Source: Paracyclopina nana
Lineage: Eukaryota > Arthropoda > Copepoda > Cyclopoida > Cyclopettidae
DNA: 64,000 nucleotides
Assembly (NCBI GenBank): GCA_019096065.1
Contig: JAGUCH010000003.1
Coordinates: 4,464,001 to 4,528,000 of the forward strand
Direction: 5' to 3'
Within the stretch, counting starts at the first letter, position 1; each line of letters opens with the position of its first letter. Shown piece after piece: positions 1-64,000 of the stretch. Below the pieces are notes generated by a model. The model saw nothing but the letters and a program-made list of their open reading frames with translations, did no database searches and had not been told where the DNA came from. The position numbers and the translations under genes were made by a program.

Positions 1-816
1 ACTCATAAAAAAGCCGCATCGTTGAAAAGTCCCAAAGATGGCCGATATGTCAACACAAAAGTGGTGTTATATTTTTACTAGGTGTTCAAATCATGTTTTT
101 GGAAAGCTTATTTGAGGAATGCAATTCCAAAGCGATTAAGAAAAATCTATATGACATCATCCTCATATTAATGCTGTCACGTGCTCGAGGAACAAAACAT
201 CCTATTTGACAATCCCTCTTTCTACATCTCGAGCAACGACAGCATATGAAGCACACCTTGAGCTCTAGCTAAATTCAATATTGGTAAGTTCAGAATTGTT
301 AATTTGAAAGGATCGTCATTGATCCATGAAAAAATAAAAGAGATCAACCACAATAGCGTACCTTATAACTTCTTAGTCATGTAGAGATACGTATTTTGAT
401 CTCTCTTTTGAGATAACTACTTAGTAGTCGCACTCAGTATTGTGGGAAGAGCTAAAGCAACGTGAGGATTGAATAAAATTCGTTCTTTGCTTTCATCCTG
501 GCAATATTTCTTAAAGTTAATCTATTTGCTTCAACCCAGCGTGATTTGAAATTTGAGGGTGATTAAGTAACGCTATAGTCCAATTCAGTCACTTAATAAT
601 CTCGTGACATTTCGTTTCAAAAATAAAATTTAGCCTGCCAAAGCCATCTATGTTGAAAAAAGGGAACTACAAATCCTGTAGCTTTTCTGTGGCAGCTGCT
701 CATGCTCTACAACACTGTCACGACTGCGACTGCTCACCGCTGTAGAAAATAGTAAACACTGCTGTTATAACTACACAGCTACAACAGTAAAACAGAAAAA
801 GTCGAATACAACTTAC
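1..816. other. Non-coding: presumed FANCI intron
   Basis: AT-rich sequence with no reading frame that continues FANCI and no other convincing ORF. Since the FANCI exon at 817 ends in a splice donor, this is best read as part of a long intron running off the left edge. Confidence 0.6.
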
Positions 817-3800
817 TTGAGCTGTTTCATTGAGGCTCCCGTTTTCTGCTCGGAGTTTCAGTGCTATATCTTTGTGAATTAAATCAAAAGCTTTGATTCT
901 AGACGTCAATTTGAGCAACAGATCCAACGAAGGCTTGAAAACATCTGCTATGGCTGCAGTGTTCTTCTCGCAATATCTTTTGATCCAGTCATGCACTTTT
1001 TTCACCACGTCTGAATTTTCAATTTCGAATGTCAAGACATCTAGAAGCTTAAAGAAAGCACCAACGGTCTTCCCAAAATCTTCTTTATCGTCATCAGTTT
1101 CGTCTAAAGCATCGTGGATGACATTTAATCTTTCCATAGTTTTATCAATCAGCTTTGCCAATGCTGTTTCCGAATTGTCAGCGTCATCAATGATCAACTT
1201 GAAAAAGTCTCTCTTGCTAGCACTGAAATGGCCAGTGATCATTGGGAATATTTGAACCAATGACTCCACACAATTCAAAATTAGCCTGTCATCAACTTCG
1301 TCTGGGCTGTCCATTATTATAGCATATTTGACCAAGATTTGGACAATCGACCTCAGGTGACCTAAAATGACGTCAGAACCCTCCATACCACTGTGACCGT
1401 TTAATGTCAGCGATTTGTCCAAATGGACGCACTTGTCCTTGAGGACTTTGAATATGTAGCTGACAAAACCGTCACTATCCCTCAGAACAGAAATGGCAGC
1501 TTGATTGGCAGGTCTCCGATTCCTAAAATAAGCAACAGTTCAATACAACCAAATTATCTAGCAGATTGGAGCGCTTACAATAGAATCATGTTAAGCGTGA
1601 TGGATATTGCTCTAAGAGAGTATGCATGTTCTGGAATGGAAAATGCAGGACTAATGGCCTTTGCTTTGGCAATTGTGTCATCTGCAACTTTTTTCTTTTT
1701 TCCAACTCCTTTGCCTCCTGCTTGAGTGGCTCCCTATGGCGACCAAAAAAGAAGAAGAATCATATTTAGAATATTCCTCGCTTCCAGAAAACAGATTACC
1801 TTCAGTAGGTCATTGACATCCTTAAACCGAGTAAAAAGGGCCAGAACGAGTCTAGCTTGTGAATCATCTTTGTCCGCTCCATGAGTTAAGACAAACTCGA
1901 TGAGGGCCTCATAGCAATTCTTGATGCAGTCAACTCTTAAAGCATTGAGTTGCCCTTGCAATGAGCTAGCCCTATTGTAGTCGGCATTTTTTTCGAAGTT
2001 CATATCATTCAAATCCATATTCGAGAACTTTTTCGCCAAATCTTCAAGCAATACAGAGAGTTTTGGCAAGGCATCTAGCTCAGAGTCAGAGTCCTGTTCG
2101 TCTTCACTGTAAATTTGGTGGCCTTTTCCGACCAAAAGCTGAACACAGTGCAAAAACCACCCAATTGGATCCTGAAGTAGAATAAAGTAGAAGAACATTT
2201 TGGCTGTTTTAGAAAATGTCGCAGCGCTTCCTATTTGTTCGCCAAATGGCAACACTGAAAACAATACCAAAACAAAGTTAAGTGATAAATCCCTAAATAT
2301 GCAAGGGGACTCGGAAAAGGAGCTTATCATCCCCATTCGAGGCCCTGGGATCAATTACTTAAACATCAGACATCTATCGGAACACTCCAACGTCACTCTG
2401 GTAGCAGAAAACGGATCAAAAATCCGCGTCAACAATTTACAACTGGCAGCGTTTTCTCAAGCAATGCTTGAAACATTGCAAGATGACCAAGAAGAGTCGG
2501 TCATCACAACGAACTTGGACCACAAGGATTTAGTCATGGTAGCAAATTTCATAACTGAAGGACTGCTTCCAATTCCAGTGGAGAAACTAAAAGTTCACGT
2601 GCCTGAAAATGTAGCCAAAACCTTCAAGTCATTTGGTATCTTCCTTGACAAAATCCTGAAAAACGATCTATTCATCAAGGCTGAGGAACCCGACGTCAAA
2701 CTGGAAGACGACGAATTTTTGCAAGACTTTCTTGAGGGTATGGATGATGAGGATTTGCCCTTGATTATTCCACAAAAAAAGCGAGCCAAAAAGGTGAAAA
2801 AGGATCTGCATGGAATGGACTCGGAAGACTCCAACGACGAAGATTGGACTCCCAATCGGTCGCAGAAAAAAAGACCGAAAATCAACCTAGAATATAAGAG
2901 TGACCTTCTAGACGATCTTTTGAACTTGGTTGAAAAGAAACCCAACTTGAAAAAACATAAGAAAAGTGGCCTGAGCAGATCCGAAAGAGATTTGAAGAAC
3001 CAGTGCGAAAAATTTCTTTGGGAGTACAAGGACTTCGCCTACTTGTCCATCCCTGATGAATCCAAGCCCGAGACGAAAGCATTTGAAACGTACCACTTGC
3101 CTAATGATATTGACAGCTACAGGAGTCAACCAAAAAGGCTTGATAAACTAAATAGTTCAGTCCAGGATATGAGCCATCCTTATGGATGCTCGTTATGTCC
3201 AGCTTGGTTAAACAGCACATATGCACTGAAAAATCACCAACTGCTTTACCATTCTGAGCACTTCCAATGTTCAATTTGCAAGTTTGTCGGACCGTTGGAC
3301 CAACCCGACGATTTTAGATTGCACATGTTCAGACACGAGTCCAGAAAGCACGAGTGCATTCATTGTGGCTGGACGACTGGTCAGCTAAAGGCTTTGGAGA
3401 CCCATTTCAAAAATGAAGGACCCTATCACCGAAATAAGTGTACGCAATGCCCAGCTACATTCTCAAATCACAGCGAGTACCAAAATCACGTCAATGCTAG
3501 TCACAATGGAAAATGGCGATACATGTGCGGAATGTGCCAAGAGGCTTTTGATATCAAAGGGGAACTTAAGGAGCACAAAAACAGAGAGCACAGGGTAGCA
3601 GCAAAACCAACGAAAACTACCAACCAGTCAAAAATGTGCGACTTGTGCGGCAAAGAAGTGTCTAGCCTAGCCACTCATAACAAAGTTCATCATGAAGAGG
3701 ACCTTCAAAAATGCCCCGAATGTCCTAAAATCTGCAAAACCAAATATCACTTGGATGATCACATCAAGGGGACTCATAGCCGAATTCCTTGCGAACATTG

Positions 3801-6498
3801 TGGGCTGATGATTCCGATTCGAAGGAAAGAGAGACATATCCAGCAAGCTCACGTCAATCCAGAGGACAGAAAATTTAAGTGCGACACATGCGGAAAAGGC
3901 TTCACTGACAGGCAAAAATTGAATGATCACATCAACACTCATACAGGGGAGCGTCCATATTTGTGCAAGTATTGTGGCAAAGGATTTGCTAATCACGGTA
4001 ACCAAAGAGCTCATATCCGGCAAGCTCATTTAGGGCAGAAGCGGAATTATCGCAAATAATTTTAATTATTTCAAGCGCTAGCTTAAAATTAACCAAATCC
4101 CTATGTGAGCACATTGCATTAAAATCTGCGAGACTGAAAACTACCTTAGTCTTAAGTAAAGATTCATAATGTATCAAAAGAGAGTGTTGATCACTTACCA
4201 CAACTACAGCTTCACCATCTTGTTCCACCACGATTTCGCTGATGTCAACCGGACAAATAGCATCGGCATTAGTCAAGTTATGCCTCACCGCATGCTGGTA
4301 TAGCATCTGAAGTATTTTCGGACAAAGTTCTGGATTTCGGACGACCACATCGTACAACCCTTGATAAAGAGACATTCGTACTCCAACCTGTTGAGTGAAG
4401 CCTCGCTTTAGTACTCCTAGGAGTTCCAAGCAAAGGCCTTCGTAAGAGCTTTTACTTCCACTGCTGTGAACTTCGGCGCCAACTTGACTCAGGCCCGACA
4501 TACTTTGGCTTAAAAATGCCTACGAACAATCAAAGTAAAAGTTGCAACGAACAGATAATTATTGAGATTCAAGCATACCTGAGAAGAGCCCAAGACAGCT
4601 GAATTGTTAACTTTGAATATTTTGAGCAAGGCCAGAACTCCATTGATGGCTATTCTCCGCGTATCAATTTTGGGAGAGAAAAGTGCTTTGCGAATCACCA
4701 AAATAGTAGCATCGCGAAACGGAGCAGAAATCTTGATGACTGGGACTAATGAGAGTAACACTCTCTTTCCTCCTGAATAATTTAGATGACCAACATGCTC
4801 AAGAATTTCGTTCAGAACACGGGTCTTGTACATGAGTTCACCCTTGGATTCATTCACTACTATCTTCAGTGCGTCTGTGTACTTAGTGGCAGCCTTTGAG
4901 AACATGATGCGGTCTCCAAGTTGCTTTATGATCACTTCAGCAACGGAAAGCTTTGCTCTTACTATTTCCTAAAAAGTTGAGTTGTATCATAGGCAAAGAA
5001 CCATAGATATTTCCAGGCTTACCTTGAGTAATCTTTCTCCAAGTCTCCACATCGATTTGATTCTGGCATCGACTTTGATTGTTGCAAGACCGGCATTCAT
5101 GTCTAGAAGCATGAAAGCTAAATCTACGATGCCGTCACCAATCAGCTCCCAAGATCCATAAGAGCAAGTATTGTTGATGATAGAAGCCAAGAGATCAAAC
5201 GGTTCAGGTATACCATTTCCAACTATCTCATTGTACCACAAAATGTCCCTTTTCTTAATATTGGACTGAATTGCCTTGGAAATAACACCTTTGAGCCCCT
5301 CGACAATAGCTACTCTGTGCTGCTTCAAATTAGTAAGGCACAGGCATAGCATGAGCATAAAAGGGTTGAAAATGAGCTCAGGGGCGGCCAATCCGGATTT
5401 TAACAGCTTCAAGACTTCCCTCACCACAGGGTGTCCAATTCTGGCTTTGGAGAGTATGTGAACCATCACAATACTCTCTGACCGTTTCAAGGATCTAAAA
5501 GATATTTTGGAGGCTCCAATCAAGTCTTCTGAGTCCATTTCTTCATCATTAATAGACAACTTGTTATAAAAGTTGGTCAAGTAAGCCAACAGTTTTCCTG
5601 AAAAATGAGAAAGTGATGGAAAAGATCAGAAGATCTTAGTAGTAACTGGCTACCTTGTGGTCCTTGCTCGTTGGTGAGCATTAATGCTTGATAAACGACA
5701 GGTGGGACCTGGTCAGGATCAAGCTTTTTTAGCTCTGCTCCAACTTTCTCAAGAATGACGTCAAGCTCATCAGAGCTCAAGCTTGACACATCTTTGATCA
5801 TTTCAAGAATGGCGGCCGCATTTTCCGACTCCCATTTGGTGTAGAATATACTCCTGATTTGAGTCAGCCTGAATTCAGCTCCAGTCACCTCTCTTTCGTC
5901 AGACAGCTCAATCATCGCTTCTTGGTCATGGCAAAGGCTCAGCAGTTTTGATAAAATCGGTAGCCATTTAGCCTTGAGATTGAATTGGTTATTCTTCAGC
6001 TCCTCAATACAGACAGAGATGAGTTGAGCCAATTGGGACGATGAGAGCTTAGGCTCTTGATCAAGATGGTTAAATACTTGGGTAATAGCTTCAGAACCAG
6101 ACTGCTCGGAGCTGGAAACCTCAAAAAACACGCTTAAAAGCTTCCTGAGCAACCTCAATCGCAGTCCAGACGCCAAAATTGGATCTGAGGTCAAGCCTTG
6201 TAGACTAAGTTTTAAGATGAATCCGCCCTCAGAGGTACTTTTAAGGCTATTCAAGCAACAGGAGATCACCTGTAATATGGAGCAAAATGTCTCAAGTCAG
6301 AGCTCAAAATATTTGATGCAGGTGCATTGGCACACCATTCACGTGCGCCTGATTCATATCAAGTTTATAATCTGCAAGTACCTCCTCAGGGTCTTCCTTT
6401 TTGAAAATCTTCGCAAGTTTTTCACCAACATCGTGATCGTCGCCTTGGTACTCAGGTGAACTTAAAAAGTCCAGCAACTTCTTTCTTAGATTAGACAT
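817..6498 (-). CDS. FANCI: Fanconi anaemia group I protein (FANCI), 3' end missing from window
   Basis: Eight coding exons can be read 5' to 3' on the minus strand: 6382-6498, 5654-6269, 5023-5597, 4579-4968, 4199-4519, 1800-2171, 1579-1733 and 817-1522. All have GT-AG borders and keep phase, giving 1,084 residues. The alpha-helical sequence follows the FANCI solenoid along its length, for example MSLYQGLYDVVVRN in exon 5 and DPIGWFLHCVQLL at the start of exon 6. In known biology FANCI pairs with FANCD2 as a clamp on DNA at stalled forks and is monoubiquitinated during interstrand crosslink repair in the nucleus. Exon 8 ends at a good GTAAGT donor (816 downward), so the last roughly 250 residues should lie beyond base 1. 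Exon 1 starts at the only suitable ATG and ends at GAG|GTACTT; that junction is the least certain. Intron 5 (2172-4198) is the only long intron and contains another gene. Confidence 0.9.
2299..4059 (+). CDS. BTB-like / C2H2 zinc-finger protein nested in a FANCI intron
   Basis: A single-exon gene of 586 residues. The open frame extends upstream to about 2200, but the first in-frame ATG is at 2299. Residues ~20-110 resemble a BTB/POZ domain (SNVTLVAENGSKIRV followed by NNLQLAAFSQAM), used for dimerisation. A lysine-rich acidic linker with possible nuclear localisation signals follows (KKRAKKVKK). The C-terminal half has about ten C2H2-type fingers; the last two are canonical (FKCDTCGKGFTDRQKL and YLCKYCGKGFANHGN) and joined by a TGERPY linker, a hallmark of DNA-binding arrays. 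The likely role is a nuclear sequence-specific regulator; target and orthologue are not recognisable. The gene lies wholly inside FANCI intron 5 on the opposite strand. Its ATG is 128 bp from the FANCI exon at 1800-2171, so its 5' UTR or promoter probably overlaps that exon. Confidence 0.85.
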   Translation: MQGDSEKELIIPIRGPGINYLNIRHLSEHSNVTLVAENGSKIRVNNLQLAAFSQAMLETLQDDQEESVITTNLDHKDLVMVANFITEGLLPIPVEKLKVHVPENVAKTFKSFGIFLDKILKNDLFIKAEEPDVKLEDDEFLQDFLEGMDDEDLPLIIPQKKRAKKVKKDLHGMDSEDSNDEDWTPNRSQKKRPKINLEYKSDLLDDLLNLVEKKPNLKKHKKSGLSRSERDLKNQCEKFLWEYKDFAYLSIPDESKPETKAFETYHLPNDIDSYRSQPKRLDKLNSSVQDMSHPYGCSLCPAWLNSTYALKNHQLLYHSEHFQCSICKFVGPLDQPDDFRLHMFRHESRKHECIHCGWTTGQLKALETHFKNEGPYHRNKCTQCPATFSNHSEYQNHVNASHNGKWRYMCGMCQEAFDIKGELKEHKNREHRVAAKPTKTTNQSKMCDLCGKEVSSLATHNKVHHEEDLQKCPECPKICKTKYHLDDHIKGTHSRIPCEHCGLMIPIRRKERHIQQAHVNPEDRKFKCDTCGKGFTDRQKLNDHINTHTGERPYLCKYCGKGFANHGNQRAHIRQAHLGQKRNYRK

Positions 6499-7316
6499 TG
6501 TTAGCTTTAAGGGCCTGCTTCGTTCATTCGTCTAGCTACGAACATGTGATTTGACTTTTGATTTGAATCGTTCCGAATCCTGCTTGAACTTGCATAAGTT
6601 TTCGCGCCACTCAAACTTGAATTCAATAACCTCGAACGGTGAGCTCACATTTGAATTTTTTCACTACAAAAAACTAATTTATCAGAGAAGAAAAATTGCT
6701 AATTGCTCTTGAAAATACCATAGTATTGCATCAGTCGCGTTAACGCTCTGGAATTTTACGGAAAAAATCATGAAAACGAGAATTCAAATAAAAAATTTGC
6801 AGAGTAACCAGATATGGGTTTTTGCTTCCATCATAGCAAAGTCTAGAAAATCATTTTAACATGGCCTTCATTGAGGCCCACACATCAGGTACGAATTCAA
6901 TTTTTGTATTTAAACCATTTTCAATGTATTTCTAGGAAACACTGAATATGTTGGTCTACAGAGCTGCATTTAGCAATTTTTAAGTCATTTTGAATCGGTA
7001 CATGTTTGGCTATTAAAAATTACTTCATCTGGTCAGCCTGAACTAACAATCTTATGGAAAATAAATAAAAAATTACAAAATCTACGGAAGAAAAGAAAAA
7101 CATAAAGCAGCACTTTTTCTGTTCCTTTTTACAGTAAGGCAAGATTTGAATGGCATAAAAGTCATTCAAGAGGTTCATTGTGCATGTGGGCCTGCGTGGG
7201 ACCAAGTTCACGTTCACATTTACGTCAGCCCTGAGCAGCAGGCAGTTCACTGAAAACGTGCACGCCTTTTCCACTGACAACGAATTCACTTATGTAACGC
7301 TGTCGGTGACAACAAC
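6499..7316. promoter_or_regulatory. Divergent intergenic region between FANCI and POR
   Basis: FANCI (minus) and POR (plus) start head to head across about 820 bp, so this stretch should carry both promoters. It is AT-rich. I see no strong TATA box at a convincing spacing. It also contains a possible short upstream exon for POR (6861-6888, listed separately). Confidence 0.5.
6861..6888 (+). other. Candidate alternative first coding exon of POR (a)
   Basis: ATG in good context (AACATGG) opens 28 nt, encoding MAFIEAHTS plus one base, then a GTACGA donor. The phase (one base left over) is exactly that needed to splice to POR exon 2 at 9527. It would give a soluble rather than membrane-inserting N-terminus before the FFLKKK segment. 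Supported only by phase and context. Confidence 0.25.
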
Positions 7317-10300
7317 ATGAAAGCATTGGCCTTTTGTCTGCTCTTCATCCACCTGGCCTTTCACGTGGTTGGGCATGAAGATTCAGAAGAAGCCAAAGTT
7401 GAAGAGGAGGAGCCTTTGTTGAGCACCACTGACATCATTGTCTTGGGACTTGCAGGTAACTCAAGGTTTACTTTTTCATGTTTCCCTTATCTCATGATCT
7501 CCCTTTGGGATTTATGGTGCTTCTAAAAATTGCACCAGTCAGCCTTATAACTCTTTCTCTGGAAAATCGATGTCCTACGTGTACCATTAGCACTACTCTC
7601 TTTTTTGCTCGATCAACTAGTATTATGGAACTTGCTTGAATGTGCAATTGCAGCTATTTTTGCTAGCTTTTTCCATATGCCTCATTAGACAGTTACTTAT
7701 TCATAAATAGTAAATGCGGTTTATTTTACGTTTATATGTCTCTTTCATTTATTTGTCTAGTTATAAAGGCAACACCTTCGCTTCTTTAGTTTCTTGGCTT
7801 ATCTTTTCCTAATTGATGGCCTAGACAAGACGAAGTTTTCGTTTCCTTGCTGCAATGACAAGAAATAAGTAAGATGAAGTTGGTGCTTTTATCAAACTAT
7901 CTCCCAAAGCAATCACGTGTAAATATTGAGTGGAAATCTCGCTCAATGTACTGTTTTCTCTCGATCTAAGATCTGCTTTTGATCACATGGAATGCGCCTG
8001 CAACCAAGCAGTAGTTTTTGTTGCTTTCCCAACTTTTCTCCCTCCTCTCTTCAGTTGTTCTCCATGGCTCAACTTTGATTGACATCATTATTTAACAAAA
8101 AATGTTGGCATTAATTGGATTCGTCGTTGGTGTGATTGCGTTTGGTAATTGTATTATTCTTCAGTTAAATTGTGCCCATGAAAAGCATCGCATTTCAAAA
8201 GCTTTCGCTATTCAGCATTTAGCCTCTGCATTAATTCCCTTTTGAGTAAGAGTCGTGCAGTCAAATTAGGCTTTCCGCTTAATTAATGAAAAAATGCTGT
8301 GGCTAATAGCGACGTAATACGCTTACCATTGTAGTACCTTGTTAAAGGCCTATTAATGTACCATTCAAATTAGGTATTTTGTGAGCTCAACATGTACCAA
8401 GGGTCCACCGATAAAATGATGAGGCATTCATTCAGACTTTCTAACGTTGCTCATTGAAATATGCAATAATGCAACATCTAGTGCGTGAAATTGTTCTGGA
8501 GTTGTCTCTATTGCAAATTATTTTCGTTATCAGAAATAATTTGCCCTTGATTTCAAGCTTGCCAGAATGTCGCGTAACTTATTTGCCCTTGGAGTTGTGC
8601 TCTAGTTAAGTAAACAAGTCACACGCACGCTCGTTCCATCTGCATATCTGATTCATCAAACTTGTTCATACCGTCGTTAAGTGATTCTACTTTATTATTG
8701 TGAAATTCATAGCTGTAATGCTTGATGTCTTACTATGGGTATTTATTATCTGTGAGGTTAGTGCTTGACTTGCAATGCTTTTTTGATAAAAAAAAATTGT
8801 ACGTGATGTAATGTTGCCAAAAAGTAGTAAAGTTTGCCTATCTGATTCCTAGGGATTGTAATATGCAGTATTCGAAAGGAACGAGGCTATCACCCGCAAG
8901 CTTCATTAGCTTTTGGTAAAATAATAGAAGAGATAGCATAATGGAAGCAAATGAATCGCCTCAGTTAAGAGCCGCAAAGTAGCTTTCCCCCCACGCTAAC
9001 ATCATTCGAAAGATTATTTTAATAGCGGTGATTCATGATTTCTTCATTGGTTTTTAAGTTGTTAAATTGCATTGTATAAGTGCTATCAAAGGCAAGCATT
9101 GATTAATCATCTATCTTCCTTATTATGGTTTGTAAGAATTTGCCAAGCGTTCTGTAATGTTTTTGAAACATTTTAACGCGCTCTAGCTCAAAATGCAGGT
9201 CAAGTTACATCAGATTCCAGGCTTTACGTGTAGAGTTTCTCGTTAGAAGCCTCGAGCGTGTCGCCATCATTTTTAGTTATGAAAAGTTAGTACGCTTAGT
9301 AGCATTTGTGCTGTCCTCTTTGCATATTTCCCTCAACGCAAAGCCTCTTTGCTAATATTACAAAGCCGATAGGGAAGCAACAATTAATTCCAAAGAAGCC
9401 TTACCTAAAGGAGGTCGTTCAACTTTTTAAGAAATGGCTTTTTCTAACTTCTTTCTGAATGAAATTAAATATGCCAACAAAGGCGGTGTGTAATCTTGAT
9501 AATGAAAAAAATCTTTGCTTTTCTAGGCCTGGGAGGCATTTATTACTTTTTCTTGAAGAAAAAGCCCGAGGAAAATGTCATTGCCAGCTACCAAATCAAG
9601 CCTACGACAGCTCCAACCGTGTCTGCTAGTTCATCTTCGCCAAAGGGATTTATGGATAAAATGAGAAAGTCCAACCGAAGAATGGTCGTATTTTACGGCT
9701 CTCAAACTGGAACCGCTGAAGAATTCTCTGCTAGGTAATCAAAAATTAGTTAGTAAATATTGCAAACATCTCAACTTTGCCTGATTTTCCAGAATCGCCA
9801 AAGAGGGCACTAGGTACAATTTTCGAGGGGTTGTGGCTGACCCGGAGGAGTGTGAAATGGAAGATTTGACCGAACTGAACAGCTTGGGAGAGGAATTGGG
9901 TGGACCCGTTTTGGCAGTATTTTGCTTAGCCACTTATGGTGAAGGAGATCCCACTGATAATGCTCAAGCATTTTTTGAATGGCTTAAGGAAGGAGAAGGA
10001 AATGTAAACGGTGAGTCTTCGCCATTACGCCCCTCCACAGGGACTTAGAAGTGGTTTAATTTTTCAGGCCTTCGTTATGCCGTATTTGGCCTTGGCAATT
10101 CTACCTACGAGCATTTCAATGCAATGGCCAAATTCGTGGATAAAAAGCTCGAGACTATGGGAGGCAAACGTATCCATCCATTAGGCATGGGCGATGATGA
10201 TGTCAACATTGAGGACGATTTCGTGCAGTGGAAAGAGGCCTTTTGGACCTCCGTGTGCCAGGAGTTTGATTTGGAGTCGATGGGAGATGACTTTAGCATG

Positions 10301-11672
10301 AGGCAATATGAGACCACTGTGTTTGAAGAGGGAAAGCCTTACCTTACACCTGAGCGGATTTTCTCCGGAGAGGTTGCCAGGCTGAATTCTTACAAGACCC
10401 AGAGGCCTCCGTTTGATGTCAAAAATCCGTTCCTGGCTCCAATCATGGTTAACAAGAATATACATTCGCCCGCCTCTGATAGGTACTTTTCAGAATCTCA
10501 TTTGACCATATGCTAACTCTCGTTATTCTTTCAGGTACTGCATGCACATTGAGCTTAGCTTGGGCGAGTCACGCATTCGTTATGAGGCTGGTGACCATGT
10601 TGCCATTTACCCTACCAACGATGAAGCGTTGGTGCAAAAGATTGCCCAGCTTCTGGACATTGACTTGGACACCGTATTCACCATGAAAGCCCTGGACGAG
10701 GATGCCACCAAGAAGTCTCCTTTTCCAGTTCCTACTACTTTCGGCACTGCCTTAAGGCACTATGTGGACATCACAGCCTTGCCTAGAACCCACGTGCTAA
10801 AAGAGCTGGCGGAGTACACAACAAATGAGACTGAAAAATCCCAACTGTTGGCTATGACAGTGAACTCCGACGAGGCCAGGGAGGCTTACCAAAACTTTGT
10901 GGCCAAAGGCTACAGGCATATCACCCACATTCTCGAAGATTTACCAAGCTGCAAGCCTGCCATCGACCACTTGTTGGAGCTTTTGCCTAGGCTGCAGCCA
11001 CGATTCTACTCAATATCTTCATCGTCCAAAATTCACAAGGATCGCGTTCACGTGACAGCGGTTGTAGTTGAGTATGACACTCCCTCTGGCAGAACTAACA
11101 AGGGAGTTTGCACAACTTGGTTGAAGCCCAAGGTGCCTGAAGAGGGTGAACCAGAGCCCAAAGTGCCAATCTATGTGAGGCGATCCCAATTTAGGTTGCC
11201 TAATAGAGTGCAAACCCCTGTCATCATGATTGGCCCAGGCACTGGATTGGCACCGTTCAGGGGCTTCATTCAGGAACGAGCTTGGCAGCGAGAACAGGGC
11301 AAGCCCGTGGGTGAAACTCATTTGTATTTTGGATGCAGGAACAAAGACAAAGATTTCATTTATCGTGAAGAGCTGGAGAAGTATGCAGAAGATGGCGTGC
11401 TAACGTTGCACACCGCATTTTCTCGTGACCAGCCTCAAAAAATCTATGTGACTGACCTTATGAGGAACCACATGGATCAGTTGTGGAATTTGATCGGCAA
11501 CAAGGGCGGCCATGTGTACGTGTGTGGTGATGCGAAAAACATGGCAAAAGATGTGCATAATATCGTGATTGATGTCGTCCAGAAGGGAGGCCAAATGAGC
11601 AAAGAAGATGCGGAGAAGTACGTCAAAAAAATGGAACAGCAGAAAAGATACTCAGCTGACGTTTGGAGTTAG
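7317..11672 (+). CDS. POR: NADPH-cytochrome P450 reductase
   Basis: Five exons: 7317-7455, 9527-9734, 9793-10010, 10068-10482 and 10535-11672; phases agree and give 705 residues, typical of the family. The enzyme passes electrons from NADPH through FAD and FMN to microsomal cytochromes P450 on the ER surface. Exon 1 encodes a hydrophobic signal-like start, an acidic stretch (EEAKVEEEEP) and a segment that joins LGGIYYFFLKKK to form the membrane anchor. Then come the FMN-binding flavodoxin domain (FYGSQTGTAEEF, ATYGEGDPTDNAQ, FGLGNSTYEHFNA), the FAD domain (RFYSISSSSK, GVCTTWL) and the NADPH domain (MIGPGTGLAPFRGFIQER, YVCGDAKNMAKDV), ending in the conserved DVWS. The N-terminal exon may be alternative. 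Confidence 0.96.
8102..8144 (+). other. Candidate alternative first coding exon of POR (b), membrane anchor
   Basis: Opens with ATG and encodes MLALIGFVVGVIAF plus one base, followed by a GTAATT donor. Phase matches POR exon 2 exactly, giving MLALIGFVVGVIAFGLGG followed by IYYFFLKKK. That would be a good uncleaved ER anchor without the acidic luminal stretch of exon 1. Nothing else nearby competes for this signal, but transcript evidence is lacking. Confidence 0.45.
9502..9526 (+). other. Candidate unspliced POR start just upstream of exon 2
   Basis: ATG at 9502 reads MKKIFAFL and runs in frame straight through the exon 2 acceptor into GLGGIYYFFLKKK. A transcript starting inside intron 1 could therefore make a short-anchor reductase without splicing exon 1. 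Speculative. Confidence 0.2.
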
Positions 11673-11875
11673 TTATTTTATTTGATCAATTTTTTTTACC
11701 ATGACAGTAAATCGCTCTTTTAGAGCCTTGAACCACATTTTTCGTGTTTTTCTTTTTTATGGCTGTTTCCTCGAACTAAAATTTGGCTCTATCTGGTAAC
11801 TCCGGTCTTGTCAACAATTGCTTCGTGAATGTCGAAAGTTCGCGAATTGCGATCGGGCTCTCGTTGGGTGCAAAG

Positions 11876-13929
11876 ATGTCTTCGAAAAAGCTGTTTTCCC
11901 AAGCTTTACAGAAGTTCAAAGAGAAAGAGCGATTGTTGGCTCTCGCTGCTGCCGCTTCAGGAGCGAATTCAGAGGCTTCAGAGAGCGTCTCTGGGAAGAA
12001 ACTGCTGCCTGAGAAAACTGTCCAACTTGTATTCTTGTCTGCAGTTCGTGTCGAATTCACTGTGCCAGTCACCGACAGAAGAATCCCCCTCAAGCGTGAT
12101 TACATTTGTTGTCTGTTCAACAAAGGCACTCTTGTCATTGCTGCCACTTGCATCAGCGCCGAGTTGAAGCCTTTGCTCATTCCTGGCGCCTCATTCCTGA
12201 CCAAATTCATTCATACGGATGCGGCGAGGATGAGCTATGACACTGTTCGCATCAACCTTGGCCCCAAACAGCTTCAGGTTGACAAGCCCAAAACGGCGGA
12301 GACGGCATTGAAAAAAATACTCGAATCTAAAGACTTCTTTCTGCAAGAATCAGCATTGTCAAGAATCAGCGATTTTTTCTCACTTCAATTCCAAGGTAAA
12401 TTAGCGAAAGAACGGTCATAATTTGTATTCATAAAAACTCGTTCAATATTTTAGGCATGAATCTCGTTTCAATCGCTCAAGTTGTCGTTGGCTTTAAAGA
12501 TTTGACCCAATTTGCTCAACTTGTCCCTTCGGATTGTGACTTGCTACTAAGGAAAGCTGCTGCTGACGAAGATGATGTTCAAATTATTGCTGCACCGGTT
12601 CAACCCTCTAGACCAAGCTTGTCCACCTCCAAAACTGTTCACCGTCCTGGAGGGACAGCCCTTGAGCAGAAATCACTGCGCACCAGATGCCAATACGATC
12701 CCCTAAAGAATGATCAGCTGATCATAGTGCTTGGCTGTGACTCCTGCTTAGCAATATTCTCCTTTGCATCTGAAAAAATCAACCACTTTTTGCTAATGCC
12801 TGACTGCTTTTCCTCACTGAAAGCCCAGCATCGAGGTCAAATCCAGGACGCCGTCGACAAGGCGATAGAGGAGAAGGTGTGCCTTGATCATCAGAAGCAA
12901 CGTTTGGAGTGTTGTGGCCAACTCTTCGAATCGGTGTTAGGGTATTGCATTCATCGTGACAGCCATGGGCGAGATGATAGCGCATTCACCTGCTTCGAAT
13001 GTGGAGCAATGCTTTGGAGTCCCTACTCACTGTATCGGCACAAATGCACCATTGACTACCTCATAGCACCTCAGAAGAACTGCTATAGTAGGCAAGACGT
13101 GGTCGTGTCTCCGCGCTCAAATTATCCCTCTTTGGATGCATCAGAGGCTCAGTCTCTTTTAACATGCTTCTGTGGGAAGGCACTGCCTTTCGTGAACTTT
13201 TTAGTGTCTCATTGCATCGCTTCAATTCCTTGCTTCCATCTGCTTGCCAGCTTGCTGAATGGTCCTCAAAAGAATTTCGCTAAGGCTTGGCTGCTTAACC
13301 GAAAGCAGCCGGCTCGAGAGATTACATGCTCTGAATGTGGATTAGTGCTATCGAATCAAGTGCTGTATATGTTGCATCAAGACCATCACTCGACTGTGGA
13401 AACCAATGTTGTCTGCAAAGGTTGCAGCTACCAATTTCCGACTCCTTGTCAGTTTTTCAGACACATTTGCGAAACCATGAAAGACTTGAACGATGTCCGA
13501 CAGCTCACTTGCATTATTTGCGAGAAGATAGCAGTCTGCATGTCTTCCAGGAGAGACAATGAAAGCGATACACTGGGCTTGCAAATTGAAAGTGTCCACC
13601 AGGCTCTGGACTGGAGCCATGACATCATTGATGAAATGGACATTAAAGATGAACCCGTTGAAGGTGTTTTCGTCTCCACGTACAATAGGGAAAGAAGCCT
13701 ATGGAAGATCAACGGCGCTCCTAAGCCTTACCCAGCTGATTGGTACGTTTGCACCGACTGTGAACCATATCGAATACTCACGGAGGACTCCATTGGCGCG
13801 CACATGAAAGATTGCGAGAACCACTACCGAGTTGATCCAGCGTGGCTGTACTCAAAGTCAGAGCTACTCATCAAAGATCTGAGGCTCCAACCAAAGTATA
13901 AGAGTCTTGTAGAAAGGCTGCAAAAATAA
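11876..13929 (+). CDS. Uncharacterised zinc-finger-like protein
   Basis: Two exons, 11876-12395 and 12455-13929, give 664 residues. The start is the first in-frame ATG (MSSKKLFSQALQKF); frames upstream lack an ATG. I do not recognise the family. The N-terminal ~230 residues have no clear motif. From about residue 330 there are spaced Cys/His pairs resembling divergent C2H2 fingers: FTCFECGAMLWSPYSLYRHK, ITCSECGLVLSNQVLYMLHQ, VVCKGCSYQFPTPCQFFRHI and a later YVCTDCEPYRI. An acidic patch (DIIDEMDIKDEPVEG) contains a possible SUMO-acceptor motif, KDEP. A nuclear or chromatin role is plausible but unproven. Its stop codon overlaps AATAAA (13925-13930), and the next gene ends only 13 bp away on the other strand. 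Confidence 0.75.
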
Positions 13930-13942
13930 ATCTCCATTTATT

Positions 13943-15593
13943 TTATGATGATTCAGCCAGCTCAAGCAAGTAGTGGAAACGGTCTTTGTGGTCCAAAATG
14001 TACTGAGGAGCGTAGAATTTTTGGCTATGATCTTTGACCTCAATGAATGGGTGCTTCCCGTCAAACCATCCTCCGGTACGAATCAGCTCGGATATGTAGG
14101 TGACATTTGTTTTCTCTGGGTAGTCACCCCATCTAGGCTTGTCATGCTTTTGAGCGGACAGCAGCTTCGTCCGGATGCCTTCGGGATCATAGCACCAAGA
14201 GCAATGATAACCAGCATAATGTCCAAGCCGCCCTACATCCCATTCTCGGATTTTGTGCCCGGACTTTGTGTAGTTGGCTGATTTCTCCTCCAGTAAGTCA
14301 TTTTCCCAAACGTTTCGCCGCAAAAGCATGGAGTTATTGTCATAAACTTCTCGCAACATTCCTGTGGAATAATTTTGCTGACAACTATGATACGTACAAC
14401 CATGCGATATTGCTTACCTAGAGTACAGGCTACCCAAAGTTGGAGAAGCCTCTCCTTGGAAGCCGAATTGATGATTCTGCCAATCAAGGGAATATTGTCC
14501 ATCAGTCCAGGATCTTCGGCTTTGAGCCAGAAAAAGCCAAATACAGTCCACCTGAATCCGAACCTGATGGGCTCGGTGTAGCCATCGTAGATTTTCAAAA
14601 ATAGTAGCACTTCTGGCAATGGCAATTCATCTGCGTCCAGCAGCAAAAAAAGATCATCATCACGCTGGTTTTGAATCAGTTTCAGGCCCATCTTACTAAG
14701 ATACATGCGAATGAAGGCATCTGCATACCACCCATTTTCTTTGCCTTTGTCGGAGAAAAATGGCAGCATCACCCATAGAATTTTGTTTTGCAGCTCAGCC
14801 AACCAGCCTTCCTTGAATTTGTCCAAAAAGTGCAATTGCTTGGGGGTGCCAAAAGTGGTGTAGTTGGACTCTTGAATGATGAAAGCATCCACGACATCTT
14901 GCAGCATTTTCACGCGAGTCTCGAAAAAGTCGAACTCGTGATTCACTGGTAAAGCATGTATCAATCTTCTAAGTTTGGGTCGTATTGTTAGTCTTTTTCG
15001 GTGGTGAGGAGCTCCAGCATAGTGGCCATACCACACTGCATCTGGTATGCCACAATCTACACCGTAGTAATTTTCTTCACAAGAGCACTTTTTGTCCGAC
15101 TTGTCAAAATTGGTGCCAACTATGAAGCACCTTTGCCCATTAGTCAATTCCCTGAAGTATTTCCCAGTACTAAGTTGAGTTGGGTCATCTGACAGCTTGA
15201 GAGTATTGAGCTTAGACTTGTTCCAGTCAGCAGGGTTGAAGTTTTGGAACCTCCATTTATATTCACCTGATGCACTGTTCATATCACCATAATCTTCCAA
15301 TTTGTGATTCTGTTAAAAATGATTTGTATCGGGCAAAGCAGACCTTATAAAATGAACGCTTACATTTTTAGATTGAAAATTCAAGATGGGTTGGACTAGA
15401 TTTTCGTGAAGAGCCGACCTCGCTTCCTCGTTTCTTATCGTCACAGCCGCGAAGCAAATGAAAGTCAACTACAAACAAATAGTAACATACTTAAAAATCA
15501 TACTACATATTTTGTAAATGTCACCTGTATCCAAAGGAAAATCCAAAGCCATTTCTTGCTGAAGGCTCGACACTTTCTCCAGCAAATCCACAT
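13943..15593 (-). CDS. MGAT3: Beta-1,4-mannosyl-glycoprotein N-acetylglucosaminyltransferase-like (GT17, MGAT3 family)
   Basis: Exons on the minus strand: 15525-15593, 15364-15468, 14418-15309 and 13943-14361, 494 residues. The start was found by following phase upstream. Exon 1 is read in a frame different from the longest ORF there and gives a textbook type II anchor (MWICWRKCRAFSKK, then WLWIFLWIQLTFICFAAV across the first intron). A Cys-rich stem (CSCEENYYGVDCG) leads into the GT17 catalytic domain: ALPVNHEFDFF, VVDAFIIQESN, the acidic LDADELP near residues 282-288, GYHCSWCYDPEGI, and RTGGWFDGKHP. Known members add the bisecting GlcNAc to N-glycans in the Golgi using UDP-GlcNAc. The acidic motif is kept, so activity is expected; whether the acceptor is the bisecting position in this lineage is open. 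First of five adjacent Golgi genes. Confidence 0.9.
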
Positions 15594-16576
15594 TTTGTTC
15601 GCTCAACTTTTCTCCATGTTGGTTATAGTGCCACAATGCATCAACAGTTGAATTTTTACCTGCACTGTGTGCAAGTTGGAACCATGGAGCAGCGCATGTA
15701 AAACTGTTACACTGCTTGCTTCTTGCCAAAGCGCAATTTAACCATTTCACTTTTATGAAATCGAAGAGAAAATTCGCATATTGCCTGCGTAGTGAAAACT
15801 CTTTGCTCCATCATAGCCACACATGGCAGCAATTTCAAAAATCAATGCTTTGCTTAAATATACGTGAACACTTACGTTAGCTAAAGCGTAAAATTCAAGC
15901 CAAAAAGTGCCTTACTCATGGCTGATCAAAAGGAAATATCGAAAACCTGCAAAAAGATTGCTTTCAGCTTATTCGATATTTGCGCAATTTATTTTACCCT
16001 CTAATCAACTTTGTGTAGCATAAATATTTACCGCTATTAGGTTAGAAAGATGGATAGCCTTGCATTGCTAAATGTTAATAATGGGGGGTTTAAGAGCTGA
16101 TTTTCTCCCTGTGCATATAGTGCATGTAAAACTTGCCTGGCCTGACTGTTCGATTGTCCCAGGAAAATTTGGTAGAAGATTACGGTACCATAGGTGGATA
16201 CGGGCTGCCGGCGCAGTGACTCTTCTACTAAGCTAGTCTTAGACCAATCTGGCATATTAAGTCTTGAAACTCAAGCATTGAACTGTTCAAAAAATATGGA
16301 ACAACAAAGGTAAGAGGGGAAAAAAAGCTGCGAAAAACTCCCCCTTTCTTTGTTAATGAATGGAAATTCCAACTTTTCGCGGAAAAAAAAGAATTGAACC
16401 GCACTTGGCAAAGTTTCTCTTTTTTGTAGCGAGTAATCTAAATGGAAGCGTAATATCATGATAGTTCGTTGAATATTACTTTTTTGCTCTGCAACCATAA
16501 TCAAGTAAAACTTCAGCGTGAAAAATGGTGGTCATTCTATGGAAATTTCAACTTTTTGCAGCCCGGTTCAAATGGC
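15594..16576. other. Intergenic, divergent promoters of GT17 and GT31-like genes
   Basis: AT-rich with no supported ORF. The two flanking genes point away from each other, so both promoters should be here. A TTTTTGCAG acceptor-like site at about 16552-16560, just before the GT31-like ATG, hints at a 5' UTR intron. Confidence 0.45.
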
Positions 16577-18151
16577 ATGACGGCAGCAGCAATGAGGGTG
16601 CACATTTGGAGGAAATGCTTCTCCAGCCCAAGACGAAGATGGCATTTCGCCTCCATCTGCATTTTCATATTGCTCCTAAATTATATGTCAACTTTGGTTT
16701 TTAAGTCAGCCATCAAAGAGTCATCCACGGCTAGTGAGAAAAAATCTCATGATGGGGAGAACCTAGCCAAAACTGTGAGCTACAACGAAATTCTGCCAGA
16801 TAGTGTGATCGACAGCGGAGAGGCTGAGACCTTTCTAAAGAGCTATCAAGATCTCGATCAGGACAAAAGCTCCACAACGATCGCAAATGAGGAAGTGATG
16901 TCAGTGACTTTTCCGGCGTTAGACAACCCGTGGTACTCTGAACACAGTCACGATTCTAAAGACCCGCTTGGCCTCAAACCAGATGATTTCGTTTACGAAA
17001 CCATTGGGGAATGCACGATACGTCAGCTCAAAAATGTCTCGATTTACAGCCACGCTGAGTTCATCCATGAGTACATCAACTACAGGAGGTGTTTCCTGAA
17101 AAGTGACCCTGATGCAGGTGCATTGGACCATTGGCTGAAATCGCACCTGAAAGGCTCAAAGGGCTCACGGGGTGAAATGATTATCAAGTCCTCGTTTGAA
17201 CTCTCCCATGACATAAATGGGCTTTGCCATGACCATGACCCTAAAGTGGTGGTGGCAGTATTTTCATCGTCAAAAAGAGAGAGAGACAACATTAGGTCTA
17301 CTTGGGCCAAGTCATTAGAAAAATCATACGACGTCGTTTTCATGCTCGGTCAGGACTCTTCCGAGGAATTGGACTATGAGGTGAACACATATGGAGATAT
17401 TCTCCAGTCCACAGTCAGCCCCAATGATCCTGCGTTTGATTTCAAGCAGAGCATCATCATGTTCTCGTGGATCTATAGGTAATTCATTCTTTTCATCAAC
17501 TTAGCAGCCTTGCCAGCCTCAATGCGGATATTTTGTAGGACTTGCCCCTTAGTCAGATTTGTGCTCAAGACCACATCAGATACTTTCATCAACACAGCCA
17601 AAGTGGACCAATTGGCCACCCAGGAGATGTTTGCTGCCAACAGAATTTACGGTGAGCTCCTTCAGCATATGGAGCCATCCAGGAGCCCTGACCAGGGACA
17701 CTTTATCAGCAAAGAAGACTGGCCTTGGACTCACTACCCTCCCTTTTTGAAAGGCCCGTCCATGGTCGTTTCAGGGGACGTCGTGCCCAGGCTGCTGATG
17801 GCTTCAACTGTGATACCCACTTTACCTCTTGCTCAAGTCTTCTTCACTGGACTGGTCCCATTGTTGGGTCATATCATGAGGATAGGCGTGGCCTCCTTTT
17901 TCTCCTACTCTCCTCCTCCACTGGAAACCCAAGATCCTTGTGAATTTTCTCGCTATGGAGGCATCCACTCGATGACAGAACTGCGCCAAATGGAGACAGC
18001 CCTGGCCAAAAGCGAGGAAGCTGTGCTAAGAAATGTCACTTGCGCCGTTGGGCCGCGGTGCCTGGCCATGGTCGAGGGAAAATGCATGATTTTCAGCAAG
18101 GAGGAAAAAAAGAAGAGGAAAAAGCAGCAGCCACAATCCAGATGGCCGTGA
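16577..18151 (+). CDS. GT31 (beta-1,3-glycosyltransferase)-like type II Golgi protein lacking the acidic metal motif
   Basis: Exons 16577-17478 and 17539-18151, 504 residues. Basic residues followed by a hydrophobic segment (WHFASICIFILLLNYMSTLV) form a type II anchor, then an acidic stem. The GT31 signature follows: VVVAVFSSSKRERDNIRSTW, DVVFMLGQ, TYGDI, FDFKQSIIMFSWIYRTCP. Where active enzymes have a triple-Asp metal site before FVN, this protein has VLKTTSDTFIN (TTSD at residues 312-315). The downstream EDV-type catalytic region is also altered (PLAQVFFTG). YPPFLKGPSMVVSGD matches the family's YP-x-Y-x-x-G-x-G-Y block only loosely. The most likely reading is a non-catalytic or neofunctionalised GT31 paralogue; a chaperone-like role as for Cosmc is one family precedent. 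It ends in a basic tail (KEEKKKRKKQQ). Confidence 0.8.
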
Positions 18152-18381
18152 CATTTCTGTAAACGTGTGTAAAAAATACATTCTTACATACCATCTACTT
18201 TATGTCGTACAGCAAATCTAAATTGCAGTATATTATTCCCCATAATTCAAAGGATATCTGATGAAGTGCTGCATATCAATCGATTATGAAAATTTTGCAT
18301 TGAGCGTGAAAAATGGATTTTGTCCGTTTATGCATGGTCCATTTATAGAAAGATTCAAACATCTGTTTGAGTCAGGCAAAA

Positions 18382-19471
18382 ATGACACTCCGCCTTTGCT
18401 TGATGCATCGAAGGCTCGTACGTATTTCCAAAATGAAATTTTCCTTGGAGAAATTCACACTGGTGTGCTTCACAGCTGCTTTCACCTATTTTGTCGCCAC
18501 CATGAAAAGGTAAGCTGAAAAAGGCGAAATGTGCCTTCTTGTCCGTCCTTAAAACAAAATCTACTACCATGCACCAGCAGCTGTAACCATACGCATGGAG
18601 GATACAAACAGGACAATAAAGCCAATTTCGCAACAGATGAAGGATCATCGCCCTATAAGCCTGTGATTGCAGAAGATAACGGAAAAACAAAGTGGTGCTT
18701 TGGTTCACTCCGCTACTTGGATCCACCCGGTCCTTTAACAGCTTTGGCATCCTACCCCGGATCGGGCAACACGTGGGTGAGGTATCTGCTGCAACAAGCA
18801 ACAGGAATTGTCACGGGGTCCGTCTACAATGCAACCCATCTAAAGGAATCCTGCTTCCCTGGCGAGGGACATTACGACGGAAATGTTCTAGCCATCAAAA
18901 CCCACGTGGGAAGGTAAATCGCAAATGAAGAAGTATCATTTGTAATGCCAAGCAAGCTTTTTTCTTCCCCAGGAAAACACCGCCCAATCCCAAATGGCCC
19001 ACAAGGTACGACAGGGTTGTTGTCATTGTCAGAGATCCCTTCGATGCCTTCCTGGCAGAGTTCAACAGGCAACACTCGAAAAACCACACTGGGTTTGCAC
19101 CAGAAGAAAAGTTCGAAACTGACTGGCCCCCCTACGTGACAAACAGCATGGAATACTGGAAGGGCTTTCACGTCTACTTCAGCACCCAATACGAGCCGCA
19201 TCAATTACTGTTTGCGAGGTACGAGGAACTAAGAGACAATCTCATGCACGAGCTGCAAAGGATACTCCACTTTTTGGGCTACAACATGACTGACGACATT
19301 AGAGAATGCGTGAAGCAGCAAAAGGAGGGACTGTACCACCGAAAGAAACTAGCCACTGTCGACCAGCAAAAGTACTACAATGCTGAGCAAGTGATTGTGC
19401 TCAAAAATATTCGCGAATTTGTGTACAAGAAAATCGGCCTTGAAAAGAGCAATAAAATGGTGCAAGAATAA
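18382..19471 (+). CDS. WSCD-like Golgi sulfotransferase
   Basis: Exons 18382-18509, 18581-18913 and 18973-19471, 319 residues. A longer ORF from 18261 is out of phase with exon 2. The correct frame starts at ATG 18382 and yields a type II anchor: [20 protein letters not shown], then [16 protein letters not shown]. The PAPS-binding 5'-phosphosulfate loop is [15 protein letters not shown] (about residues 99-113), and the 3'-phosphate region is [20 protein letters not shown]. Sequence order ([31 protein letters not shown]) follows the sulfotransferase half of animal WSCD1/2, but the WSC carbohydrate-binding domains of those proteins are absent. It probably transfers sulfate from PAPS to a glycan in the Golgi lumen; the acceptor is unknown. 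The exon 2 start may be 3 nt earlier (18578). Confidence 0.82.
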
Positions 19472-19636
19472 CAGGGCTGTTCTTATGACATCATCATCAT
19501 GTAAAAAAAGTTGACACACATGTTCGGCAAACGGACACACACATTATGTTTTACAGAATGTATAGAGGGGAAATTTTTAGCACAACAGCAGCCAGAAGCT
19601 AAACCACTCGCTGCATAGGACAAAATTCTGCATTAA

Positions 19637-21342
19637 ATGATGATAGGCAGGCACAAAAGATGTGGCACTCCTATTTTTAGAACGCTGCTTTCCAATAAGG
19701 AAAAATGCCTCCACTTGTTTTGCGCCGGTGTCTTTCTCGTACTGATTTGGGACACTCAGAATATCAACCAATGCAAGACAGACTTGGAATTGACAGAGGT
19801 AAGTCACCCATTGCCAAAATTGGGAGCTTTCTTGAGAACACCTGTAGCTGTAGGTCACAACTGCTCAATTGAAGCAACTCGAAGATGAAACGGGCCTCGC
19901 CAAAAATGCCCCTCTACAATTCGATGATGAACCCATTGACAACGAAGAATCGGCTCAAAATGAGTCTCTGGTTGAAGTCCAATTTGACAACAAATTCAAG
20001 CATGACTCAAAGTTGAAATACATTTTGGAAGTATTCGGGCCCAAATCTGACGAAGCAAGCATTGTGGGAACTACAAAGTTCAGAGGTGATATATACACAT
20101 GGTTTGGATAATAGTCGTGAAATGACTTTTTTTCCAGATTGCAAATCTGCTACAAATTGCTACGTAACGAGCGATGAAGAGTTTTTTGGCAAAGGTCGCA
20201 TGGACGAATTTGATGCAGTTGTCATCAAACCAGGCCACCTCAGAGCTGATAAGGTAAAATAGAATCTGTGCTTTTGAGTTCGCCGCCCTGTAAAAATCCC
20301 TTTAATGTATGCAGTTTGCAAAAATGTACGCTGAAAAAGAGCGAAATCCGAACCAAAGATACATTTTCAAGTCTGTCGAATCTCCCAGACCAGAATTGAA
20401 GGGACTCATCAACGAGAAATACTTCGCAAGGTTGCATTTGCAATTTTTCATAATTTTTGACATGCCTAACACGAAGGCTGTGCAGGAACTTTTTCAACTG
20501 GACGTGGACGTATCGGATGGACAGCGACATCACCGATTCGTATGGCTACTTGGTGAAGCAAAGAGGTGAACCTTACCCAATAGATGCGACCAGAGTGAGC
20601 CACTTCAAATCTGCAGAACTAGAACTGTAAGCAGCTTCTCTGGAAAGCTGAGCATCAATCTCTTACATTGCTTACATTTCAGGGCTGCAAAGACCAAACT
20701 CGTCTTTTGGGCAGTGTCCCATTGCGAAACGGCCAGTAAGCGTGAGCTGTATGCTGAGGCACTTCAGCAATTCGTGTCTGTGGATGTCTATGGCAAATGT
20801 GGGCCCTTGGATTGCCCAAAAGACAGCATCGACTGCTTTGTCACCTTGGCCAAAGAATACAAGTTCTACTTGGCGTTTGAAAATAGCCTTTGCTCAGAGT
20901 ATGTGACTGAAAAGTTTTGGAGGACCATTAGGCTACCTCTGGTGCCAATTGTCATGGGTGGAACTGATTACAAGAAAATAGCTCCTCCCAATTCATTCAT
21001 CGATGTCAATGACTTTCCCACCGTTGAAGCACTCGCAAACTACTTGCTCTTCCTAGATGTCAATGAGGTATCCAACTAAATAACTGTGACTAAAATTAAG
21101 TAGGCATTGCCATCGATAAATTCCAGGATGAATACTTGTCTTATTTCAAGTGGAAAGACGAGTACTTACTCTACGATGATCATGCTTACTGTCAACTCTG
21201 CCAAAAGCTAAACGACCCTGATGAGCCAACCAAAGTGTATGAAGATCTCAGGTTGTGGTGGCTGTTCAATGAGAATCATCAACCATTTTGCACTGAGGGC
21301 AAAAACAGGCCATATTACAAGTCAATGTTGCAGGAGGAATAA
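19637..21342 (+). CDS. Alpha-1,3-fucosyltransferase (GT10)
   Basis: Seven exons: 19637-19798, 19854-20085, 20138-20253, 20315-20430, 20486-20626, 20683-21067 and 21127-21342; 455 residues, all phases consistent. Residues ~22-42 form a type II Golgi anchor (CLHLFCAGVFLVLIW), followed by an acidic stem. GT10 hallmarks are clear: RYIFKSVESP, NFFNWTWTYRMDSDI (formed only by splicing exons 4 and 5), YGYLVKQRGE, and the GDP-fucose signature FYLAFENSLCSEYVTEKFW around residues 317-335, then PIVMGGTDYKKIAPPNSFID. It transfers fucose from GDP-Fuc to GlcNAc or core residues of N-glycans. Which linkage (core alpha-1,3 or Lewis type) cannot be settled from these motifs. ATG ATG at the start leaves a one-residue ambiguity. 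Confidence 0.92.
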
Positions 21343-22475
21343 TTGGAAATAAAAGAAGGGTGTAACACTCGTCAGCGTATACCTAAACCTGCCTAGCATT
21401 ATTCGTCTGAACATTGCATAGCTGAATTAAGGGAGATAGGGAAGTAATTCTTTTCAAAAATTGACATACATTATTTTAGCATTATTTCTAGAAGAATTTA
21501 AAAGAGCTACAACAGACTGAAACTGAATGACTAAATAAAAAATCAAGTTTTAGCACTTTACGCATTGCAAATCTGATGATTCCGGTTTTCTATTTGCATA
21601 GGAAAGGTGATGGGTAAGCGGCAGGTGATTGAGCGTTCCAGCCCCACCTTTTCTGTGAAACCTTGCAAGTGCGTGCAGAGTGACCAAAATTGGCGGTTTT
21701 GAGCAATTCTCGCCAAAAAGCCAAGACCACTTAAAAACTCTTTTTCAGCTGCTCAACTTGTACTTGTAGGAGTACAACTTCTCCTTTTAGACTGCAAATA
21801 TAAGTTTTATGCAGGAGAAAGTTAACGGAATCAAGGTACTTTGAAACATCCATTGGCCGCTTCCAGTGCCTAACATCTGGTAATTCTGCCGAAAATTCAA
21901 AACAATGTTTATTTGGGCAATGACAGCAAATGCGCATAGACATTAGCTATTTGGCCTTAATCTTGGGCTAAGTAAGCTTAATTTCTCATGTGGAAAAGTC
22001 CTGAAGATAAGCCTTATCTGCGCAATAAGGAGGTAAGCTCATTTCAATTATAGTCATTTTGCAGCCTTTTTTTGGCAATGCAGGCTTTACTCATTTTTGA
22101 ATAATGAAATACTAAAAACAGAGTGCGATTATTGAAATTGCATCTAAAAACATCAAAAATCAAATCTTCAAATTGTTGCAAAAATTATTTATAATCAATT
22201 CCACCTTTTTTGTTGCGGAAAGCTCAATAGGAATGCCTTCAGAATTTTTTAGGCTTGAAAACTGCAAAAAATCAATTGTACTCTATATACACAATAATCT
22301 CTATGATGAAATGTAATCAGAAAATGCATTGCTTCATTCGTCAGCAATCAATCAATTTTGCTGCTCAGTTCAGCTGACTGGTGCATCACTGCTGATGCTG
22401 TTGTTGATTGTTGTCATCATTGCTTTTCACCTTTTCACATTATTGCCTTTTTAGAAGCCAGCAGAGGGCCAAAAA
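21343..22475. other. Intergenic, no gene seen
   Basis: AT-rich sequence between the fucosyltransferase and the nucleotide-sugar transporter. ORFs here are short and have no recognisable motif. It should contain the SLC35D promoter. Confidence 0.5.
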
Positions 22476-23868
22476 ATGGAGGAACCAGACAGGAAGAAAC
22501 TGATTCCACTGAAAAAGGACCAGCAATATGTGATACAAACAGAAAGTAGTGCCTCATCCCCCTTTTTGCGGAGTGAACTTTTTGCCAGAGTTGGAACTGC
22601 CATTTTCTATGGGGTTTCTTCATTCATGATTATGGTTGTGAACAAGCATGTCCTTACAGTGCATAAATTCCCTTCATTTCAGGTAAATCTCTGAGCATAT
22701 TGTACTCTTGTTTTGTTTTGTTTTGTTGTGTTTTTTTTCTTCTTTTTTTCTTTTTGCAAAGCAGCTGGGACACTTTTTATTTGTTAAATTGCACTGACTA
22801 CAATGCAATTTCTCTACAATTTCTGCCGCACTCAAATTGACACAACTTTAAATCGAAAATGGATTAACTTTTATCAAAGAATTTTATTTTTTGAAAAGAA
22901 GGGGCTCATAATATTTTACTTGTAGGTTCTTGGCCTTGGGCAAATGGTAGCCACTATTTTAGTGCTGCTAATAGGGAAATGGATGAGAATTATTTCATTT
23001 CCTGCACTGACAAATGACACATTTAAAAAAATTTGGCCTCTGCCCCTGTTTTACATTGGCAACATGCTATTTGGCTTGGGTGGCACACAAGAGCTCAGTC
23101 TTCCCATGATGACAGTTTTGAGGAGATTTTCAATACTGATGACAATGATTGGAGAGTTCTATATCCTCAAGGCTTATCCAGAAAGAAAAGTACAGCTGTC
23201 AGTCTACTTAATGATATTTGGTGCCATTGTTGCTGCTTGCAATGACCTTGCATTTAGCCTCAAGGTAACTGCAAAAAATACTAGAAAAAATAGACTTTCA
23301 CTTAATTTATCTAGGGATACACATTTGTTTTGCTGAATGACTTTTGCACAGCAGCTAATGGAGTTGTGACCAAGAAAAAACTGGATGCAAAAGACTTGGG
23401 TATAAAATTAACATAACTTATAATAAGAAATCATTTTTATATCCTTTATACTTTTTAGGAAAGTATGGTCTCATGTTTTACAATAGTTTGTTCATGTTAT
23501 TGCCTACATTGCTGCTAGCAATTTATTCTGGCGATTTAAAAGCCTCATCACAATTTCAGGGCTGGACACTTGACTTTTTGGCAGAATTTTTGCTCAGCAG
23601 CATTTTTGGGTTCATCCTGATGTACTCCACTGTGTTATGCACTCAGTATAATTCGGCATTGACCACTACCATAGTGGGATGCTTGAAAAACATCTTGATC
23701 ACCTACTTGGGCATGATAATTGGGGGTGATTATATATTTAGCTGGCTGAACTTTATTGGGCTCAACATCAGTGTTGTGGGCAGTGTCATTTACACCAAGG
23801 TCACATTCACATCAAAAAAAGTGGTAGCTCTACCAACAAAATCGGCAGTATCCAATGGATTACAATGA
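22476..23868 (+). CDS. SLC35D: Nucleotide-sugar transporter, SLC35D family
   Basis: Exons 22476-22682, 22926-23264, 23315-23399 and 23459-23868, 346 residues with about ten hydrophobic helices. Signature stretches match the SLC35D1/D2 group: [78 protein letters not shown] and [14 protein letters not shown]. Family members exchange UDP-glucuronate, UDP-GalNAc or UDP-GlcNAc for UMP across ER or Golgi membranes to feed glycan and proteoglycan synthesis. The substrate here cannot be chosen by eye. The first intron starts with a TTTTG-rich microsatellite (about 22707-22755). It completes a run of five Golgi glycosylation genes. Confidence 0.95.
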
Positions 23869-25089
23869 CATTTGCAAAGACTGTATTCAATATATGACAA
23901 TTAATAATATATTCTAAATAGACTGTTTTCTCATTCTCTGCAATACATTTCTCTTTTGACTGGTGTAAGATAGTAATTGAGTTGACATCTTTTAACTGCA
24001 ATGACAGCTTTTGGATTTGCTGCTTTAAAAAAGTGCGCTTTATATAAAGAGGAAGTTTCTATTTATTTGCCAATCATTGAAATGCTGTTCTTAATTATGA
24101 AAAAATAGAACTTTGGTAACTTTTTCTTAAGTTTCATCTAGATTGCTCCAAATAACCACTATATGGCATGACCATTCACCCTTTAATGTTTACAATGGAG
24201 ATAAATTGAAAATGACAGTTTCACAATTTTTGGACAGTTAAAATTCCATAATAGGAATGACCCATGAAAATGGCGAATGTGGCGAACGATTTACAATGTG
24301 GAACAAAACAACTTTTACTAAGCAACTTTGTTTTATGGCCTAGACAACTGTGGTGTTTTCCTTTGTAAAAGAATGCAAGACTCTGGGAGCTTCGTTTGAT
24401 ACATCGATTTGGATTCAATTTTTTGTTTTTCGGGCCCTAAACCCTAGTACCCGTGTGGTTTGATGGAGTTTCTAGTTGGGCGGCCCCCAGGATGCTCTAA
24501 GGTGGTAAAATGGGGCCTGGCCTTTTAAGCTGATTGATAAAAAGACAATAATTTGCAGGGTCGTCACTGGAGGAGAGGAGGGCAGCCAAAATCAACCATG
24601 CCCCAATCTTGAGGCCCCTTGAGGGTGTCCAGATGTTAGGGGGGATAGTTGGAAAAAGTCATCAGCAAGGTCAAAAAAGGCTAAATTTTGCATTTTTGAA
24701 CACAAGTTCACAGATGGATTTTGGATTTTTTGCTTTGAATGGAAGATGAAGATCCAAATTGTCACCAAAAAAAATTAGGAGTATGTTATTTCTTGTTTGC
24801 CCACTACAGGGCAATATAAGGAGAGTATAGTGCTTGCTGAGACAAGCTGAGAGTAACGTTTTTGAGTCTATGGAACTTTAGTTTTGGCTTTAATTAGTGA
24901 ACATTGACAATAAGTGGCTGCCAGTAGCATAACTAAATAACTAACTCTGTTTTTACAAATGTAATCCACAATTGTGAAACCATGTGAGAAATTAGAGTTA
25001 AAGTCATTAAAGAATCGTAAGTTTTCCCTTACCTTACTGATCAGCCATTTTGATTGCCTTTGCTCTATTGGCCAATATCCCATATCATT
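23869..25089. other. Intergenic, no gene seen
   Basis: AT-rich, with short meaningless ORFs. A patch at 24420-24700 is richer in G and C (CGGGCCCTAAACCC, CTTGAGGGTGTCC) and looks like old dispersed repeat DNA. A short similar phrase (AGGCCCCCTGAGGGTGTC) recurs near 59653. Confidence 0.45.
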
Positions 25090-25535
25090 TTGTCTCAAAT
25101 TGTCTCATAGCAAATCATCTCATAGCACAATGGCACATAGCATATTGTCACATAGCTTATTGTCACATGGCATATTGTCTAATAGAATATTGTCTAATAG
25201 CATAAAGTCATCTAGCAGATTGTTCCATAGCAAATTGCCTCATAGCATATTGTTCCATAACAAATTGTCTCATAACAAATTGGTACACTATGAGACAAAA
25301 TCCTATGAGACTATTTTCTATGGAACGATATGCTATGTGATAAATTGCTATGCAACAAATTGCTATGAGACAATTTGCTATGGAACAATATGCTATGAGA
25401 CAAAATCCTATGTGACAATATGGTACAATTTGCTATGAGACAATATGCTATGAGACAATATACTATGTGACAATAAGCTATGTGACAATATGCTATGGGA
25501 CAAATGCCTTTGTGACAATTTGATATCTTCAGTAA
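25090..25535. repeat. 15-bp tandem array that inverts at its centre
   Basis: From about 25090 to 25285 a degenerate 15-bp unit of the type ATAGCATATTGTCTC repeats about twelve times (examples at 25138-25200). At about 25288 the same unit continues as its reverse complement, of the type ATGAGACAATATGCT, for about fifteen more units to 25535. The arms together form one large imperfect palindrome. Individual units diverge at three or four positions but the period stays strict. The long plus-strand ORF across the first part is a by-product of the repeat. Confidence 0.85.
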
Positions 25536-26655
25536 AAATAATATAGCCTTGTTACCTCATTGGCTATGGAACATTATAATATGTTCCAAGAATATGAAAT
25601 TAATAATTTGCAATTTTTTGTAAAACTGGACACATGCGCGTAGCCCAAAAATTCACAAGTAGCCACAGCCCACAGTAGACATGTTGATGGTTGGAGCATG
25701 GGCCATTTTGTCAGGAAGACACCTCAGTAGTTGATATCAGGTCCAACATCCATGGTACAGCAAGGCCAGGCCCAGCTAGGAGCCTTGGAGCCGAGCTGTT
25801 GAGACGGCCATTATGTTTCAGTGGTAGACCGAACTTTGATCTACGTTTTAAGACCTACAGGGTGTTTATGTTTTACAATCTGCGACCATATTTTTAATAT
25901 CTAAGGCCGAGTAGCTGGAGACAATTTTGTACATGTGCTTGAAAGTCTATTCACACCTGTTTTAAGATATATTATGATATATTTTAATGCCCTGTTTATC
26001 TACAAAGAGTATTTCAATCAACATGCAGATACGTCTTACAATAAAGGGCTCACCTTAGAACCTTTCTTTGGTTTAGTCTGTTCTTATGTAAGAAAATTAT
26101 TGAATTGGGTCTTACCAACCTTAACTCTATTTTCTCACTTTTTCTTTTTAAGACACGACACTCAATTAGCAAAAGTTATTACTTCAAAAAACATTTAATT
26201 TTTAGAAATATCTGAGACATTGCCAAAAGGCCTTTCAATTGCATTTCTTCTTGCTTGCTCAAAATCAGCTGCTAGATGAAAGCCAACTTTATACAAGTAA
26301 TGCACATAAATGTATATCAAAGTGCTCAGGTAAAAATGTTACTTAAGAATCCAACACCACAGTTTCTGCTTACACTTTTAACCAAATGTTAGGAGTTTCG
26401 CTTTTGAGATACTATTCTCACCAAGAATGATTGAAAAAAACAGCATAGCAGGTTTATTACACTTTTGCTTCCATCCTAAATCACGAAAAACGGTTATTTT
26501 TGGTTAGGCAAAATATGGTAATTCTGTACACAATATCAAGACAGAAATTAGTTTAGAGCTGTGGTTGATTATGGCAGACATTGGCTTGACCAAATGCAAA
26601 ATTATTCAGCCAATTAATTGTTGTTGTTGTTATGCTGTCTTCTCAGTTCTCAGGC
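25536..26655. other. Intergenic, no gene seen
   Basis: Strongly AT-rich with only chance ORFs. The right part (about 26200-26655) lies downstream of cofilin gene 1 and probably includes its 3' UTR, with GTTGTTGTTGTT at 26621-26632. Confidence 0.4.
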
Positions 26656-27429
26656 TTACACGCGGTCAGTGGATCTCAGCTTTTCTTCCACTTGCTCAGC
26701 AGAGGCCTCAGCTTCGTCAGTAGCCTGATAAAGAATAAACATGGTATTTACAATTAACCTTTTTCTCACTTTATGATGCTACAAAATAGAAAAACTATGC
26801 AAAATGAACGCTAGGGGGCGCTTAACATTTTTCCCATTGGCCTGGCCAGCCCATCTGCCGAGCAGCCAAAAAGACAAAACAGAGAGCGCCATCTAGCGGT
26901 AGTTTCTGCACATTGTGATACCTGTATGTATTTTTGCACTCCCACCAAGCACTTTTTAAGAGCATCAAAGCTGGAGGAGTAAAGCATCTTCTTCTTGATG
27001 CGAGCAGTGTCTGGACACCATGACATCAACAAAAGCTTTTCCTTTCGAGTCTTCTCAGAGGTTCCCTGGCATTGGTGCTCATATTCAAAGTCATAAAGGC
27101 CATAGCGGCAGTCTTCTGGGCCACAGCCCATGATATCGCTCAGAAATTGCTCATAGGTGGCGTCCCTGTTACCTATTCACCAAATACCGTGGTAATTATG
27201 TCAAGAATAATTGGAATGAGGATTAAAATACCAATTTTTTCCACAGCTATTGTTTTCTCATCTTTGATGTAGAAAACCAGGTATCTATGGGACTTTTTCT
27301 TCTTGATCTCATCATACTTGATTTTAACATCTTCACACACAGCAACTCCAGAAGCCTAAAATAGTAAAAAGGGGACTTGTGTAATTTTTTTTGGTAGCAA
27401 AACATTTCTTCAACACTTTTTACCTCCAT
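26656..27429 (-). CDS. ADF/cofilin (Twinstar-like), tandem copy 1
   Basis: Minus-strand exons 27424-27429 (tentative, ATG GAG), 27232-27355, 26922-27172 and 26656-26724; about 149 residues. It is an actin-depolymerising protein that severs and disassembles filaments in the cytoplasm. Visible family marks are ASGVAV at the regulated N-terminus, KSHRYLVFYIKDEK, CRYGLYDFEYEHQCQG, LMSWCPDTARIKKKMLYSSS (the actin-binding long helix) and the C-terminal EEKLRSTDR. An intron (27173-27231) splits the codon after KI; the neighbouring copy has no intron there, yet both encode exactly 125 residues in this part. The first coding exon is uncertain: family genes often have an exon with ATG alone, and I found no better candidate upstream. 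Confidence 0.85.
26808..26822 (+). promoter_or_regulatory. CTCF-like site 1
   Basis: ACGCTAGGGGGCGCT fits the CTCF core (CCACNAGRKGGCRS) at most positions. It lies in the last intron of cofilin gene 1, in otherwise AT-rich DNA, and faces site 2. Confidence 0.4.
26885..26899 (-). promoter_or_regulatory. CTCF-like site 2
   Basis: AGCGCCATCTAGCGG reads CCGCTAGATGGCGCT on the minus strand, a close match to the CTCF core. It is convergent with site 1 and about 60 bp from it, and lies next to the exon at 26922. Confidence 0.45.
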
Positions 27430-28318
27430 GACCTGAACTAAAACTGCTCTTTGAACAATGACTTAAACATTTTCTGATTTTCATATGTTTGAGTTTTTTT
27501 AATTGCTTTTACAGCTCATGTTACAAAAATTGACTCATATTGGGAGCTTTCAAACGACGTTTCCTCACATTTTTCATGATTAATAACTCACCCTGAGCCA
27601 AATGCTTTTAAATAAGCACATTTTCTAAATAGCGCTAACCTCTTTGGCACATTAACCCTCCATAACTTACTCATAAGAGTAAACAATTAGAAAAGAGGGC
27701 ACTTTTTGAATCCATTAAATTTAAAAGTTTTTACAGATTGTCCCACAAGTATTGGAAAAACAAGTTATTGTTGCCTTCATTCTGAAATTTGTGGTACACC
27801 CTGCATGACTCAAAAATTGGCCGGATGGAAAACCTTGTCTTGTTTATTGCGAATAAAAAAGGTTACTGTCGAAGGCTGTAGGAAATCGAGAAATCTCTTC
27901 TGAAATGAGACAAGTGGAAGACAGATATAAAGATGGTAGTAAACCACACACACTCTCACAATGAAAATGACAATATTATTGGTAATACATAATTAAGTTG
28001 GGAAATACTCAAAATAGGGAAGAAAAGTGGTGTTTTACTCATCTGGATGATTTGGGGAATGTGTTTTTATGTGTGGTGGTGGCTTTTCTTTAAATGTTGA
28101 AGGATCATATATTTTTTGTCACAATCATGATAATAAAGGCGGAACGTGGAAAAATACGTAGCAATTTGTAATCATCACAAAAAAGGGAAGTTGTGGAAAA
28201 CTGGGTATCTTTTTTCAGAAGTTATTGTTAAAAAGGGTTAATGTTGGCAATCAAAAAAACATCAGTAGTGGTTGTAGTAGTCATGATGTCAGCTGCTGCA
28301 AAAATTTGGTTTCTTCAC
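27430..28318. other. Spacer between the tandem cofilin genes
   Basis: AT-rich, no recognisable ORF. It should hold the promoter of cofilin copy 1 and the 3' UTR of copy 2. TGATTACAAATTG-like and polypyrimidine stretches occur but nothing definite. Confidence 0.4.
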
Positions 28319-29667
28319 TCAAGCTCGGTCTGTTGACCTCAGCTTTTCTTCCACACTCTCTCTGCTGGCCTCGGAAGCATCAGTAGCCTGAAAAACATCA
28401 AGTATATTGGCACTGTCATTGATTACCTAGCTCATAGTCTGCAAAAACTCATTTTGCATGAATGCAAGTACAAAAAGACCTTCACTTTGCTTTTTTCTTT
28501 TTAAAAAAAACTAATAACTTAGCACAAAATAGCATGAAACTCCATTTTGTACACAAAACATCAATAGCTACTAAAATCTTCAACTGGAACATAGTAATTT
28601 TTCACAATGTAGTTATGAAAACATTGCTCCTTGTAACCTTGTCATAACTCACTTGGATGTATTTGTGGACTCCCACAAGTGCCTTTTTGAGAGCATCGAA
28701 GCTGGAGGAGTAGAGCATTTTCTTCTTGATGCGAGCGGTATCTGGACACCAGGACATGAGGAACAGCTTTTGCTTTTTCGACACCTCCGTCGTGCCCTGG
28801 CATTGGTGCTCATACTCGAAGTCATAGAGGCCATAGCGACACTCGCCTTCGCCAGCCTTGGTGAGGTCGTTGAGGAACTGGTCATACTCCGCATCGCGAT
28901 CGCCAACACACTCCACCTTGATCATTTTCTCATCCTCGATGTAGAAAACAATGTAGCGATGCTTCTTCCCCTTTTTCACCTCGTCGAACGAGTTCTTGCA
29001 ATCTTGCGAAACTGCCACTCCAGATGACTACATAACAACGGGTTAATCTCAGTGGTTAGCGCAAAAAAATCACACAACTCATATTAAGCAAAAAAACCAG
29101 GATTTCAAACAAAAAAAAACGCAAGTCATCCTCATGGTAAACAAAGACTTTGAGTCATCTAAAGTTATTTGAAAAAACTATGAAACCTTTAAAAAAATAC
29201 TAACCTTCAAAATAGCTAATCATTTCTAGGCATTGTTATAAGTTTTATTCATGAGCCATTTTTTAACAAAACAATTGTAAATCGCGGGATTTATTTTTAA
29301 TCAATTCAAAATAAAGGAATTGAAAAACGCTTCATAAAATCGTTTTTTTTTAATTGTGAGCTAATTTTTATTTTTTTTGGAAAATGCACAGAAAAAGGAA
29401 ATAAGCTATGACTCATAATTTTAGTTTTCGTGGAAAAGTGAAACTTTATTTGGTGGGTTTAAAAATAGCCAGGGCGTGCACAGTGGGCTGCTAGCTGCTG
29501 CTGATTTGGCCAGCTACTGCTGTCGCTGACTCATAGAGAAAACCGGCAAATTAAACCCAAGATTGCCACGAACCTATGCTTTCAAAATTCTCTTTGTCTC
29601 ACATTTGTAAGGGCAAAGGACAAAGCTAACCCAAAATGACCCAAAAAGTGCGAAAATGACTCACCAT
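28319..29667 (-). CDS. tsr: ADF/cofilin (Twinstar-like), tandem copy 2
   Basis: Minus-strand exons: 29665-29667 (the ATG alone, followed by GTGAGT), 28653-29027 and 28319-28387, 148 residues, the same length as insect Twinstar. The ATG-only first exon is characteristic of ADF/cofilin genes and supports this start. The N-terminus is M-SSGVAV, with the Ser that LIM kinase normally phosphorylates at position 3. Other marks are KKHRYIVFYIEDEK, CRYGLYDFEYEHQCQG, MSWCPDTARIKKKMLYSSS and EEKLRSTDRA. It controls actin turnover in the cytoplasm. Residues are closer to the fly protein than those of copy 1 (for example the tail SEASRESVEEKL), so this is the likelier ancestral copy. Confidence 0.95.
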
Positions 29668-30713
29668 TGTAAGTTCTTTTGGGCCGAACGGTGATGCGAA
29701 TTCTACACAAAATTTTCGGAACCTTCCTTAATGTGAAGTGTTACTCCAGGTAGAATTCTCATAGTCTCCAAAAACTAGGGTAAAACGCCAAAATCTCTAC
29801 CTAATTGGTGAAAAAAATCAAGGTCTGGTAACACTTGAAGCTTTTTCCCTTCGCCATTAAGGCAGCCTGCCCATGAGCGTGCACGCTGAGCGTTGCCAGA
29901 TTTGGCTTCTTTTGTCGAGATTGGCGTTTTTTGGCCCTCTTTGGCATTTTTTTTAAAACTCAAGCCTTCTATTGAAAGTAGATTTTTTTGAGAGTGCGCG
30001 TTTAAAGCCGTGAAGTAGAAAGAAATGGGCTAGAATTTCCTTTTGACATACATTATACGCTTCTTTTTTCCTTTGACCTTTTTCTTCTAGCACAAAATCA
30101 TCATGTGCCAAGTTTATTCCCAAGATTTTGACCTACATCAGTTAAACTTGAGCTAAAAATCCTTCCCTGTGACCACAACTGAAGAGGCCACCGGAAAATA
30201 CTGCACGGAAATATCCACATAACCCGAAAATGTTCTTGGCTTCATAGGCACACCTCACCTTGGCTGCCTGCTCTGTGGAGCAAAACTAAAAAGCCAGACC
30301 TTTAAGTTGTGGGCGTAGCTACAAACCCATGGACAAGTACCTCTTTGGTGGCTGAAGATTCTGGAGGATCAGTATTTTTTAAGAAGCATTATTTTCCATC
30401 AATCTTAATGAAATTCATTTTCTTAAGGATACTCTTGTCAATGCACAGTGGGCCATGGAAAACCTTATTCCTCCATTTCAGCCAGATTATGAAATTCAAT
30501 TTCCAGCACTTTTAACTTAAAATAGTTGCAATGGTCTCATGGCGATCAGAATCAAAATTGAAATTGATGTATGAATTTATGATCATTTTTGTGAGGCATC
30601 CCGAATTTGCAAAAAATCTAGATAAAAAAAGGAAATCTCAAGAAGTGCATGGTCATAACTGGCAATTGTTGCCGTAGAACAGACATATTTTTCAAGTTTT
30701 GCTCAAGTCTTTA
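29668..30713. other. Intergenic, no gene supported
   Basis: Presumed promoter of cofilin copy 2 on the left, then AT-rich DNA. One short frame near 30400-30530 looks slightly protein-like (LVNAQWAMENLIPPFQPDY) but has no start, no family match that I can recall, and ends at once. Confidence 0.4.
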
Positions 30714-31495
30714 GGGGCTTTCCATGTGATGCTTTTTTGACACTAAGTTACCAAAACTCGACGCTACAGTCAGTGCTAAATTTTCCAAGTTACAGAAATT
30801 TGTCACATCAAAGCACAGCACAACACAACACAAGTCAGATGGACAAAAGCATAAAAGTTTGTTTTTCATCAAGAGTTACCAGACTAAGCAGAAAGTCACA
30901 CAGCTTAAATTGGTGTTTTTTGTAAGAAAAAGGGGATAACTGAAATGAGTTATGAAATAAAGTTTGTTTTGGTTGCTTGTTACATGTCTATCTGCCTGTC
31001 ACTCCTTGGGTCTTTCCATGTGGTGCGTCAACAAACAGTAAATGAGTGATAGTGTCAAAAATGGTAACTGTGTGCTATGCAATGCGCAATAGTGACAATG
31101 TCAAGGAGTGACTGGCAGATGGACATGTAACAAGCAACCAAAACACACTTTATTTCATACCTTAATTCATTTATCCCCTTTTTCTTACAAAAAACACCAA
31201 TTTAAGCTATATGACTTTCTGCTTAGTCTGGTAACTCTTCATGAAAAACAAACTTTTATGCTTTTGTCCATCTGGCTTGTGTTGTGTTGTGCTGTGCTGT
31301 GATGTGACAAATTTCGGTAACTTGGAAAATTTAGCACTGATTGTAGTGTCGAGTTTTGGTAACTTAGTGTCAAAAAAGCACCACATGGAAAGCCCCCTTG
31401 ACACTGTCACTATTACGCATTGCATAGCACACAGTTACCATTTTTTGACACTATCACTCATTTACTGTTTGTTGACACACCACATGGAAAGGCCC
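30714..31495. mobile_element. Compound MITE with arms in the order A-B-A'-B', TTA target duplication
   Basis: The ends read GGGGCTTTCCATGTG on the left and, reversed, GGGCCTTTCCATGTG on the right, flanked by TTA at 30711-30713 and 31496-31498. That is the target size of PIF/Harbinger elements. Block A (30714-31009) returns as a reverse complement about 95% alike at 31101-31396. Block B (31010-31100) returns reversed at 31397-31495. A and B both begin with the same terminal motif, so two related hairpin elements seem to be interleaved. No transposase is present; it is non-autonomous. Confidence 0.8.
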
Positions 31496-31498
31496 TTA

Positions 31499-32014
31499 AT
31501 CAATCATGAGAATTTCATTTGTCCAGTCAAGATTTTTCTGAGTGTGGCAATTGAGTCCAAGATCAAGTCCAACTTGAATAACGGACTTGATGAGTTTGCA
31601 GCCAAGAATGAGAGCCAATTCTTCACAGCTGGGACTCTGTCTATTTCTTTCATCCATATGACAATGGTGGAAAGGTTCATCCAGCACTGTTAGCTTCCAG
31701 ATTTTGATAACGAAGAAAAGTCTGTCTTGTGCCAACTTGCTGCAATCTATGGATCATGGAGTCTTGAAAGGCATCTTGGCCACTTGTATGAGTACAAAAA
31801 ACTTGTGTCTAGCAATCAAGTGACCAAGATGCATGACAACCTGGTGGAGCTATGCAGAAGCTTGTGTCCCAATGCAGAAGCTTTGATGGATGATCTGGGG
31901 CCACCTGACTTTATACTGAACTCAGGGCTTGGCAATTCAGATGGAGATGTGTACAAGCACCTACAACAATCCTTCTATGAAGCTGGCAATTCATTTGCAA
32001 GAGCCAAGTACTGA
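31499..32014 (+). pseudogene. ACOX3: Broken 3' fragment of a peroxisomal acyl-CoA oxidase 3-like gene
   Basis: One frame reads LNNGLDEFAAKNESQFF, GTLSISFIHMTMVERFIQHC, then after an in-frame TAG (31691-31693) QLAAIYGSWSLERHLGHLYE, EALMDDLGPPDFILNSGLG and DGDVYKHLQQSFYEA before a stop at 32014. This matches the C-terminal domain of ACOX3-type oxidases, which start beta-oxidation of branched or long acyl-CoA in peroxisomes. The N-terminal FAD domains are absent, an internal stop is present and the usual C-terminal tail is cut short. It abuts the target duplication of the MITE. It could instead be terminal exons of a gene with a misassembled upstream part, but nothing in the window supplies the rest. 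Confidence 0.7.
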
Positions 32015-32225
32015 GCCTGACATACTTGACAAATCAAAATTGTGACACTCTGCTTTTTAGGAGAACATAAATCACATTCCTAGATTAATTCAACAATGTA
32101 CTCAACAGCTAAAATTCAAGGAATAAAAACATCTGAATTGTTAATCAAAGCTTCAATCACTTATCAGTTCTTAAACAGACGGTTACACAATAAGAAGCAG
32201 ATAATAGAAAAGGGCAATCATCGAA

Positions 32226-32464
32226 ATGTCGGACTACAACAATGAAGATGCAAGTCTCTTCAGCAAGACTTATGAAAGCATGTGGCTTTTATTGTCCATA
32301 CAGGAATTTCAATTGGTGGTACAATAATTGTGGCTGTGATTCACACACTGAGGAAAAGATTCAAGGATCAAGATCTGACACCTACAGATGTAGACTTGCA
32401 AAAGAGCTCAAGGCCTCATCACTTTGATGAAGAAGATTTACACCGTATCAAAGCTGAAAAGTAG
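32226..32464 (+). CDS. Small single-pass membrane protein, reading frame uncertain
   Basis: ATG at 32226 (context CGAAATGTCG) encodes MSDYNNEDASLFSKTYESMW; another frame from about 32276 encodes VAFIVHTGISIGGTIIVAVI (a membrane helix) followed by a basic, hydrophilic tail ending HHFDEEDLHRIKAEK. The two frames can be joined either by a 50-nt intron with a weak donor (32254-32303, giving about 62 residues) or only by a one-base shift. The coherent helix and charged tail suggest a real small transmembrane protein, or a recent pseudogene of one. I do not recognise the family. It stops 72 bp before the AATF 3' end on the other strand. Confidence 0.35.
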
Positions 32465-32535
32465 CTAAAAGTAGAGATAATTCTTCACTGCTAGTTTATA
32501 GTGTAAATTCAGAAAAATTCACAGTAAGCTAATGT

Positions 32536-34239
32536 TTACTTGTATCCTTTGAATAAAGAACCAAACAGCTCAGTTTTGGCTTCTTCTGAAATAGTTGACA
32601 TAGGATAAGCAGGGGCCATGAAATTGACTAACTTGGCATGGATGTCAAAGCGCGTCTTGCGACCTTTGGAGGCTTTTGTGTCCACCATTTTCTTGGCCTT
32701 TGCTCTGACCTTTTGCAGTTTGACCCATTGTTGGCCAAGAGCAATTGGATCAGAAATGCCAGCAGTTTTCCTTTCTATCAGTTCTCTTAAAAGTTGGTGG
32801 TAGAAATCATCGTCGTCAAAAATCTCATCATTGTGGTCATCATCTTGGTCATTGGACTCTTGGCCAAGGATATCATAAGCAGTCCTCCTCAGCTTGGTTC
32901 TTTTGACAAGCCTGGACTTGTCAGCCAATATATGATCAATTTGTTTGACTACTGATGTTTCAAATCCAGAGAAACCTTTGTCATTGGCTGCAATCCTGGT
33001 CCTATCATTCCAATCTTCTAGTGTGGAGTTTCTCCAGTCTGTCAAGGCCTCAAAGTTCGACTCTAGACACTTGTCATAGTCATTGAGCTTCCTTTTCTTT
33101 CCAACAACAGGAGGGACTTGATCTAGGACGGAATTTTTGCTCAGCATCACCGATCTTAGGTGCATAAGCTGATCCAGGATCTTGGCCAAATGAAGCTGGC
33201 ACTTTTTGACATCCAAATCATCATCATTCAAGGCAGCTTTAAACGTTTTCCAATCTTCATTTTGAGGCAATTGGTTAACTCTGGTGAGAGCTTTTTGCAT
33301 TGAAATCCTGAGCTCCAAAAGACCATCCCAAATTTGTTGCTGCTTGATTATAGCTTTGCCTTTGGACACTTCTTTTTCCACATTGCTTGAGCTGAAAGTA
33401 GCAATATTGTCATCTTCATCAACCTCTTTAGATTTGGATTCCAGCATGTCAGACAAGTCAGGCCCCATCCCATCATCTTGATCCTCATCACTGTTTTCTT
33501 CATCATCGCTAACATTTTGATCATCATCTAAGACTTCATCCACAGAAGACTTTTTAAGATCCTTGAGCTTTTTGACCTGATCTTTGAACTTGCCATTGTC
33601 ATCCTCAGAATCTTCATCTTCTTCTGAACTTGCAACACTTTCTTCGTACAATACTGATTCCTCTTGTTTATTTTCAGCCATTGTTTGGAGATTTTGCACA
33701 TATTCAGGCATGTCATCTTCATCTTCACTGAGGTCATCTTCATCATTGCCAAAATCATTATCATCTTCAATTTCCTCCTCAATGAGGCTTTTGGTAGGCC
33801 TGAATTTACGATTCTTTTTGGCCAAATAAGCCTTTTCTTCATCATCATCATCATACTCAACTCCCTCCATTTCAAACATGTGTCCAAGCTCAGCTTTGGC
33901 ATGCTCAATCACCTCCTCTTCTTCATCATCATCAGAATCTTCTTCCTCAAAAAGATCTCCATCAAGATCAGGCTTTTCCAAATCTTTTCTAGACACTTTT
34001 TTTCCCTTGTACCGTTGGCTGCCATCTTGATCCAACCTTGAAGCATTCAAAGCTCGCAACTTGCTAGGTTTTTCAGCTGAGAAATCCTTCATGAAAATGT
34101 CCTCGTCAAAGTCGTCATCTTGCTCAACCACTTTGGCACCAGTGTCATCGTTGGCATCTTCCACAATTTCACTGTGAGCTTGGGCAAATACTGAGTCCTC
34201 AATGGCTTGAGCGATCTTGGAAGATTTTCGCGTTTTCAT
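32536..34239 (-). CDS. AATF: AATF / Che-1 / Bfr2 ribosome biogenesis protein
   Basis: An intronless gene of 567 residues, close to the length of human AATF (560). The start is the first in-frame ATG (MKTRKSSKIAQA). The N-terminal 250 residues are very acidic (runs such as EEEDSDDDEEEE), typical of nucleolar proteins. The central part holds the AATF/leucine-rich region (LLELRISMQKAL), and the C-terminus carries the conserved Bfr2 domain: ALTDWRNSTLEDWNDRT, DDDDFYHQLLRELIERK, WVKLQKVRAKAKKMVDTKAS, SKGRKTRFDIHAKLVNFMAP. Known members act in the nucleolus in small-subunit rRNA processing and bind RNA polymerase II or Rb in animals. Absence of introns is unusual among its neighbours but not unique here (the vinculin-family gene is also intronless). 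Confidence 0.95.
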   Translation of the reverse strand: MKTRKSSKIAQAIEDSVFAQAHSEIVEDANDDTGAKVVEQDDDFDEDIFMKDFSAEKPSKLRALNASRLDQDGSQRYKGKKVSRKDLEKPDLDGDLFEEEDSDDDEEEEVIEHAKAELGHMFEMEGVEYDDDDEEKAYLAKKNRKFRPTKSLIEEEIEDDNDFGNDEDDLSEDEDDMPEYVQNLQTMAENKQEESVLYEESVASSEEDEDSEDDNGKFKDQVKKLKDLKKSSVDEVLDDDQNVSDDEENSDEDQDDGMGPDLSDMLESKSKEVDEDDNIATFSSSNVEKEVSKGKAIIKQQQIWDGLLELRISMQKALTRVNQLPQNEDWKTFKAALNDDDLDVKKCQLHLAKILDQLMHLRSVMLSKNSVLDQVPPVVGKKRKLNDYDKCLESNFEALTDWRNSTLEDWNDRTRIAANDKGFSGFETSVVKQIDHILADKSRLVKRTKLRRTAYDILGQESNDQDDDHNDEIFDDDDFYHQLLRELIERKTAGISDPIALGQQWVKLQKVRAKAKKMVDTKASKGRKTRFDIHAKLVNFMAPAYPMSTISEEAKTELFGSLFKGYK

Positions 34240-34546
34240 CGTTTTGTTTACAAGGCGAACATGTGCGCGAGAAATTTTTCCGTCCAATCAAAACAAAAGT
34301 AAAGCAGAGTTACCAGACAAAATAGAGGGGTAAGTAAATCAAACCGAGCCCTATGATCCAAATTCTATCGCTTCAAGCCTGGTCCTATTCTAATATGTAA
34401 CAGGGCATGTAAATAAATCTTAAATAAGGAGGCTTAAAAACTAAAAATGTAGTCAGACATGAATTGCACCAAAACTTTATTCTACAATTCAATCTCGTTT
34501 TCTTCAACTCTCCCGGAATGCATTGTACCGAGTTGCTATCTAGTAC

Positions 34547-35357
34547 TTATCTTTTACCGTAGTATACCCACAAATTCTGCCGTGGCTGAAACGGAACAAA
34601 TATTGGTATACTTGGCTTCTGAACTACATTGATTGGGGAATATTGCTGAACAGTCTTTTCACATATCAGCATTTGCTTAATTAGACAATGTAGGTCATTC
34701 CATTTGCTATCCACATCCAATGCCATACAATGTTCAGAAGAGTGTAGATTGTCTGGCTGCAAGGAGACATTATTAGGATCTGTTTTCAAGCTTGGTTAGT
34801 TTTACTTGTCTATGTGACCAGTTGACGTATCCACGATTAATCGAATCAGATAGATTCTCTCTCCAAGCAAAGTTTCCTTCAATTTGTCGATCAGTTGCAT
34901 ATAGCCAAATACCCCTGAGACCAGCCTAATAAATTAGCATTAGGTTTATCACTTTTTGGTCACATGCATGACTTCAATCTAGCTCATTATGGTTATTGCA
35001 GATGAAAATATGCATGAGACTTTAAAAATATCCAATTCATAGTACATTTATCATTGCTGCGTAAATGTTGTCATTATCAGATCGAGATCTGATGATTGGC
35101 AATGAAGCACCCATGTTGTTGCAAGCTGCAACAGCCTGATCAAAATTGAGGATTAGTTGTGGTTTTACTATTGGACACACAACTTCTCCACCAAACTTTG
35201 TGTAAGCCACGCTGGAGCAGCTCTCTGCAATATTTTTTAATGTGGCTCCCTATTTAGCTATCCCATTGAATTGACTCTTAGAATACACACCTGACATAGC
35301 ATCCTCCAGTAATTCGAGAAAAGTTAAGTAAGCCAAAATTGCACCGTAGAATTGCAT
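34547..35357 (-). CDS. Secreted C-type lectin (QPD type)
   Basis: Minus-strand exons 35289-35357, 35046-35249, 34806-34925 and 34547-34756, about 200 residues. Exon 1 is a signal peptide (MQFYGAILAYLTFLELL). The CTLD is clear once spliced: FDQAVAACNNMGASLPIIRS, IWLYATDRQIEGNFAW, YVNWSHRQPDNLHSSEHCMA and WNDLHCLIKQMLICEK, with the four canonical Cys. Splicing creates QPD, the motif that usually selects galactose-type ligands with calcium, and WND supplies the second calcium-site residues. Such lectins act in recognition of microbial or self glycans outside the cell. The weak point is the first intron: only 39 nt with a GGT|GTGTAT donor, since the better CAG|GTGTGT donor breaks phase. The signal peptide exon could therefore differ. 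It is divergent from TBK1. Confidence 0.8.
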
Positions 35358-35698
35358 GGCACGAGATTACTTCTTTCTGATCATTAATCATCACAGAGCA
35401 GCAACATGAATTTATTACCGTGCCTCATTGTAACTAAATGCCAAAAAAAGTCGCGAGATGGCGGCGCGTTCGCACGTCGGTAAAATAAACAAATATCGAC
35501 TGGAGCGCGTGAAAAAAAGAAAATGAAGATGATGACGTTGCCTGCCACCGGGCTTAGGCAGTAGCTACCTGAGCGACAGTAGTGAACTGCATCATTGGAA
35601 TATCTCACGCTGAAACGAACGGTTTGGTCGAATTTTACGACGGGAGAAAACGCCCTGCAGAATAATCATGAATATTAATAAGTGAAAAGCAAGCCAAA
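35358..35698. promoter_or_regulatory. Bidirectional promoter, C-type lectin / TBK1
   Basis: Only 341 bp separate the two ATG codons. The centre is GC-rich and includes GAGATGGCGGCGCG (35456-35469, YY1/Pho-like), and GATGATGACGTTGCC (about 35529-35543), a CRE/ATF-like TGACGT. No TATA box is seen near either start, in keeping with a broad shared promoter. Confidence 0.5.
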
Positions 35699-38489
35699 AT
35701 GTCCTTTTTGAGAGGATCTGCAAATTACGTCTGGTGCACCACCAGTGTGCTTGGAAAGGGGGCCACTGGAGCTGTGTTTCAAGTGAGTTATGTCAACTAG
35801 CTGAGGAAATAGCACAGTTTTAATGAAAACTCGAAAAAGAAAAAAAAACTGAAATCCTTGGGACGGCTAGTGAAATGACGCAATTTTCTTATCTGGCATT
35901 ATAGATGTTATTTTATTTTTGAATCATTGGCTAAATGGATTTTATTTTATTCTTTGAATCACTTCATTTGCCAATTTGTGAGCTGGCTAGGTATTAGCCG
36001 ATTAAGTTAAATCAATTAAGTGCTGGCAAACGGTAGTTTCAAAAATAGTCCCATTTTGAAAACGATTACAAACCAGTCTTGCATCAAGAGAAATGTGATT
36101 TTTATGGCTTGACACGGCAAAATAATTTTATGTATTGGAAACTACAGGGCGTGAACAAGCATAATGGAGAAACCGTGGCTGTCAAGACGTTTAACCAACT
36201 GTCACACATGCGACCTCAGGAGGTTCAAATGCGAGAGTTTGAGGTCCTGCAAAAGGTCAAGCATGAAAACATTGTCAAACTGCTTGCAATTGAAGAAGAG
36301 CAAGAGGGACGAGGCAAAGTTATTGTCATGGAGCTTTGTACTGGAGGATCTCTTTTTAACCTACTTGATGACCCCGAAAACAATTTCGGCCTCGACGAGG
36401 ACGAATGGATACTAGTTCTTAGCCACTTGTCAGCTGGCATGAATCACCTCAGGGACAACAATCTGGTGCACAGGTGTGATAATATCCTACAATTTGATAG
36501 CTTCAAATTCAACATAATTTAATCATATTCATAGAGACCTGAAGCCTGGCAACATAATGAAATTCATTAAAGATGATGGCAGTATTGTGTACAAACTGAC
36601 CGATTTTGGGGCAGCTCGTGAGCTCAATGACGATCAACAATTCATGTCTCTCTATGGTACAGAAGAATATCTTCATCCTGATATGTACGAAAGAGCTGTG
36701 CTACGAAAGCCTGTCGGCAAGACCTTTGGGGCCACAGTGGACCTATGGTCCATAGGAGTCACACTATTCCACGTAGCCACAGGCAACCTTCCCTTTCGTC
36801 CGTTCGGAGGTCGCCGTAACAAAGAGACAATGTACTACATAACAACCAAAAAAGCATCCGGTGTTATATCGGGAGTTCAAACCTCTGAAAATGGGCCAAT
36901 TCAGTGGAGCAGAGAATTGCCCAGTACTTGCCTCCTCAGTGCTGGAATCAAAAAACACATCACGCCCCTTCTGGCTGGACTCCTTGAAGTGAATCCACAG
37001 AAGATGTGGACCTTCGACAAGTTCTTCAGCGAAGTCACCAGGATTCTCAACAAAAAGAAAATTCATGTTTTCTTTGTCAACAAGCTCAAAGAGATGAGGG
37101 TGTACCTCGACAAAACGGAAAAACTGGAGGACCTCCAGTTGTTACTCAATGAACAGGCTGAAGTTGAACCTGCTCATCAGATTTTGTTATTTGACAAGAG
37201 CTTCTTGTCACATCACGTGGACAACACCACTCCTGGTACAAGCTACCCTGACACTTCATCGTTGGAACCAATCGTCATGTTTAGTAAAGAAAACAATAAC
37301 GTGGCTTTGGGCATTGACAAGGAAGTGCCCGCCTTCCCAACCTTTCCGAATTTAGTCTCTGTGGAAAATGACGCCACTTTGGCCAAAAATGCATGTGCTG
37401 TTGGCTATGCTTTCCAAAGGAAGATTGAATGCTATTCAAGGTAAAGTCTACATGAAATAAGTTTGTGAAAATTTGGCTCACATTTTTGCTCTCTGTAGGT
37501 GCTCAAAAGTCATGTCACATGTAGCAGTCAGAACCTTGTCTGAAGTGATCAGCCATCAACTAGAAAAACTCCAAGAGATGTGTGACCGATGCAAATCCAT
37601 GACAAAGTCTTCGCACCATCAGGTGTCTTACTTTAAAAGTAGCCATGATGCTCATTTGAAAACGCTTGATTTGCTCACTCACCCTGATGACTCCATAAGC
37701 ATCGATGCCTCTGAATGGATCAAAAGGCTGTCAGAAGCTTGCCAAGATGAGGCCAATAGGATTGAGGACCTCAACAAGAAGTTTGCTGAGCTGTCTCCAG
37801 CCATTGGCCAGCTAAACAAAAAATTCGTGTTGGATCGCCAATTGACTCGTGAATGGCAGGACCTGACCCGTGACATTGCCAACATTGATACGAGCTCCAT
37901 CAAGGCCCGTACATATGTAGCCAAAATGAAAGAATCGTGGCAGCATTTACTACGGGACAGGGCATCGAGAACCCTGACCTATAACGACGAGCAGTTCCAC
38001 ATCCTTGAGAAGATAAAAATGCAAGAAACCATTCGTGTGCTCATGGATCTCCTTCAGACTGGAGTTCAACCTGTGATTCATCAGTTGACTGATGTTCTTG
38101 CAGATTGGTACAAGCTGGCACAAACAACATTCCTTCAAACTGAAATTCTGCATAAGGACATAAGCTTATTCATCGATGAGGTCGACTCCTTTAGCGTGAC
38201 CTTGAAGGCCGCCCAAGAAAGCTACACAACTACTCTCATAGAAGCCATCGATGGCATCAAGTCAGAACTGGAAGCTCAAAATGTGAAGAAGAAGACTATC
38301 AATGGCACAGGAGCTCCCACTGGCGTGGATTCAAAGCAAGTACGGAGAGCCCTCAGGTCCATTCTCACTACTCAAGATGAGGTGTGGGGAATTTTGAGGG
38401 AGAACACTCGCCTCATTGAGCAATTTGGACAAATTGCAATGGCGTCCGCCTCTTTAGACCAGATCGAAATCAGTTCCTTGCCCAAATGA
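35699..38489 (+). CDS. TBK1: TBK1/IKK-epsilon family kinase
   Basis: Four exons: 35699-35782, 36148-36473, 36535-37440 and 37499-38489, 768 residues (human TBK1 has 729). The kinase domain is complete: P-loop LGKGATGAVF, VAVK with catalytic Lys41, HRD at 136-138, DFG at 160-162. The activation loop reads FMSLYGTEEYLHPDMYERAV, in which Ser175 matches the trans-phosphorylated Ser172 of TBK1, and ATVDLWSIGVTLFH follows. A ubiquitin-like region (about 300-390) and two long coiled, helical stretches (scaffold/dimerisation, adaptor-binding C-terminus) complete the IKK-related layout. In animals this kinase acts in innate immune signalling and in selective autophagy by phosphorylating cargo receptors. 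Arthropods usually carry one IKK-epsilon-type gene, so TBK1 versus IKBKE naming is arbitrary. Confidence 0.96.
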
Positions 38490-38708
38490 TTTATTAATGC
38501 AGCCTGTGATAACACAAGAAACAAAGACACCAAAACTTGTAAATAAAGAGCTATGCTAATATCATAATAACTTATATCTTTCGCGAATTATGGCCGTTCT
38601 TAGAACAAAATAGGGGATTTTTTATTTTCCGTCAAATCACTCTGCCGTACTGCGCAATCAAAACAAAACAGTGAAAACACTTTGACAAGCACCTCAAACA
38701 AGGTCGGA

Positions 38709-41700
38709 ATGGCTGAACTAGCTTCTACTACGTCTAATAAAGAACTTCCAATCATTAAGCCATTCACTGAACGACAACTGTTGAGCCTTTACCACAACAG
38801 CCTGCTCAATGAGGTCTCCGTTGAAACGGAGTCCTTTTTGGAAAAGGAAAACAACCTCTACTTTGAAAATAGTCCACTCAAGAACTTACTGTATGAGTAC
38901 ACAAAATCACGAACAGCTCTCAAAGCTAGCGAACGACTGCTTGAAAAGCTGAAAGAAGGGCTCGAAGAGCAAGAAAAGGCTATTTGGACATTGGAACAAT
39001 CACAAGTAGAGAATCATGGAGTGTGCCATGACAAAGTTAAAGTTGTGTCCGTGTGCAAGTTTCAAGTCGCTAGGCACAATGCAGGCGCAGAAAATTCTTG
39101 TTGTAAGACCATGCGAGAAATGCGCGAGGAGCTCTTTGAAAATCATTCCTTGTGCCTGTACAAGACCACCAAGTTGAAGATGAGAATCGACGACTTCATC
39201 AACAAAGCCTGTGGTGGCATTGCAGAAAACCGAGAAGTAGTGATTACCAATATTAGTGTCCTATTTAACTATCAGAGGAAACTCAATGCTAATGATGACT
39301 GCATTCGCGATTCTAGAGCTTGGCTAGACCGCCTTGTCGCGGTGCTCTTACAAAATGGTCCTACATTTAAGGACCACTTGTTCTTGCTCAACCACATTTT
39401 AAGATGTCCTGGTGGAGTTGGGCACTGGTCAGCGCAGTATGTTCAAATTCCAAGCCCAATTTTTGTTGAGGACGAGGACTACTTGAACAACGAGTCGTTG
39501 AATCTTATGGTAGCACTCTTGTCGGTTCTGTTCTCTCCTGTGGAAGGAAGGGTGGATATGCTTCGTGACTTTTGCTTAACAGCCGCACAGACGAAGACTA
39601 ACTCAGATAGTCCCAATTGGGTATCAGTTGACTCGGATGGGGAAGACGATGAGGGAAGATTTTTGTCTGAAGCGCCCTTACGAGAAAACGATTTTGTTTC
39701 TCTGCTCAACCAGTTTCCCTTCGAAGCTCTTTTCAAATACTTGATGAAGATTGGACCCACCACACATTATGATCCTGGGCGATTTTCTACCAATTCCTTC
39801 TTCAAGCTGTTTGCGTTTGGCACCCAATTTGTCAACTTGCTCAAGACTGGCTTACAGAACTTCAGTTCTCCTGCTTACAGACAGTTGTCAAAAAGGTTGG
39901 GTCGTCTTATCAAGCACACCCTTCAGTGCATCACGGATCACTGGCTGTGTTATTTTTACATGAATCAAGCTCACCCGGACGAAATGGCAATGGTTGGTCG
40001 CATAGAGGTGGAATATAACAATTTCTTCTTAAGGGCCGTCATATCAATCTTCCGATCATCTGCGAATGCAGGAATGTGGCAATACTTGGCTGTTGTGCCT
40101 TATAGCAGCATCAGGGAGAACTTTCTTTGGTATGCATACGCCATGTTCCATTTCATGGACCTCTCTGATATTGAGACATTGAGGCAAGACCCTTCATTCT
40201 CCAAAATGGTCTTTGAAAGGATGAGTGACGCGAAGTTTCGGGCTTCCTTTGAAGATACTCTGAGTGGGCTTCCGGATACTGAAATCATGTTCCTTTTGAC
40301 AACTTTCGCTAACATGGCAATCGCTCGTGATTTTGAGCTTTCTAAGCAGTTTGTGTGCACAGTCGTCACTGAGCTTGTTGGTATTGGCTTCCTAAACAAG
40401 CTCACGTCCGACATGTCGTCAAAAGGATGCAAGGACTTACTGGCAAACATTTCGTCCAAGCACCCTCAAGTGTTATCCCATCTTCTCCATTACTTTTCCG
40501 AAGAGCCGCTCCTAGTGGAAGATTCGGTAACTATTCTCAAAATGGTCATTGCATAACAATATGACAATTATTATATATTTATAGGACATTGCTCTCTACA
40601 TTTGTAGAGACCTGGTTTTCCACTCGTGGTTTCCAACTGATGCAGATTTCGATCTTCTGGACTCCTGGCTTACTAAGAAGGCCCTGGCCACCAATTTTAG
40701 CCAACTGAGCAGAATGATATTCAGCAAGATGAATTGGAATTCCCTGCCTTGGGAGCGTCATAAGATCTTATCATTGTCTGTGGTGGAGGCTAGCTTGAGA
40801 TTTGCTCCGGACTCGATTGCAGGCAACTTTTTGCATGATAGCATGAGGCAAGTGTCAAATTTAGCTGGTAAGTTTAGGCGATCACCCGAGTTAATTTTCA
40901 CCTCGTGGGCTTGGGAAATGTGCTCAAGGCTCAAACTGCATCGATTCGATCAGTCTGATTCGAGACAATCGTTTGTTGACTTGGAATTGGACGCAGAAGT
41001 CTTGGGTAGGGCTGTTGCCACCAAAAATCCCCTTGGCTGTTATGTTGCTCTCCAGCTTTGTCAGCCTGGACACCTGATCGAGGATTTCCTTGACCGCGGA
41101 TTGAACTTTTTAGCCATTGTTCTATCAAGTGGTCACTACGATCATGTTTTGGAATGTTTGGTCAACATAACTCCACTAGCTTTCAATCAACCATCGATGC
41201 TCTGTGATAATGAAGATTTCATCAAAGTTATGCATCAAGTCATTTCAATAGACCATACCTATTTGAAAATGGCGAAGGATCTGGTAGTGAGTGACTTTCC
41301 AGGTCCGGTGCTCAAAGAATTTGTCAATATGTTAAGCTATCAGCTAGACAGCAAAGAAGCCTTGTATGATATTAGAAGTGCCCATTCAATCATCGCCTTT
41401 TGGACTAGAGTCATGGTGCAAATACCGAACTGGATGAACACAAGAAGCTCACTGTTCATCCTGGAGCACCTATGCAAAGCATGCGACCCAATAGGCATTA
41501 TTGAACTCAAACGCACAATTCAAGACTTCGATCAAAAGATGCTTGCGCCTTCCACTGGAGGTTTTCTTTCTTGGTTGTCAGTGTCTAAAGCCACCACAAC
41601 TTCTTTAACGTCAGTGATGCAGGAATTTCCATGGACCTCTTTCTACGTACTTGAAGTTGAAGAACAGAGGGAAGAAGTTGTGCGTTTTTGGAAGGCTCTT

Positions 41701-44700
41701 GTGGAGAAACTGTCCGATGGGTGCGTTTCTGTTGAAAAATGCCAAAAAGACATCATGAATGAGGCACACTTTCCAGAATATGCCACCAATATCAATGCAT
41801 TGCCAATCTACAAGTGGTGTCAGATGATCTTGGATTGTCCACAAGATGAGCCAATGCAGGTTGCCTTTGCTCAAAAGTTCTTCAAGTACTTCACTGCGAG
41901 CAGTGCAAATGACAAGCCGAAGGTTGGCCGGTTCTTTTTTGAAGGCATGATCAATGCTCACTATTTTGGTAGAGTTGTGGCTAAGTTTAAGGTGATTGAA
42001 GACCACTATACCAAAGAGGGAAATGCATTGGCTAATGTATTCTGCGCTTTTGGATTATGGCTTAAAGATATGCTCATATTGGACGAAAAACTACATGTGC
42101 CAACATTGAGCCCCCAAATGTGCCCTGATCTACTGAGCGAAATCTTAGATTCAAGCAAGGTAATTATAATTTTTAGGCTGTTTCACTGTATTTTTAATTA
42201 AGCTATTTTATGTCAAGGGAGTCAACTTGTCTATGGTGGCAAATGAGGAGTTTTCGGCAATGCTGAAGCAGGGCAGATCGGAGTGGATGCGACTTCATTT
42301 CAGGCCAAACAAGTTAGCCTTAGATCATGCATTGGACTCAAAGGAAGAATGCAAAGTAGGACCCGACATGACATTGGGCTCCTTCGACAATCCCACTCCT
42401 TTGTTGCTTCAAAATTCTCTACAGACAAGCATCCGGCACATCAGTGATGCATGGTTTGTCAGTCCAATTGCTTTTGAGCCTCTAGTCTCACCACTTATTG
42501 ACGCTCTTCGAGAATATGGAACGTAAGTCAAGTGTTCACGTGATTTCTGGAATTTAAATATTCATCAAACTCAATCACTTTTGTAGCAAGTTTGATGAGC
42601 TTAAACGTGAGTTTGGATCGTTAATGTGCTCCTATAAGGAGTTGGTGGGCGGCCTTTACGTCAATGTCAAAACGGAGCAATGGACAAAAGGCTCGTGCAT
42701 GGGAACGACTGGTCCGAAGGGCCAAAAGTACGAATGCGCAGGCTCTGCTGCAATTTGCCACAAGTTCTCTCAAGCACAGCTCCAAGAGGTAGTGGACCAA
42801 AAGATCAAATCCAACAAAGATGCCTTGTCTAAGGTTCTAGCAAATGCTGTGCAGCCTATTCAGACTCCAATCATTTCTGCATTTGTTCTGCTGGAGGATG
42901 TCGTGGAGTAAGTCTAAATTGAGATCTCCTTAAGCAATTATCCGCTAACATAGCTGCATTTATAGGTACCTTATGAAGATGTACTTCCGACACTTGAGTT
43001 TGTCCCCTGGACGAGGACCTACTCAATCACTAATGCATTATCGCCAAATGGGCGTCATGCTTTTCTACTTGCTGGTGGACTGTTTGGGAGAAGAAACGAG
43101 CGTGTGCCCGCCGTTGCTAAATTTGCTGACAATATCTTTCGAAAAGCTGGGCCAAGCCGTAATATCCGAACACCCTGACCAATGTTTGCCACTACTGCAA
43201 AGAATATGCTCCAAGCCAGACTTGGCATCGATCTTGTCCCCCATTTTCACCCCAGGCTGTAGCGATGCTCCCACATTTCTGAAGATGTACCATATGATAT
43301 CTGGCATGACAGATGAAAACTCGTGCTTGGCATTTACGCTGCTATCAAAAATGAACGTTGATGCGTGGGCAACGAAAGCAACAGAAAAAGAGACTTCTCA
43401 ATTGATAGCCTGCTTAGGAGAAGCCTTTCAGAGGACTGGACCCAAAGTGGATGCAAAAAGGCAAATGATCCATGATCTGCACCGAACGCATCTATCAATG
43501 ATGTTTCTACACAATTTTCCCGAGCATTTGCAACAAATTGTTCATTTTCTATTGGTGCAGACAGAGAGCGCTGTCCTCGATCCCAATGTGTGGGTAGATT
43601 TGGTCAACTCTTTGCTTCCAAAAGATACTGTCCGACCGCAAACTTGCCCATCTGCTTGGGAAGCCCTTCTGAAATCAGCATTAATCAATGAAAACGGCTC
43701 GCTCATAGGAGTAGAGGAGGTAAGCTACTTTTGAAATTTTCGCATCCAATTACATCATGCATTATGTGTATCAGGTTCAAATGCTTCACATGATGCTATC
43801 AACTCATTTCAACCATGAGAGAAGAACAGTGGGTTTACACGGGCTATACTCAAAATATAAAAACTACACCGTGCCCTTGGCTGCAATCATGTGTCTCGAC
43901 GTTGGCTGCTATGTAAAGCTGCTATCGAACAATGCCGAAAGTAAGTGTCAAATTTCCCTTAATTAACATTAGTTCATACTTTGTAGTAACTTCTCATTGA
44001 TAGACATTAAACACTTGTTTGATTGGACATCGTACGTCTTTGAGCCTTGGCTCATTCCATTGTCTGACGTACAAAGGCAAGAAACGGCGGCATGGATCCA
44101 GCAGTTTGCGGAATCAACCAAAGTCATGTTTCCTTGGGCCCCTGGTGATGTTAAAGCGGTGACACCCATGCTTGTTGCTTACTCTAACTGCGTCACCTAC
44201 ATTGACCAAAAGCTTCCTACGTCTGAACGAAGTGCTCTCTCGCACCTATTGGAGCTGTACTGCCTCAAGTTTGCCAATCCCGCCATCAAAGACTTCATTC
44301 TCGCTCCAATACACACTCACTGGCTTTCACTTGAATGGAGCAAGTTCGTTCCAAAAGAAGAAGACATGAACAGATTGGCAACCGTTCTCGACACTTTCAT
44401 CCCTCTGTGCCACGAGTTCCTCGGAAGGGTTTTCGTCAAGTTTCCTTGGGATACGATTCTAGGTTCACCCTACAATGTTCAATCTATCGCACCCAACATT
44501 CTCCACGTCATCGTGAAACTTTCCTCCGAGCCCCAAATCCGTCAGGTAAAACGCTGAACCCTTTCACATAGATTGATGTCGATTGAATGCTCTCTGACTT
44601 TCAGAGCAACGAGCTAATGAAGCTAATCAATATTGAGATCACTGATGAAATGTGGCCTAAAATTTCGGCATCTCGTTACGAGAGTCTGATGCACTGGTAC

Positions 44701-46086
44701 ATTATGTCAGTGGATCCTAAGGTGGCGCTTGAAGCAGATGACAATCATCTTTTAGATGCAAGAGTGTTCCAGTAAGCCAAATATTAAGTCACTTTTTTTA
44801 TTCTCTACATTTGAAAAAAATGTTTCCTAAAACCAGAATCCTTCGAATTGGAAGTGGCATTGATCCTAACGCTAGCGATGGAAGGCCGGAATGTGTGCGA
44901 AAAACCAAAGTGTACATCATGTGCGTAGTCAAGCTTTTTTCAGCATGTGGTTGCAAGCACAAAAACTACCTAACTCTCCATGAGAAAGAGCTGGAGAAGG
45001 CTATCCACAAATTGGTTGATGATATTGGCGACTTTGCCATAAGGTCAGAGATAAATGACTGCGAGGATATGGTGAAAGCTGTGATGGGGTTGATGAACTC
45101 ACCTTCACCAATAATGCCTAAAATAGTTCTTAGCAGCATCTCTGAATCCTGGCTCCGAATGGTGGATCACTCGAAGGCAGCCTTTTTCATTGGAAAACTA
45201 TTGAAGCATGTCTCTACTTTGATTGCTAGCCCCTCGTGGATTAGTGATGTCATTGAGGTAAGCCTCGAAGCTCATTTCTACGAGAATGACAGTTCGAGTC
45301 CCAAATGGAACGAGATTCTGCCCCTGATGCAATTACCAACAGACAAGGAGAAATACCAGCAATGCTTACAAAGGGCTGTGTCTGAAGGTCACTGTTTGCT
45401 CCTGTTTGCTGCCATGAGAATTTCCCGAAGCAAATGCTCATCCATTGTGGAGGAACGAGCGCTTATGTCAACCTTGCTCGATTATTTCAGACACTTTGAG
45501 CTGAGTGAAAAAAGTGAGCCCAAGATTGCCCTTCTTTTTCGTGAAACAATTGCCCTTTGTGAGCGCCAAATAGCATGCGGCACACCTGAGCCAGTGGTGG
45601 CAAAATGTTTGCTGGATTTCATCGAGGTGTTGGCTCCTTTGGTTGGCCTTGAGGGTCGAACATGGGACTTTTTGGGGGCCCTTGGCCTCTCTTCCAAGTT
45701 TACTTCTCCTCCAAGAGCAAAATTTCTGGCTATGGCACTCATTTTCTTCATACACAAACACTTGCTGCAAGGCCCCCGCATCAGGTTGAAAAGGTAATAT
45801 TCTTCTTCCCTAAAATATGCCATTGCTAAATTAATGAGTCGTTCCATTTAGCGTTGAAGTGCCTGAAAAGGAAGAGGCAGGCTACCTATTCCCTGAGAAA
45901 GTGTCAAAATTAGAGGAGGAGATCAAAGGGTTGCTCCAGAAACCGAGCTATTTTGGCCTGAGTGAGCTCATCGAGTGGGTGCTGATGGTGATGAATTCTG
46001 CAAGTAGCTTTGAGGATGCTGAAAAGTTCCTCTCTTTTATAATATGTGACAACTTGTACACTGAAAGATACCATCACATTCAGTGA
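38709..46086 (+). CDS. EPG5: Ectopic P granules protein 5 (autophagosome-lysosome tether)
   Basis: Ten exons: 38709-40526, 40585-42159, 42218-42522, 42587-42907, 42966-43719, 43775-43940, 44004-44545, 44605-44771, 44837-45793 and 45852-46086; phases agree, 2,279 residues against about 2,580 in human. It is a huge alpha-solenoid without enzymatic motifs. Matching landmarks along the family include HWLCYFYMNQAHPDEMAMVG, VEYNNFFLRAVISIF, FTSWAWEMCSRLKLHRFDQS, LEHLCKACDPIGIIEL, CAGSAAICHKFSQAQLQEVV, ILSPIFTPGCSDAPTFLKMY, HLFDWTSYVFEPWL and a final FLSFIICDNLYTERYHHI. EPG5 is a Rab7 effector that binds LC3 and SNAREs to drive autophagosome-lysosome fusion. The start is the first in-frame ATG in good context (GGAATGG). 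The acceptor of exon 3 (TGTCAAG) is weak. It lies 219 bp downstream of TBK1. Confidence 0.92.
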
Positions 46087-47655
46087 AATCTCTTGTGATG
46101 ATAAACTTGGTGCAAGTCTGAGTACACAGCTAATTTATTGGCATTTAGTGCACATACCCATTTTAGGTCAAGTTGGAGCATAAAATCTCATAAATTAGGG
46201 CTGGAGCTGTCTGTTCCATAGTCTTGCATCATCAGGTGAGAAAAAGTGCGGCTAGTGCCTCTCACGACGTCATGGCCCATACAAGAAGAAGGGTCTTTTA
46301 ATGAGGGAAGATGAATGACGAGTCCCAAGTTTTTGCATTGGAATGTAGAGTTTCGCACACAACGCAGCAGCCGCGCATCACATCGCTCTCATGCTCACAC
46401 TTACCTTTAAGCTTTGGATATGTAGCGCAATTGACACTAAACGCGCAGCCGCGCGCCATCAAAATCAGGAGATCAACTTGAGCACTTTGTGTCCAGCATC
46501 CGTCTACCGAGCTCCTCCTCAGTTTACTAACACAAAAAAACGGGCATTTGGTAAGTTGCACCCGCAGGTCTGAAGAATGGCTACAATGAGATTTTGCGCC
46601 ATTTTTGGGCTGCGAGATGGTATCTGCTTAGCATCAGTCAGTCTATGGAGGCTTCGTATATGGAGAAAATGGCTGACACGCGCGTAGAGCCCATTGATTG
46701 CCCCTCTATTCTTTTTTGGGCCATCAGATCGTCGTTATTAGTTGAATTGGGTCGTTTTTTCCCGCAGAGCTTTCTGTCATTTCTAGCTGCATGCAGCCTT
46801 GGAATTTGCGCGAACACCTGGCAATTGGGGTTACACTCACAAAAAGAGCTCAATGATTATTAGTAAAACAGGCGAGCTGTCAGGAAAGTCGTTCATTATC
46901 CTCCAAAGCGAGTGTTTTCACAGAAAACACCTTTTTTCCTCCTCTCAGTAGTAATGCTGCTCAATCTACGAGGTGGTGACATAAAATCGGATTTTATGGG
47001 CGCGCAGGAGATTTATGCCAACGATGGACGGTAAAATCACCTAAAAGCTGGTGTGAATTTTTCTCGCCCACATTTGTGCTAATACTCTGTCATAGCCCAA
47101 GTTTGCGTGGGCTCCAATTATTACCGCGCTAGCTGCAGTTAATGAGTCGTCATCAGAGACCAAAAAGGCCATGATCAAACCGAGCCGAAAATTCCGCCCT
47201 CTGCCTACTTTTAAAGGCTGTTGCAAAATTGCTGCATTGCACCAGGAGATTGAATTGAGCGTCTAGAGATGCGTATCACCGGTGACTAGATGTAGTACAC
47301 AAATGGTGACCAGCAATCTTAGCCATGTCTTGTCACCATTTTCAGCGTGTGGGCGAATGTAAAAGATGCAGGGGTAAAAACACTTGTATCGCCATGTAGG
47401 GATGATTCAGGGCAACTTTTCAATTTTTGATTGTGCACCCTGAGAGTCGACCTTAGTTTGATATACCAGAAGTATATCGTGCAGCAGTGGCAGTCGGTTC
47501 GCGATCTGGTGGTGGTAGTCATCATACCCATTTATGGCTCGTGTTACCAAACAGCTCGCGCTCATGATGCACATGTGGCGCTGCTGTGAGATCTCACCCA
47601 GAGTCCTTTTTCAGCTTCATCATGGCCCTGAAGTAGTGAACAAGCTACAATTATC
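46087..47655. other. Intergenic, no gene seen
   Basis: Mixed-composition spacer with several GC-rich patches (GCGCAGCCGCGCGCC near 46440). ORFs are short and without motifs. It should contain the EPG5 3' UTR and the promoter of the CCP/EGF gene. Confidence 0.45.
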
Positions 47656-50600
47656 ATGAACTGGACGGCAACGTGTTGTAGCCTTTTTCTCCTCTGGCTG
47701 GCCTTTTCGCAAGGCAGCAGTGAGTTGTGCACCTTACAAAAAGTGCCTAATGGACGAATGGCGCTCGTGAAAAGTGGCTGGGTTGAATTCACGTGCAACA
47801 AAGGCTTCGCATTAAATAGCCCCACAAAGTTAATAAAATGCAGCGAGCTCCATCGCCAATTTTTTCCGAGCTGCATTAGCATTCAAAATGACCAGCCCAC
47901 CTACGAAGATTATGAGAGGCATGAAGATGAAGAGGGAGGGAAGAAAAAGAGCGAATATGGCGATTACTATGATTATGATTACAACGAATTAGCCAAATTT
48001 GGACTCAAGCAGCCGGGCGAGACGAGTAAATATGAGTATGACTATGACGACGACGAGTCCTATGACCAAGAGTATTACAATAAGTTGGCAAAAGCGTACG
48101 AGGACTACAAAGATGAGGGGAACGGAGATTATAAAGAGGACTATGAGGAGGGTGAAATTCGCGAAGCAGACAAAGAAGATATGATGAGTGGAGCTGAAAC
48201 TGAAAACGACCGGGATGAGCCAAATAAGGATTCAATTACTTATGGCGATGACTTGGAAGAAAAAAGAGAATACACAGAAGAAGATTCACATGATGACGAC
48301 GAGGATGAGTCAGAGGATAACAATGCTGACAACAACGAAGATGCTAAAGAAGCGGAAAGTGTAACCAAAGAAGACCAAAATGAAGAATTGTCTGAAGAAA
48401 CTGACGTCAATGATGAAGATGATTATGAAGATGAAAAAGAGGCTACTGACGAATCTGGAGACTTGCTTGATGAGACAGTTGGTCGACCAATTTCTGAAAC
48501 TAGTGCAGACAAATCCGAGAGCTATGAAGATTCGTATGACGAAAGCTATGATGAAAACAAAGCTGAGACCGAAAACAAGAAAAACGAATATGATGAGCTC
48601 GAATCTGAGGAAGAAAATGCGAACACTGACACATCGTATGATGAACCAATTGTAATAGAAGATCCCAAAGAAGAAAACATCGTCGCAAGCAATAACAATG
48701 AGAACGATATCAGGCAAGTTTACATTGATTACGCTGGAAGTGGCTCCGATCCTGCTGATATTGAGGAACCGACATCTGCGGCAAGTGAAGATGACGAAGA
48801 CTATAATTACGACAGTGAAAGTAGTGGGGACTTTGATAACACCAAGGCTACATCAACCACAGAAAAACCTATGCTGGCAGCAACGACAAGCATGACAACA
48901 CCAATAATATTAGGTGATGATGATGATGATTACACAGAAGGAAGTGGCCTTCCTACGACTTCAACATCCATGCCCACTAACATTCCCACAGACGATGAAG
49001 ACCTTACCGATGGGTCTGGAGAAGGGGAGGGATCTGGTGACTCGGACGAGCTCAATCCTGATGAGATCTACAATTTCAGGCGAGATTTCTACTTCACCAA
49101 CGAGGTCGACCTCATGAGGTTGGACAATTCTTGCAAAGACAAATTCATTTCAGCTCCTCAAATTTTCAACGCTAAAATCAGGTAAGACCACATATCTGTG
49201 AAAATAATTGCATTACTTTAAAAAACGATTTTATGTCCGCAAGTGACTACAACCACGAGATCAAAAATGTGGTCATTCCCGGGCGATTCTACTCTGCTGT
49301 CACCTACACTTGCGAGCCTGGCTTCAAAAGCGAAAACTATCAGCTTTTCTGCTCCGAGGGTGAATGGCAAGGCAAGTACCCAGAATGCGTCGGCACATCA
49401 TCACTCAGCGTCACTCCTGACGCAGAGGCCAACAGCAACAACAACGGTGATGTAATAAATGAGAGGCCATCAGTCTGCTCCGAGGCTGAGGCAGCTAAAT
49501 GCCATCATCTTTGCTCCGTTGATGACAACGAGGCCGTATGCAAATGCCATGCAGGCTACAGCCTCGACCTTGACGATGAGGCCACTTGTGTTGACGTCGA
49601 TGAATGTCTCAATGACAACGGAGGCTGTGACCACGAATGCTTAAATGAGCCAGGTAGGATGAGGTGCCGCTGCAGATCAGGCTACTCTTTGGCAGGAGAC
49701 GGTCAAAGCTGCATTGATGACAACGAGTGCCAATTGTCTCCAGACATTTGTGGTCATGGTGACTGCGTAAATCTGCCTGGCACGTACTTGTGTCAGTGCC
49801 ATTCTGGATTCCAAGAGGAAAATGGGATATGTCAAGATATTGATGAGTGTACCGCTAGCTCAAATTGCCCTCAAAATAGCCAATGCTTCAATCTTGTGGG
49901 CAGTTTTGAATGCACTTGCCCCAACGGCTACCAAATGGACAAAGCTACAAATATGTGCGCCGATATAGACGAATGCCTTCACGCAGACCATGGATGTGAT
50001 CACATTTGCATTAACACTGAAGGCTCAGTAATATGCGAATGTCAACCAGGCTACCAGCTAGAAGAAAACGGCCAATCTTGCCAGGATATGGACGAATGTG
50101 CAACCGACAACAATGCGTGCTTGCATGGTGATTGCATCAACATCCCAGGATCACACGAGTGTCAATGCCATCCTGGGTTCCAGCTCGACGCCAGCAGCAA
50201 AAGGTGCGATGACATAGATGAATGTGCCAACAACAACACCCAAATTTGTGGAGAGCATGGCCAATGCAATAACCTGATTGGGAGCTTTGAATGCAATTGT
50301 GATTTGGGCTACGAAATGATACTTCATCATAATAATGGGTGTCAAGACATCGATGAGTGTCAGTTTAACAATGGGGGTTGTGATCAGATTTGCGTCAACA
50401 AACCTGGAGGATTCATGTGCCAATGCACGCAGGGCTATACTTTGGATGCGGATGGCAAACACTGCTCCGACATCGATGAATGCATCAACTCCATTTGTGG
50501 ACAGCACGGTGATTGTGTTAATCTGCCAGGATCATTTTCGTGCCAATGCCATGACGGTTTCCAGTCTGAGGAAAATGGCAGGGCTGCGTGCAGAGACATC

Positions 50601-53600
50601 AACGAGTGCATTATCTACGAGCATGATTTATGCGGCGACCACAGCCAATGTTTCAATCTCTTGGGCTCTTTCGAATGCAGATGCGACAGTGGATACCAAA
50701 TGGATAACACTGTTAAAGCCTGCGTCATTATGGATGAGTGCAAAAGGACTGAAAACATATGTGGGCATGGGGAATGCATCAGCACTTTCCCTGGATATGA
50801 GTGCAGATGCTTTGATGGATATGAATTTGAGGGTGGGCAGTGTAAGGACATTGATGAGTGCTTAACCAATCACTGTGGAGTGGGGACCTGCACGAATACG
50901 CAAGGAGGATACTCCTGTGCATGTCCCAAAGGATATCAGTTTGAACAAGGCACATGTATGGATGTGGATGAGTGCAAATCATTGGACAATGGCGGATGCT
51001 CGCACTCTTGTATAAATATGGAGGGAGGGCACAGGTGCCAATGCCCAGACAGCCACGAATTGCAGACCGACGGACGCAGTTGCAAACAGATCGAAAAGGA
51101 CTTACCTTGCATCTCCCGCGAGAAACCACAGCATGGGTGAGTTTTTGCACTAATTGAGGACTGCTTTATGTTGACTGTCAGCATAACTAACATCGGTATC
51201 GAGGAACTTGATTTAGCATAATCTTCAGTTGTTGATGAAATTGGTTATGTACTCCACGGCAAAAGGAATCCTCTGAATGACCCTGGCACCAAATTTAGCG
51301 TAATCCATATCGTCATTGGCGAAAGGCCTGGGCAGCAGAATATTATCTTGAAAAAGAGGATAGTCCAGGGTTTTGGGATCAATCAAAGCCCTCAAAAAGC
51401 CAGGATCTTTAAGCTTAAAATCTTCAAGGATTTCTCTCAGTTTTCCTTCGCCCCATTTGCTTTTCCACTCACGATGGGCTGGGCCAAAAATCATCCTCTG
51501 TAGGAGTTTCTTTTCATGAAAAGCAGAGACCAAATCAGATTTAGCTCAAAAGTGCGCCCATCTCGTTACTTACAACAACGCGGCTTTCACCAAGGAGCTT
51601 TTTCGCTGGCAATCCTTCAGGAGCTTGTGCAAGTAATTCCATGAAAGCATTGTAGCTTGGTTCGCGTTCGTTAATCATGTTTAAAGTGAATAGAAACAAA
51701 GTGACTCGGGAAATCAGAACCTCTGGACCGTCAAGCGCGACTTCACTCAAGGCCTTATCCATCATGTTCATAGCATCTTGGAGTCGATCTTAAGCACAAA
51801 AAATAAGATTAACACTGGTTGTAATCCATGAGGCAATCAAGTACCCAATTCTAAATAGAAGCAAACCACGTCAGCATTTCCGATGCTTCTGAATTGCTGC
51901 CATAATGTCGGCATGTTGTCGACGGCGATCTTTAGGGCTCCGTACAACTTCAGGTTCATACCCAGCCTCAAAACGGTCGCAAGCCAAAAGGCCCTTCCAA
52001 TCAATCGCTTGTCTTCGTGGAGTCCCTTCCTTTGCAGAAGAAAAGAATAGATCGTGAGATCTGTGGCAGCCTCAGTCACTTGGTTGGAAGTCTTTTTGCC
52101 CATGGCGACTAAAACACAATCGATGAAGTTCTATTTGATTGAAAAAACAGATCAGAAAATACCTTTGTCATAATACTGAAGAGCCTTGCAAGTCACTCTA
52201 TGGTTTTTAATATCAGCCAGTTGACAAGGTCTTGAGCAGTAAGGAACAATGTTACAGCCTCCGCACAGCAGAACCTTTATGCCATCTTCTCCCTCAGTCT
52301 TGAGACATACAACGCAAAATGGGACTTTGCTCAAACTCATTGTTCGAGCCAAGATGTTCTCTAAAAGATTAATTATGAATTGCAAGCAATGCAGAAATCT
52401 CCGAAACTCTGACTAGTGACTAGTGACTAATTAACTCTTTCAGAGTGTTTGCTAGTGACTATTCCGAAAATTTCCGATTGGCTCAGTTTGCAGAATAAGC
52501 AGAGTTAGCTTTTAGAGCATTTTGATGGCGGACAAGAATGAATATGGCACTTTTATTGAGTTTTTAGCTAGTTTCTGTCTACTAAACATAACATTTTTTT
52601 CAATGCGTTACCAGTTTAGCCAGATATCTAAAACCAGATGTACATGTCCACATTGTGGACAGCTAGGGTCGAGCACGTTTTCTTAAAGTAGGCTCAAACT
52701 TAGGGCATAATGACTCTGATTCTTTTGTAAAAATAAGAGGCTATAAAAATCAGTTGAAAAAAGTTTCAACAATTTCCTAATAGATCACCTTGTATTCTAG
52801 ATCTTCTGGTAACGCATAATGATAAGCAAACTTTATATCTTAAATGGCTGCATCCTTGCATCCATCACTCCACCTGTGCGAGAAAATGAGCTGTCATCAG
52901 GGTGACCAGAAAATTAGAGCGGGTTGTAGCTAGATTTTCCCCTAAAATAGCCACGTTTGGCTATCTCAGAAAAATTGATCATAATAGCCACAAATTGGTG
53001 AAAAATAGACACATTTTTAGGAATTTTCAAGATAATATTTGTTATTCTGAAATTTTTTCCCAAGTTTTGGAATTGCTGTGGATAAAATCAAGGATTTAAT
53101 AATGATTTTCTTCAAAAATTGGTGGCAAAAGATCAAAAAATAAGTTGGCCAATTTTGCAAATTTCATTTTTTCCCCTGCTTTTTTGATGATTTTCAAGCG
53201 TTTATTAAGTAAAAATATCAAATTTTCGGACTTTTCAAAAATAGCCATGAATGGCTATGGCTATTCGGCCTTTTCCGTAGCCACACATGGGCTAAAAATA
53301 GCCACTTAGGCTATAAATAGCCACATCTGGTCACCCTGGCTGTCATCTCGTTTTCTTAAAACCAAATTAGACCAATCAAACCGCAGAATGAAATGCTTTT
53401 ACTTCATCAGCCAAGTTTAAGTGTTGTTTAAAGTTTAATATCAGTTCTGATAGGCTGACCAATTAATACAGTGATATTAAAAATTGGCAATTCTGATTGG
53501 CTAAAAAGAAAATAACGCAGCCAGCTCGTGGTTACCAGATTAATCGCTGACTCGTGGCTTCTTTTTTAGCAAAAAATGCCGTTTGACCACACCAGATCAA

Positions 53601-55526
53601 TTTTCTAATCTGGAAACTTTGCACAAAATCTCGACTTTTCCTTCCCGTATTAGAGGATAACTGCAGGGTCTCGAGCGCTAACGCGCTCTCGACCCTAATA
53701 AACTCTACTTTATGCCTTTTTTCTGAATAAGTAAGGAAAGTAATGACATTTATTGTTTGTAATCGATGGTAACGCTGTCAGTATAACTCGTTAAAACAAA
53801 AATATAACTGTTGAAACAGCTAACAAGGGTTCTAGAAATTCCTCCTCGACTTTGCAGCACTACGTAGTCGTGGAGGAATTTCTAGCAACCGTAAAAGTAA
53901 CTTATATGGTTGTTTTTAATTTTGGAAATTTTTTTCTACAGATATTTGCGATGTAATGCTCGCAAAATCAGGGGCATGGGCAAATTTCCAGCTGGCACCA
54001 AATGCAGACTCAAGTGCAAAAGAGGGTTCAAATTCAGCTCCAATTCTGGGCCCATGAAAACAGTCTGCAATAAAGATGGACAATGGAGTCAATTGGGCGA
54101 CTGTGAACCCAAACTGTGCCCGCAGTTACCGTTCCTTCAAAACGGGCTCGTTGAGCCACCAGAGTGTTCCATGCTGCCACAAAAGGGTGGCACGAAGTGT
54201 TCGTTTCATTGCAATCCCGGCTATAAATTGTCAGGGAAGAAAACCATTTCTTGCTCGAAGCGAGCTCTGGAATGGAAGGACGAGATGCCCGTGTGTGAAT
54301 CTGATTTCCCAAAGCCTTTTATAATTTGCCCCGCTGACATAACCAAACCTTTATCTGGCCGAGGATCTTCAGTTTATGTCATGATACCACAGCCGAAAAC
54401 AAACGTTGATTGGTTCAGGTAGTGCACTGATTCGAAAATTAAGTGGAAAAGCTGCATGCTGTTTAATTTTGAGCTTAGGTATGTGGACGCTGAACCAAGT
54501 TGGGCCAAGCAGTTGGAAGGAGAGATGACACGAGGCCGCCATGTGATCACATTTCGGGCTCGCAGTCCTATGGCCTCAGTGTCCTCCAGTTGTCAGATGA
54601 TTATTCATGTGAGAGACATGGAGCCACCCAGAGTACAACAGTGCCCTAGATCATTTACTGAGATGCTGTCACCTGGGCAAAGTGTCAAAAAGATCACATG
54701 GACTGAACCAGTCTTTTCGGACAATGTCAAAATTCAGCATGTCATGGCGTCTTTCCTGCCAGGCCATTACTTCAGCGCAGGCAAGCACAATATTTTATAC
54801 CAGGCCACAGATGCGGATGGCAACCGGGGCAAATGTGGATTCACCATTACTGTTCTGCCCAATGGAGGTGGATCCATTGGCAGTAGATATAGCTCTTCCA
54901 ACAATGTGCTCCCTGCACCAACCATCGTGAGCAATCCTGCTGAAGACGTTGCTGAAAATAGTAGCATATGCGATTCGGTGCCATCAATTGACAGTGGTCG
55001 CATGGTTTGCTTTCCCTACGGAAGAAATGGAAAGAGATGCACGCCTGTATGCAATACAGGTCACCAATTTTACCAAAAGTTCGACGGGCATCCGCCAGCT
55101 TACTTGTGCCTTCCGCCAAAAAGAGTTGATTGGAACATACGCAAGTTCATTCCGGATTGCTCGCCCACGCACGAACTACCCATAAACGGCCGAGAATGCG
55201 AGGCTGGATGGGAGCAGCGAGGTTCCAATAAATGTGTTGCTTGCCCACCGGGCATGTATCGGGCACATAATGAGCCCCTCTGCCAACTTTGCCCAAAGGG
55301 TTTGTACTCTGACCAATTCGGATCCGCTAAATGTGTACGTTGTCCCATGCACCATACTACGCGAGGTTTGGGCTCAAGAAAGGCCTCGCATTGTCATTAC
55401 CATAGACCTGCAGCCAGGTCCAGGCTCCTGGACCGGAGAAAAGATAAAGACCACGAGGCCTCCTTCATGTACTACAACCGATGGATGTCGCACCACAGTA
55501 ACCACGACGAGGATGATATTACTTAA
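47656..55526 (+). CDS. Secreted multidomain CCP / acidic Tyr-rich / EGF / HYR matrix protein
   Basis: Exons 47656-49181, 49244-51136, 53942-54418 and 54479-55526, 1,647 residues. Signal peptide [20 protein letters not shown]; a short CCP (sushi) module to ~72; then about 400 residues dominated by Asp, Glu and Tyr with Ser/Thr, likely extended and possibly Tyr-sulfated; a second CCP (from [13 protein letters not shown]); 13 EGF modules, 12 with the calcium-binding D/N-E-C start; two more CCPs (first one formed by joining KPQHG to YLRCNA over the long intron); two HYR modules ([23 protein letters not shown]); a Cys cluster; and an ephrin-receptor-like GCC2/GCC3 module ([17 protein letters not shown]). 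This order resembles SVEP1-type adhesion proteins but without VWA or pentraxin domains. It is probably an extracellular matrix or cuticle protein. The 2.8 kb intron 51137-53941 carries another gene and a MITE. Confidence 0.88.
51225..52340 (-). CDS. MYND-type zinc-finger protein nested in an intron
   Basis: Minus-strand exons 52163-52340, 51845-52108, 51574-51788 and 51225-51509 (the last may start at 51497), about 309-313 residues. A complete MYND finger opens the protein: Cys9, 12, 26, 29, 35, 39, His47 and Cys51 ([33 protein letters not shown]). MYND fingers bind proline-rich peptides and often sit in transcriptional co-repressors. The remainder is helical with no SET domain, so it is not a SMYD methyltransferase. 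I do not recognise a closer family. It lies wholly inside the 51137-53941 intron of the CCP/EGF gene, on the opposite strand. The start is the ATG at 52340, not the longer open frame upstream, which lacks an ATG. Confidence 0.8.
52898..53338. mobile_element. hAT-type MITE with 8-bp target duplication
   Basis: The element starts CAGGGTGACCAGA and ends TCTGGTCACCCTG, perfect 13-bp inverted termini of hAT style (CAGGG...). It is flanked by GCTGTCAT at 52890-52897 and again at 53339-53346, an exact 8-bp duplication, the hAT hallmark. It is 441 bp long and AT-rich, with repeated ATAGCCAC / GTGGCTAT phrases near both ends and no transposase. It lies in the same intron as the MYND gene. Intact duplication and termini suggest a fairly recent insertion. 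Confidence 0.92.
53666..53695. repeat. Short hairpin
   Basis: GGGTCTCGAGCGC and GCGCTCTCGACCC flank a 4-nt TAAC loop. They form a 5 bp plus 6 bp stem with a two-base internal mismatch. It is GC-rich in AT-rich intron DNA. Function unknown. Confidence 0.5.
53828..53890. repeat. Long-stem hairpin (possible small-RNA precursor)
   Basis: CTAGAAATTCCTCCTCGACT and AGTCGTGGAGGAATTTCTAG pair over 20 positions with one mismatch; outer GGTT and AACC extend the stem past a single bulge. The loop is about 14 nt. It lies about 50 bp before the exon at 53942. It could be a miRNA-like precursor, a tiny MITE remnant or a splice-modulating structure. Confidence 0.5.
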
Positions 55527-55632
55527 AACACATTATTTTATGTCGACTCTCATATTAAATAACACTTTTCTTTTTCAAAATTAGGTGGTATGCTGCAGTA
55601 AAATTATTTTCCTTGGTCACCAGGAGGGGCTG

Positions 55633-57906
55633 TCAGTAGCAGGTCTTGTTAACCAATTGGTTGTTGATCTGCTTCAGCGGAGATCGAAAGCCCATGGAGT
55701 TGCTATGCAACTTTACTTTACGAAACACACTCTTGGGGTTTTCGTGATCAGTGATAATGGGGTTGGCCGAGACTTGAGCGGCAAGCTCAATCACTTCATC
55801 ATCGCCATCGCCATTTTTGGCCATTTTACGAGAAGAAACAGCCACTGTGGCCTTCAAGTCTTGCGATGCCACCAGGGAAGTAATTGGAATGTCCACCACG
55901 TTGAGCTGCTTCAAGCCCACTCCGATTGTGTTATTCATCGTGATGTTTTTGAAGCTTTTGCCCAGGACACGCTTGGACGTGGCAGCAGCAAGTTGCTGTC
56001 TTTGGTCCTCATCTTGCTCAGCCGACTTGTGATGAAAGCCAATACTGATACGTGAAACGGATGTCAATACCTTGACCCCAGCTGATTGGGCTGCCAGGAC
56101 TTGTTCGGTTTTGTTTGCATCAACCAGACACTCGACCATGGCTGTGGTGCATGTGACCATGAGCTGGACCCTCCTGATCATGACTTTGTGCACGTGCAAG
56201 TCCTCCACACTGGCAATCACCATTTTGAGAGCAGCTTGAACTTCCCAAGTTGACCTCTCCACTCTGATAATGGGATGATCCTCTGGAAGCCTGCTTGGGC
56301 TGGAGTCAGCCCTGTTGCTAGTCATCTCCTTCCAAGCAAAGTCCACAGCCATTTGGCATAGCCTCACAATTTGCGAGACGGAGAGCCTCAGCCAGTCTCG
56401 ATCTTGGCTGTATTGATCTTTTTTCACCACTGAGGCAATCCTCCTTGCCTCAGTTTCCACAACTACGCAAAACGCTGTAGGGTCCACAATGTCAAGGATA
56501 CTCGACTCCAAGTAGTCTAGCTCGGTTCTCCAGAGCTGTCGGAGTGTCTTCAAGTGTGACCTTGCTCCGATGTCTTCAGGGTTGAAGTAAAGCTTCAGGC
56601 AAGCAGGAACCAGCTCCTTTTCCAAGAGCTGGGCCAAATGCAGATTGTTATTGATGGATTGGGCTGTTGCGGCATCGCTGGTGCAAAAAGTGGCAAAGTG
56701 GGCAATATGAAAGAGAGCGTCGGCATGGGTGTCAGCGGCCTCCACGAGCTCAATGAGGTCGTCTGTGGTGCGGTCAGGAAGACTCTTGTCTGAGCTTAAA
56801 ATCGCATGGATCAATCTGTCCAAGGGCACGTGGAGCTGGCTGAGACTGAGCACGATGAGCTTGAGCAACGCAGTGTTCACGGATTGTTCAGTGACCTCAA
56901 CAAAATCCTTGACCACTTCTTTGGCAAGCACGAGATCCGCGGCGTCTCCGCTATTTAGCGCTTCCTTCAAGTTGGTCAGCTCGTTGACAATGTGGTGGCA
57001 TCCGTTGAGGATGTCTTTTTCATCCTTGCTGGCCTTGGCAACCATCATGGCAAAAGTGATGAGCCACTCTGTGTGGGCTTGAACTGCTTCAAAGTCAGCT
57101 TTGCATTTGATGGCATCAGTGCGTTCAAGCACAGAGTCCACGGTGTTTATGAACTTGCCCACTTCGCTAGCCTCGTCCAGATCTTCGTCTGTGGGCGCAG
57201 TGAACATTTTCACCACCGACTCTGTGGACTGTTTGACGAGTGAAAAGAAGAGGTCACGAGAAGCTCGACAATAGGCATTCATGGGTCGTTGGATGGCGTT
57301 CTCGAGAGCATGTACAAGAAAGGGGAGCAATTTGGCAACCACGTGGACATGCATTTCCACTCGCGCCCGACGCCTCGGTCCGCGGAGGTCATGCACGTTC
57401 TTTCCACACAGCTCGAGAAACTTGGTGAGCCTCATGCCAAGTAATTTGATGTTGAGAACGAGCCTGTCAGGGGACGAGGAGCTCTTCTCAAGGATGGCGA
57501 GAGTCTGGAACAATGGATGAGCAGCCGCTTGAATGTGCTGTGAGGCCACATGCTCAGCCGCGCGCAAGGCCACAAGACAGCCTCTGAGGGCGCTGTCAAG
57601 GCCAGCATCGCGAGCATTGTCTTTGAAGCTGGAAATGGAGTCCAAGAGAGCTTGCCTGGATTTCTGCACAAGCTGCCTTCTCTCTTGGAGGTCTTGGCCT
57701 CTGCTGCCAGCTTTTCCGCTTATTTGTGACAGCCTCAACGAGAGCTCTTGCAGCGTGGCAGATAAGTTCCGGTTAAATTCTTCAGATGAGGACGTGTGCT
57801 GGTCATCGCTGGCGGCTGGCGTTTGCTCAAGCAAAGCTTGCACACTTTGGGTGAGCGAGTGTGCAATGTCAGCCAAAGAGCAAGTCCATAAGGGCTGAAG
57901 GTCCAT
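55633..57906 (-). CDS. Vinculin/alpha-catenin superfamily protein, Serendipity-alpha-like, intronless
   Basis: One exon, 757 residues, starting at the first in-frame ATG (MDLQPLWTCSLADIAHSL). The sequence is almost entirely amphipathic helices of the vinculin/alpha-catenin bundle type, with phrases such as FAMMVAKASKDEKDILNGCH, ALLKLIVLSLSQLHVPLDRL and TTAMVECLVDANKTEQVLAA. It lacks the length and tail of vinculin and alpha-catenin. The nearest idea is arthropod Serendipity-alpha, which organises cortical actin during blastoderm cellularisation; assignment is by overall character, not by a diagnostic motif. A disordered C-terminus (about 100 residues, RKMAKNGDGDDEV) ends in KTCY. It is convergent with the CCP/EGF gene, stop codons 106 bp apart. 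Confidence 0.7.
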   Translation of the reverse strand: MDLQPLWTCSLADIAHSLTQSVQALLEQTPAASDDQHTSSSEEFNRNLSATLQELSLRLSQISGKAGSRGQDLQERRQLVQKSRQALLDSISSFKDNARDAGLDSALRGCLVALRAAEHVASQHIQAAAHPLFQTLAILEKSSSSPDRLVLNIKLLGMRLTKFLELCGKNVHDLRGPRRRARVEMHVHVVAKLLPFLVHALENAIQRPMNAYCRASRDLFFSLVKQSTESVVKMFTAPTDEDLDEASEVGKFINTVDSVLERTDAIKCKADFEAVQAHTEWLITFAMMVAKASKDEKDILNGCHHIVNELTNLKEALNSGDAADLVLAKEVVKDFVEVTEQSVNTALLKLIVLSLSQLHVPLDRLIHAILSSDKSLPDRTTDDLIELVEAADTHADALFHIAHFATFCTSDAATAQSINNNLHLAQLLEKELVPACLKLYFNPEDIGARSHLKTLRQLWRTELDYLESSILDIVDPTAFCVVVETEARRIASVVKKDQYSQDRDWLRLSVSQIVRLCQMAVDFAWKEMTSNRADSSPSRLPEDHPIIRVERSTWEVQAALKMVIASVEDLHVHKVMIRRVQLMVTCTTAMVECLVDANKTEQVLAAQSAGVKVLTSVSRISIGFHHKSAEQDEDQRQQLAAATSKRVLGKSFKNITMNNTIGVGLKQLNVVDIPITSLVASQDLKATVAVSSRKMAKNGDGDDEVIELAAQVSANPIITDHENPKSVFRKVKLHSNSMGFRSPLKQINNQLVNKTCY

Positions 57907-58558
57907 ATTTAAAAAGCCACTTCCTTTGACTGTTACGACCGTTGCGGTAGCCAACTAGCTTCTTGGCATTGGCCGGTGGTCTCGTGGTTGTACCTGTTTG
58001 AATTCTTGCTCACCTGTGCTCACTGCACCGCACCGGTATGTACGAACGTTGAGATGTTGTTGCATGAGCGCGCGCCGCGCGTTGAACTCTCCGCGTATAT
58101 TAAAACGCGAGAGCTAGCGAAGCTTTCCTCACTCCTCAGTTTCCTGCCCTCTTTGATCAGGAATTTCTCGGATTATAATTTGCGGCTTTGTCTTTTTAAT
58201 CCCACAAATATTTTGCTTCATCAAAGGAAGAAATGGCCGGGTTATTAAAAGCAGAGTAGCAATTCATAATCTTTTGGTAATTCCTCTTAAAATGTGCGGT
58301 ACAAAGCGGTAGTGGGATGTTCATTCGGCTAGAAATGCAATTCCTACTATATTAAAAGTGCATCATCTAACTAAGATGATACAATTTCAAAAGCCAGAGA
58401 AAGAACTCAAACCCCGCCATTGCAGTGGATATTAGCAGTCGAACAAGCTCTGGGGCAAATTCTACACTTCTTTATTCATACAATATATTTGTTCAAGCTT
58501 GATTGAGTGAAGCTTCGGCTCTTTTAAAATTGAGTCATGTCTTGATGATTTGGTTTCT
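57907..58558. other. Intergenic, no gene seen
   Basis: Upstream region of the vinculin-family gene and 3' flank of the small BTB gene. It contains a GC-rich patch (GAGCGCGCGCCGCGCG at about 58065-58080) and TATATTAA at 58096-58103, but no ORF with recognisable content. Confidence 0.4.
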
Positions 58559-59269
58559 TTAACATTCAGATTTAATTTTCAAGTCTTCCTCTTGCTCCTC
58601 TTTAGCTTTTTTTATCGGCAGAACTGTCACAGCGTTCTTGAGGTACTTCTGGGATACACCATGGACTTTTCTGGTGTGCGCACCCCGTGCAATTGTACTC
58701 TTGTAAGTTTTGGGGCACAATTTGCATTTATAAGTTTCCTGAGGCATGTGCTTCATTTTGTAATGGACCGTTGCAGAATTAAGGGAGCTCAAATTTTTAC
58801 CACATGCAATGCATATGGCTCTACCGTCTGGCAATAACGTAACTTGACCAGGCATATTCTCATCCTCGTCAGCACCAGGGTCCGCTTTGATATTGGCCTC
58901 GTCAGTATTGGCATCATCTTCAGGATTAAAAACGCCTCTTATCTCCATTTCTATACACGCGGCATTAAAGTCCTCGCTGCGTGACTTCTCGACACTGGTT
59001 TTCCCATAATAAAGGCATTGCATAATTTTTTGCAATATGTCAAACTTGATCCCTGGAAGCGATATCTCGTTAGGTTCTTGAGAATTCTTCAGCTCCTTGA
59101 TCCTTTTTCGCAAGTAGGGGGAGAAGGCACTTAATATCAACTTATGCCCGTTGATGCGCTTTTTTTCTGCGGACGTCAATGACACATCATACAGGTCAGG
59201 GTCATTTTTGATGGCAGAGATTCCAGAGGCCAAATAGGTGTCGTAATTTTTCAATTGGAAATGCTCCAT
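58559..59269 (-). CDS. Small BTB / two-finger C2H2 protein
   Basis: Single exon, 236 residues, starting at ATG 59269 (MEHFQLKNYDTYL). Residues ~10-100 form a BTB/POZ domain (YDVSLTSAEKKRINGHKLIL, SAFSPYLRKRI, FDILQKIMQCLYYGKTSV). After an acidic linker come two C2H2-like fingers (AICIACGKNLSSLNSATVHY, YKCKLCPKTYKSTIARGAH) and a lysine-rich tail. Such arthropod BTB-ZF proteins are nuclear transcription factors or chromatin proteins. The BTB core resembles that of the gene at 2299-4059, which may be a relative. Confidence 0.8.
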   Translation of the reverse strand: MEHFQLKNYDTYLASGISAIKNDPDLYDVSLTSAEKKRINGHKLILSAFSPYLRKRIKELKNSQEPNEISLPGIKFDILQKIMQCLYYGKTSVEKSRSEDFNAACIEMEIRGVFNPEDDANTDEANIKADPGADEDENMPGQVTLLPDGRAICIACGKNLSSLNSATVHYKMKHMPQETYKCKLCPKTYKSTIARGAHTRKVHGVSQKYLKNAVTVLPIKKAKEEQEEDLKIKSEC

Positions 59270-60693
59270 GTTGCTCAAATCCGTCTACGTCTGCTTCGAA
59301 ACTAAATCTTGTCTCAGTGTTAGCAATCCGATCACGTACAGCATTCAGCAAAACTGTAGTACTGAGTAATTCATGACCACTGAAAAATGATGAGAGCAAT
59401 AGATTTTAGAGGTAAGCATTCAGATAGTTTTCAAAAAATCTCTCTTCTGATATCAAGGGCTTTTTGAAAAATCTTATGAACCATCTTGAGGGGCTACCCC
59501 TAGATAGCCACCATGCCAAAGGGTTTTGTCCATGGGCTCCTAGTGAGGGGAGATATTGGCCTTCAAAGTTTTGGGAAATTCTTATGTAGTAAAACTTCGG
59601 ACCCCTCTCACATCCATATGAAGCAATTTTATCCCCTCATTTTTAGGCCATTGTTAGGCCCCCTGAGGGTGTCTTTAGAAATGGGATGTAAGGTGTTGTC
59701 ATGATGCCCACTACTGAACTCCAATGGGCAATATGCGAATTTTAGGGGCTAACTTTGGAGCAAAATTGAGGGAACATCCTCAGGGCGAATTTTGTTCATT
59801 TTTTGCAAAGAGTCAGTGAAAGATTAGCACTTTCAAATAAAAAAAAATAAAAAAAGGTCCATTTTTGTTTGAAGCCATATACTGCCTAGAGATGGAACGA
59901 GTTTCAGCTTGGCTTCTTGAAAACTTGAAACTAAAACCCAGCTTGAGCTACGTAAGCAAAAAGCTTGGGATCGCTCGAACCAAGTTTTGAAAAGCTTGAA
60001 AAGCTTGAAGCCCAAAAAATGTGAAGCTTGAAAAAGCTTGACACCAAAATTTTTCCAAGCCTTAATCCATTTTTAATCAAAAGAAAAAAGGGCTGAGTTA
60101 AAAATTAACAAATGTGTTCGAGCGATCCCAAGCTTTTGAAAATAATTATCAAGCTTTTTCAAGCTCAAAATTTCACATTTCAAGCTTTTCACTTTTTTAG
60201 TACTTTAAGATAAAAAATGGCGATTACTCACAAGATTTGATAAAATTACCCAAAAAAGTAAAAAAATGATAGAAATAGCTTTACTTTCAGTAAGTACTAC
60301 ATTCCCTTTTAACGCACCCCCATAAGCCTCGCCCAGTAGCACTTCTCTTGCTATATAAGTTGCCCGTCAAAGTTTGATAATTTCTCCCTGTTTATTAAAT
60401 GAACCTAAGGATAATGAGCTCAAAATTTAATTATATAAAAAGTGGTATATTAAACAACTTTTATGTTTCGGAGGATTCGAAGCAGACTCAAACGAGGTCG
60501 TGGAGGCTGAGGAATCCGAAGAATATGCGAAGACCGAAATATACGTGTTTCGTGTTCAAAGGTTTATTGTGTACTTGCGCTTTACTCTCAGCGCGATACT
60601 TAGCATGAAATACAAAAAGTGTTACCAGATAGATATACAAATACTATATTTTGAACAATTTCTCCTCGCCTTGAACGGAAACTTGGCCTGGCC
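59270..60693. repeat. Repeat-rich intergenic DNA with an AAGCTTG-rich inverted repeat
   Basis: Between 59880 and 60195 the word AAGCTTG or CAAGCTT recurs many times. A perfect 20-nt inverted pair (59961-59980 and 60116-60135, AAGCTTGGGATCGCTCGAAC) makes the region foldable. 59480-59830 looks like old dispersed repeat. 60450-60600 has a short acidic ORF without motifs. No gene supported. Confidence 0.6.
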
Positions 60694-63600
60694 TTAATCG
60701 AGGATCTCCCTGGATTCCTTGATGGCGGTATTCTCTTCGGCTGTGGCATCCTTGAAGAGCACGAACCCGGTTTGGGCGACTGGATCGACATGAAATTCCG
60801 AGACAGTTGATTGATTGAAGAGGCGAGACGTGGTTCTCCCTCGCGGACAAGCTGCCCAGAATTCTTCAAACATGACGATCAAAGGGAAGTCGCCATGTTG
60901 GGCGCGGAAGTGGCCGAGGCGGTAGCAAAGGCTGCATCTGTTGCGCAACATTGCACAGACGGCGTCCAGGTGCCCATCTGTCAAGCAAATGTTGTAGTTG
61001 CAAGTCAAGTCGACGTCCTGGATTTTGCATTGGTTGGTCGTGTGGTCACCCGATCCACAGCGTTCACAGCAGTGAGGGAAAAGTTTTTCTCCCCCGCCAA
61101 AGGACAACATGTAGGCCCTGCGGTCGATGTCATTGGGGTGCTGCTTGTAGACAATTTTAAGGCGCTCACGAGACTCGCCGGGGATGATGTCAACGTTGGG
61201 GACCCATTGGCGCTCGTGCAAAAAGATTTGGAGCAGCTCATGCAGACGATCTACTGACTGCCATGCGTCTCCCGGACCAGGGGCAAAAAATAAAGGCCAA
61301 GCTCTATGCGCGCAAGTTTCCCCAATGTCATTAACGAATGATTGATCTTGAAACCAATTACCGAAGGGGCGGATATTTGCTTCATTTTTGACCAAGAGCT
61401 TCATAACATTGTCGTTACCCACAGCCCTTAGCAGCAGGCAATGCATAACGCGGATCACATCTGCACCCGATCCCATGTTTTCCAGCTCTGCCGCCCTAAT
61501 GGCCAACTGCCGCAGCAACTCAAACACGAGGCAAAGCTCCCAAATTACAAAGGCCTTCATTGGCGCTTCCCATTGTTGAAAATGAACTGTATAATCCCAA
61601 TCTTTGAAGACTAGATATCTGCCGTTGTTGAACCTTTGCTCATTGATCTCGCTCGGGTGGATGTAAATGAAGGGGTAATTGAGTGATTCTGCTAGGAATT
61701 CAGGACCAGTTCGAATGGAATTGTAGTGGGGGCCGAGGTGGCTTTGGGGAAAGGCCATGAGCGTAAGATTTGACGCGTCGACGAATTGACGCATTACGTA
61801 GGCGGATTCTGGGATGCTGCAGACACGTTTTACAATATCAAACGCGCCATACGCAATCTTAATGATGCTACCACTCTTAAAGATTTTCCGTACAAAGTTT
61901 GGAATTGCGGCGCCCTTCAGTGTTTGGCCATCCCAATCAACATGCACGAAGACGCTCACATTGTTGAAGGACATTAAAACTAGGCCGTAGAAGGCGACTT
62001 GCCAGAAGTTGGTTTGCCGAAGCTCGCGCAGTTTTTCGGGGGGGTGGAGGATTAATTTGAGGGCAACAATGCCAAACGACTCCACCTCATCAACAAACCC
62101 CGATTTTGAAAGTAGCGTATTCATGTGATGAGGGCTAAGGCAGATAATTCTTGTCAAATGGACAATATTGGGGGGCGAAAATGGGGAGAACTCCCTTGGG
62201 CCATCACTGGGCAACTGGTTACGGGCGCCCATAAGCGAGAGAGTGGCAAAGGCGGGTTTAGTGTGCCGAACAAAATCAGATGGGCGGAGCCCAAACGCCC
62301 CAAGGGCGCACATGGGCAGGGGGCAGTCAGGATCCCTTTTTTGGCCCACCCAAACTCTATTTCCCTCAATGGCTAGTACGCAACGAGGCACATATTTATC
62401 AGGGCGATTGTCAACTATCATTTTACGCTGCTTGAGGGAAAGATTGCTAGACGACGCAACTGACTCGATGTCGCTGAACCTCTCACCTTTAGCCAACGAG
62501 ATGGTGATGACGTCTTCATCTTCTGGGAGCGGGGGCATGCAGTAGAACTCACTCTGGCCAGGCGTGGGTGGCAAAGGACCACCGGTTTCCTCAAGGAGCT
62601 TGTTCTTGAAAGCGCGTTCTTTGTCTCGCAATGCTCGCGATCGTGTTCTTGGGGCCTCGACTGGTGGGGAAATGGATCCAGATCTAGGTCCAAATTGTTT
62701 CTTCGGAGGTTCGGTCGACGGTCCTGGCGAGGGCTCGTAGCTTTCCAAGACTTCATCAACAACCATGAACTCTTCGTCGCCTATTTTGGCCTCGCTCTTG
62801 GTAGGGGTTGTCGTGACAATAGTGCGTAGCACGGGGTCTGATGGGCGGGGAATTCGCTTAAAGGGGACGAAACGATCAGCATTGCCCATTATCACGTCGC
62901 CGCCCTCCGGACCTTGAAGCTCAAAAGACTGGTCTGTAAAGCCCTCGACATGTTTCCCAACGCTCCCAAGGGTGGACTGAATTAATCTGGCTAAAGCTAC
63001 AGGAATGCATACAAAGTCGGACGTGTCGGTGTTTGTTGAAACTTCTGCAGTGTCATAAATGCGTGGAGGAGCTGCCGGATTTACGAGGTTTCGTGTGACG
63101 CCTGATTCGCGCTCCCGGACCGTGGGTAAACGAGCGAGTTCAACTCCCACGCCAGCGGCGATGCGAGCACCACCTGCAGTTGGCGTTTTAATCTTTGCTA
63201 GCACGTGGCGGGTGTATTCCTTGCTTGACGGGTCGAAACGAGCACGCAAATGTCCAAGATCCTTATAAGCAATGTCACTAAGTTTCTGCTCCCAAATTGA
63301 TGCTTGCTTGACACAGTTTGCGGGGCCTAACTCTGGATTGACTCGATTCTTTTTACAATGAGCAAGCCATTGATCGTGGAGATCACGATGCACCAAGGCC
63401 AGAATTGTGCCGACGGATGTGTTTTCCCCCAAAAGCAAAACCCGGGTGAAATTTACCCTTTGAGCATTGTTGCGGGCATTTTTGGCTAATTTTTGGGCCT
63501 TACTAGACAAAGTGTCGCTGCCCATATAGTTATGGACACTGCCGGCAATGTAAACGTTGGGAGACGCGTAAATTTGAACAAACTTCGTCAACTTGCCCTT

Positions 63601-63951
63601 ATGCATGAGGTCCATCAGATCTTCGATGAAGTAGACGTCCTCGGTGTCAAAATGGCGGCGAAGGCGAGCACGTTGCCGCTCGATTTCCTCGAGAATGCGC
63701 GACGTCGTTTGCGGGCTAGATCGAGGCTGGTGGAAAGCCCTAGCACCTTCACGACGGGGTGTGATCGCTCCCTGGACAGGCACCCTGAAAATGGCGGACG
63801 ATGCAAGCCTAACTTCAGATTTTACCCGTTTTCTTGATCCATCATCCTCAGAGTCGGTTGAAGGTGTGCCCGATCGAATGGCGTCCGAGCCCGAGGCCGT
63901 GGGATTGTCGTTGTGGTCGTCATCGCTGCCGCTGGAGGGCCTTTTGGACAT
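60694..63951 (-). CDS. Large single-exon protein: degenerate RNase D-like region plus C-terminal zinc knuckles
   Basis: 1,085 residues from ATG 63951 (MSKRPSSGSDDD); an earlier start beyond the window is possible because the frame is still open. No named family recognised. Residues 1-60 are Ser/Asp-rich with a basic patch (SRKRVKSEVR), suggesting a nuclear location. The middle is disordered, with Pro/Ser linkers. Roughly 640-850 resembles a DEDD (RNase D/EXD) exonuclease fold: VSVFVHVDWDGQTLK, GSIIKIAYGAFDIVKRVC, FVDASNLTLMAF, KDWDYTVHF, AFVIWELCLVFELLRQL. The first Asp-x-Glu and the last Tyr-x-x-x-Asp appear lost, so it is probably inactive. Two zinc knuckles end the protein: CERCGSGDHTTNQC (962-975, CCHC) and CSLCYRLGHFRAQH (1006-1019, CCHH). 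Base composition is visibly richer in G and C than its neighbours. No polymerase, protease or integrase motif accompanies it. Confidence 0.7.
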   Translation of the reverse strand: MSKRPSSGSDDDHNDNPTASGSDAIRSGTPSTDSEDDGSRKRVKSEVRLASSAIFRVPVQGAITPRREGARAFHQPRSSPQTTSRILEEIERQRARLRRHFDTEDVYFIEDLMDLMHKGKLTKFVQIYASPNVYIAGSVHNYMGSDTLSSKAQKLAKNARNNAQRVNFTRVLLLGENTSVGTILALVHRDLHDQWLAHCKKNRVNPELGPANCVKQASIWEQKLSDIAYKDLGHLRARFDPSSKEYTRHVLAKIKTPTAGGARIAAGVGVELARLPTVRERESGVTRNLVNPAAPPRIYDTAEVSTNTDTSDFVCIPVALARLIQSTLGSVGKHVEGFTDQSFELQGPEGGDVIMGNADRFVPFKRIPRPSDPVLRTIVTTTPTKSEAKIGDEEFMVVDEVLESYEPSPGPSTEPPKKQFGPRSGSISPPVEAPRTRSRALRDKERAFKNKLLEETGGPLPPTPGQSEFYCMPPLPEDEDVITISLAKGERFSDIESVASSSNLSLKQRKMIVDNRPDKYVPRCVLAIEGNRVWVGQKRDPDCPLPMCALGAFGLRPSDFVRHTKPAFATLSLMGARNQLPSDGPREFSPFSPPNIVHLTRIICLSPHHMNTLLSKSGFVDEVESFGIVALKLILHPPEKLRELRQTNFWQVAFYGLVLMSFNNVSVFVHVDWDGQTLKGAAIPNFVRKIFKSGSIIKIAYGAFDIVKRVCSIPESAYVMRQFVDASNLTLMAFPQSHLGPHYNSIRTGPEFLAESLNYPFIYIHPSEINEQRFNNGRYLVFKDWDYTVHFQQWEAPMKAFVIWELCLVFELLRQLAIRAAELENMGSGADVIRVMHCLLLRAVGNDNVMKLLVKNEANIRPFGNWFQDQSFVNDIGETCAHRAWPLFFAPGPGDAWQSVDRLHELLQIFLHERQWVPNVDIIPGESRERLKIVYKQHPNDIDRRAYMLSFGGGEKLFPHCCERCGSGDHTTNQCKIQDVDLTCNYNICLTDGHLDAVCAMLRNRCSLCYRLGHFRAQHGDFPLIVMFEEFWAACPRGRTTSRLFNQSTVSEFHVDPVAQTGFVLFKDATAEENTAIKESREILD

Positions 63952-64000
63952 GATGGCCTCGATAATCGACGATTCGAAAAATGCGGCCGATTGCACCCAA

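Follow-up and report, generated by a model that had tools for sequence, protein, structure and literature searches.

A BEL/Pao retrotransposon of the copepod Paracyclopina nana carries a conserved third gene with three zinc knuckles and a putative dead RNase D-like domain

A long reading frame near the end of a 64,000-nucleotide stretch of Paracyclopina nana contig JAGUCH010000003.1 (hereafter the window) raises the question of what kind of gene it is and what its protein might do. The frame runs uninterrupted from an ATG for 1,085 amino acids and occupies window positions 60694–63951 on the minus strand, stop codon included. An earlier interpretation made from the letters alone, which we call the sequence-only reading, described an intact single-exon ORF of raised GC content. 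The intact frame and the raised GC were both borne out, with values of 0.49–0.53 over 61,001–64,000 compared with 0.40–0.42 over the adjoining 58,001–61,000. The frame is not a lone gene, however: its relatives and the adjoining Pao pol identify it as ORF3 of a BEL/Pao LTR retrotransposon, a third gene placed where env would lie.

The element spans 9,981 bp from LTR to LTR. Its 3' LTR (194 bp, TG...CA; 60464–60657, minus strand) is paired with a 5' LTR that lies outside the window at C3:4534251-4534444, and the two differ at 1 of 194 bases. The element is young and recently inserted. A 5-bp target-site duplication, TAAAA, is present at 60459–60463 (minus strand) and again before the 5' LTR; BEL/Pao elements typically leave short target duplications of 4–6 bp. 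A purine-rich tract read directly before the 3' LTR (60658–60670, minus strand) is a candidate polypurine tract. Upstream of ORF3, the pol stop of this copy is likewise beyond the window, at C3:4528171-4528173. A stop-free linker of 73 codons joins this stop to the ORF3 ATG, and its 3' part occupies 63952–64000 (minus strand). A second copy (L037/L014) has LTRs of 166 bp and the target duplication ATGTC, and the PBS-like site TGGCGCCCAAC lies 3' of both 5' LTRs that were read. It is a candidate primer-binding site, an element that in BEL/Pao retrotransposons is typically complementary to tRNA-Arg or tRNA-Gly.

Relatives of ORF3 were found at 80 or more loci in the genome, most of them known from match tables only, and they form three classes: A, B (which includes the window protein) and C. 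In one set of 16 loci, the whole ORF3 was read for L038 and L039 and six were read in pieces. Near-identical ORF3 pairs occur on different contigs. A search for relatives in viral contigs gave 53 and 8 pattern matches, none of which was confirmed. Pfam scans placed a Pao-type pol directly upstream of ORF3 in all five class B loci scanned, with Peptidase_A17 (E 1.4e-26 in the window copy), rve and DUF5641 present in each. RVT_1, cut at the locus edge, was found in four of the five, as was H2C2, which reached E 0.14 in the fifth. The gag of one copy (L037) contains knuckles and a weak DUF1759 match (E 6.4e-4; 20.2 bits, below the 25.4 cut-off).

ORF3 and pol share a history. Homologous pol ends were found in 6/6 class A loci and 2/3 class C loci, the third (L039) having been left out of the comparison with only ~0.3 kb upstream. 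Trees of ORF3 and of the pol ends agree on the clades A, B and C and on the main groups within B, to be read with the long branches of A_L036 and C_L039, the odd composition of A_L036 and the poorly filled pol rows of A_L040, A_L042 and C_L038 in mind. These results bear on the proposed origins of the frame. A retroposed or transferred host gene, captured or domesticated and unrelated to the element's own genes, would suit a single exon of raised GC, but in one copy after another ORF3 adjoins a Pao pol within an LTR pair, and the two genes give matching trees. This origin is refuted for the window copy and has next to no probability overall; the mobile-element origin that had been offered beside it proved correct.

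The env position invites a different explanation, in which ORF3 replaces an envelope and serves entry or egress. The customary 19-residue hydropathy threshold is 1.6, and the best stretch of the window protein, at 1.69, marginally exceeds it. However, this stretch (from aa 800) is part of the exonuclease-like domain described below, the other frames peak at 0.99–1.93, the sole value above 2 (2.24) belongs to the linker of the window copy, and Pfam gave no glycoprotein match. Although some belpaovirids carry env-like genes (PMC8742986), we regard an envelope function here as very improbable.

Comparison among the classes points to an enzymatic ancestry. All five DEDDy exonuclease residues are kept in each of six class A proteins, and the first two, the motif-I acids, are lost in 15/15 class B and 5/5 class C proteins. 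At the D, E, D, Y and D sites, the window protein has K, I, I, F and E. Taken alone, it shows no RNase D likeness in Pfam or PDB searches, and PF01612 matches none of 13 class B proteins. Within class A, PF01612 matches L034 above its curated cut-off (E 1.3e-5; 25.5 versus 23.6 bits) and falls just below it in L036 (E 1e-4, 22.7 bits), with three of six members matched at E up to 1. The class B and class A profiles align to each other with an hhalign E of 9.5e-23 (A1–A2), L034 being excluded from alignment A1 for its split frame. Searched against the PDB, the class A profile recovered knuckle proteins and one weak EXD2 match (E 0.14), and the class B profile gave two unrelated chains besides a majority of knuckle proteins. 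Direct profile comparison with four host DEDD proteins was weak (probability 5 and 2%), and in the hhalign alignment the class A DEDDy residues lie opposite the host enzyme's own.

A single-sequence AlphaFold2 model of window residues 560–960 was unusable (pLDDT 33.5). The window protein's fold would therefore follow from this chain of profile links, which places a predicted RNase D-like (PF01612-related) domain with lost catalytic residues at about aa 612–815 (61507–62118, minus strand; edges approximate). Alternatively, the RNase D likeness could be misleading, and ORF3 could combine knuckles with a new, unrelated fold. The missing PF01612 matches in the window protein and class B, the few in class A, the weak host comparison and the failed model would all fit such a fold. 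It is nevertheless improbable given the match of L034 above the curated cut-off and the five residues invariant in every class A protein opposite those of the host enzyme. The degenerate DEDD-type domain of the sequence-only reading is thus supported through the profile chain and the motifs rather than through a structure.

The sequence-only reading was also right in placing CCHC and CCHH knuckles after this domain, where there are three zinc knuckles (60895–61068, minus strand). In the window protein they consist of a CCHC knuckle at aa 962–975, a C-x4-C-x4-H-x4-C knuckle at aa 984–999 and a CCHH knuckle at aa 1006–1019. All twelve Cys/His ligands are kept in 26/26 homologues, a set that includes nine partial, C-terminal sequences (L036, L040–L047) and some near-identical pairs, and from which five loci with broken ORF3 (L012, L018, L019, L027, L028) were left out. 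Since the ligands are invariant and the class residue pattern is regular, the description of a dead RNase D-like domain followed by knuckles is sound for the predicted protein at the level of profiles and motifs. The gag knuckles were considered as a source of those in ORF3; their spacing is alike, but the best blastp E was 0.06 and we do not claim this origin. ORF3 also has a conserved N-terminal region at about aa 85–260 (63172–63699, minus strand; edges approximate), recognised from conserved columns, many of them invariant among 13 class B proteins, and without a Pfam match.

ORF3 is under strong purifying selection. Three near-identical pairs gave dN/dS values of 0.05, 0.06 and 0.04 for ORF3, compared with 0.09, 0.09 and 0.11 for the last 500 pol codons and 1.33, 1.51 and an undefined value (0 silent, 5 replacement changes) for the linker. 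Where the pairs allow a measurement, constraint on ORF3 is no weaker than on pol. Judged from these sequences, the conservation of the knuckles in 26 homologues together with the low dN/dS is more than chance.

Because the catalytic acids are lost and the remainder is under selection, the class B protein most likely binds nucleic acid rather than cutting it. One possible target is the host's small RNAs. ORF3 would then counter silencing as a decoy or trimmer, in the manner of a hostile EXD1, Maelstrom or MUT-7, with class A active and classes B and C acting as binders. DEDD relatives including EXD1, Maelstrom and mut-7 act in piRNA and RNAi pathways, according to the part of PMC5408684 drawn on here, and the strong conservation of the frame would fit such a role, but the knuckle array is at least as like nucleocapsid and Lin28 knuckles (profile A1 versus PDB, best E 0.03). 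We consider this function unlikely, though well short of negligible. A host role in piRNA or mRNA transport, which the sequence-only reading mentioned for pseudo-exonucleases of this fold (Exd1, Egalitarian), found no support here.

The junction between pol and ORF3 suggests how the protein may be delivered. In class B, ORF3 lies in frame behind pol with one stop between them at 21/21 junctions. The stop (TGA, TAG or TAA) is kept and base +4 is C in every one of these copies, which are related. The count covers loci L009–L028 (20 loci, 19 without the broken L028) plus L056 and L058; L058 is almost identical to L026 and does not count as an independent case, and L057 stops short of its junction. 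The in-frame linker is open in 19/19 complete cases, in ten lengths of 66–77 codons, with a chance of 2–21% per linker in dinucleotide shuffles. Frame +2 is likewise stop-free in 7/19 copies, and the openness of frame 0 therefore weighs less in any single copy. Classic readthrough motifs (CARYYA or UGA-CUA) occur at 7/21 junctions: all four TAG copies read TAG-CARYYA and three TGA copies read TGA-CTA, which are type I and type II motifs in the portion of PMC3542737 consulted. The other 14 junctions (TGA or TAA, then CGT, CAT or CAA) have no classic motif. The junctions of 19 copies gave no consistent 3' RNA structure (MFE z-scores −3.3 to +1.1); type II sites are said in the same portion mostly to have one.

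An in-frame layout is not a general rule of the family: none of eight class A and C junctions is continuous in frame. Pol and ORF3 are in different frames in 6/6 class A loci and in class C locus L038, and L053 (class C) has one frame with further stops between. Readthrough is therefore not general, and it is at class B junctions that the pattern suggests an extension of Pol into ORF3.

The linker may instead belong to a leader. It contains a shared motif, TTYRAATTT followed by SSCGC. TTSSCGC, which resembles an E2F site, occurs 18 times, in 17/19 linkers, whereas 300 mononucleotide shuffles gave 1.2 (largest 5). This suggests that ORF3 could also have an mRNA of its own, either spliced or from a promoter within the linker. 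Translation would then start at the ATG, the linker would be a leader kept by descent, and the pol stop would be an ordinary one. The conserved ATG, the conserved residues that follow it, the apparently unconstrained linker amino acids, the 14 junctions without a classic motif and the layout restricted to class B all agree with this, and ORF3s of bdelloid LTR elements are said to come from spliced messages (PMC5408684, in part). However, a separate mRNA leaves unexplained why an unconstrained linker is stop-free in frame in 19/19 copies, why its length is a whole number of codons in ten sizes, and why the stop is kept with C at +4 in 21/21. We regard it as a substantial possibility, if not the expected outcome.

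We lean slightly towards the explanation that this is an accessory ORF3 of a recent BEL/Pao insertion that has lost exonuclease activity, kept nucleic-acid binding and is delivered by Pol readthrough. The ancestral element would have encoded an RNase D-type DEDDy 3'-5' exonuclease attached to three zinc knuckles. The window's lineage would then have lost the catalytic acids, with strong selection maintained on the knuckles and the remainder of the protein. In class B, a fraction of ribosomes probably pass the pol stop and make a Pol-linker-ORF3 extension. The module for RNA binding would thereby enter the particle alongside reverse transcriptase and integrase, and there it could serve to hold, chaperone or shield RNA or cDNA of the element itself. 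More broadly, and more tentatively, at somewhat less than even chances, a BEL/Pao clade may have possessed its own RNase D-type enzyme, which in one branch turned into a catalytically dead module for RNA binding that programmed readthrough attaches to Pol. If so, selection for binding took over from selection for cutting.

Additional ORFs in LTR elements frequently go unnamed or are labelled env. The sequence-only reading held that many near-identical copies with element ends would make this a plain transposon ORF. Near-identical copies, LTRs and target duplications were indeed found in the genome search for paralogues and flanking repeats that it recommended, but the phrase undersells ORF3, because the literature searched yielded no pseudo-exonuclease or DEDDy ORF3 in BEL/Pao elements and complete catalytic sets persist in this family. 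Complete and dead versions of one enzyme occur in sister clades of one genome and ORF3 is constrained, which together offer a natural experiment on what a retroelement gains from an exonuclease and what stays useful without the active site. The junction suggests a route for delivering an accessory protein with Pol.

The element resembles described BEL/Pao elements (Belpaoviridae, genus Semotivirus; PMC8742986) in its Pao-type pol, LTRs, 5-bp target duplication, length of about 10 kb and third gene in the env position, and one copy has a gag with knuckles and the weak DUF1759 match. It differs in that the third gene is not recognisably env-like, being a putative pseudo-exonuclease with three knuckles, and in class B lies in frame behind the pol stop. 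The portion of the tardigrade transposon paper PMC11071193 consulted held nothing relevant to ORF3. DEDDy ORF3s have been published in bdelloid rotifer LTR retrotransposons (Juno, Vesta) and in Terminons, and the part of that report used here (PMC5408684) likewise describes LTR elements in which pol is followed by an RNase D-like DEDDy ORF3, and notes a Cys-His-Cys motif in Vesta2 and Vesta5. This likeness is drawn from descriptions rather than sequence comparison. The bdelloid carriers are retrovirus-like lineages not called BEL/Pao in that part of the report, which describes invariant residues intact, with DEDD changed to DEED, and contains no pseudo-exonuclease classes or mention of readthrough.

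Viral readthrough of the tobamovirus, benyvirus and furovirus types (PMC3542737, in part) shares the in-frame extension behind a stop, with CARYYA or UGA-CUA contexts as in a third of class B junctions (7/21). Unlike in those viral cases as described there, the extension here follows pol and is predicted to be a module of nucleic-acid-binding type. EXD1, Egalitarian and Maelstrom have similarly lost catalytic acids and kept the domain, with presumed RNA binding. They are host genes, whereas ORF3 belongs to an element, and the sequence link was compared via PF01612 only. We know of no CCHC/CCHC/CCHH array in these three proteins. If our broader proposal is correct, ORF3 would be an element-borne parallel to them, with active and dead versions in one genome.

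On the minus strand, the frame spanning 60694-63951 is intact, as the sequence-only reading had claimed, over 1,085 codons from its ATG; it belongs to a BEL/Pao element as its ORF3, which occupies the env position. This identification follows from the Pao pol upstream, the LTRs, the target duplication, and recently moved copies. Protein searches of the full 92-Mb genome, in 10 contigs, returned 52 matches to the window protein and 59 further matches with a distant relative as query. Merging matches with starts within 4.5 kb into one locus left 36 and 44 loci, respectively, or at least 80 ORF3 loci. Three near-identical copy pairs, each on different contigs, matched at 96.7%, 98.2%, and 98.3% over 6.4–6.5 kb, which shows recent movement.

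Across the 19 copies compared from class B, the ORF3 group that includes the window protein, a long frame terminates one stop codon ahead of the ORF3 frame. This upstream frame contained Peptidase_A17 (Pao), integrase core, and DUF5641 in all five class B copies scanned; four of the five had an H2C2 finger, and four a match to reverse transcriptase, which was truncated. The window copy spans 9,981 bp from LTR to LTR (5' LTR at C3:4534251-4534444, given as contig and position; 3' LTR at 60464-60657), and its two 194-bp LTRs have TG...CA ends and one difference. It has a 5-bp target duplication, TAAAA, and a primer-binding-like site, TGGCGCCCAAC, downstream of the 5' LTR. In a second copy (L037/L014), the two LTRs, each 166 bp long, are identical and the target duplication is ATGTC; only in this copy was a gag observed, with knuckles and a weak match to DUF1759. 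An origin from a mobile element, one of several suggested initially, is therefore upheld by the pol, the LTR pair, the TAAAA duplication, and the number of loci.

BEL/Pao elements are very diverse in this genome. Of 243 candidate places for Pao Peptidase_A17, 150 scored, many of them lying in single frames 2,400–3,100 aa long, and pol frames were about 2,000 aa in several ORF3-bearing copies. At C2:4387308-4403900, very similar Pao/ORF3 copies adjoin in opposite orientation (ORF3 at C2:4388297 minus and C2:4397775 plus; pol at C2:4387308 plus and 4392974 minus), and this pair could be a source of double-stranded RNA. In the copy at C7:2.92 Mb, part of the reverse transcriptase region is perfectly duplicated in tandem at a spacing of 549 bp (L037:4907-5454 and following), either a recent event or an assembly artefact. 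Beside the copy at C2:10.76 Mb lies an array of ~54-nt direct and inverted repeats (L013:770-2050; core CTATGCCAAAAGGTGTCTA). TTAGG telomere-type repeats occur in thousands of copies in the genome, the listed places being both ends of contig 1; this repeat type points to an arthropod.

Elsewhere in the window, an uninterrupted 773-aa frame at 55633-57954 matched the vinculin family (E = 1.1e-13) and, weakly, ARM. At 36557-38486 lies a TBK1-like kinase, whose kinase and ULD matches share one frame and whose TBK1 coiled-coil match falls in the next frame downstream. Long open frames at 12457-13926, 38682-40553, 40714-42198, and 47656-49185 (490, 624, 495, and 509 aa) had no Pfam match at the thresholds used.

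Alone, the window protein gave a single insignificant knuckle match in Pfam, a single insignificant zinc finger match in PDB, and nothing else in either. A genome search with PF01612 matched host exonucleases and the long frames of two distant ORF3s, L034 (25.5 bits, above the 23.6 cut-off; E = 1.3e-5) and L036 (22.7 bits, narrowly under it). Aligning 26 ORF3 proteins, 9 of them partial, gave three classes. Class A has D, E, D, Y, and D at the DEDDy columns in 6/6 proteins. In classes B and C, where column placement rests on the multiple alignment of divergent proteins, residues are missing: class B, including the window protein, has lost the first three in 15/15 (K or R at the first column in 13, Tyr retained in three, D or E at the last column in all), and class C has lost the first, second, and last in 5/5, with the third replaced by E and Tyr retained in one. 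All twelve Cys/His ligands of the three knuckles are present in 26/26 proteins, 9 of them partial. Profiles of classes A and B matched each other over 474 columns (E = 9.5e-23). Matches of the profiles to four host DEDD proteins were weak (probability 5 and 2%), and in one of these weak alignments the five DEDDy residues of the host enzyme lie opposite those of the ORF3 profile. A single-sequence structure model of the window protein gave no usable fold. Because the direct host comparison is weak, we infer an exonuclease-like fold through the relatives; of the dead RNase D-like domain with knuckles originally proposed, the knuckles stand on the protein itself, the residue loss on the alignment of divergent proteins, and the fold on the relatives.

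The ORF3 tree (24 rows) and the pol-end tree (21 rows), both unrooted, agree on groups A, B, and C and on the main groups within B. Pol ends lay upstream of ORF3 in 6/6 class A and 2/3 class C loci, the third being left out of the comparison. The simplest reading is that ORF3 was captured once, descended alongside pol, and ceased to be catalytic in lineages B and C, through one loss or two, which unrooted trees do not separate. The three near-identical pairs all belong to class B; their dN/dS was 0.05, 0.06, and 0.04 in ORF3 and 0.09, 0.09, and 0.11 in the last 500 codons of pol. The dead version is thus under constraint no weaker than that on pol.

The class B linker, from pol stop to ORF3 ATG, is 66–77 codons in ten different lengths, and pol and ORF3 are always in one frame. 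That frame is stop-free in 19/19 copies; the other two contain totals of 72 and 28 stops (averages of 3.8 and 1.5 a copy), and the second of them has none in 7/19. After dinucleotide shuffling, a linker stayed open 2 to 21% of the time; these per-copy chances are not to be simply multiplied, since the copies are related. Linker dN/dS was 1.33 and 1.51 in two close pairs, with five replacement and zero silent changes in the third (20 changes in total), and 0.31–1.35 in 11 wider pairs, most near saturation; its amino acids look unconstrained. The pol stop is TGA in 14 copies, TAG in four, and TAA in one, never sense. Two more junctions, L056 and L058 (close to L026), read TGA C, and the following base is C in 21/21 junctions.

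A stop selected together with an open continuation is the mark of programmed readthrough, by which class B ORF3 would probably be made as a Pol extension through the pol stop. TAG-CARYYA, in all four TAG copies, and TGA-CTA, in L022, L027, and L056, correspond to readthrough motifs of type I and type II (PMC3542737). However, the classic motif is absent from 14 of 21 junctions, or two thirds, a common RNA structure was sought on the 3' side of the junction and not found, and 0/8 class A and C loci have a continuous in-frame junction (class A, different frames in 6/6; class C, one locus in a different frame and one in the same frame with further stops in between). A separate ORF3 mRNA is a serious rival, as the motif TTYRAATTT then SSCGC, repeated within the first 70 bases past the pol stop in L009-L027, could be part of a promoter. 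TTSSCGC, which we take to resemble an E2F site, occurs 18 times in 17/19 linkers, versus 1.2 by shuffling. In L022 and L027, the TTTRAATTT part is present a second time, in frame with the first.

With metal ligands lost, conservation kept, and three nucleocapsid-type knuckles attached, class B ORF3 most likely binds nucleic acid. If produced as an extension of Pol, it would be carried into the particle alongside reverse transcriptase and integrase, and its target there would be the RNA or cDNA of the element. Class A ORF3, with the full catalytic set, may trim 3' ends. The main functional rival, argued by analogy, is that ORF3 might counter small-RNA silencing, since the dead DEDD proteins EXD1 and Maelstrom act in piRNA pathways (PMC5408684).

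In the literature searched, mostly without subscription papers, we found neither an exonuclease-derived ORF3 nor readthrough from pol in BEL/Pao elements, which does not prove absence. BEL/Pao elements are described as having up to three genes and at least one, with an env-like gene as the third (PMC8742986; PMC3118150). A DnaQ-like exonuclease is named among the accessory domains of LTR elements (PMC6338049), and a DEDDy ORF3 is described in Juno and Vesta, LTR elements of bdelloid rotifers (PMC5408684).
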